From IMG/VR virus record IMGVR_UViG_3300032282_002846, positions 1 through 32,543 of that record: a stretch of 32,543 nucleotides of DNA. The stretch is one strand, 5' to 3'. The position numbers were made by a program, and so were the translations under genes. Source of the DNA: a virus. Each line of letters opens with the position of its first letter. Positions within the stretch are counted from its first letter, which is position 1. Below the pieces are notes generated by a model. The model was given only the letters and a program-made list of their open reading frames with translations, was not told the origin of the DNA and searched no databases. Of this stretch, positions 1 through 32,543 are shown in pieces.

Positions 1-349
1 CAGCACCAACAGTGGATTTCAGCAAGCGGAGTTTGCCAGTACCAGTGATAACGTAAGGGTTAGCGGCAATCGTAAGTGGATTGTAGCGGCCTTGGTTATC
101 AAGAGAGTCAGTGATGGTGAGTGAGGAGGTGATGTTTTCGCCAGTGGTTCCGTTGTCAACGATCACAATAGGATCGGTAGCAGTGGTTCCGCGAGCATAG
201 GCAGTCTCCAATACGATGCTAGTTGGAAAGAACTTAGTGTCTTGGTCATTAAGAACAAGAAGATCAGCATCTCCAGCAGCGAGAAGGTTAACGGCAATCG
301 GGCCAAAAAGGTTAACCCGATCATAAGCGAGTGGTCGTGAATTAGACAT
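1..349 (-). CDS. Virion-associated protein, 3' end beyond window (partial)
   Basis: An open frame starts at ATG 349 on the minus strand and runs off the left edge, giving about 116 residues without a stop. It begins MSNSRPLAYDRVNLF and continues with a beta-rich, Thr/Asn/Gly-rich sequence, typical of small phage structural or head-decoration proteins. It lies directly downstream of the probable major capsid gene on the same strand, where head-completion or decoration genes are common. The start is preceded by the A/T-rich leader CTTAAATAAAATAAT with no Shine-Dalgarno motif, like the capsid gene. No specific family is recognised; the structural role is inferred from position and composition. 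Confidence 0.6.
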   Translation of the reverse strand, partial: MSNSRPLAYDRVNLFGPIAVNLLAAGDADLLVLNDQDTKFFPTSIVLETAYARGTTATDPIVIVDNGTTGENITSSLTITDSLDNQGRYNPLTIAANPYVITGTGKLRLLKSTVGA

Positions 350-369
350 ATTATTTTATTTAAGGTTGT

Positions 370-393
370 GGGGAGAGGCTTTCGCCCCTCCCC
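370..393 (-). other. Stable hairpin after the capsid gene
   Basis: On the minus strand GGGGAGGGGC and GCCTCTCCCC form a 10-bp stem (one G-U) closed by a GAAA tetraloop, between the capsid stop and the next start. No U-tract follows. It is therefore more likely an mRNA-stabilising 3' hairpin, or a partial attenuator setting capsid versus downstream expression, than a full intrinsic terminator. Confidence 0.6.
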
Positions 394-401
394 TGTTTAA
401 C

Positions 402-1811
402 TTAGGAAGGCACAACAATGTCACCTACACCAGCGCAGCTATAGCAATCCTGATTGTTCTCAGGAACGATATAGGTCTGCACTTCGCAGCAGGAACCGTA
501 GAGGTTCTTGCTCTTAGGCATACGATGCAAGAAGCTGTGCATGATGGTTGGGTCTTTTACCTGTGCGGCAAGACGGAACTGGGCTTGATAGAAGCCCGTT
601 TTGCGCCAGCGGTTGCACTCCCAATCTGGGTTCTTCCATTCCCAATCACCAGCGTAGTTCTGGGTCATTTGTTGGGCTTGGCCGTATCCACTATTGGAAG
701 GCATCGTCCATTTCACCATGGCTTTGTTAACCATAGCAACCGAGATACCGAAATCGGCATTGCGGTAAGCGCGGTTAGGAATGTAAGCGCAACCTTGCTC
801 AAGAACAGTCTTGATGTAGCGAGGAACGCGAACAAGGCGAGGCCATGTTGCAGGGTCAGCTTCGTTGAAAGCTGGAAGCGAGGCGTTGAATGCCGAGTCA
901 GCGTTGAAACGAGCGGAGTTGATGTCGTAACCAAAGGCGTAGTCGCCGATGATACGATTGATGCCGAGTTTCAAGCGAGTAAGACGCTCGTCGAAATCGG
1001 TGTTTGCATCCCAGTAACCGTTGTTACGCTTGGCTTGGACGTAAAGCGCGCGGCCAACTTGTGGGTCAGGGATAACGATGTCGAGCAAAGGCTGACCAGT
1101 CGCGTCTTGGAGATCAAGGCGGAAAGCATCATCTTCGTCTTGGAGGTCAACAAGTGCATCGTCGAGCATATCAAGCGAGAGATAAGCAATCTTACCAAGG
1201 TCAGCCGTAGCGATCTTAACGCGAAGAGCGCAGAGGTCGTAACCAGCTTCGTTATTGATGGTATGCTCTGGAACGAACCATGCGCCATCGTCAACGAGGC
1301 CGCAATAAGTTCCGTCATCCGTAGTGATGCCCATCCATTTGTGTCCAGAACCACCGATGTAGTTCGAGCGAAGGAACTCTTCGTGGACGTTCTTGGTGAT
1401 ACGAGCATTCGACTCTTCAAACTGAAGGATTTCTTCAGCAGGGAACAAGCGGTAGAGCAAGCTCTCAACGCAAATCCAGTCAGTGGTCATTTCCTTACGG
1501 AGCAATTCAAAAGTGTAGGACTCAGTGCCGGGGCGTTGAATCACTTCTGGTTTGCTATCGCAAGAATCAGTCTCGCAGTAGGTGTCAGTGATCTGACGGA
1601 AAGGTGTGCAAGGATCGTGGAATCCACGTCCGAAACGGAATGCTTTCTGTTCAGTTGTATGGTTAAGAGGCCATGCTTGCTCCTCGAAACGGGTGAAATA
1701 TGCAGAGTTCGTTACGAGTTTCTTAACATAGAGGTCGTTGAAATATTCGCGGCCCTCGCGGAAGAAACTGTCAATCTCAGCACAACTATTGAAGTAGAGT
1801 TGATCGCTCAT
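402..1811 (-). CDS. Probable major capsid protein
   Basis: The 469-aa protein is called from position: it follows the portal, a small protein and a coiled-coil scaffold candidate on the same strand, the usual order in tailed-phage head modules. It has its own promoter, a long structured leader and stable flanking hairpins, fitting a very highly expressed gene. Size, mixed alpha/beta composition and lack of membrane segments or enzyme motifs suit an HK97-fold capsid protein, but no diagnostic motif can be read by eye. I use ATG 1811 (MSDQLYF) because the upstream GTG at 1847 lies in the loop of a hairpin and would add a lysine/asparagine-rich tail. The leader AAATAAAATAAAATCA has no Shine-Dalgarno motif. 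Cysteines are frequent for a capsid protein, including two CC or C-x2-C clusters near the C terminus. Confidence 0.65.
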   Translation of the reverse strand: MSDQLYFNSCAEIDSFFREGREYFNDLYVKKLVTNSAYFTRFEEQAWPLNHTTEQKAFRFGRGFHDPCTPFRQITDTYCETDSCDSKPEVIQRPGTESYTFELLRKEMTTDWICVESLLYRLFPAEEILQFEESNARITKNVHEEFLRSNYIGGSGHKWMGITTDDGTYCGLVDDGAWFVPEHTINNEAGYDLCALRVKIATADLGKIAYLSLDMLDDALVDLQDEDDAFRLDLQDATGQPLLDIVIPDPQVGRALYVQAKRNNGYWDANTDFDERLTRLKLGINRIIGDYAFGYDINSARFNADSAFNASLPAFNEADPATWPRLVRVPRYIKTVLEQGCAYIPNRAYRNADFGISVAMVNKAMVKWTMPSNSGYGQAQQMTQNYAGDWEWKNPDWECNRWRKTGFYQAQFRLAAQVKDPTIMHSFLHRMPKSKNLYGSCCEVQTYIVPENNQDCYSCAGVGDIVVPS

Positions 1812-1828
1812 TGATTTTATTTTATTTA

Positions 1829-1859
1829 GTTTAGTTTGGTTTTGCACCGCAAACTAAAC
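1829..1859 (-). promoter_or_regulatory. Hairpin just upstream of the capsid start codon
   Basis: GTTTAGTTTG (1829-1838) and CAAACTAAAC (1850-1859) are a perfect 10-bp inverted repeat with an 11-nt loop, ending 18 nt before the capsid ATG. In the mRNA it would sit immediately 5' of the ribosome landing region, where it may stabilise the message or tune initiation. Confidence 0.6.
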
Positions 1860-2017
1860 CATGAGGAATAGCAAGCGAGTGCTTGGTTTCCTCTGCTGGA
1901 ACCGACCCAGAGATTTTTCTGTCCAGAAATCGTTTTTAATGCGAGGTCGATAACTCGCCAACCAGAGTGCGGTTGAATCCCTAATATTATCGTAAACGAT
2001 AATTTCGGCTATCTCTT
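1860..2017 (-). promoter_or_regulatory. Structured 5' leader of the capsid mRNA
   Basis: This non-coding stretch lies between the probable transcription start (about 2017) and the capsid gene. Besides the hairpin at 1829-1859 it holds nested inverted repeats AGGAA/TTCCT with CAAGC/GCTTG (1864-1892), GATTT/AAATC (1912-1931), GCGAG/CTCGC (1941-1958) and a copy of the dispersed palindrome (1987-2002). No open frame of note is present. A string of hairpins before an abundant structural gene suggests mRNA stabilisation or translational control; no known riboswitch class is recognised. Confidence 0.5.
1987..2002. repeat. Dispersed palindrome, copy 1
   Basis: TTATCGTAAACGATAA, both arms perfect. 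It lies in the capsid leader about 15-30 nt downstream of the predicted transcription start. Confidence 0.9.
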
Positions 2018-2023
2018 ACACGC

Positions 2024-2051
2024 ACAATAATGATCTTAATTAATGTGTCAA
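2024..2051 (-). promoter_or_regulatory. Predicted sigma70-type promoter for the capsid gene
   Basis: On the minus strand TTGACA (2051-2046), a 16-bp spacer and TATTGT (2029-2024) follow directly after the terminator at 2063-2100. The -35 is a perfect consensus match and the -10 matches 4 of 6. A promoter here explains how the capsid gene is expressed beyond the terminator. Confidence 0.55.
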
Positions 2052-2062
2052 GAGATTATTTT

Positions 2063-2100
2063 AAAAAAAGTTGGGGGAGGTAGCGCAATCTACCTCCCCC
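2063..2100 (-). terminator. Strong intrinsic terminator after the scaffold gene
   Basis: On the minus strand GGGGGAGGTAG and CTACCTCCCCC form a perfect 11-bp GC-rich stem with loop ATTGCG, followed by AAC and TTTTTTT. It lies 28 bp beyond the scaffold stop codon. It separates portal-to-scaffold transcription from the capsid transcript. Confidence 0.9.
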
Positions 2101-2128
2101 TTATGACAACCAGAATTAGGAATGTGGG

Positions 2129-3415
2129 CTATGCTGTCAACCGATTTTGCGGCGAGAACCTTGCGATCTTCGCTGCCAGTCCCTCTGTCATGCTCATTCT
2201 TGGCTTCTGGGAATCCGATGTACTAGGAGATGAAGTCATGCGGGATGATCCCTTTAGCTGGGCAATGTAATCATCCTTTTCTTTCACCATCTCTTGGTAG
2301 GCTTTTAACTGAGCTTGAATCTTCTGATATGCCCGGCCTTGATGAATCAAGCGGTTCATATCTTCTACAGATGCTTGCTCACTGCTCTGCTGTGTTGCTG
2401 AAAGTGCAATAGCCTCATCGCGGCTAATATCATACTTGATACCTTTTTCTTTCATGTAATCAGCAACAGCGTCAGGCACTGATGTAGCATTGTCGATCTC
2501 TTGCTGGGTATTCTTGTAGCTTTCGCGCCACTGGTTCAGATACTTGTTCCGACCATCTTGCTCTTTTTGTTTAGTGGTGTGAATGATGTTCTGCTTGGTT
2601 TCTTCAAAGTTGACAAGAGCTGCGTGATGCCCTTGAGTTGCTTTGATGAAGCTGTTGACTTGTTCTGCGAACTGGTACTGCTTGAATTGCGAGAGCGAGT
2701 TCGTGATTTCTTCAAACGCTTGATCTCGATCTGTCTCTGCTGCTCTACGATCTTCTTCGGATGTCGCATTGAAGATGGAGGCGTTTGCATTAACCGCACG
2801 GGAGAATGTTGAAAGAAGCGTTGGATCATTCGATAGCAACTGTCTCGCAGTATCATAAGTGCTTTTGATGGGTTCAAGATAAGTCTTTTTGAAGTCTGGG
2901 TTGCTCGTAATATCATGGAAGTCCAACTTACTACGCAAGTCTTTGATTTGTTCTGAGAGTTGTTGTTCAACCTCATTCTTCTCTTGGTTCGCTTTGTTAA
3001 GCTGTTCTTGGTAGTGGTTGGTTTCTTTTGTTGATGTTGATTCGGCAACCAATCGCTCAAGTTCTTGGATTTTGGTTTCAAACTTTGGAACCTCGTCTCG
3101 CTTGTACTTTTCAAGTTCTTCTTTGAGCTTGCGGTTCTCTTCGATTTGCCTTTCAACGAAACCTTTTTTCTTACCCGTTCTATCGGATGTGATTTCAGCT
3201 TCGCTAACTCCTGTCGGTTCTTCTGGTGGTTCTTCTTCATTGTGTCTTTGCATTCCCAGCATTGGATCACCCATGTTTGTTCCACTAGGCTTTCCATCGT
3301 CGGTTTGTTGTTTGCTGAACTTCTTTAGGAAGTCAGATGTATTACCTTTGATCGGAACTTGGGGTTTATCCTGTAGTTCCTTGATTACTGCTGCTGTGTC
3401 GTTTGTGTCTGCCAT
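2129..3415 (-). CDS. Putative capsid scaffolding protein
   Basis: This 428-aa hydrophilic, glutamate/lysine/glutamine-rich protein has a long heptad-rich coiled coil around residues 85-185, a flexible N-terminal 80 residues and a basic Ser/Pro-rich C-terminal tail. That architecture, and its place between portal and capsid genes, is typical of internal scaffolding proteins that direct procapsid assembly and then leave or are cleaved. There is no visible protease motif. It starts 3 bp after the upstream 81-aa gene and is followed by a strong terminator. The call rests on position and composition, not on a recognised motif. Confidence 0.6.
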   Translation of the reverse strand: MADTNDTAAVIKELQDKPQVPIKGNTSDFLKKFSKQQTDDGKPSGTNMGDPMLGMQRHNEEEPPEEPTGVSEAEITSDRTGKKKGFVERQIEENRKLKEELEKYKRDEVPKFETKIQELERLVAESTSTKETNHYQEQLNKANQEKNEVEQQLSEQIKDLRSKLDFHDITSNPDFKKTYLEPIKSTYDTARQLLSNDPTLLSTFSRAVNANASIFNATSEEDRRAAETDRDQAFEEITNSLSQFKQYQFAEQVNSFIKATQGHHAALVNFEETKQNIIHTTKQKEQDGRNKYLNQWRESYKNTQQEIDNATSVPDAVADYMKEKGIKYDISRDEAIALSATQQSSEQASVEDMNRLIHQGRAYQKIQAQLKAYQEMVKEKDDYIAQLKGSSRMTSSPSTSDSQKPRMSMTEGLAAKIARFSPQNRLTA

Positions 3416-3418
3416 AAA

Positions 3419-3664
3419 TTAGTTTTCGTCGAGGTCTGGGTCAATCGTACTGTCTTTTGTCTCTTTATTTCTTGAAGAAGATTTTGTTTTTTTAAACTCT
3501 CCTTGTTCCTCTGTTCCAATAGCATCAATAGTTTTGATTGCATGGATTAGTGTGGTTACTCCGTCTGGTGGGTTTACGTTTAGCAGTAGGTATGCTTGTA
3601 GTTTGTTCCAATCTTCGTGTGCTGTAATGGCAGCGCATAGTGATTTTACTTTTTCTGTGGTCAT
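3419..3664 (-). CDS. Small conserved-position protein in the head module
   Basis: This 81-aa protein begins MTTEKVKSLCAAI; its first half looks helical and its C-terminal third is Lys/Ser/Asp-rich and probably disordered. Its ATG overlaps the portal stop by 4 nt (ATGA), so the two are translationally coupled, and the scaffold gene follows 3 bp later. The setting suggests a head-assembly accessory protein. No family is recognised and no catalytic motif is visible. Confidence 0.65.
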   Translation of the reverse strand: MTTEKVKSLCAAITAHEDWNKLQAYLLLNVNPPDGVTTLIHAIKTIDAIGTEEQGEFKKTKSSSRNKETKDSTIDPDLDEN

Positions 3665-6129
3665 TGTTGCATTGGTGTTATGTTGGTCTCCATCTCAACT
3701 TCCTCAACTTCGGTAGCTTCTGGCTGACCGGGAGTCTCTGGTTGTTCGTTTGGTTCTGGAGTCTCGCCCTGCATAGCTGCCATCTTCGCCTTTTCCTTTT
3801 GGATTTCTTGGCGAGCTTTGGCTTTCTGTAGGGCAAGTTGAGTAATACCTTGTTCCTTGCGCTGCTCTGTACGTTGAGCATGGCTGATGGAAGACTTGCC
3901 AATCGCAATGTCGGCAAGTTGTTTCTTGGTGTCGATGTCGATACCAGATTTTGCAGCGAGGTATTGAAGTTTGATGTCTTCTTCGGAATTTGGCTGACCT
4001 TGCTTCTGAGCTTCGGCTTGTGCGAGTTCTTGGTATACAGACTGAATTTGATCTGCCATCCCTTGAGCCTCTTGCATTCCCTGCATGAATTGCTTGAGGA
4101 AATCCTTTTTAGACTCATCCTTACTGATGTACTCAACGTGAGCCATGATGTGACCACCTTTGAATTTCACCGAGCGCATAGCCAATGATAGATCAGCAAT
4201 GTCTGGTTGACCTTCTTGGATAGATTGTGCATTCATCTGCAATTGCATCATCATATCCTGCAAGTGACCAACAGCGTGTTCGATATGAGGATCAGTTGGC
4301 AATACAGGGAAGTTCTGCGGATTGACAAACGCATCAGTCATTCCTGCATTTTCAAATCCAATCACACGATTAACGTCAGTGATCTTAGGTATCTTTGTAT
4401 TACGATACCTTGATACGTTGTCACGTCCAGATAGGGCAGCAATAGCATCCTTAACGGCGTTCTCTTGGCCTTCGTTGGCTGGTGTGATAGCTGTGATCTG
4501 AAGTAGCTTCTCAGCCGTGATTAGCTTGAATGACGGGCTACCAGCACCATTGATAAGGTTAGAACGGATGCTAGTGATATTCTTCCAAGCAGCGGCTTCC
4601 TTGGGTGTTCCCAGTTCTTCTAGGATTTCGTAGAACTTCTTAACGTATTCATACCCATCATCACTAGACTTAGCGTTCACAAACCTCTTGTAGAGTTGTT
4701 TGAAGTACAATGTTTGACACTCATTGAAACGGCGAATCTGTGTTCCAGATAGTTTAGCTGATTCCGCCGCATCTAGTTCCGCTTCTCCTTTGGTGCGTTG
4801 TTTTCCACCACCAGTAGGTGCATTGATACGATACTGACCCATGCCCCTATACATATCTCCCATGAAGAATTGCATGAAGCTCATGCTCTCTGCTACTGGG
4901 AGTTGGAATCGGTTCTGAATGAACTTAGCTCCATCTGGCAATACGCTGATTGGCAACCATTCCATTTGTTTCAGCATCTTAGTTGCATCTGGCCCTTGCC
5001 CCTCGATCATCAACATGGAGTTAAGGCGAACAGCATCAACGAGGCTATTCATTGTGAAGTCGTACTGACGGCAAGCGACGAAAGCGGATTCGGCTTGGCT
5101 CTTAATGTCTTGGAATAGACCAGAACCAACTGAATCAGTTAGCATATACATGATCTCATCCCATGAGTTAAATGCGCCAGTCTTGAGCATCATAAACCCG
5201 TGTTGGGTTCTGATGTCATCTTCGCTGATCTTTCCTGCCCCTTTTACATTAGAGTTAATGTAGTCAGCGATTGGTTGGTAATCTTGAAGAACAATAGCCT
5301 TACTAATCTTGCCATCAAACTCTCTCCAGAATACTTCGTAGAGATCAATCTTTTGGTTTACAGAAAGTGACCAGTTGAATCCTGATTCGCTAATGGTACG
5401 GAAAAAGTCTTCGCGGGTCTTCCTGTGGTTATTGAATGAGCGGTGGAAACGGATAGCGTCAATAGCTGCATCTACATTCCATCCCATCGCTTCAGCAGCA
5501 GCGCGATTTTCGATCTTCTTGTACAACTCGTAAGGAGTCAGGCGGACACGGCGCACAAACTCTTCAAGGTTACAGAAGTCGATACGAATATCATCTGGGA
5601 AAAGGAGATCAGATAAGAAAACGTGTTCTGGCATCCATCCTAGCGGACTATCCCACATTCCAATACCTTTTCCGTACAAGAGCATTTCTTCTAGGTCTTG
5701 CTCTGTATTATAAAGGTAGCCGGGCCATTCGCGGATTGCTTGGTCGAATGCCGTTGCAATGTTCTCAGAGTTCACAAGGCGTTCTTTTTCATTACCAAAC
5801 TTGCTTTTGATTGTGCAGCAAGCCTGACGCTCAGTAATTACATCGTAGTAACTGGACTTCTGGTTATCAACGATAAATCCAAGTTGTCCATAGTTAACGT
5901 CTGATTGCCAAGGTAATCGCTTTTCAGCAAGTCTGCTGTACCCTGTAGGGGGGTACATTTTGTAAGCCTTGTAAATGCGAATGCGTTTGTTCTCGCGTCC
6001 GATGTTGGCTTGCCTCAAGTGGTTAGCGATATTCCACGCATGATTAGCGTTGGAAATTCGTGTTGCTGGCGGCTTGCCATCTTGATCTAAAGTTGCTAGT
6101 GAAAAGTTGTCTTGTCCTATTGATAGCAT
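3661..6129 (-). CDS. Portal (head-tail connector) protein
   Basis: At 822 aa this has the size of the large portal proteins of many podovirus-like phages. Portals form the dodecameric ring at one capsid vertex through which the terminase pumps DNA. The N-terminal two thirds are mixed alpha/beta. Around residues 425-445 lies the Gly-rich INAPTGGGKQRTKGEAE stretch followed by a long helix, as in portal tunnel regions. From about residue 620 the chain is helical and Gln/Lys/Glu-rich, ending in a Pro/Glu-rich acidic tail, a common extension in large portals. It lies between a Cys-motif protein and the scaffold candidate. The family call combines size, composition and context; a strict motif is not available. 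Confidence 0.75.
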   Translation of the reverse strand: MLSIGQDNFSLATLDQDGKPPATRISNANHAWNIANHLRQANIGRENKRIRIYKAYKMYPPTGYSRLAEKRLPWQSDVNYGQLGFIVDNQKSSYYDVITERQACCTIKSKFGNEKERLVNSENIATAFDQAIREWPGYLYNTEQDLEEMLLYGKGIGMWDSPLGWMPEHVFLSDLLFPDDIRIDFCNLEEFVRRVRLTPYELYKKIENRAAAEAMGWNVDAAIDAIRFHRSFNNHRKTREDFFRTISESGFNWSLSVNQKIDLYEVFWREFDGKISKAIVLQDYQPIADYINSNVKGAGKISEDDIRTQHGFMMLKTGAFNSWDEIMYMLTDSVGSGLFQDIKSQAESAFVACRQYDFTMNSLVDAVRLNSMLMIEGQGPDATKMLKQMEWLPISVLPDGAKFIQNRFQLPVAESMSFMQFFMGDMYRGMGQYRINAPTGGGKQRTKGEAELDAAESAKLSGTQIRRFNECQTLYFKQLYKRFVNAKSSDDGYEYVKKFYEILEELGTPKEAAAWKNITSIRSNLINGAGSPSFKLITAEKLLQITAITPANEGQENAVKDAIAALSGRDNVSRYRNTKIPKITDVNRVIGFENAGMTDAFVNPQNFPVLPTDPHIEHAVGHLQDMMMQLQMNAQSIQEGQPDIADLSLAMRSVKFKGGHIMAHVEYISKDESKKDFLKQFMQGMQEAQGMADQIQSVYQELAQAEAQKQGQPNSEEDIKLQYLAAKSGIDIDTKKQLADIAIGKSSISHAQRTEQRKEQGITQLALQKAKARQEIQKEKAKMAAMQGETPEPNEQPETPGQPEATEVEEVEMETNITPMQQ

Positions 6130-6135
6130 AATATT

Positions 6136-6151
6136 TTATCGTTTACGATAA
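6136..6151. repeat. Dispersed palindrome, copy 2
   Basis: TTATCGTTTACGATAA with perfect arms. Its centre supplies the TAA stop codon (6143-6145, minus strand) of the 125-aa gene, and it fills the gap before the portal start. Confidence 0.9.
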
Positions 6152-6520
6152 CGAGTTAAGCGCATTCCTGCGGCGATTGCAAGAAGAACATCCCCTTGCT
6201 TTATGTTCAAGTTTAGTTCCAAGAACCTTGTCAGCTACTCTCGCTACAGTATGAATTGCTTGGGCTATATTATCTCCCAATCCATCAGCGTACCAGCAAC
6301 GATCACTTGGTTGGCGTTGGCAGATTTGATCCTCTACAATTTGCTCAATGTTTTCTGGAATGGTTACTCCATTAGAACGGCAATCTTTTTGGATGTTTGA
6401 AATCAAACTGCTCCATGTGCTTCCATACACAATAGCTGGAAAGGTGAGTTTATCACGCTTGATCTCGTATTTGTAGTACCACCCACCGACTGGAGCTAGG
6501 TTTCTATTTTTGAGTTTCAT
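6143..6520 (-). CDS. Phage protein of unknown function with C-terminal Cys motif
   Basis: This 125-aa protein has aromatic N-terminal strands (GGWYYKYE) and a C-terminal GCSSCNRRRNALN motif in which C-x2-C precedes a basic helix. Similar small proteins with a terminal CxxC-RRR-LN signature occur next to portal or terminase genes in environmental phages, as I recall, but no function is established. It is first in the minus-strand structural operon and divergent from the large terminase, with only 36 bp between the starts. AAAGGCAAG just before the ATG may serve as a weak ribosome site. Confidence 0.7.
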   Translation of the reverse strand: MKLKNRNLAPVGGWYYKYEIKRDKLTFPAIVYGSTWSSLISNIQKDCRSNGVTIPENIEQIVEDQICQRQPSDRCWYADGLGDNIAQAIHTVARVADKVLGTKLEHKARGCSSCNRRRNALNSLS

Positions 6521-6556
6521 CTTGCCTTTCGTTTGAAAATATATTTTATTATTGAT

Positions 6557-8410
6557 ATGTCAAGAATTTTTTCTGGAAACACAGGCATCCAAAAGTACGG
6601 TATCAAATTCCCTGAGAACATGGATGAGCTAGGTATAGAGCTATACTGCTACGCTATAAGCAAGGGTGAATACGGAAGAGATTACTGCAATAAGCACAAT
6701 ATAAATCTTTCAGATTTTAAATTACTCACTCCATACGAGCATTTCTTGAAGGCAGTAAAACTTCAATGGCCCACGGAAGTTTCTATTGTCAATCGAGGTT
6801 ATACCAATACTCAGTTATTGAGAACTCTGGAAGAACTCTGCAACAATGATGACATCTGTTTGGCTGGCGCGGCTTCGATGGGAAAGTCGTTTCCAGTTGG
6901 GCTTTGGGTGTACCTTGACTGGTGTTCTGCTCCGCATTGCACTTCATCTTGGGTTGCCACTACTACTCTTGGTGCGTCCGAAGATCGTATTTGGGGTATC
7001 ATTTCTAAGTTGTGGAAGTCCGCTGCTGTTCAGTTTGGTAAGCTAATCGACTATCGCCACATGATTGTTTGGGGCGGTGGGTCGAACGATGAGGATAAGG
7101 ACTATCGCAATGCTATCAAGGCTCTCGCTTTCCAGTCTGGTAACGAGGGGCAGAAGGCTATTGATACTACCCGTGGACGTAAGAATGATCGGATTAGATT
7201 AGCACTTGATGAGTTGCCCGAAATGGAACTAGGCGCGATTACTGCCCGTGTTAACTTATCCGCTAATAATGATGTAGTCTTTATCGGTATTGGAAACCCG
7301 TCTGCTGGTGACAATCCTCACACTCGCTGGGCTATGCCTAAAGGTGCTTCTAACTTTGATACTGTCAGTCCAGAGATGGATAAGTGGGAGACTGAAACTG
7401 GAGTTTGCTTGTTTTACAATGGTATGCGCTCACCAAACTTCGCCGCGCCAGAGCATGAACCATCCCCGTTCCCGTTCTTGATGGATCGCAAGAAACAAGA
7501 AGTCATGCTCAAACAGTGCTATGGTGATGAAAATGCAATTGACTATGTTCGTAACGCTATTGGCTGGTGGCCGAAATCGGGATTCGCCCAGACCATTCTA
7601 ACCGCTGATCTGATTCGTAACGCTGATACCGACGAAGAACCGCTTTGGGATTCAGAAGGTTTCCACAAGGTTGCTGGATTCGATACCGCTTTTACAGTGG
7701 GTGGAGATAGGTGTGTGCTTACTATAGCTAAACTAGGTTACATTCGCGGGACTCGTAATCGTGTTATGTGGTTGGAGAAACAAAAAGTCATTCAGTTATC
7801 TGCCCGTGAAGCTGCTGAGTTTGAAGTTGGTCTAGCTAAAGAAGTAGTCGAGCTATGCCGGGCTTCTGGAGTTCAGCCTACCAAATTTGGTATGGACGTA
7901 TCGGGTGATGGCGGTCGAGTCGCACAAGCTATCATACGCGAGTGGTTGAGATATGATGCTAGTGGTCATTCTATCGCTCTCATTTCTTCTATGGGTAAAC
8001 CTACTGAGCGTATGGCAGCAGAGGTTGATAAACGCCCATGTAAGGATGTTTACGATAGATTGGTATCAGAATATTGGTACTCAGCCTATCACGGCTTTAA
8101 GAGTCGAGTGATCTACGGGGTTGGTGCAGCGTCTGAGTTGGCGCGAGAACTTTGTATCCGTAGGTATTTCATTAAATCCAAGAAGATTTCTGTAGAGACT
8201 AAAGATGACTACAAGGGACGCACTGGATACTCGCCCGATTTGGCAGATAGCTTTCTCTACTGCCTCGAAATGTCTCGTAGGTTTGGACTAGTTTTTATCG
8301 GAAACGATAAAGCTGTTCCAACTAACCGATTCTGGGCTAGAGAAGAAAAGCCAGTCGAATCCTTCTCAGATGATGATAGCTATTCTTCTGATGAGAATGG
8401 TGACTGGTAA
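6557..8410 (+). CDS. terL: Terminase large subunit (packaging ATPase/nuclease)
   Basis: This DNA-packaging motor docks on the portal, drives DNA into the procapsid with ATP and cuts genome ends. Counting from ATG 6557 (617 aa), the Walker A-type loop LAGAASMGKS is at about residues 102-111 and Walker B (LALDELPE) at about 215-222. The RNase H-like nuclease domain shows acidic positions at AGFDTAF (D376), FGMDVSGDGG (D447) and SPDLADSF (D561, D564). A TTG eight codons upstream keeps the frame open, but ATG with the A/T-rich leader common in this genome is the better start. The end carries an acidic Ser/Asp-rich tail. It is transcribed away from the portal block, which is less usual. A palindrome copy at 8295 encodes FIGNDK. 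Confidence 0.93.
   Translation: MSRIFSGNTGIQKYGIKFPENMDELGIELYCYAISKGEYGRDYCNKHNINLSDFKLLTPYEHFLKAVKLQWPTEVSIVNRGYTNTQLLRTLEELCNNDDICLAGAASMGKSFPVGLWVYLDWCSAPHCTSSWVATTTLGASEDRIWGIISKLWKSAAVQFGKLIDYRHMIVWGGGSNDEDKDYRNAIKALAFQSGNEGQKAIDTTRGRKNDRIRLALDELPEMELGAITARVNLSANNDVVFIGIGNPSAGDNPHTRWAMPKGASNFDTVSPEMDKWETETGVCLFYNGMRSPNFAAPEHEPSPFPFLMDRKKQEVMLKQCYGDENAIDYVRNAIGWWPKSGFAQTILTADLIRNADTDEEPLWDSEGFHKVAGFDTAFTVGGDRCVLTIAKLGYIRGTRNRVMWLEKQKVIQLSAREAAEFEVGLAKEVVELCRASGVQPTKFGMDVSGDGGRVAQAIIREWLRYDASGHSIALISSMGKPTERMAAEVDKRPCKDVYDRLVSEYWYSAYHGFKSRVIYGVGAASELARELCIRRYFIKSKKISVETKDDYKGRTGYSPDLADSFLYCLEMSRRFGLVFIGNDKAVPTNRFWAREEKPVESFSDDDSYSSDENGDW
8295..8310. repeat. Dispersed palindrome, copy 3
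   Basis: TTATCGGAAACGATAA, perfect arms, inside the large terminase gene, where it is read as F-I-G-N-D-K. Confidence 0.9.
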
Positions 8411-8439
8411 TTGCACATGACCAGCACATAAGGATAGCT

Positions 8440-8667
8440 TTAATCCAGAATGCCTTGAAGCTCTAGCGTGTTTGCTACTTCCTCTGGGATTACAATACGA
8501 ACGAACTTGCGTCCATCGTGGAAGCCTAGTGTTTCAATGGTTCTAATGTCTGATTTCTTTACCCAGCATTGATTGAATTGCTGTTGGAAAAGAATCTTAA
8601 CTTGGTTTTCATCGACATGGTATCCCTCGCAGATGATCATTGAAACGAATGTATTATTTGAACTCAT
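8440..8667 (-). CDS. Hypothetical small protein
   Basis: This 75-aa protein begins MSSNNTFVSMII. It has a short hydrophobic N-terminal strand, a central Gln/Phe-rich stretch and a C-terminal EEVANTLELQG segment. It is last in the minus-strand XRE-HNH operon, overlaps the HNH gene by 14 bp, and an AGGAT motif lies about 10 nt before its ATG. It converges on the large terminase, with 29 bp between the stops and no clear terminator. No family is recognised. Confidence 0.7.
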   Translation of the reverse strand: MSSNNTFVSMIICEGYHVDENQVKILFQQQFNQCWVKKSDIRTIETLGFHDGRKFVRIVIPEEVANTLELQGILD

Positions 8668-8950
8668 ATATTAAATATCCTAATTCTCTTGCCCACGCAG
8701 GATTATCGTGGATTCTGTTATGACACGTTCTGCACGTTGCCATAAACATTTCTAGGTTGGAAAGGTTCTTTCCTCTCTTAGCTTTGTGGTGAATATCTGT
8801 AGCTCCAGCCCCGCATACCTCGCAGTTTGGGTGAGTGGAAAAGTATTCTTTTCTCGCTTCAGAGTATTCTTTGTTTAGAACCTTACGCTTATCTGAAACA
8901 GGCTTTAACCTTGCCCCCGTTTTTTTGAAACCTTTTTTTCTACTAAGCAT
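8654..8950 (-). CDS. HNH endonuclease
   Basis: This 98-aa protein carries a complete HNH core. CEVC (C43, C46) and CRTC (C73, C76) are the structural zinc knuckles; DIHHK (H54, H55) supplies the catalytic histidine; CHNRIH (H77, N78, H81) completes the ββα-metal fold. The N-terminal 35 residues are basic. Small HNH nucleases encoded near the terminase, as in HK97-like phages, are known to be needed for packaging-associated DNA cleavage, and here the gene lies 244 bp beyond the end of the large terminase on the opposite strand. It could instead be a free-standing homing-type nuclease. Confidence 0.9.
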   Translation of the reverse strand: MLSRKKGFKKTGARLKPVSDKRKVLNKEYSEARKEYFSTHPNCEVCGAGATDIHHKAKRGKNLSNLEMFMATCRTCHNRIHDNPAWARELGYLIYEFK

Positions 8951-9129
8951 TGATAGTAGTTTGTTAACTCTTGAAGTCCGATGGCGGCCAACTCCAGTGA
9001 GTCGTAGTCTGGCCTGAGGCTGTCTGGGAAAGGTTTTCCTCGTTCGTGCATGGGACTGGGGTTGCTGGCAGAGTAGGGACTGACTCGGACGTAGTACTTG
9101 CCGTTTTCGATTTCGAGGAAGGTGTGCAT
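8905..9129 (-). CDS. Small protein overlapping both neighbours
   Basis: This 74-aa frame (MHTFLEIENGKYYVRV) has the mix of strands and helix expected of a real small protein (SLELAAIGLQELTNYY). It starts inside the XRE gene, overlapping its 3' end by 166 bp in another frame, and overlaps the HNH gene start by 46 bp. In the shared stretch this frame looks more protein-like than the Ser/Thr/Pro-rich tail of the XRE gene. No family is recognised. Confidence 0.55.
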   Translation of the reverse strand: MHTFLEIENGKYYVRVSPYSASNPSPMHERGKPFPDSLRPDYDSLELAAIGLQELTNYYQCLVEKKVSKKRGQG

Positions 9130-9371
9130 AGTTCGATCACTTTATCTACTTGTTCTTTCTTCAGAATGCTCTTTGAATTTACTTCGATCTGGTTGATTAA
9201 CGATCCAGTCACACCGATCTTGTCACCCAGTTCCCTGACTGTCATTCCTAGCTTCTTGCGGGTTTCCCGAAGCTGATTAGCAAAGGTCTTGCGTCCAATA
9301 GAACGAATGTAGCGAGACTGCTCATAGGCAGTCATGCAGGATTCGTAGGCTTCGTATAATGGATGCTTCAT
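8964..9371 (-). CDS. XRE/Cro-type helix-turn-helix regulator
   Basis: A 135-aa protein with a Cro/C1-type HTH at about residues 31-81: LRETRKKLGMTVRELGDKIG, then GVTGSLINQIE as recognition helix. The first 30 residues form a helical lead. After residue 82 the chain turns into a Ser/Thr/Pro-rich tail without visible fold, and another gene is overprinted there. It is the first gene of the minus-strand operon, and its predicted promoter shares a palindrome with the divergent promoter, as expected for an autoregulated repressor. It may control 9434 onward. No protease or dimerisation domain of the CI type is seen. Confidence 0.8.
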   Translation of the reverse strand: MKHPLYEAYESCMTAYEQSRYIRSIGRKTFANQLRETRKKLGMTVRELGDKIGVTGSLINQIEVNSKSILKKEQVDKVIELCTPSSKSKTASTTSESVPTLPATPVPCTNEENLSQTASGQTTTHWSWPPSDFKS

Positions 9372-9379
9372 TTCAATTA

Positions 9380-9408
9380 AAAGTAAACCAATCCTATTGA
9401 CAAGTCAA
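9380..9408 (-). promoter_or_regulatory. Predicted promoter for the XRE operon
   Basis: Minus strand: TTGACT (9408-9403), 17-bp spacer, TACTTT (9385-9380). The expected transcription start falls about 2 nt from the ATG at 9371, so the message may be leaderless, as for lambda cI from PRM. Confidence 0.5.
9397..9408. promoter_or_regulatory. Palindromic operator candidate TTGACAAGTCAA
   Basis: A perfect inverted repeat (TTGAC-AA-GTCAA apart from the central 2 bp) that contains the -35 boxes of both divergent promoters. Binding here by the adjacent XRE protein would control both directions. Only the sequence and the layout support this. Confidence 0.5.
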
Positions 9409-9425
9409 CACTTTTTTGATAGTCT
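9397..9425 (+). promoter_or_regulatory. Predicted promoter for the rightward gene
   Basis: TTGACA (9397-9402), 17-bp spacer, TAGTCT (9420-9425). The -35 is perfect and the -10 matches 3 of 6. Its start point would lie about 2 nt before ATG 9434, again giving an almost leaderless mRNA. Confidence 0.4.
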
Positions 9426-9433
9426 ATTTGCTT

Positions 9434-9811
9434 ATGGATAACACTAACGAAAACAACGAAGTAGATAAAGACGCAGAACGTATGCTTGCCGCAGTTAGGC
9501 AAACAGTTCTGATTACAAATATGTCTCTAGCTACTGCACTAAATACTGGGTTCCTTGCACAATATGAATCTGACCAAGGCATCTGCAACATGGCACTCAA
9601 ACCAAATAATACTGCTGTTGTTGCAACTACCGCCGCAACTGGACTAACAATCTACCAGTCTAACTTCTTCATCAAGGATGATGCTATCGGAGAACAACGC
9701 TGCATCTACAAATGTGAGAACGAAGATGACGCTGATGAAATCTGGGACAAGATCAATGACCAGATGTATCAATGGTCGCGGAATGAAATTAAGTCTGTTA
9801 GTCTAGAGTGA
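9434..9811 (+). CDS. Hypothetical protein divergent from the XRE regulator
   Basis: A 125-aa acidic protein beginning MDNTNENNEVDKDAERML; helical N-terminal third, a Thr/Ala-rich centre (AVVATTAATGL) and an Asp/Glu-rich C-terminal third with a possible helical segment (DADEIWDKINDQMYQW). Upstream in-frame TTG codons exist, but ATG 9434 fits the promoter position. It is the only gene between the XRE regulator and the replication block and ends directly at a palindrome copy. Position suggests an early or regulated gene; no family is recognised. Confidence 0.7.
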   Translation: MDNTNENNEVDKDAERMLAAVRQTVLITNMSLATALNTGFLAQYESDQGICNMALKPNNTAVVATTAATGLTIYQSNFFIKDDAIGEQRCIYKCENEDDADEIWDKINDQMYQWSRNEIKSVSLE

Positions 9812-9827
9812 CTATCGTTACCGATAA
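9812..9827. repeat. Dispersed palindrome, copy 4
   Basis: CTATCGTTACCGATAA; one outer mismatch. It begins at the base after the preceding stop codon and 18 bp upstream of the -35 box at 9846. Confidence 0.85.
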
Positions 9828-9845
9828 AAATATTGTAAAAAAGAT

Positions 9846-9874
9846 TTGACACTATCACTAGATGTAGTAGTGTC
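9846..9874 (+). promoter_or_regulatory. Predicted promoter and overlapping inverted repeat before the initiator gene
   Basis: TTGACA (9846-9851), 16-bp spacer and a weak TAGTGT -10 (9868-9873). GACACTA (9848-9854) and TAGTGTC (9868-9874) form a perfect 7-bp inverted repeat spanning both elements, a plausible operator. The 130-nt region after it (to 10005) holds a CGTCTG/CAGACG hairpin (9897-9917) and no convincing gene. Confidence 0.4.
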
Positions 9875-10005
9875 TGTCTTGTACGAGCAATCGTGCCGTC
9901 TGCGTGAAGAACAGACGAAAATCAAAAGTAATAAATTGAAACCCATATATCACCCGCTCCTTAGTAGGTATTCTTCACCCGTCATTTCGCCGGACTTTTG
10001 CTGCT

Positions 10006-10929
10006 ATGGAGAGGGTGGCCTTTTTTAAAATGATACCTGTAAAACAACCTCAACGCCTATTCGTCAGAATGAAGAAGGCAGTCTTGAGAGAGGACATAAT
10101 GATGTTAACTCAAGATGTAACTCAGGCATTGGTTCTAGGACAAATGCTGTATTGGACAAAAACACTTGATACGGTCAATAACTGGATTTTTGAAGAGAAC
10201 AAACGCTTGGCTGAATCTGACCTACCACAACATGAATACAACTATGGTTGGATTTATAAATCAGCCCGTGAAATGCGCGAGGATTTGATGTGTGCTTTTA
10301 GTGAAGATGCAATCCAACGTGCATTTTCTACTCTTGTCACAAAAGGGGTTTTTATGACCAGAAGCAACCCAAGGGTGAGATATGATAGGACACTCCAGTA
10401 TCGAATCGACCTCGTTTTTTTGCGTAGATTATTGAAGGATCGAGGGTATGAAATGACAGATTTTCAGTTGGCAACCATCCCGCAAGAGGCGGTGTTCATT
10501 CCGCAAGGTGCGGGATCAATGCCGCAAGATGCGGAAGCAATAACAGAGATTAAAACAAAGATTAAAAACATAGAAGTAAAACCCCTAACCCCTTTTCAAG
10601 GGGAAGAGGAAAATTCGGCAATAGCCTCATCTTCCACAAATGATAAAACTTCAAATGGATTCCAGACCTCTGAATTATTTAATCAGCAACCTACCGCCGC
10701 TAACCCACCCAAGGGAAGGAAGCCTAGAGTGCAAAAACCAGTAGACGCTGAGTTCCTAGCAGAACTTCAAAAACTAAACCCAGAAAAGGATGTTGAGAAG
10801 GAAGCGCAGAACGCTCAGTCATGGCTACTCGCCCACCCAGACCGTAAGTACACCCGTGCGTTCCTCACCGCTTGGGTCATCCGCTCCAAGAATGTAGTTG
10901 ATCAGAATCCTTACAGACAATCCTTCTAA
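10006..10929 (+). CDS. Replication initiator / replisome organiser
   Basis: This 307-aa protein is encoded directly before a DnaB-type helicase, the usual place of phage initiators and helicase loaders. Residues 25-145 look like a winged-helix replisome organiser domain (GWIYKSAREMREDL, AIQRAFSTLVTKGVF, YRIDLVFLRRLLK). Residues 155-240 are low-complexity and contain three 7-residue repeats PQEAVFI, PQGAGSM and PQDAEAI, encoded by the iteron array. The C-terminal 60 residues are helical (KNPYRQSF end) and could contact the helicase. This split, with a DNA-binding N terminus, an origin-bearing linker and a helicase-side C terminus, parallels lambda O. ATG 10006 is used; ATG 10030 is an alternative nine codons in, with GGAGAGGG about 15 nt before it. 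Confidence 0.8.
   Translation: MERVAFFKMIPVKQPQRLFVRMKKAVLREDIMMLTQDVTQALVLGQMLYWTKTLDTVNNWIFEENKRLAESDLPQHEYNYGWIYKSAREMREDLMCAFSEDAIQRAFSTLVTKGVFMTRSNPRVRYDRTLQYRIDLVFLRRLLKDRGYEMTDFQLATIPQEAVFIPQGAGSMPQDAEAITEIKTKIKNIEVKPLTPFQGEEENSAIASSSTNDKTSNGFQTSELFNQQPTAANPPKGRKPRVQKPVDAEFLAELQKLNPEKDVEKEAQNAQSWLLAHPDRKYTRAFLTAWVIRSKNVVDQNPYRQSF
10480..10577 (+). other. Putative replication origin: three 21-bp iterons plus A/T-rich stretch
   Basis: CCGCAAGAGGCGG, CCGCAAGGTGCGG and CCGCAAGATGCGG begin at 10480, 10501 and 10522, exactly 21 bp (two helical turns) apart. Each is itself an inverted repeat (CCGC/GCGG). They are followed by an A-rich region holding AGATTAAAA twice (10548 and 10560), suited to strand opening. 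The array lies inside the initiator gene, like the lambda origin in gene O. The iterons are in codon phase, so a purely protein-level repeat is the competing view. Confidence 0.7.
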
Positions 10930-12179
10930 TGAAAAAGACACCACTAATGAAAGTAGTCCCAATAGCCACCAAAAGCGAAGCGGCAGCGTTAGCTTTAATC
11001 GCAATAGACAGAAACATCCTCGCACAACAAACGTGGGATGTGGATTATTTCGCTCTGCCGCCTCACAGGAAGGTTTTTACTGCCCTCCAAGGGGTTCACC
11101 AGCGAACAGGGGCTTGTTGCCCGTTTTCTGCCATTGCTGAGTTAGAAGCAACAGGCGAGATCGAAGCGGCTGGAGGAGAGAACGAAGTCCATGAGATTCT
11201 TTCCACCATGAAGATTGCTTCTGGGAAGGTTTGTCAGGATATGGCGGACGATTACCGCAAGCAGTTAGTCAGAAACAAAGGATACCGCGATGTCATCAAG
11301 GTTATCGAGGAAGAAGAACCAAATATTCGCGTAGGAAAGTCTGATTTGAAGAAATTATCGGAAACGATAATGAGATGTTCAGAGGATCGGGGAGTAAAAA
11401 TCAAGCCAGTCAAAGATATTATCTTGGAGATCATCGACGAGATGGAAGGTAAGGCTAAAGAAGAGTGTTTTACCACAGGAATGATCCGATTAGACAGAAC
11501 ATTGAGGGGCGGACTGCATCATGGAGAGTTATTGACGGTAGCTTCAGAGACAGGTGGAGGAAAATCCATCTTCCTAGTCCAAGCAGCAGTAGCAAATCTG
11601 CTAAACAACAAGTCCGTTATCTTCTTTTCACTAGAAATGAACGCGAAAGACATCTTAACTCGCATGGCTTGCAACTTGGCTGGCTATCCGATCCGCGAAA
11701 GAGCAGAATATCTCAACGCAAACAAGGTAGAACTAGACGCAATCACAAATGCACTGACCAAATTGCATGGTATGCCACTTCAAATCATAGATGCCATCAG
11801 TGATATTAACGATATTGAGGCCAATATTAACCGATATGTGGGAGAAAACCGAGCAGATGTGGTTATCGTAGACTACCTCCAGATCGTATCCATTGAAGGT
11901 GTAGACAACCGAGAGAATGCTATCTCTGAGATCACAAGAAGGTTAAAAGTATCAGCATCTGTTAACAAACTCGTGCTGCTAACAGCCTCCCAGTTAAATG
12001 ATGAAGGAAGGTTACGAGAGAGCCGGGCGATTGGGATGCACAGTAATCAGATTATTTACGTTGAACATCTGAAAACTAAAAGCCAAGTGACCGTGAAGAA
12101 GAACAGGCGCGGCCCGAAAGATTACAGGATAGATATTATCATGCACGGGGAGACTTCACGCATCGAGGAGGTATTCTAA
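10929..12179 (+). CDS. DnaB-type replicative helicase
   Basis: A 416-aa RecA-fold helicase that unwinds DNA ahead of the replication fork. Residues 1-150 correspond to the shortened DnaB N-terminal domain. The C-terminal ATPase shows Walker A SETGGGKS (206-213), the SLEMNAKDILTRM motif (about 234-246) and Walker B VVIVDYLQI (311-319), followed by the TASQLN segment characteristic of DnaB. It shares one base with the initiator stop (TAATG), so the pair is translationally coupled and the upstream protein is the likely loader. A palindrome copy lies in the linker between domains (11355). Confidence 0.95.
   Translation: MKKTPLMKVVPIATKSEAAALALIAIDRNILAQQTWDVDYFALPPHRKVFTALQGVHQRTGACCPFSAIAELEATGEIEAAGGENEVHEILSTMKIASGKVCQDMADDYRKQLVRNKGYRDVIKVIEEEEPNIRVGKSDLKKLSETIMRCSEDRGVKIKPVKDIILEIIDEMEGKAKEECFTTGMIRLDRTLRGGLHHGELLTVASETGGGKSIFLVQAAVANLLNNKSVIFFSLEMNAKDILTRMACNLAGYPIRERAEYLNANKVELDAITNALTKLHGMPLQIIDAISDINDIEANINRYVGENRADVVIVDYLQIVSIEGVDNRENAISEITRRLKVSASVNKLVLLTASQLNDEGRLRESRAIGMHSNQIIYVEHLKTKSQVTVKKNRRGPKDYRIDIIMHGETSRIEEVF
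11355..11370. repeat. Dispersed palindrome, copy 5
   Basis: TTATCGGAAACGATAA, perfect arms, inside the helicase gene, read as L-S-E-T-I. Confidence 0.9.
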
Positions 12180-12373
12180 TGTCAACAGATAAAGCATACG
12201 AGAAGGCATCCAGATTCATGGATGCGGCACTTACTATCTGGGAGTCACAAGACAAAGAGAGGTATTGTATAGCGGAGAATTACTGGAACGAAGGAATGAA
12301 AATCTACAACGAATACTTTATTCAGAGAAAAGTATTGACAGAGTTACAAGATATTGATAGTTTGCTTCCATGA
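12179..12373 (+). CDS. Hypothetical small helical protein
   Basis: A 64-aa, mostly helical, Glu/Tyr-rich protein (MSTDKAYEKASRFMDAAL). It shares one base with the helicase stop (TAATG) and has a good ribosome site, GAGGAGG, in the end of the helicase gene, one of the few clear Shine-Dalgarno motifs here. It overlaps the next start by 4 nt. No family is recognised; position suggests a replication accessory role. Confidence 0.75.
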   Translation: MSTDKAYEKASRFMDAALTIWESQDKERYCIAENYWNEGMKIYNEYFIQRKVLTELQDIDSLLP

Positions 12374-12729
12374 GTAAGACACCAGATACAGACGCAAATA
12401 CATGGTCAGATTCTTCTGAAGGAGTCTTATTTAAAGTTGTCTCTGTTGAGTTCGCTAGAAGACTAGAACGCGAGCGTGACGAGATGCGTAAGGAATTAGA
12501 AGAATACAGGTCAATCGCAGAAAATATCGGAGCGGATAAAGCTGTTTCTGAAAAAGAAAAAGCAATCCGTGAACGCGACGAGGCGAGGGAAGCGTTTGTT
12601 ATTGCAACAGATCAAATGGTTATTGCTCAATGCAAAGTGCGCGAAGCAAATAAAGAACGCGACGAGGCGCGGGAGGAAGTGAGACTCTTAAAAGCTATTT
12701 TAGAATTAATCAAAAAGGATTTATCATGA
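12370..12729 (+). CDS. Coiled-coil protein with internal repeats
   Basis: A 119-aa protein starting MSKTPDTDANTW, followed by FARRLERERDEM and a coiled coil to the end. The ERDEARE heptad block occurs twice, 28 residues apart, encoded by the identical 15-bp GAACGCGACGAGGCG at 12571 and 12655, with a degenerate third near 12470. This N-terminal TPxTD plus FAR-LER layout is common in environmental phages, but the function is unknown. It overlaps both neighbours by 4 nt. Confidence 0.75.
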   Translation: MSKTPDTDANTWSDSSEGVLFKVVSVEFARRLERERDEMRKELEEYRSIAENIGADKAVSEKEKAIRERDEAREAFVIATDQMVIAQCKVREANKERDEAREEVRLLKAILELIKKDLS

Positions 12730-13055
12730 TAAACTCAAGAGCTAAAGGAGCCAGAGGAGAAAGAATGTGGAGAGATCAACTCCGCGCCGAAGGTTACACC
12801 GCTAAACGTGGACAGCAACACGCAGGAGGACAAGACTCCCCAGACGTAGTATGCGAAGAACTCAAAGGTAAACTCCACTTTGAAGTTAAGTGCGTACAGA
12901 ATTTAAATTTAGATAAGGCTTGCGAACAAGCAGAGCGTGATGCTAATGGCATTGCGTGGGCTTGCGCTCACAAGAAAAACAACAAAGACTGGAAGGTTAC
13001 AATCTCTGCCTCCACGTTCTTTAAACTATTAAGAGATGGAATAGACGGACTATGA
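12726..13055 (+). CDS. Hjc-like PD-(D/E)XK Holliday junction resolvase
   Basis: A 109-aa nuclease of the archaeal-Hjc-like type found in many phages, which cuts four-way junctions formed in replication and recombination before packaging. The family signature is complete: GARGERMW (E12), a basic patch KRGQQHAGGQDSPD with D40, then HFEVK (E53, K55) and a C-terminal helix. AAGGA lies a few bases before the ATG, and the start overlaps the upstream stop. The next gene starts in its stop codon. Confidence 0.88.
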   Translation: MINSRAKGARGERMWRDQLRAEGYTAKRGQQHAGGQDSPDVVCEELKGKLHFEVKCVQNLNLDKACEQAERDANGIAWACAHKKNNKDWKVTISASTFFKLLRDGIDGL

Positions 13056-13219
13056 AACCAAAAAGTAAAGTAGCTAAAGTTATGGGTGAGTACAAACGTG
13101 GGACACTCCACGCTGGTATCAACCCTAAAGGCCCGAAGAAAGCACCCCTAGCCAAGAGCCGTGCGCAAGCAGTGGCAATTGCAATGAGTGAAGCAGGAAT
13201 GAAGAAAAAGAAAAAATAA
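13052..13219 (+). CDS. Tiny basic protein, DUF6496-like
   Basis: A 55-aa lysine-rich protein. It shows VMGEYKRGTLHAG followed by KSRAQAVAIAMSEAGMK and ends in five lysines. The pattern of a short VM-x-E-[FY]-K-x-G-x-L-H segment then SR-x-QA-x-AIA-x-SEAG is that of the small DUF6496 family, widespread in bacteria and phages, function unknown. Charge suggests nucleic-acid binding. Its ATG overlaps the resolvase stop by 4 nt. Confidence 0.75.
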   Translation: MKPKSKVAKVMGEYKRGTLHAGINPKGPKKAPLAKSRAQAVAIAMSEAGMKKKKK

Positions 13220-13221
13220 TT

Positions 13222-13362
13222 ATGAAAAAAGCAAAATCAAAATCCAATGGTAAGTCATGCTGCGGTATGAAAAAATGCGGTGAGAACAGCAGCAAAAAAC
13301 ATGAGAAGATGGAATCTCCAGCCATGAAGAAAATGGAACGTAAACGTGGAATCAAGTCTTAA
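13222..13362 (+). CDS. Tiny Lys/Cys-rich basic protein
   Basis: A 46-aa protein rich in lysine with a KSCCGMKKCG cluster that could bind a metal, and a repeated MKKMERKRG end. It lies 2 bp after the previous basic gene and shares one base with the next start (TAATG). Tandem tiny basic genes of this type recur in environmental phage genomes; function unknown. Confidence 0.65.
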   Translation: MKKAKSKSNGKSCCGMKKCGENSSKKHEKMESPAMKKMERKRGIKS

Positions 13363-13568
13363 TGAAAAGATGCCCTAAGTGTGGTTCAAACTCAAACGTC
13401 TGTGATTCCAGAGAAAGAGGAAACAAGATTATGAGAAAACGTGATTGTAGTAAACTTGGTTGCAGAACAAGTTGGACAACCTATGAAGTAGATTCTTCTT
13501 ATATTAAACATATAGAAGACCTACATGAGAAGATTAAACAACTTAAAGAGTTTATGACAAGTATATGA
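13362..13568 (+). CDS. NrdR-like zinc-ribbon protein
   Basis: A 68-aa protein. MKRCPKCGSN, then VCDSRERGNKIMRKRDC, GC and TTYE reproduce the N-terminal zinc ribbon of NrdR (CPxC...VxDSR...RRRxC..C...FTTYE), the repressor of ribonucleotide reductase genes. The ATP-cone that makes up the rest of NrdR is absent; a short coiled coil (residues 47-68) follows instead. It may bind NrdR-type boxes or be a general DNA-binding ribbon. Overlaps the next gene by 4 nt. Confidence 0.75.
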   Translation: MKRCPKCGSNSNVCDSRERGNKIMRKRDCSKLGCRTSWTTYEVDSSYIKHIEDLHEKIKQLKEFMTSI

Positions 13569-14671
13569 GATTCCATATCTTAGGGCTTCCTCATACCGTT
13601 TCATCTAAACAATTTAACGCCTGTGCTTATACACAGAAAGTAGTTAAATTTGGAAAGATGATGACCGAACGTGGGCATGAAGTCATCCACTACGGGCATG
13701 AAGACTCTGACTTACCATGCACTGAACACGTTACTGTATTAACCAATGATGACTTTAAAAAATCCTATGGAAGCCATGACTGGCGTAAGACATTTTTTAA
13801 GTTTGATACTGGTGATCATGCTTATCAAACCTTTTACAAAAACGCTATTGAAGAAGTAGGTAAGAGAAAACAAAAGAATGACTTTATTCTCCCCTTCTGG
13901 GGTAGTGGAGTCAGACCGATCTGTGACGCTCATCAAGATATGATTGTAGTTGAACCGGGCATTGGATATGCGGGTGGTCACTGGGCTAGATTTAAAGTAT
14001 TTGAATCCTATGCCATCTACCATGCTTATGCTGGTATGCAAGGTGTAGGTTCCTGTAAACAAGACTGGTATGAAGTTGTCATACCCAACTATTTTGATAT
14101 TGATGATTTCGATTATAACGAGAAAAAAGAGGATTACTATCTTTACCTTGGTCGGGTATATTCTGGTAAAGGAGTTGAAATCGCTATTCAAGCGACTGAA
14201 ATCTTAGGTAAAAAACTAGTGATAGCTGGGCAAAAAGAGGAAGGTTACAAACTCCCAGATCACGTTGAGTATGTAGGGTACGCAGACGTTAATATGAGAA
14301 AGAAGTTAATGTCCAACGCAACAGCTTCCTTCATCCCTTCGATGTATGTAGAACCCTTCGGTGGAGTCCAAGTAGAGAACTTACTCTCTGGTACTCCTAC
14401 TCTAACTACAGACTGGGGCTGCTTCGCGGAAAACAACCCACATGGTATTACAGGATACCGATGCAGGACTATGGGTGACTTCATAGATGCCATGCATAAT
14501 ATCAAGAAGATCAGACCACAAGACTGCCTAGCCTTCGGTAAGAACTTCACCTTAGATAAAGTAGCACCAATGTACGAAAAGTACTTCAATGACATCCTTG
14601 ATATCTACACGGGTCGGGGATGGTACGCAGACGGAAACGGACTTAACTCACTCTACAAATACTATCCATGA
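13565..14671 (+). CDS. GT4-family glycosyltransferase
   Basis: A 368-aa GT-B-fold glycosyltransferase (group 1). The N-terminal half has strands suited to acceptor binding (RFHILGLPHTVSS). The C-terminal half carries YYLYLGRVYSGKGVEIAI (about 191-208) and the EX7E donor-binding motif EPFGGVQVE (E263, E271), followed by LLSGTPTLTTDWGCFAE. The sugar and acceptor are unknown: phage proteins of this type may decorate virion proteins, host glycans or modified DNA bases. It is coupled by 4-nt overlaps to the zinc-ribbon gene before and the methyltransferase after. Confidence 0.9.
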   Translation: MRFHILGLPHTVSSKQFNACAYTQKVVKFGKMMTERGHEVIHYGHEDSDLPCTEHVTVLTNDDFKKSYGSHDWRKTFFKFDTGDHAYQTFYKNAIEEVGKRKQKNDFILPFWGSGVRPICDAHQDMIVVEPGIGYAGGHWARFKVFESYAIYHAYAGMQGVGSCKQDWYEVVIPNYFDIDDFDYNEKKEDYYLYLGRVYSGKGVEIAIQATEILGKKLVIAGQKEEGYKLPDHVEYVGYADVNMRKKLMSNATASFIPSMYVEPFGGVQVENLLSGTPTLTTDWGCFAENNPHGITGYRCRTMGDFIDAMHNIKKIRPQDCLAFGKNFTLDKVAPMYEKYFNDILDIYTGRGWYADGNGLNSLYKYYP

Positions 14672-15210
14672 GCTTTGAATCAGAATACTGGGGAGACTGC
14701 TGTAATACCTTCGACGAGGATCAGAAACACTACGTCTATGCCCAATACATGGGACTACATACCGTAGGGTATTCGTTCTCTATGTCAGGGAAGTCCGTAG
14801 TAGACATAGGCGGCGGCCCAACCTCCATGTTACTGAAAACAACTAACCTAGAAAAAGGGTTGGTTGTCGATCCCCTATTATACCCTCAATGGACTTATGC
14901 TAGGTACGATGCTAAGAAAATAGATTGCTTAGTCATCCGAGGGGAAGATTTTATCGGTAACGATAAATTCGATGAAGCGTGGATTTACAATTGCCTCCAG
15001 CACACCGATGACCCAGAACTGATTATCCAAAACGCAAAACGCGCAGCTAAAATAGTCAGACTCTTTGAATGGATAGACATCCCACCCCACGAAGGTCATC
15101 CCATAGAACTAACAAAACAAAACCTAGACCAATGGTTAGCTAAGGAAGGTAGTACAGTACAACTAGCAAGGGCGGGCTGCTACGGAAAAGCCTACTACAA
15201 TATAGTATGA
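14668..15210 (+). CDS. Class I SAM-dependent methyltransferase
   Basis: A 180-aa methyltransferase with SAM-binding motif I VVDIGGGPTSMLL (about 44-56), an acidic motif II at LVVDPLL and a motif IV-like FDEAWIYNCLQHTDDP. The lack of a target-recognition domain or a (D/N)PP(Y/F) motif argues against a DNA methylase and for a small-molecule or sugar methyltransferase. Its tight coupling to the glycosyltransferase suggests it methylates the transferred sugar or its acceptor. A palindrome copy is embedded at 14951, encoding FIGNDK. Confidence 0.82.
   Translation: MSFESEYWGDCCNTFDEDQKHYVYAQYMGLHTVGYSFSMSGKSVVDIGGGPTSMLLKTTNLEKGLVVDPLLYPQWTYARYDAKKIDCLVIRGEDFIGNDKFDEAWIYNCLQHTDDPELIIQNAKRAAKIVRLFEWIDIPPHEGHPIELTKQNLDQWLAKEGSTVQLARAGCYGKAYYNIV
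14951..14966. repeat. Dispersed palindrome, copy 6
   Basis: TTATCGGTAACGATAA, perfect arms, inside the methyltransferase gene, read as F-I-G-N-D-K, the same peptide as in the unrelated terminase. Confidence 0.9.
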
Positions 15211-15596
15211 ACTGGGACGAATACGCTATGTCCATAGCTAAGGTAGTAGCTAAGAAAAGTAAAGACCCATGGAGACAAGTCGGCGCAGTAATCCTTAGAG
15301 AAGACAACTCCATAGCCTCAGTAGGGTACAACGGATTCCCCCAAGGTATAGAAGAAGACTGGTCAGACAGAGAAGAGAGAAGGAAGTACGTCATCCACGC
15401 AGAACAGAACGCCCTCAGATACACCCAACCCGGCGAAGGAAAGACACTCTGCTCCACCCTCCTACCTTGCTCAGACTGCTTAAAGACCATAGTAGCCTAT
15501 AAGATAAAAAGAGTCCTCTATAAAGACATCTACCAAACTGACCCAGCCGCCCTCCTAACAGCAGAAAAAATGGGAGTCACCTTAATCAAACTATGA
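15207..15596 (+). CDS. Deoxycytidylate (dCMP) deaminase
   Basis: A 129-aa zinc deaminase converting dCMP to dUMP for thymidylate synthesis. HAEQNA (H64, E66) and LPCSDC (C88, C91) form the zinc-binding catalytic site of the cytidine deaminase superfamily; the N-terminal W-x-x-VGAVI and GYNGFPQG segments are those of the dCMP deaminase/ComEB branch. Coupled by 4-nt overlaps to both neighbours. No thymidylate synthase is present in the window. Confidence 0.93.
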   Translation: MNWDEYAMSIAKVVAKKSKDPWRQVGAVILREDNSIASVGYNGFPQGIEEDWSDREERRKYVIHAEQNALRYTQPGEGKTLCSTLLPCSDCLKTIVAYKIKRVLYKDIYQTDPAALLTAEKMGVTLIKL

Positions 15597-15769
15597 AACA
15601 CAACAAACTCAACCTAGAATCAAATGTATCCCCAGATGACGCTAGAGTAGGTTACAAAACCCCAAGAAGGACAGACGAGATAAATAAAGCCTGTAACAAA
15701 TTCCTAGAATCCCGTGGAGTAAGCACTTCCTTCTTCCAGAAAAATAAGAAATGTCCGACCAAACCCTAG
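15593..15769 (+). CDS. Hypothetical small protein
   Basis: A 58-aa basic protein (MKHNKLNLESNVSPDDARVG) that overlaps the deaminase stop by 4 nt, continuing the coupled series. Two cysteines and a Lys-rich C-terminal end; no recognisable domain. Confidence 0.65.
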   Translation: MKHNKLNLESNVSPDDARVGYKTPRRTDEINKACNKFLESRGVSTSFFQKNKKCPTKP

Positions 15770-15831
15770 CCCTACTTCTAGCTTGGATAACAGTACTACT
15801 CTGCTTCTTCCTAGAGAATCGTTATCGTTAA
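15751..15831 (+). CDS. 26-aa single-span membrane peptide
   Basis: The frame begins MSDQTLALLLAW and is almost entirely one hydrophobic helix (residues 5-21) ending in a short charged tail ENRYR. It overlaps the previous gene by 19 bp and its TAA stop is the centre of a palindrome copy. Such one-helix peptides may be holin-like or signalling peptides. Size makes the call uncertain. Confidence 0.5.
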   Translation: MSDQTLALLLAWITVLLCFFLENRYR

Positions 15832-15837
15832 CGATAA
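15822..15837. repeat. Dispersed palindrome, copy 7
   Basis: TTATCGTTAACGATAA, fully symmetric. It contains the stop codon of the 26-aa membrane peptide and lies 12 bp upstream of the -35 box at 15850. Confidence 0.92.
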
Positions 15838-15849
15838 CCATATAGTCTA

Positions 15850-15878
15850 TTGACAAAGGAAAACACGAGTTTTTGTAT
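15850..15878 (+). promoter_or_regulatory. Possible promoter
   Basis: Perfect TTGACA at 15850-15855 with a 17-bp spacer to a poor -10 (TTGTAT). The -35 context TATTGACAAAGGA recurs at 17824, where the -10 is good. Confidence 0.35.
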
Positions 15879-15983
15879 TTGGAAATAGCAGTTTTTGTAG
15901 TATTTGGAGCCTACGTCAACGCTGAAGCCTTCGCCAGTTTGGGGTATGCCACCTGTCCCCCCATGCCGTCAGCCCTCCTATAA
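15879..15983 (+). CDS. Possible 34-aa hydrophobic peptide (TTG start)
   Basis: From TTG 15879 the frame encodes a hydrophobic segment (AVFVVFGAYVNAEAFASLG) followed by a Cys/Pro-rich end. It resembles a short membrane or lipoprotein-like peptide, but the TTG start has no ribosome site and no family is recognised. Confidence 0.25.
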   Translation: MEIAVFVVFGAYVNAEAFASLGYATCPPMPSALL

Positions 15984-16081
15984 GAAAATAGATTCCTTTA
16001 ATCTGCCATGCCAATAAAAACCAGTGGACAAAGAATCTGATTTCCCCTCGCAGAAATATCGTCCAACGATAAATATATTTA

Positions 16082-16110
16082 TTGACTTTCATGGTCTTTT
16101 ATCCTATCTT
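16082..16110 (+). promoter_or_regulatory. Predicted sigma70-type promoter
   Basis: TTGACT (16082-16087), 17-bp spacer, TATCTT (16105-16110). Matches are 5 of 6 and 4 of 6. It would drive the 239-aa gene and the membrane peptide up to the terminator at 17101. Confidence 0.55.
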
Positions 16111-16215
16111 AAAAGCATCGGGCAACGCATGAGTTGCAACGATATTGATCTTTGATAGTTTAAATCTTAATTTCTTTGCTTTGGTAATCTGCGGGCAATG
16201 TCCGAATTAATCGGC

Positions 16216-16254
16216 AGATATCACGAATATCTGATTTAAATCAATATCTGATTT
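16216..16254 (+). promoter_or_regulatory. Operator candidate with three ATATCT half sites
   Basis: AGATAT-CACGA-ATATCT (16216-16232) is a perfect 6-bp inverted repeat. AATATCTGATTT then occurs as a direct repeat at 16226 and 16243, 17 bp apart. Such clustered half sites in front of a gene suggest binding by a regulator, perhaps the gene product itself. Confidence 0.45.
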
Positions 16255-16285
16255 GAATGCATGGCACGTAGGTAAACCAAAGCAA

Positions 16286-17005
16286 ATGAAAGCAAACAAA
16301 GTAAAAACAGCGTCAGTGTCAATCGTTTGTGAATCAGTATCAATTGATTCAATGTTCAAGCGTAACTCCCTTGGATATCTCGAAAGCGGTAAAGCTTCGA
16401 GTGATATCAGCGTAGAGGATTCCGTTGGTTACGTTGTCAGCAAATTAGAGAGCGGGCAATCTGCGGTGCGCGAGGCTATCCTTTTCTCTGGATGGTTATT
16501 TAAAACCAAACCAGAGGAAGACGGGAAAGCCTTTGCCGATAAATTGAAAGAGCGTTGGAGCGGGTCGACCGTTCCCAATCTTATCAGCATAAGCAAGAGC
16601 CTATCTTTATTCGAGACTAAGGGTCTTAGTATTGCAAACGTGCGCGATCTTTACGGATTGCGGGAATGTTCAAAGCTTCTCAAGGGTGAAGACACTAGCA
16701 AACAAGCGGTTGCCTTATTAAACAAAGGAGAAAGCCCGCGAAATGTGAAAGAGAAACTTAGCCCAAAACAAGAGCCAAAACCAGAGCAAGAATCTACGCC
16801 CGTTGAAAGTGAATCGCTCGAAAATAAAGCGGCCATTCAAGAGGCCATCATTCTAACAGCGATTGAACGCTACGCGATCCTTGCTGACAATGAATCACGG
16901 TTAAAATTGACTAGACAAATCGTTTCAAAGATGAGCCTAGGGAATTATATCCTTGGTCACACGGACGCGATTAAAGCAATCCATGATCTCAAAGCGAAGA
17001 AATAA
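16286..17005 (+). CDS. Unknown 239-aa protein, possible DNA-binding
   Basis: The start is ATG 16286, because its leader GGTAAACCAAAGCAA resembles that of the gene at 20123 and the earlier TTG has no support. Residues 35-140 are helical (VGYVVSKLESGQSAVREAIL, WSGSTVPNLISISKSLSLFE); a Pro/Glu/Lys linker follows at about 158-185 (PKQEPKPEQE) and a helical C-terminal domain of 55 residues. Helical core, linker and helical tail would suit a DNA-binding or partition-type protein, but no HTH can be claimed. It has its own promoter and terminator, so it forms an independent unit. Confidence 0.65.
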   Translation: MKANKVKTASVSIVCESVSIDSMFKRNSLGYLESGKASSDISVEDSVGYVVSKLESGQSAVREAILFSGWLFKTKPEEDGKAFADKLKERWSGSTVPNLISISKSLSLFETKGLSIANVRDLYGLRECSKLLKGEDTSKQAVALLNKGESPRNVKEKLSPKQEPKPEQESTPVESESLENKAAIQEAIILTAIERYAILADNESRLKLTRQIVSKMSLGNYILGHTDAIKAIHDLKAKK

Positions 17006-17006
17006 G

Positions 17007-17093
17007 ATGAAAGAATATCACTGGACGTTTATCGTCCGTCTGCTCATATTGATTGCAATATGTGAAGGCATTCTCATATTGATGTACAGCTAA
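17007..17093 (+). CDS. 28-aa single-span membrane peptide
   Basis: Starting 1 bp after the previous stop, it encodes MKEYHWTFIVRLLI followed by a hydrophobic helix to the end. It is the last frame before a strong terminator. One of three such one-helix peptides in the window; function unknown. Confidence 0.5.
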   Translation: MKEYHWTFIVRLLILIAICEGILILMYS

Positions 17094-17100
17094 GAAATCA

Positions 17101-17130
17101 GGGCGATCCTTTCGAGGGTCGCCCTTTTTT
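17101..17130 (+). terminator. Strong intrinsic terminator
   Basis: GGGCGATCC and GGGTCGCCC form a 9-bp stem (one G-U) with loop TTTCGA, followed immediately by TTTTTT. It ends the 16286-17093 transcript. Confidence 0.92.
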
Positions 17131-17179
17131 CGGCTCTTTTTTTTGGCTCAAATCCGCCCGGCTGATTCACTTTACCTCT

Positions 17180-17746
17180 TCACGCTTCCTCTTCCTCTTT
17201 CACGTTATCGGTAACGATAATTCCCTCTTCCACTTCGGCGTTGTTATATTGCGTGGCTACCACTTCCACCTCTTCCGCTCTTTGTGGCCCCGTAACGTGC
17301 AATGAAATCATCGCATTTACGCTCATCGCCTTTCTGTCTCCTACGTTCTGGTCATCCAATCCTAGTGTTCGGCGTGATGTTTTATCTAATTCTGCCAGCA
17401 CTTCCAGCCTCTCTTTCTGGTCTTTGATGTTGCCTTGCTTTTTTCTGGCTACTATCTCGGCTCTTTCATCTGCCACTTCCTTGAGCATAAAGCGTAGATG
17501 TTGCTCTGTCTGCTCTTTCATAGCATCGATGATTGTTCGCTCTATAAGCCCCGTGGACTGGGTTCTAATGAGTTGACGCTGCTTTGACCATTGCCCTTTG
17601 ATCATGACGTTTTTAACGTAGAATCTGGATAGCCCAGTAAACTCAGGCATTTTCACGATGTCCGCCACTTCATGTCCTTGGATGTATAACGATCTCACTT
17701 TATCCATGTCCCACTTCTTTCTGGCGTTCGGGGTTTTCTGTTTCAT
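17180..17746 (-). CDS. Terminase-small-subunit-like HTH protein
   Basis: A 188-aa protein. Residues 10-60 look like the N-terminal HTH of phage small terminases: KKWDMDKVRSLYIQGHEVAD, then GLSRFYVKNVMIKGQWSKQR, the last part resembling the recognition-helix/W-S-x-Q-R end of that fold. A central helical region (about 65-130) would form the oligomer core, and the C terminus is very acidic. In packaging, TerS binds the genome's pac or cos site and loads TerL. It is separated from terL by about 9 kb and reads the other way, which is unusual, so another DNA-binding role is possible. Confidence 0.55.
   Translation of the reverse strand: MKQKTPNARKKWDMDKVRSLYIQGHEVADIVKMPEFTGLSRFYVKNVMIKGQWSKQRQLIRTQSTGLIERTIIDAMKEQTEQHLRFMLKEVADERAEIVARKKQGNIKDQKERLEVLAELDKTSRRTLGLDDQNVGDRKAMSVNAMISLHVTGPQRAEEVEVVATQYNNAEVEEGIIVTDNVKEEEEA
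17205..17220. repeat. Dispersed palindrome, copy 8
   Basis: TTATCGGTAACGATAA, perfect arms, near the 3' end of the TerS-like gene, read on the minus strand as I-V-T-D-N. Confidence 0.9.
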
Positions 17747-17761
17747 GGGCGAAAATGTAGG

Positions 17762-17777
17762 GTATCGTTAACGATAA
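17762..17777. repeat. Dispersed palindrome, copy 9
   Basis: GTATCGTTAACGATAA, one outer mismatch, 15 bp upstream of the TerS-like start codon. Confidence 0.88.
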
Positions 17778-17824
17778 ATCAATAAAATTATTTTGATTTA
17801 TTATCATTTATTTACACTAAACTA

Positions 17825-17853
17825 TTGACAAAGGAGGGGTCTTGTGCTATACT
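17825..17853 (+). promoter_or_regulatory. Strong predicted sigma70 promoter
   Basis: TTGACA (17825-17830), 17-bp spacer, TATACT (17848-17853): 6 of 6 and 5 of 6 matches with ideal spacing. It is the best promoter in the window and would drive ten small genes and the SNF2-type helicase up to the terminator at 22384. Confidence 0.8.
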
Positions 17854-17974
17854 ATTAATAGTCGGGGAAGAGGCAGTCTTTCAACGACAATCGCTATTTT
17901 ACAATTTAGGTTTTCAGTTTCGGTTTTTCGTGGCCTTGTCGTTCGCTTTGGGCGGCAAGGTTAATGTGGCTTGG

Positions 17975-17991
17975 TTATCGTTAAACGATAA
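17975..17991. repeat. Dispersed palindrome, copy 10 (5-bp centre)
   Basis: TTATCGTTAAACGATAA: perfect arms around a 5-nt centre, in the leader of the 81-aa gene and enclosed by GGCTTG/CAAGCC. Confidence 0.88.
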
Positions 17992-18051
17992 TCAATCGGT
18001 GACAAGCCCGTAAAGCATAACGCAAACGCAGAGTCATAACACACGAAAACA

Positions 18052-18297
18052 ATGAAAATAACAAAAAAAGAATTAGTTGGTAGGTTGGAATACCTATACA
18101 ACGTCACAGGCATTCACTTTGATCTTACTATCCAGTCTGCTGGTAAAGGTAAAGGTTACAGTATTATGAGCGGCGGGTCGCACGTTATGACTTATGGTCA
18201 CGTTCCCGCTGCCGTTCTGGATGCTTGTATCACAGCATTCTGCAAAGGATTTCACAGAGGTGAGAAGTTTGGTGATGAAGGGTTCAATACAAAATGA
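18052..18297 (+). CDS. Hypothetical phage protein
   Basis: An 81-aa protein (MKITKKELVGRLEYLYNVTG) with an N-terminal helix, a strand pair rich in Gly/Ser and a C-terminal helix AAVLDACITAFCKGF. Small proteins of this layout occur in phage early regions; function unknown. First gene after the strong promoter; its leader has no Shine-Dalgarno motif but ends ACACGAAAACA. Overlaps the next gene by 4 nt. Confidence 0.8.
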   Translation: MKITKKELVGRLEYLYNVTGIHFDLTIQSAGKGKGYSIMSGGSHVMTYGHVPAAVLDACITAFCKGFHRGEKFGDEGFNTK

Positions 18298-18533
18298 CTA
18301 CAAAAGATATCGTTTCCGATAGTGGTAAGAAGTATGTCATCCCAGTCATGTCCGATGAAGAGATGAAAGATGTGATGTTCGGCATGGGATGTCGCGGATG
18401 GTGTCTCACTTGTGGCGAGGAAGTTGATGGCGTTGAGCCTGACGCTCGTCGTTACCTCTGTGAGGCTTGTGATAACAAAACCGTCTATGGATATGAGGAG
18501 CTTCTGATCATGGACTTACTCATCATTAAGTAG
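18294..18533 (+). CDS. Small zinc-ribbon protein
   Basis: A 79-aa protein with CLTCGEEVDGVEPDARRYLC followed by EAC: two CxxC-type knuckles (C-x2-C, C-x2-C), a zinc ribbon, then VYGYEELLIM. Phage ribbons of this kind are frequent and uncharacterised; they may bind RNA polymerase or nucleic acid. Coupled to the preceding gene by a 4-nt overlap. A palindrome copy is inside (18307-18322). Confidence 0.8.
   Translation: MTTKDIVSDSGKKYVIPVMSDEEMKDVMFGMGCRGWCLTCGEEVDGVEPDARRYLCEACDNKTVYGYEELLIMDLLIIK
18307..18322. repeat. Dispersed palindrome, copy 11
   Basis: ATATCGTTTCCGATAG: core TATCG/CGATA perfect; inside the zinc-ribbon gene, read as D-I-V-S-D-S. Confidence 0.82.
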
Positions 18534-18612
18534 TTAGCTACTCTGCTCTGTTATCGTTAACGATAGCAGGGCAGCAAGCTGATTATAACCAATCAGCGAA
18601 AACACGAAACAA
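18534..18612 (+). ncRNA. Two-hairpin intergenic module B
   Basis: Hairpin 1 (18543-18574) is CTGCTCTGTTATCG/CGATAGCAGGGCAG: 14 bp with two G-U pairs and a TTAA loop, its tip being the dispersed palindrome. Hairpin 2 (18578-18597) is GCTGATT/AATCAGC. GAAAACACGAAACAA then leads into ATG 18613. There is no U-tract, so it is not an intrinsic terminator. Outer-arm wobble pairs point to an RNA structure. Confidence 0.6.
18551..18566. repeat. Dispersed palindrome, copy 12
   Basis: TTATCGTTAACGATAG, one outer mismatch, tip of hairpin 1 of module B. Confidence 0.88.
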
Positions 18613-19290
18613 ATGTATATTATACACGAAACCAACGACATTGTGGTCATAGCCACAAGAGCAAGCAAGAACATTAAGACTGGTCGCTCAATACAGATTT
18701 GGATTATGGATGCTCGTATGCATCCTACTGAATCTCGGAAAGGTGCTGACGCAGACAATCAATGTAATGGCTGTGAGTTTGCATCCAAGCAAGGTTGTTA
18801 TGTAAATGACAATCCTCTCGGTGCAATCTGGCGAGCATATCAACGTGGCTCTTATGAATATCTTCATATGGGAACACGGGAATGGCATGACTTCTTCTCT
18901 GTGCCTTACGTTCGCTTCGGTGCTTATGGCAATCCATCTCATCTCCCACTTGAGATGATTCATAGCATCACTAGCCTAGCTACTAGGATTACTGGTTACT
19001 TCCATGATTGGCATCAGATGCCAGTTGATCTAGCCAAGTCATATGGTCGTTACTTCATGGCATCTACCAATGCCGGTAATGTGGAGTATGCAAAGAACCT
19101 CGGTCTTCGCACGTTCACTGTCAGCGAGAAACCTCTCGTTAACGATATTGAATGTTTAGCAGATGCCAAGGGTCTTCAATGCTCTGAATGCGGCTTGTGT
19201 GATGGTAACAATCGCCGCTCTTCTCTTCCTTCAGTCTGGATTAACCCTCATGGTTACCAACTCAAGAAAGCTAAGGAGGCTATCGCGTGA
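18613..19290 (+). CDS. Cys-rich Gp88-like phage protein (DUF7227-type)
   Basis: A 225-aa protein. Features are a beta-rich start (VVIATRASKNIKTG), DNQCNGCEFASKQGCYVN with three closely spaced cysteines, VRFGAYGNPSHLPLE, a helix, GYFHDWHQ, and a C-terminal QCSECGLCDGNN cluster. This layout matches the mycobacteriophage Gp88-like family as I remember it; the function is unknown. Two Cys clusters could hold iron-sulfur or zinc. Preceded by module B with its AAACACGAAACAA leader and followed by a 4-nt overlap with a membrane peptide. Confidence 0.7.
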   Translation: MYIIHETNDIVVIATRASKNIKTGRSIQIWIMDARMHPTESRKGADADNQCNGCEFASKQGCYVNDNPLGAIWRAYQRGSYEYLHMGTREWHDFFSVPYVRFGAYGNPSHLPLEMIHSITSLATRITGYFHDWHQMPVDLAKSYGRYFMASTNAGNVEYAKNLGLRTFTVSEKPLVNDIECLADAKGLQCSECGLCDGNNRRSSLPSVWINPHGYQLKKAKEAIA

Positions 19291-19370
19291 GTAGAGATAC
19301 AATTATCTTCGTAGGGTTTATTCTCATATTCCAAATCACTATAATTCTATCTTATTTATGCTTGAAGTAA
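19287..19370 (+). CDS. 27-aa single-span membrane peptide (GTG start)
   Basis: GTG 19287 overlaps the previous stop by 4 nt and has the strong ribosome site AAGGAGG 8 nt upstream, in a genome where such sites are rare. The product is one hydrophobic helix (IIFVGFILIFQITIILSYL) ending in CLK. Overlaps the next start by 13 nt. Function unknown. Confidence 0.6.
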   Translation: MSRDTIIFVGFILIFQITIILSYLCLK

Positions 19371-19522
19371 CCAAGTCGAAGGCTAGGAAGCTCTTCGATG
19401 CTATCCCCAAGAAGCAGATCGGCGTATGTCGCGCCATTACTCCCAAGAAGTCTATCGTCACAATCATTACCAAGAAGGACAAGCAAGTCATCCGGGTATG
19501 TGACGGTAGATTCTATGCGTAG
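19358..19522 (+). CDS. Small basic protein
   Basis: A 54-aa Lys-rich protein beginning MLEVTKSKARKLFDAIPKKQ and ending in a strand-rich VIRVCDGRFYA. The short helix followed by strands could bind nucleic acid. Between a membrane peptide and module C; no family recognised. Confidence 0.65.
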   Translation: MLEVTKSKARKLFDAIPKKQIGVCRAITPKKSIVTIITKKDKQVIRVCDGRFYA

Positions 19523-19615
19523 TCAGACACTCTGGTGTTATCGGAAACGATAACGCCAGCAGTCTGCTTACATAGTGTAAGTAGAAAAACACGAAACAAT
19601 AAATAGAAAGAAAAC
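19523..19615 (+). ncRNA. Two-hairpin intergenic module C
   Basis: CAGAC (19524-19528) pairs with GTCTG (19562-19566) around CTGGTGTTATCG/CGATAACGCCAG (12 bp, one G-U, GAAA tetraloop). Hairpin 2 is CTTACA-TAG-TGTAAG (19567-19581). AAAAACACGAAACAA follows, then A-rich sequence to ATG 19616. Same order of parts as modules B and D with different stem sequences. Confidence 0.62.
19538..19553. repeat. Dispersed palindrome, copy 13
   Basis: TTATCGGAAACGATAA, perfect arms, tip of hairpin 1 of module C; in RNA its centre would be a GAAA tetraloop. Confidence 0.9.
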
Positions 19616-20041
19616 ATGACAAGAGAACAATACCTAGAAGTAAGAGTATATGACGAGCATTACAGCATTGAGTTAGATGATGCTACCAAAGAAATGCTGA
19701 ATGATACTTACTCACTCCATTGCGTTGGTGGCCCATTCAAATATCTCCCTGCTGGTGATGTGCTTTGTGACTATGACTATACAGCATTCCGCGAGGAGTG
19801 TAATAACTTCGCTGATCGCATGGTTAGAAATGGCGATTGGATTTATTATGATAATAACTACTGGGGTTCAGAAGTTTCGAAGTTCATAGTTGAGATCACC
19901 TCATCCATCAAGGATGTTGACCCAATCGAATGTACAGGCATCGAGCATCCCGGCTGGTATTACTTTGATTCTAGAGCAGGTTCCCAAGGGCCGTATGAAA
20001 GTGCAGAGGCTTGCTACGATCACGCTTGCGAAAATCAGTAG
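19616..20041 (+). CDS. Hypothetical acidic protein
   Basis: A 141-aa protein (MTREQYLEVRVYDEHYSIEL), acidic and rich in Tyr, Asp and Cys, ending HPGWYYFDSRAGSQGPYESA. The last part resembles short domains found in other small phage proteins, but no family can be named. It stands alone between modules C and D. Confidence 0.75.
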   Translation: MTREQYLEVRVYDEHYSIELDDATKEMLNDTYSLHCVGGPFKYLPAGDVLCDYDYTAFREECNNFADRMVRNGDWIYYDNNYWGSEVSKFIVEITSSIKDVDPIECTGIEHPGWYYFDSRAGSQGPYESAEACYDHACENQ

Positions 20042-20122
20042 ACAGACACTCTCCTCATTATCGTTTAACGATAGTGGGGAGCAGTCTGATTACATGGTGT
20101 AATCGGTAAAACCAAAACTAAA
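20042..20122 (+). ncRNA. Two-hairpin intergenic module D
   Basis: CAGAC (20043-20047) pairs with GTCTG (20084-20088) around CTCCTCATTATCG/CGATAGTGGGGAG (13 bp, two G-U). Hairpin 2 is GATTACA-TGG-TGTAATC (20088-20104). GGTAAAACCAAAACTAAA leads to ATG 20123. Differences from module C are partly compensatory (CTTACA/TGTAAG versus ATTACA/TGTAAT), supporting selection on pairing. Confidence 0.62.
20058..20074. repeat. Dispersed palindrome, copy 14 (5-bp centre)
   Basis: TTATCGTTTAACGATAG, one outer mismatch, tip of hairpin 1 of module D. Confidence 0.86.
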
Positions 20123-20374
20123 ATGATACAAGAAGTGAGAACAATAGATAAAGCAATAATCGACCAAATCAGATGCACAGGAACAATTCATTCCATTATG
20201 ATCACAGAGGATTGTGAAGGGTTTGAGACGTGCGTCTTAAAAGATCAATATTGTGGTGATATGTGCATCATCCAGTCAATCGCTGATGAGATACGAGTCA
20301 CTCATATTGATACCAACGAAGTAGATGTACTGAAAGCTATGCTTTGTGAGAACACACCAGATACACAGAAATAA
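20123..20374 (+). CDS. Hypothetical small protein
   Basis: An 83-aa acidic protein (MIQEVRTIDKAIIDQIRCTG) that looks like alternating strands and helices with four cysteines (RCTG, EDCEGFETC, YCGDMC). The Cys spacing could allow metal binding, but no family is recognised. Its leader is the end of module D. The next gene begins 4 bp after its stop. Confidence 0.72.
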   Translation: MIQEVRTIDKAIIDQIRCTGTIHSIMITEDCEGFETCVLKDQYCGDMCIIQSIADEIRVTHIDTNEVDVLKAMLCENTPDTQK

Positions 20375-20378
20375 ACCT

Positions 20379-20609
20379 ATGTTCACTATAAACGAATATG
20401 TAGTCCAAGGTGCAGAGAACTTTGAGCTTTATGCTCTTCTCCAGATCAAGGGCGCACTCAAGTTAGAAGTCGCGGGGATGAAGCATTCCCGTGGTTCCGC
20501 TTATGCCAAAGTTAAGAAAGACTTTGGATTCAAAGGTAACAAACAATCAGTTCTCAAACAACTGATTGCTCATATCAATAATAAATACAACACAGATATA
20601 GTCAAATGA
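20379..20609 (+). CDS. Hypothetical small helical protein
   Basis: A 76-aa protein from ATG 20379 (MFTINEYVVQGAENFELYAL). The run LQIKGALKLEVAGMKHSRGS followed by AYAKVKKDFGFKGNKQ suggests a helical nucleic-acid-binding domain; small phage proteins with a similar LKLE-GMK pattern are common, function unknown. Overlaps the next gene by 4 nt. Confidence 0.75.
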   Translation: MFTINEYVVQGAENFELYALLQIKGALKLEVAGMKHSRGSAYAKVKKDFGFKGNKQSVLKQLIAHINNKYNTDIVK

Positions 20610-20758
20610 GCTACATAGAAAAAGACCAAGCAACCTGCCTCCCACCAGAGGCATACATCCGACTCTGGCAAACCTCTTCCAAGTCACAAGAGATGCCAAA
20701 GTTCAAGTCAACTGTATACCCAGACAAGAAAGTGACAGCAATCAAATACGAGAAATGA
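20606..20758 (+). CDS. Hypothetical 50-aa protein
   Basis: A small basic protein (MSYIEKDQATCLPPEAYIRL) bracketed by two 4-nt overlaps, which strongly suggests it is translated. It probably serves the downstream helicase or is a translation relay. No family recognised. Confidence 0.65.
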   Translation: MSYIEKDQATCLPPEAYIRLWQTSSKSQEMPKFKSTVYPDKKVTAIKYEK

Positions 20759-22377
20759 ATCTTAAAGCATTACTAGATTCCGTTGAGTTCTCGCAACCCA
20801 TGAACACTTCAACTAAGCGTGGCCCTCGTCTTCTTCGGAAGGCGAGCGTCACGCAAGAGTTCTGGGATATTTACCGCGAGGATCGTGAAGATTATAAACA
20901 AGCATTAGGTGACCTCGGCATCCAGCTTTCCAAGTTTAGAGACGCTTGGGAGTTAGCTTGGTGGTCAAGGGAAAACCTATCGTTTCCGATAATCCCAGCC
21001 AATGAGAAGGAACCTGAGCCTGAGATTAAGTATGATTTACCACCTCTTGCCCAACCTCAGAAGTTATTTGAGTACCAAATGACTTCTGTGCAATTGGCAG
21101 TTCGTTCTATGCTCAAGTATAATCGCGCCTTACTTGGTCATGGGACTGGGATGGGCAAGACAGCTATTGCCCTTGCAGTTGCGCGAGAACGGGGCAGGAA
21201 GGTTGCTGTTATCTGTCCTAAACCGATCACTACCGATTGGCATAGGATGGCTAAATACTTCGGCGTAGAAACCTACGAAGTTTGCGGATGGGAGTGGGCG
21301 AAGACAGGCAAGAGTAAGATTGGACAATGGACAGATGACAAGAAGAAGCACTTCCAGTTCACTCTTCCACCAGATACTGATCTTATCATTGATGAGGTTC
21401 ATCGCGCCAAAGCACAAGGTAATACTCAGAATGCTTTCATGCTACGGGATTGCGTTGTGCAGAACGTGCCTACGATTGCTCTTTCTGCGACAATGGCAGA
21501 TGATCCCACAAAGATGTGGGCAATCGGTCAGTTCTTAGGTTTGCACCAAGGAGGAAAAGACTACTTCCGCTTCCTTAATAATTGTGGATGCGTTCAGACT
21601 CAGTTCGGTATGCAGTTCAGAGGTGGCAATAAAGTTCTCAAGAATCTTCATGGTCTGATCTTCCCCGACAAAGGTAATAGACTCAAACCTTCTGATGTAG
21701 GTGATGCATTCCCAGAGACGCTCATCCAAGCCAGAGCATTTGATATGGATAGTGCCAGAGAGATAGCGAAGGAATACGAAGATGTGATGGTCAGAGTAGA
21801 ACAGATTCGTATGCAAGAGAATGCCGCCTCTTCTATGGGTGCAGTACTAGCAGAGATGACTCGCGCCCGTCAGAAGATCGAACTCTTCAAAGCACCAGCA
21901 GTATGTGCTATGGTCAAGGATTTGATTGAGGAAGGGAATAGCGTGTTCATTGCAGTCAACTTCACAGAGACACTCAAGTTCATGCAAGATCAGTTGAAGA
22001 CCACTTGCGCGATTCATGGTGGTCAGAGTGACCTTATCCGACGAGGAAATATCGATTCTTTCCAAGGTGATCGATCACGGGTGATGATTGGGATTATCCA
22101 AGCCTGTCGAGAAGGATTAAACCTCCACGATATAACTGGCAAGCATTCTAGAGTTGCTCTCATCATGCCTACCTATTCGGTCTTCGATCTCAAGCAAGTG
22201 CTAGGTAGGGTACACCGGGCTGGTGGTAAGTCTAAGTCAATCCAGTACCTCATCTACGCCGCTGGTGTAGACATTGAAGAGTCAGTCTGTAGTTCATTAG
22301 ATGCCAAGCTCAAGCGGATGGATACCCTCATGGATGGGGAGATAGATGGTTCCATATCAGTAGCACCGAAAGCCTAA
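20755..22377 (+). CDS. SNF2-type DEAD/DEAH helicase
   Basis: A 540-aa superfamily-2 ATPase. A Q-motif-like FEYQMTSVQLAV (about 105-116) precedes Walker A GTGMGKT (130-136), motif Ia VAVICPKPI, Walker B DEVH (213-216) and motif III SAT (244-246). In the second RecA lobe are FIAVNFTETLKF, a motif V-like EGLNLHD and motif VI QVLGRVHRAG. This is the layout of short phage SNF2-like DNA translocases, thought to act in replication, recombination or transcription. The N-terminal 90 residues are phage-specific. Last gene before the terminator at 22384. A palindrome copy at 20977 encodes L-S-F-P-I. Confidence 0.92.
   Translation: MNLKALLDSVEFSQPMNTSTKRGPRLLRKASVTQEFWDIYREDREDYKQALGDLGIQLSKFRDAWELAWWSRENLSFPIIPANEKEPEPEIKYDLPPLAQPQKLFEYQMTSVQLAVRSMLKYNRALLGHGTGMGKTAIALAVARERGRKVAVICPKPITTDWHRMAKYFGVETYEVCGWEWAKTGKSKIGQWTDDKKKHFQFTLPPDTDLIIDEVHRAKAQGNTQNAFMLRDCVVQNVPTIALSATMADDPTKMWAIGQFLGLHQGGKDYFRFLNNCGCVQTQFGMQFRGGNKVLKNLHGLIFPDKGNRLKPSDVGDAFPETLIQARAFDMDSAREIAKEYEDVMVRVEQIRMQENAASSMGAVLAEMTRARQKIELFKAPAVCAMVKDLIEEGNSVFIAVNFTETLKFMQDQLKTTCAIHGGQSDLIRRGNIDSFQGDRSRVMIGIIQACREGLNLHDITGKHSRVALIMPTYSVFDLKQVLGRVHRAGGKSKSIQYLIYAAGVDIEESVCSSLDAKLKRMDTLMDGEIDGSISVAPKA
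20977..20992. repeat. Dispersed palindrome, copy 15
   Basis: CTATCGTTTCCGATAA, one outer mismatch, in the SNF2-type helicase gene. Confidence 0.86.
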
Positions 22378-22383
22378 AGCAAT

Positions 22384-22419
22384 AAGCCCACAAGGAGTAA
22401 AATCCCTGTGGGCTTTTTT
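22384..22419 (+). terminator. Intrinsic terminator of the helicase operon
   Basis: AGCCCACA and TGTGGGCT form a perfect 8-bp stem around a 15-nt loop that can add an AGG/CCT pair; TTTTT follows directly. Confidence 0.9.
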
Positions 22420-22423
22420 GTTT

Positions 22424-22439
22424 CTATCGTTTCCGATAA
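22424..22439. repeat. Dispersed palindrome, copy 16
   Basis: CTATCGTTTCCGATAA, between the terminator and the stop codon of the convergent gene, ending at the base next to that stop. Confidence 0.86.
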
Positions 22440-22721
22440 TTAGGTGATGATACGAGGAGTCTCTTCTTCTTTCTCTTCCGTATCGAAACGCTTGCGGAAC
22501 TGGCTCTCTTTATAGTAGAGGAAAGCAAGCTCCAAGTATTTGATACACTCAAACCCTTCACCCTTGCGGGATTCAGACTTGATTACCATCATGCTTGCTG
22601 TGTGCAACAGGCTTGCCATTGCGTGTACTCGTTCGTTTAGTTTCTCATCTTCACATTTGATGAAGCTGAATGCCTCAAGAATTGTTTTGGATGTTTCGTT
22701 TTGTTGGTTTTTTTCTGACAT
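22440..22721 (-). CDS. Small helical-hairpin protein (weakly Acb2-like)
   Basis: A 93-aa, all-helical protein: helix 1 about residues 24-48 (NERVHAMASLLHTASMMVI), a basic turn SESRKGEG, helix 2 about 56-76 (ECIKYLELAFLYYKESQF), with charged low-complexity ends. A short helical hairpin whose second helix carries K-x-LE-A-x-x-W/Y is the pattern of the Acb2/Tad1 hairpin domain, in which Acb2 sequesters cyclic nucleotides to block CBASS. This is suggested by shape only and no ligand residues can be confirmed. It is the last gene of the minus-strand SSB/nuclease operon, 3 bp after the 318-aa gene. Confidence 0.55.
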   Translation of the reverse strand: MSEKNQQNETSKTILEAFSFIKCEDEKLNERVHAMASLLHTASMMVIKSESRKGEGFECIKYLELAFLYYKESQFRKRFDTEEKEEETPRIIT

Positions 22722-22724
22722 AAA

Positions 22725-23681
22725 TTATTGTTCCTTTGAGAATTTGACCCACTCACCTTGTGCTGCATCGAACCATGACATATCTTGTCTGTCGATGAGG
22801 AAGTGGTGAGCTTCTAGTTTCTTTGGTACTGAGCGTTTGACTTCCGAGTTGCCGTAGTTACCTACGTTCAAGACCAGATACCGATGTGGCAGGACAGACT
22901 TATCGTCCTTACCTTGCTCGTTCCTGACCCTGTTCCTGACCTCTGCTGATGAGAGTTGCTCTACCTTGGCTACCTCCAGCATGGCTTGTTGCTTCTTGGC
23001 ATTGGTCTTGGCATCACCGAAGTTAGCATTACCAATCTCACGATAGACCGTGAAGGGCAAGCTAGCGTCCCTCTTCTCAGCAGGGAATGCACGGCAAGCC
23101 CTAGCGTACCCAGAGACGGTGCTGTAGCTCTTCTTGAAGTTAGCACAGAGTTGGTTGATCACGTCATCGTGACCAGCATTCTCTAGTGCTACAACGGAAT
23201 CACCTACGATCCATTGCGCTCCGCTTTCGAGAGTCAGACCAAAGGCAAATGCTGCTACCCAGTCTTTCATCTCTACCTTACCACGGGGTACGCATTGGGT
23301 CATCCCCGCGCCGATGTCGAACTTCTTGGTGAAGGAGGACAACTCTAGCCCATCTTTGACACTCTCAATCAACGCCAGTGATTCGTTGACTGGTTCTTCG
23401 ACAGGGGTATTAGCTACGTTAATGCGTTCCTCTTCCAGTTCAAGTGCCATGTCCCAGTCAGCGGACATCTTCTCATACATCTCCAGCATCTCATCTGGCG
23501 TGCCATCATCGAGGTACTCGTTCTTTTGGAGCTTGGCCCATGCCTTCTTGATGTGGTTTTCGGTGATGGCAAAGCCGGGCCATTCGGTCTTAACAAACTC
23601 TGCCATTTGGCGGAGGTAGGTTGCTACTGGTACAAGAATTCCTTCTTGCGTTGGGCTGAATAGTTCTAGTTCTTTTTTCAT
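22725..23681 (-). CDS. Unknown 318-aa phage protein
   Basis: The N-terminal 75 residues are helical with W-P-G-F and KKAWAKLQKNEYLDDGTPDEM. Residues 125-250 resemble a helical domain seen in other phage and actinobacterial proteins: a W-x-VGD segment, KSYSTVSGYARACRAFPAEKR, LPFTVYREIG and an SSAEVRNRVR end. That series looks like a DNA-binding or ParB-associated helical fold, but no name is secure. It lies between the SSB-like gene and the small helical gene, so a replication or recombination role is plausible. Start context ACTAATG has no Shine-Dalgarno motif. Confidence 0.6.
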   Translation of the reverse strand: MKKELELFSPTQEGILVPVATYLRQMAEFVKTEWPGFAITENHIKKAWAKLQKNEYLDDGTPDEMLEMYEKMSADWDMALELEEERINVANTPVEEPVNESLALIESVKDGLELSSFTKKFDIGAGMTQCVPRGKVEMKDWVAAFAFGLTLESGAQWIVGDSVVALENAGHDDVINQLCANFKKSYSTVSGYARACRAFPAEKRDASLPFTVYREIGNANFGDAKTNAKKQQAMLEVAKVEQLSSAEVRNRVRNEQGKDDKSVLPHRYLVLNVGNYGNSEVKRSVPKKLEAHHFLIDRQDMSWFDAAQGEWVKFSKEQ

Positions 23682-23722
23682 TAGTGTTAGTTAAGGTTAG
23701 TTCTGGGAGGAACCGAGGGGGA

Positions 23723-24526
23723 TTAGTATGGGATGTCGTCGTTCTCTACTGGTGCGTCGAGGTCGAGGTCAGCGGCGGCTTGCTCAACACACTTGGCGAA
23801 TGGAGTACTGAACCCCTTCTCCAAGTAGAACTCATAGAGTTTGGTTAGTGCTGGCTTGCCGATCTCAGCGAGCTTCTTGCCCTTCTGTGTTCCACTAGGG
23901 ACAATAGCAGATGCCCAGTCAGCCGGGTCTAGCTCCACTTTGGGTGATTCTACTTTGGGTTCAGCTTTAACCTCAGACTTGAACACAATCCCTTTACGGT
24001 TAGCTTCGATGAAGACCGACGAGACGTAGGCTCGTAGGGTTTCTTCGTCTTCCACTCCCTTGTAAGCATGGCGAACGAGTGAATCTACATACTTATGCAG
24101 TTCAACGATCTTATCCAATGCTTCCGTAGGATTATCGGTAACGATACTCTTGGGTGAAACTCTGACTGGTTCATCACTTGCGCCATCGTACTCCACCCTA
24201 GCGGATGCAGATACTTTGATCACCTCGTTATGGACTGACTGACCTTCCTTGTTCTTGTAGTTCTCCTCCTCGAAAGTAACTCCGTTCAACCCATGCTTAC
24301 CACGGGTTGAGGATAGGGTTACTGTCCTGCCTTTAGCGGACTCTGGCTGGGTGTTCTTCCAGAATGCCAGCTTGTAGTTCTTACCATCCACTTCGATCTC
24401 GCCGTTCTGGATGGTGTATGGGCCGAAGTTGCCTTCGTGTTGTTTCTCTGGGAACAACTTTGTGATTGTTCCTGTGACTTTCTTGATGATGTCTTTGGGT
24501 TCTAGACCCTCTAGTTGATTACTCAT
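23723..24526 (-). CDS. Single-stranded DNA-binding-like protein
   Basis: A 267-aa protein from ATG 24526 (the frame extends further upstream without a good start). Residues 10-105 are strand-rich (GPYTIQNGEIEVDGKNYKLA, KGRTVTLSS, GLNGVTFEEE), suiting an OB fold. The C-terminal end is acidic and finishes ENDDIPY, like the DDIPF tip by which SSB proteins recruit partners. A helical middle and a segment LDPADWASAIVPSGTQKGK lie between. The nuclease gene overlaps its start by 8 bp, fitting a recombination unit. A palindrome copy is at 24132. Confidence 0.7.
   Translation of the reverse strand: MSNQLEGLEPKDIIKKVTGTITKLFPEKQHEGNFGPYTIQNGEIEVDGKNYKLAFWKNTQPESAKGRTVTLSSTRGKHGLNGVTFEEENYKNKEGQSVHNEVIKVSASARVEYDGASDEPVRVSPKSIVTDNPTEALDKIVELHKYVDSLVRHAYKGVEDEETLRAYVSSVFIEANRKGIVFKSEVKAEPKVESPKVELDPADWASAIVPSGTQKGKKLAEIGKPALTKLYEFYLEKGFSTPFAKCVEQAAADLDLDAPVENDDIPY
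24132..24147. repeat. Dispersed palindrome, copy 17
   Basis: TTATCGGTAACGATAC, one outer mismatch, inside the SSB-like gene, read as I-V-T-D-N. Confidence 0.86.
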
Positions 24527-25397
24527 TAGTTTTATAGTTTGCTTGGTAATAGTGGCAGAAGGGAGCGACTGAGCAGTAACGCTCACACCGCATATCTCCA
24601 CCGTTTCGTTTCTCTATCGAATGGTTAGCTCCGTAGGTAGGTAGAAGATTCTCTGCCTCTTCCTTGGACTCACACACTTTTGCTGCTCTCTTGTTGCCGT
24701 TTTTCTTGATGGCATAGGTATCTGGTTTTGCCCAGCGTTCCTTGGGATCACAGGCTGGGATGTGGTCATCTGCCATTGCCGCCGCTGCTTGGTGCATTTT
24801 GATGCGCTCAGTAGCATAGCGGATACACTCGTCGTTATCCCATAGTGGAATGTCAACGATATGAACTGCACACTGAGGATACTCTTTGTCAAACTCAGCC
24901 TTACTCGCTTGCCAGTCCCGAAGGATAGCTACGATCTGACCTTTCTTGACTTCGTATCCGTACTCTCTCCAGAGCATCGCATTCAGATTAATCTGTGCTT
25001 CCCACTCTTGCTTGGTTCCAAGTAAGAACGAGAATACTGATGTCACCTTGAAGTCTGAGATGGTATGGTTCTCTGTCTCGTAGAGATCAGTCTGACCCGT
25101 TATTGTATAGTCATTGATCTCCATGTAGAGACGCTTCTCTGTCATCTCAGTCTCGCCGCCAGCCAGTTCGACTACTTTGTGTACGGACTGACCTAGCAAT
25201 GCCCACACTCTGTCTGCTGCGTCTTCTGTGATAGACTCAGAATGTCTCTTCTTGAGTTGGTTGATTTTCGGTGGGCCGATTAAACTTGTCACCGATATGT
25301 CTGACCTCCTAGTGCCGGGGGTGTAGCCATCGTGCGACAATGCTCTGAACATTGGGGCTGGTAGCCCATGATTATTAGTGATGGTCATTTGAGGCAC
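24519..25397 (-). CDS. RecB/Cas4-like PD-(D/E)XK exonuclease
   Basis: A 292-aa nuclease of the RecB-like family. LLGQSVHKVVE (about 67-77) supplies the first motif, ITGQTDLYE the catalytic aspartate (D104), ISDFKVTS the (D/E)xK motif (D115, K117) and QINLNAML the QxxxY-like helix. Three cysteines near the end (C271, C275, C281: CERYCSVAPFC) resemble the Fe-S anchor of Cas4/AddB-type enzymes, though a fourth is not obvious. With the adjacent SSB-like protein it would process DNA ends for phage recombination. Confidence 0.83.
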   Translation of the reverse strand: MPQMTITNNHGLPAPMFRALSHDGYTPGTRRSDISVTSLIGPPKINQLKKRHSESITEDAADRVWALLGQSVHKVVELAGGETEMTEKRLYMEINDYTITGQTDLYETENHTISDFKVTSVFSFLLGTKQEWEAQINLNAMLWREYGYEVKKGQIVAILRDWQASKAEFDKEYPQCAVHIVDIPLWDNDECIRYATERIKMHQAAAAMADDHIPACDPKERWAKPDTYAIKKNGNKRAAKVCESKEEAENLLPTYGANHSIEKRNGGDMRCERYCSVAPFCHYYQANYKTNE

Positions 25398-25615
25398 TGA
25401 GTCAGCAGTTCGGCTACGCCGCGAAGGTGATCTCCCTGATTCACTACTGCCTTTGCATTTGGGAGCTTGCCGAGATCGAACTTTCCGTCCGATGCTGATG
25501 CTGAAACCAAGCGAAGATAAATCTCACGCTTGAGTGCGAAATCTACTACTGTAGATGCTTCTGGTTTTACTTCTGTTTTCACTTCTGGTTCTGTTGGTGT
25601 TGGTTTATCTTTCAT
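25385..25615 (-). CDS. Hypothetical small protein at the head of the recombination operon
   Basis: A 76-aa protein from ATG 25615 (MKDKPTPTEPEVKTEVKPEA): a Pro/Glu/Thr-rich start and a helical C-terminal part. The ATG has the context AAACTAATG shared with the genes at 24526 and 23681. It overlaps the nuclease start by 13 bp. Function unknown. Confidence 0.65.
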   Translation of the reverse strand: MKDKPTPTEPEVKTEVKPEASTVVDFALKREIYLRLVSASASDGKFDLGKLPNAKAVVNQGDHLRGVAELLTQCLK

Positions 25616-25655
25616 TAGTTTTTTGTGGACGGAGGTTGTTCCGATCACAAGATAG

Positions 25656-25683
25656 ATACTATCATTTCACCGATAATCGTCAA
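25656..25683 (-). promoter_or_regulatory. Predicted promoter of the recombination operon
   Basis: Minus strand: TTGACG (25683-25678), 16-bp spacer, TAGTAT (25661-25656); 5 of 6 and 4 of 6 matches. It lies about 40 bp before ATG 25615, with a palindrome copy 30 bp upstream of the -35. Confidence 0.5.
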
Positions 25684-25713
25684 CATATATTTATAGTAAA
25701 TGTGAAAATATTT

Positions 25714-25729
25714 TTATCGGAAACGATAA
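25714..25729. repeat. Dispersed palindrome, copy 18
   Basis: TTATCGGAAACGATAA, perfect arms, upstream of the predicted promoter at 25656-25683. Confidence 0.9.
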
Positions 25730-25737
25730 AAGAAGAA

Positions 25738-25851
25738 GCGCACCCCAGATTTCTCCAAGGTGCGCCACTAATGAATGAACACGAATGAAAACAACAATCA
25801 GCAAGCCGACTGCTATTGATAGACTACATCAGTAATTCTGATAGTCAATCA
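25738..25851 (-). other. Hairpins after the giant gene
   Basis: GCGCACC (25738-25744) and GGTGCGC (25759-25765) form a 7-bp stem followed on the minus strand by the T-rich TTCTTCTTTTATCG, a possible terminator of the giant gene. Nearer its stop, TGAT, GACT and ATCAG pair with CTGAT, AGTC and ATCA (25817-25849) as a bulged hairpin. No gene is seen in this gap. Confidence 0.45.
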
Positions 25852-28800
25852 CTATAATTTTTTAATCTGCATTACCCTTTTTGCATTACCACGAATAGCC
25901 GAGAATGAATTAGCTACATATTTCTGTGCAGTCTCCGTATCCATTTGATTTAGGATTTCCTCATTCCTAATTATAAATTCTTTCATACTTGGCCCAGCGG
26001 AAGAAATGAACTCACGTTGCTCTGCTTTAGTCATTGGAGTCTTATCTCTCCAACTCATAGACTGACTCCAGTTAGGTGGTGTAATTCCGTTTCTGTACAA
26101 TATCTCAAATGCTTGGTCTGGTTTTTCTGTAGATGTGATACGTCCCACCAATGAGAATGCACGGCGAGTAAACCCATTCTCTTGCATGATTGAATTGTAC
26201 CTAGCTGGATCACCGAAGTAATTCAAATCCTTATCTAAGAATGCCGATGAGCCGGGGAATTCTTTCAGCATATTTGTGATGTAAAGATCACCCTCCAATC
26301 TCTCATCCACCATTAGCTTTTGAATATCACGGGCAACGCCGGGGACTAGCATACGGGATATAATGTTCCTTGCGATCCCCGCGCCAGCTTTAGGCAAATC
26401 CCTAGCTTCCTTGAGTTCGATCAAGTCAGATATACCAGTTAAGAAGGATTGATCTAGTGCCGCAACAAATCCAATAGACACAGGAGATGCCAGTAATTTG
26501 AATACAGCCTCACTAACGTCACCGATTCCTTTTTCACCAGTCTTTTTTTTGAAAGCATCTGCTTCCTCTTTCATCATCTGACCCCATGATAATGGAATAA
26601 CCAGAGGGGTGAAGAGGTAAGAGACATATGTGTTTCCAAATCTTATTGAATATTTAGTCCCACCATTCTCTGACCAGATCTTATTCTGCTCTGGGTCTTT
26701 TGGCCCTTGAGAATAGAACTGAACGAATGGTCGTTCCTTATCTTGATCTTCATCATCTCCACCAGCTATTGCGGCAATGATAAATGGAACCGCTGATGCT
26801 GCTAGACCAATAGCTGATTTGATAGCTAGATCAGCAGCCTTTTCTTCCCTTCCTTTAATGAATGGATTCTTCTCTGTGCCGGGACGCAACTTGATTTTTC
26901 CTTTAAGGAGTGGGGATAATTCCACTGCCCTCATTAACCTAAACTGGCTAACGAGCGGAGCGTAGTTCAAGTTTTCATTCAATACGTTAGCGCACACGTT
27001 TGTGAATGGAATGAATAATCTAGTAACTGGATATGCATCTAGCATCTTGTTTGCAAAACTAGCAATCAGTCCAACTAAACCTTCTGATTTCTGGCTATAC
27101 ATTACCTCAAGTGAATCTTGCTCTGCAAACTCCCTCTTCTTAGCTCCTAGTCTTTGGTTTGCTAGAATCTCATTTGCTCTAATGATGATCTCTTTCTTCT
27201 TTTCTTTTGCAGAAGATTTAGATGCTTGAAGTTCAACCTCGGCTTGTCTGAATGCCGCATCGTATTGCTCTTGAGAAAACTCTGCTGCATCCAAAGATGC
27301 TGCCCTGACTTCATAAGCAACCTCTCTCATGTATGCATCAGTAGCCCTCATCATTCTCATCATTCCCCGTGGAGACATGGTATTAAGAAGAGCGTTTAAT
27401 GCTGGAGTTTGTACCCTGTCAGCACCGAATGTAATGAGATTATAGACTAACTTAGGTACGTTCTCTGGAGTGGCATTCTCAAATAGATTTCCTTTAGGAT
27501 AGATCATCATCTTCTCATCTTGTAATCCAGATGGATTAAGCCCAGTCTGCATGACGTATAAGAATGAGTTAGTTGCTGGTGATTGCTTTCCTGATACCGC
27601 TCTTGCTAGTCCGCGCATCATTGGCCCAAGGGATTTTCCTTTTGTGTAGATTGCCCATGTCGCAATGTTACCCATCAGATTGAATGAACTTCCAAGTACG
27701 TTCATAGCTTGAGTTCCTGTCTGGGAAAGAAGCGAGAAGTACCAGTAACTAGAAAGGTAATCGGTTGTCGTGAAGACTCCCTTCTCTAACATATACCTTC
27801 CCATCTTCTGCTCTTCTATGCCCCGTAACACACCTTCTGGTAGTGCAGATATTCTATCTCCCCACTCACGCAGGGTCTGAACCATATCTGGGCTGTACTC
27901 TAGGTAGCCCTTATCAAAGTTATGAGTCTGACGAAATGCCTCGTAGACTTTCATATCATCTAGCTGACCCATGTTTGCTAGTTCAATCAAGCGTTTTAAT
28001 ACTGTACGCTGAGTTCCTTTGGGTTTGATATTGTTATCACTTAGAGTTTTCGTAACACGGGCGATAGCTTGCTTTAAGTTCTCACTTTGCTGTGCATCCA
28101 CCGCTTTATTGATCTCATCTTCGACTGTCTTACTAAGTTCGGCTGATGCTTTCTCATCAAATCCTAGTTCAGTAATGATAAGTTCATTGAGCTTATCGAT
28201 AAAGTTTCTTTGATCGGAAGCAGCTAATCTGGTTAGACCTTTTAATGTCTTAGCTAGTTTGAATTGCCCCTCAGTAGTGGACAATTGTTGCATCTTGTCT
28301 TTGATAAGTTGACCGCCAGTGATCTTGCCTGTCTCCTCATCTACAATGAATCCAATTTTCTTTTCTAGAACCTTCCTTGTCTCTTCGTTCAGATAGCTGT
28401 CTACATCAGCGGTGAATTTATCTACCATCTCAGCGGTTGCCCCCATCGATTGTAGTTCAAATCGTATGTGGGTCTTGACGCTTTCTTGGGCGGCATTCCT
28501 ATGGCTACCGATGTACTGAAATAGGTCAGCGAACTTATAATCTAGGGCATTAGCTGAATCTTTAATTGCTTGTTGTCGCATTCCCTCGCTCCATTGGCGG
28601 GTAGAAAGCATATCAAAAAGGTCTTTGTAATCATCATTGAAAGCAGCGTCACTCTGGTATTCTTGGCGGATGGATTTCTTTAGCTCATCCATGAATTGTT
28701 TATATGTTTTATCGTTTCCGATAACCATACCAACTTGCTCTAAGAACTTGCCTTCACGTTTAGCTTCTTGCTTTTTAGCTTTAGGTTTCCCTTCAGCTTC

Positions 28801-31800
28801 TTGCTTTTTCTTTTCCTCTTCTTGTGCTGTTTGTTTAGCAACAGATGAGATAGCTTTATAAATCTTTTTGTATGTAGAGTTAGTATTAGAACTGCCCTTC
28901 TTAGTTCCGATTGACAAGATAGCTTTAGCTGTCTCATCAATGATCATGTTGGCAAACTTCTCTGTATTATCTCCAAACGTACTAGCACTGAAGTCTAATA
29001 GGATTTCTTGTGTCCGCTCTGTTTTCTTCCCAGAGATAGCTTTGCGGATTGAATCCCTAGCTTTCTCTGGATTCTTAATCGCCATCTTCTGTAGAGAAGC
29101 CAACTTACTAATAACCTTTGAGAGACTTGCTACATTATCAACGGCCTTCCTTCTATCTCCTCTAGCATAGGATGCGATATCATTCATATCACCGCCGATC
29201 TTTGACCATAGATTACCAATGGATTTCTGGACGTTAGACTTGTAGTTCTCTACTGCCATTCCATATCCGCCTGTCTGGCGAAGTGTCTTTGCAAAGTTAA
29301 GAGTTTGTCCAGCAGCTTGCATTAGTTTAACTACCGCCTTTGTTAAACCAAACTCGATTGCTGGCATACTCAATGCAATCCTTGATCTCTCTTCAAAAGA
29401 AGCATCAGAGTCCATGATCATCTGCCTGTACGTTGGAGCAACCGTATTAAGTAGTGGTATTATGTTAGCCAACTCCTTTTGACTTAATCCATAAGTAACT
29501 ACTGGGTCACCATTTATATCTCTCAATGAAAGGTTAGATATGATATCAAAGAAAGATGCATCTGGATTTCCCTTCAGTACCTTATTGAATGCATTCAGTG
29601 CTTCAGTGTGGGCAGATGTAGTATACAAGTTCACCGCTTTCGAGAACGGAGATACTAAAGACTTAGCATACGTCTTCCCTTTAAGAGTTGTCCTAGATAC
29701 ATAAGGTCTACCACTCTTATCTTCCATTGGCTTGAGATCATTGATCAGTCCCTCAATGTCATTAATGATTTGTTGGGTAATCTTCTTCTCAATCTTTACT
29801 GATCTAGCAGATGGTTGTGGCGTTGCCCCTGCCCTCGCTTCGATTGCTGGTTCAGTTATCGTTTCCGATACTGCTTCAACTGGTAAGGATTCCTCAGTAG
29901 TTGCGGTAACTTCGGTAGGTTCTGCTTTCACTTCACCTTTAGGTTGAGCGGAAGAGTAATCTTTAAACTCGTAGTTAGCTTCTCCCTTCACGATACCATA
30001 CTCATCGAGGATAGCGTTGATGGCGTTCTTCATCTTCTCTACTTCTTTAGTAGAGGTTCCCTTGCCAAGGTATCTTGTGATGCTATCTCGGACTACTCTA
30101 AGTGCATTGAGGATGGAATTCTTGAGCGAGATGATAGCTCCCTTATCTTGGTCTGAGAATGCTTCTTTCTCGGCTTGTCTGATAGCGTTTAAATCTTCTG
30201 TGATCTGGCCTGTACGCACACGCTGGATGACCATACGCATGAACTCTTGGGAGAAGGAAAGATCATCGAGGAGCTTTGAGTTATCGTTTAGGTAAGCATT
30301 GGAAACGCCCGGAAGTGCATTCGGGTTAGTGCGCTTCACCTCTTTAACAATATCGGAGAGTCGCTTTACCACATATTCTTGCTCTGAAAGTTTTGGGTTC
30401 TTGAGAGCTTTGTATTCGTCTTGGATACCTTGGAACATGGAGAGGTGGATGACTTCCTCTTCCAATTTCTTAGCTGCTGCCCGTGACTCTTGATCTAATG
30501 CAGCATCCTTACTTGCGGCTCTCTGTTCCCCTTGAACAGTTTTACCAGTCATTTGATTGATGTCTGGAACTACAAGATACTTCTGTCCGTTAAGAAATGT
30601 AGCTCTGTATGTACCAGTGTCGGCGGCTACTTGCTTGCGCCCAGTTAGCTTACCGAATTCCTCGCTAGTAATGACTTTGGTGTTCGTTCCAGCTAGGAAC
30701 CCTGCATTGTTTGCAATGCCCGTTCTGATGGCGTTCTTGAGCTTCTGCGCCCTCTTGCTGAAGACTGGTATCCTGCCGACTACCTTGTCTGTAGCAGACA
30801 TGAATGCTTTGAGTATAGGGCGATCTGCATAGAACTCTCCAGCTAACATCCGTGGACGTGTCGGTGTCGTTGTTCTACCCGATGGTGGTAGACCCATCTC
30901 ACTGGTTGGAGTTGTTCCTTGTGGTTCGACCCCTTGTTCGATTGCTGTCAGTTCAGCGATCTTATTCTGCTCTGCGAAAATTTGTGTGTTTACCCTATCA
31001 ATACCGGCCTTATCATTATCATCCAAAGCATCAAACTCTGTGTTGAGTTCTTCGATCTTTGTCTTGGCTTCTTCGATAGTAGTGGAGGGTGTTGCAGCTT
31101 CTGCGACTGCTTCTACTGGTGGCTTTATCGTTAACGATAATCCTTCAACCTCTTTGCTTACGGAAGCTAGGTCTGTTTTCTTTTTATCCAATGCAGCTTG
31201 CGCGTCGATCCTCTCTTGTGATCCTTCTGCCAATGTAGCCAATGCTTCTTCATCCATCCCGATCTCTTCAGTAAGAGATTCGATCTTGTTATCAAGCTCC
31301 ATCCGTTTGGATGCAGCTATGCTTACAGCAGGGATTTCTTGGTCATTACCAGTTATCTTTTGGTATTGAAGCTGTAGATCAGTTAATGCTTTCTGCCTAT
31401 CGGATATATCAAAGCGAAGTTTCTGCGCTCTAGGATCGTTTGGCTCCATTGCATCCAAGTCTGATCTAAGGTTCTCGATGGCATCTTGATTTCTTGTTAT
31501 TTCAGTTGATAATGCCATTGCGGCAGGGTTACCACTTGGAGTCTCTAAATCTCTAGCGGCTTTATCAGCAGCTTCATTTATATCTTTCTCTGCTTTTTTC
31601 TCTGGACTCATTGCTTCAAGTCCACCAAGTGAACCGCCCATTGCAAACCCAGCAGCACCAGCCATAGCTGCCCGTGATACTGCTCCTTGAAATGTAGGAA
31701 CATCATAACCTTCTCTTTGCAATGCTAGGTTAGTAGCTATTTGCTCTTGTCCCTCTTGTGGGATTTCAATAGCAGCTTCTTCAACCCCTTTCTTTAAGAT

Positions 31801-32543
31801 TGATTTGATGATGCCTTCACTAACTGGCTTGCCTTGTTTGGTAAGAACACGGGTTAGAATTGCCTCTGATCCACCAAGCGCATCTACTGCCATCAGTCCA
31901 CCACCAATAAGCATTTGGTCTAGGTTTCCGCCACCATAGGATTGTGCTTTAGATGCAATGGGTTCTATCTGATCCTCTGGCATACCTTTTTCGCGCAGGT
32001 AATCTGTTGTGGCATCGTAAATATCACCTTTGATTGTACCTACGCCTTGAGCGAAACCTGTTGCTAGCTGCGCTCCAATTATACCAGCCTTAGTGAACTG
32101 CGCGGCCTTTCCTAGTACACCAGCGGCAAGTTGGGGAACCATATACCCAACGCTTTGTGCTGACATTTCTAGTGGTGCTTTAGAGAATGCCTCAAGACCA
32201 GCGATTACTTTATCGTAGACTCCTTTGTCTTCTGCATCTTTTAGAATCCTAGCGATCTCTTTAGAGTCTTGCTTTGATTCAGCGGATACCAATCCACCAA
32301 CCCATTCTTCATATCCAGCCAACTCTTTAGACACCGCATTATCTGCCCCAAACAAATCAGCAAAACTCTTCACTGATCCAATCGCACCCTCAGCTACTTT
32401 AATAGGGATGTCTGCGGCTTGCCTTAGTACACCAGATGGTTCTGGTTGTTGGGTTGAAAAGTGGGAAGCTATTTCATCAAGTGAATATCCTTCTGATTTT
32501 GCATCATTGAACTTTGGGTCGGATTGACTTGCAAAACCAAATA
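25852..32543 (-). CDS. Giant polyvalent-type virion protein, 5' end beyond window (partial)
   Basis: The frame stays open to the right edge, adding 56 codons before the internal GTG 32373, so the protein exceeds 2229 residues. The upstream part includes DPKFNDAKSEGYSLDEIASHF, a motif common near the start of giant phage virion proteins. Early in the chain are long Ala/Gly hydrophobic helices (GAAGFAMGGSLGGLEA); then comes a long coiled coil, a region near 30.4 kb with EEEVIHLSMF (a zincin-like helix lacking the first His of HExxH), Lys/Glu-rich linkers near 28.8 kb, and a C-terminal helical region. The latter ends in LAASAVPFIIAAIAGG and a PxTRLFIPFTN segment typical of polyvalent or DNA-ejection proteins. 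Such proteins are packaged and enter the cell with DNA. Three palindrome copies lie inside. Confidence 0.75.
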   Translation of the reverse strand, partial: FGFASQSDPKFNDAKSEGYSLDEIASHFSTQQPEPSGVLRQAADIPIKVAEGAIGSVKSFADLFGADNAVSKELAGYEEWVGGLVSAESKQDSKEIARILKDAEDKGVYDKVIAGLEAFSKAPLEMSAQSVGYMVPQLAAGVLGKAAQFTKAGIIGAQLATGFAQGVGTIKGDIYDATTDYLREKGMPEDQIEPIASKAQSYGGGNLDQMLIGGGLMAVDALGGSEAILTRVLTKQGKPVSEGIIKSILKKGVEEAAIEIPQEGQEQIATNLALQREGYDVPTFQGAVSRAAMAGAAGFAMGGSLGGLEAMSPEKKAEKDINEAADKAARDLETPSGNPAAMALSTEITRNQDAIENLRSDLDAMEPNDPRAQKLRFDISDRQKALTDLQLQYQKITGNDQEIPAVSIAASKRMELDNKIESLTEEIGMDEEALATLAEGSQERIDAQAALDKKKTDLASVSKEVEGLSLTIKPPVEAVAEAATPSTTIEEAKTKIEELNTEFDALDDNDKAGIDRVNTQIFAEQNKIAELTAIEQGVEPQGTTPTSEMGLPPSGRTTTPTRPRMLAGEFYADRPILKAFMSATDKVVGRIPVFSKRAQKLKNAIRTGIANNAGFLAGTNTKVITSEEFGKLTGRKQVAADTGTYRATFLNGQKYLVVPDINQMTGKTVQGEQRAASKDAALDQESRAAAKKLEEEVIHLSMFQGIQDEYKALKNPKLSEQEYVVKRLSDIVKEVKRTNPNALPGVSNAYLNDNSKLLDDLSFSQEFMRMVIQRVRTGQITEDLNAIRQAEKEAFSDQDKGAIISLKNSILNALRVVRDSITRYLGKGTSTKEVEKMKNAINAILDEYGIVKGEANYEFKDYSSAQPKGEVKAEPTEVTATTEESLPVEAVSETITEPAIEARAGATPQPSARSVKIEKKITQQIINDIEGLINDLKPMEDKSGRPYVSRTTLKGKTYAKSLVSPFSKAVNLYTTSAHTEALNAFNKVLKGNPDASFFDIISNLSLRDINGDPVVTYGLSQKELANIIPLLNTVAPTYRQMIMDSDASFEERSRIALSMPAIEFGLTKAVVKLMQAAGQTLNFAKTLRQTGGYGMAVENYKSNVQKSIGNLWSKIGGDMNDIASYARGDRRKAVDNVASLSKVISKLASLQKMAIKNPEKARDSIRKAISGKKTERTQEILLDFSASTFGDNTEKFANMIIDETAKAILSIGTKKGSSNTNSTYKKIYKAISSVAKQTAQEEEKKKQEAEGKPKAKKQEAKREGKFLEQVGMVIGNDKTYKQFMDELKKSIRQEYQSDAAFNDDYKDLFDMLSTRQWSEGMRQQAIKDSANALDYKFADLFQYIGSHRNAAQESVKTHIRFELQSMGATAEMVDKFTADVDSYLNEETRKVLEKKIGFIVDEETGKITGGQLIKDKMQQLSTTEGQFKLAKTLKGLTRLAASDQRNFIDKLNELIITELGFDEKASAELSKTVEDEINKAVDAQQSENLKQAIARVTKTLSDNNIKPKGTQRTVLKRLIELANMGQLDDMKVYEAFRQTHNFDKGYLEYSPDMVQTLREWGDRISALPEGVLRGIEEQKMGRYMLEKGVFTTTDYLSSYWYFSLLSQTGTQAMNVLGSSFNLMGNIATWAIYTKGKSLGPMMRGLARAVSGKQSPATNSFLYVMQTGLNPSGLQDEKMMIYPKGNLFENATPENVPKLVYNLITFGADRVQTPALNALLNTMSPRGMMRMMRATDAYMREVAYEVRAASLDAAEFSQEQYDAAFRQAEVELQASKSSAKEKKKEIIIRANEILANQRLGAKKREFAEQDSLEVMYSQKSEGLVGLIASFANKMLDAYPVTRLFIPFTNVCANVLNENLNYAPLVSQFRLMRAVELSPLLKGKIKLRPGTEKNPFIKGREEKAADLAIKSAIGLAASAVPFIIAAIAGGDDEDQDKERPFVQFYSQGPKDPEQNKIWSENGGTKYSIRFGNTYVSYLFTPLVIPLSWGQMMKEEADAFKKKTGEKGIGDVSEAVFKLLASPVSIGFVAALDQSFLTGISDLIELKEARDLPKAGAGIARNIISRMLVPGVARDIQKLMVDERLEGDLYITNMLKEFPGSSAFLDKDLNYFGDPARYNSIMQENGFTRRAFSLVGRITSTEKPDQAFEILYRNGITPPNWSQSMSWRDKTPMTKAEQREFISSAGPSMKEFIIRNEEILNQMDTETAQKYVANSFSAIRGNAKRVMQIKKL
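28709..28724. repeat. Dispersed palindrome, copy 19
   Basis: TTATCGTTTCCGATAA, perfect arms, in the giant gene, read on the minus strand as V-I-G-N-D-K. Confidence 0.9.
29856..29871. repeat. Dispersed palindrome, copy 20
   Basis: TTATCGTTTCCGATAC, one outer mismatch, in the giant gene, read as V-S-E-T-I-T. Confidence 0.87.
31125..31140. repeat. Dispersed palindrome, copy 21
   Basis: TTATCGTTAACGATAA, fully symmetric, in the giant gene, read as L-S-L-T-I-K. Confidence 0.9.

Follow-up and report, generated by a model that had tools for sequence, protein, structure and literature searches.

A recurrent two-hairpin RNA module, usually carrying a palindromic DNA site, between the early genes of an uncultured phage

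In the early region of phage T7, the early cistrons are separated by intergenic hairpins that are RNase III sites. To our knowledge, those sites have neither an embedded DNA operator nor a second hairpin that shares a strand with the first. T4-like phages have promoter early stem-loops (PeSLs; Arbiol 2010 and Comeau 2014, as cited in PMC4503421), which, going by that citing article, unite an early promoter with a stem-loop terminator. Systems of dispersed DNA sites have also been described. On plasmid RK2, the ParB-family protein KorB silences genes from about a dozen dispersed palindromic operators (PMC11790492), and Noc has dispersed NBS sites, TATTTCCC-GGGAAATA (PMC7383237). The genomes of cluster A mycobacteriophages each contain ~30 dispersed repressor sites, the stoperators, which are asymmetric 13-bp sequences lying mostly in one orientation relative to transcription (PMC6550527, PMC9283540).

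In this study, we undertook a comparative analysis of an element of ~80 bases that recurs between swappable early genes of an uncultured phage. The window, that is, the whole stretch of DNA that was analysed, is an IMG/VR virus record of 32,543 bases. Its relatives were 11 viral contigs with the neighbouring helicase at 86-96% identity, to which pattern scans added more distant ones. All of the evidence is comparative, and the structure energies are model values. Rfam gave no match in the window above the gathering score, and a literature search returned no description of such an element. With regard to the host, a search of 84,980 genomes of bacteria and archaea with alignments of the terminase and of the protein P318 gave no relative.

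Structure and covariation of the intergenic modules

The early-gene gaps that follow the stop codons at 18533, 19522 and 20041 have the same layout in the window sequence, in which the stop codon is followed by hairpin 1, hairpin 2, an A-rich leader and an ATG (modules C, D and E, Table 1). The original prediction, made from the window alone, had the positions and order of these three gaps correct. It had also placed an outer stem in two of the members; the stem is present in both, but the limitation to two does not hold, as the gap of module C has UAGCU/AGCUG, making three of three. A feature absent from that prediction is that hairpin 2 and the outer stem of hairpin 1 have a CUG in common, as in module C. 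At its tip, module D has the palindrome with a GAAA loop. On the + strand, the folding energies of the three gaps relative to shuffles gave z = -8.05, -6.72 and -5.69, versus only -3.1 to -4.1 on the - strand. The gap at 17968-18051, suggested as a looser fourth member, was rejected, being no better than shuffles as a whole (z = -1.05) and having no covariance-model match.

Table 1. Coordinates of the modules, selected palindromes and associated features in the window
Feature	Position	Strand	Description
Palindrome in terminase gene	8296..8309		Intact in 71/71 diverged relatives
Palindrome in dnaB-like gene	11356..11369		Intact in 32/32 diverged relatives
Palindrome upstream of ORF 17180-17746(-)	17763..17776		Just upstream of the ORF; conserved partly in relatives
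Sigma70-like promoter	17825..17853	+	TTGACA-N17-TATACT; 11/12 matches; upstream of first early gene
Palindrome TATCGTTAAACGATA	17976..17990		Leader of first early gene; 10-bp hairpin, not a module
Module C hairpin 1	18535..18581	+	Outer stem UAGCU/AGCUG; internal loop ACU/CA; upper stem CUGCUCUG/CAGGGCAG; palindrome at tip; covariance model 72.3 bits
Palindrome TATCGTTAACGATA	18552..18565		Module C tip
Module C hairpin 2	18579..18596	+	CUG-AUU / AAU-CAG; loop AUAACC
Module C A-rich leader AAAACACGAAACAA	18599..18612	+	Precedes ATG 18613; without Shine-Dalgarno
Module D hairpin 1	19524..19566	+	CAGAC/GUCUG, ACU/CA, CUGGUGU/ACGCCAG; covariance model 86.1 bits
Palindrome TATCGGAAACGATA	19539..19552		Module D tip; intact in 10/10 diverged relatives
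Module D hairpin 2	19564..19584	+	CUG-CUUACA / UGUAAG-UAG; loop UAG
Module D A-rich leader AAAACACGAAACAA	19586..19599	+	Upstream of ATG 19616
Module E hairpin 1	20043..20088	+	CAGAC/GUCUG, ACU/CA, CUCCUCA/UGGGGAG; palindrome tip; covariance model 88.1 bits
Palindrome TATCGTTTAACGATA	20059..20073		5-nt spacer; module E tip
Module E hairpin 2	20086..20106	+	CUG-AUUACA / UGUAAU-CGG; loop UGG
P318	22725..23681	-	ParB/Noc-like helix-turn-helix fold (predicted); proposed palindrome binder

The module is a covarying, strand-specific RNA with two overlapping stems, and its compensatory changes, together with G-U pairs on one strand only, place it among structured RNA families. An RNA structure with wobbles and compensatory changes had been predicted, and support for it was strong and strand-specific in both the stem pairing and the covariance model. 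The 36 distinct hairpin 1 sequences of a set found by their sequence ends alone, with pairing not required, were all fully paired (7/7 in the upper stem and 5/5 in the outer stem, against a background of at most 4/7). In 23 distinct stems, 276 of 276 cells were standard pairs on the + strand, including 32 G-U and no A-C. Those 32 G-U pairs would be A-C mismatches on the other strand, and selection therefore acts on the coding-strand RNA. Across 38 aligned modules, 98.8% of cells were paired (85.9% when shuffled) and 13 pairs had changes on both sides (77 both-side cells versus 16 shuffled). The covariance-model search of related contigs that had been suggested as a check returned ~70 coding-strand copies in the 17 sources searched, many of them among the aligned sequences used to build the model. 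Every strong match (44-94 bits) lay on the + strand, against a top score of 28 bits on the - strand, and two further copies were found beyond the 17 sources, in the contig L218.

Across the family, the outer stem of hairpin 1 is YAGAC/GUCUG or, in the type represented by module C, AGCC/GGCU or AGCU/AGCU, and it leads through an internal loop, AC(U/A)/(C/U)A, into a freely varying upper stem and then the tip. The stop codon lies 0-2 nt before the first base of hairpin 1 in 57 of 62 copies. Hairpin 2 directly adjoins hairpin 1 with no spacer; 28 of the 30 distinct cases have a hairpin 2 whose 5' arm runs on through the CUG at the end of the hairpin 1 outer stem, with CAG (9), CGG (8), UAG (6) and UGG (5) as partners, which are all of the four standard ones. 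Since this CUG is common to both stems, the outer stem and the long form of hairpin 2 are mutually exclusive. The energy gap calculated between the two folds was 1.7 ± 1.9 kcal/mol in 45 copies (model values). Potentially, a terminating ribosome picks between the two folds; it may also be that the two-fold switch is without function.

The covariance model found no modules in the early regions of the sister phages L266-L275 and L277, which have the terminase, P318 and the palindrome in common with the window. Therefore, the module is separable from the palindrome and is distributed more narrowly. The terminases of these sister phages are up to 97% identical to that of the window, which looks like a mosaic between the sister-phage group and the module-bearing group. 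Two divergent modules were observed in a more distant phage (L105, at 7853 and 9206), whose homologue of P188, the product of ORF 17180-17746(-), is 37% identical; one has a different tip and the other a large hairpin insertion that itself bears the palindrome. Apparent modules lacking a palindrome in L125-L127 were rejected as chance matches to a loose pattern.

The palindrome as a DNA site and its candidate binder

Independently of the modules, the palindrome is conserved as a DNA site throughout the genome. Exact TATCGN4CGATA occurs 19 times in the window versus 0.03 expected, and there are 22 palindromes when N5 spacers are included, 4 and 5 nt being the only spacer lengths found. The centre is nearly always K..M, so that the site is TATCGKNNMCGATA. 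Half of the palindromes (11 of 22) are intergenic, though intergenic sequence makes up 8% of the window (P = 4e-7, using a hand-made gene list). About 15-32 palindromes were present in most of the larger records of the group, most of which may be fragments. Palindrome identity is usually 95-100%, compared with ~80% for the flanks, and high conservation is seen in genes as well as in the intergenic copy at 1988, which is intact in 25/25; those at 14952, 15823 and 16057 are not conserved. A role for the palindrome in RNA only was rejected because its centre occurs in both orientations and the site is found in genes on both strands. An ORF of 2173 aa (25852-32373, -) was observed to contain three internal palindromes, two of which are intact in the few alignable diverged relatives.

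The original prediction described the module as built on the palindrome. This is accurate in that the palindrome is usually embedded in the module, but the palindrome is also an independent site across the genome, and in some modules it has moved to hairpin 2, the tip then being of the GNRA type or of another kind. In 55 distinct modules (a count that excludes one spurious row), the palindrome was intact at the tip of hairpin 1 in 43, intact in hairpin 2 in four, degenerate in six and absent in two, and no module had two copies; that is, 47 of 55 had exactly one intact palindrome. Modules with the palindrome in hairpin 2 have a GAAA, GCAA, GCGA or UCGC loop capping hairpin 1, examples of such GNRA- or UCGC-capped modules being L006 1192, L009 8835, L010 4978, L015 8455 and L106 9392. 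Structure and site are thus separable, and usually superposed.

Of the roles raised for the modules, processing, translational control and the binding of an RNA- or DNA-binding regulator are each conceivable for the RNA layer. For the palindrome layer, a DNA-binding regulator is the favoured one, and the palindrome is probably the landing site of a phage-encoded protein resembling chromosome organisers. The candidate is P318. In a co-occurrence that is confounded by common descent, all 61 of the 61 contigs fetched by P318 alignment contain the palindrome, and TATCG-N4-CGATA was the top gapped palindrome found de novo in most of the divergent P318 contigs tested; control palindromes of similar composition occurred 0-4 times in 1.1 Mb. 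P318 was present in full or large part in 24 of 27 palindrome-rich records, as a fragment at a contig end in G013, and not at all in G015 and G020, both partial, the records being metagenomic fragments so that absence of a gene from one is weak evidence. It was not found in six unrelated records. In the palindrome-rich record G022, P318 was the only one found of four candidate DNA-binding proteins.

When modelled with AlphaFold2 (pLDDT 76), P318 had as its best matches Spo0J-parS (Z 8.8, a moderate match near the level of common helical arrangements), ParB (8.3), Noc-NBS (8.2) and KorB-operator (5.0), with SopB also among the best (Z up to 8.8 overall), and the matches span residues 106-259 only. 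The top Foldseek match was Noc (E 0.12). P318 gave no sequence-profile match to ParB and no match to the ParB CTP-binding domain, and no GERR-like motif was seen by eye (alignment A4). The stretch YSTVS, in the recognition helix of the predicted helix-turn-helix, is invariant down to the homologue of 27% identity in G022, a record that carries nine palindromes. By analogy with KorB on RK2 and with Noc, we infer that P318 is the protein that recognises the palindrome and that it serves to organise the genome of the phage or to silence it.

Other proteins were considered. P188 came into question for the palindrome in its promoter, but several relatives have this copy in degenerate form, searches of G022 and G027 gave no homologue, and the fold gave no useful match. 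P250 (16253-17005) was present in nine records only and was not detected in G022. Both 16253-17005 (+) and 17180-17746 (-) encode conserved proteins with no family match, the product of the latter having a predicted N-terminal helical, possibly helix-turn-helix, domain followed by long helices. Elsewhere in the window, at 8964-9433, a CI-like HTH_3 gene (-) is divergent from ORF 9416-9811 (+), with a palindrome of its own, TTGACAAGTCAA, inside promoter-like sequence in the spacer, and genes for a DnaD-like loader, DnaB and RusA follow; this region is possibly a temperate-phage switch.

Gene cassettes and alternative explanations

Clustering of the genes flanking the modules revealed that the same upstream family precedes different downstream families. 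What lies between one conserved upstream family and a conserved 225-aa gene family varies with the phage, being a different gene or none. The modules delimit gene cassettes that are exchanged between phages. In L010 (3447-3620), tandem modules at 3447 and 3543 are only a few codons apart with no gene between them, as if the intervening gene had been lost. A scan with the sigma70 consensus, which covers that promoter type only, identified no promoter-like site in the modules, and a host-promoter role for them was rejected on that basis. The original prediction that they are not intrinsic terminators was borne out by a scan that found none in the region and no terminator-like site in the modules. 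The region's best promoter-like site, at 17825-17853, is the probable start of the early transcript. An inverted repeat at 22376-22438 (81% complementary, then a T-rich stretch), located after the helicase gene and adjoining a palindrome, appears terminator-like by eye.

The exchange of genes raises the question of whether the modules are mainly recombination cassettes like the T4 PeSLs, in which DNA repeats are kept for gene exchange and the structure is a by-product. Genes between modules are indeed swapped and even lost, as at the tandem pair in L010, but the upper stems vary freely and yet pair, with G-U and never A-C, which selection for recombination does not explain, and the modules have no promoter or terminator; we consider this explanation unlikely. 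A T7-like early region, in which the modules are RNase III-type processing sites, the cut hairpins give protected mRNA ends and the palindrome is a mere tip, would account for long stems conserved as RNA that are intergenic in an early operon and lie directly after stop codons. It is possible, if doubtful, that this is the case. Against it, the palindrome is conserved genome-wide and in genes without extended stems, so that the tip needs its own explanation, and the upper stem and tip together come down to ~11 bp in some members, which is short for the enzyme.

Two further alternatives concern the palindrome. Its retention in phages whose other proteins have diverged considerably could indicate that the phages exploit the site of a host nucleoid or regulatory protein and have no dedicated binder of their own. 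That is improbable given that the palindrome accompanies a single phage protein in all 61 of the 61 loci retrieved with it and that six large unrelated viral records, which had come up through chance matches, carry zero or one site each. Still less probable, in our estimation, is that the palindrome is a stoperator of the small CI-like HTH_3 protein (8964-9371, -), halting transcription at early-gene boundaries in lysogeny. Such a protein is encoded beside replication genes, and the dispersed sites resemble mycobacteriophage stoperators (PMC6550527), but its own divergent promoter holds a different palindrome, TTGACAAGTCAA, rather than TATCG and palindromic sites have no direction. In addition, the CI-like protein was undetected in the palindrome-bearing G022, as well as in G018 and G019 (possibly incomplete), in all of which P318 was found.

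Proposed function and comparison with known systems

The explanation we prefer, with a probability of roughly 55%, is that the module fuses the mRNA structure of a cistron boundary with a DNA operator of the KorB/Noc-like kind, each gap being a composite boundary on which two functions are superposed. The RNA structure is directly supported by covariation, and the function we propose for it is deduced from sequence. The early mRNA would fold right after the stop codon into hairpin 1 and hairpin 2, with an unpaired A-rich leader for ribosome loading ahead of the AUG. The outer-stem CUG can pair either with hairpin 1 or at the base of hairpin 2, giving two near-equal folds, and a ribosome that terminates at the neighbouring stop codon would mask the 5' arm, shifting the RNA to the fold with the long hairpin 2. 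The likely role of this structure would be isolation of neighbouring cistrons, potentially through mRNA processing, end protection or ribosome-dependent refolding, with independent translation starts, and cistrons isolated in this way could be swapped as cassettes. In the DNA layer, the site itself is plain from its conservation, and comparison of genomes suggests its binder. The tip or hairpin 2 would hold one 14-bp operator, TATCGKNNMCGATA, probably bound by the ParB/Noc/KorB-like P318. The protein would coat the genome of the phage or silence it, and through the module copies every early-gene boundary would receive one operator. Two distinct modules without any palindrome count against the fused reading. 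A more elaborate version, a dual-coded element whose bases serve in the DNA as operators of a ParB/Noc-like genome organiser and in the mRNA as a bistable, ribosome-sensitive cistron boundary, with the copies turning early genes into exchangeable cassettes, is tentative.

The modules represent a new RNA family with no Rfam match and strong covariation, located at junctions of early-gene gain and loss, and P318 and TATCGKNNMCGATA form a putative protein-site pair that recurs in upwards of 60 viral contigs from a group of uncultured phages. Like the RNase III sites of T7, the modules are intergenic hairpins between early cistrons. By architecture, the T4 PeSLs are the closest system as they are described in the citing article: they too are repeated stem-loops in the early-gene gaps of a phage hot spot whose genes are shuffled. 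On the same description, the modules differ in that no promoter or terminator was found in them, and they consist instead of a pair of overlapping hairpins, the A-rich leader and a putative DNA operator. The likeness to KorB would lie in the ParB-family DNA-binding domain (a predicted fold in P318) and the dispersed palindromic sites; the site sequence is another one, the phage has ~15-30 sites per genome with many in genes, and no CTPase domain or ParA or KorA partner was identified for its candidate binder. As with Noc, there are an orphan protein, here with a predicted ParB-like fold, and many dispersed palindromes of 14-16 bp, whereas the site sequence differs, the genome is that of a phage rather than a chromosome, and P318 showed no recognisable N-terminal CTPase part. 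The cluster A stoperators are similar in number, but the sites described here are palindromes, and most of those in the early gaps form part of RNA hairpins. If confirmed, the pair would be a phage version of the genome-wide site systems of KorB and Noc, and also a case of a DNA operator and an RNA hairpin superposed in the same bases.
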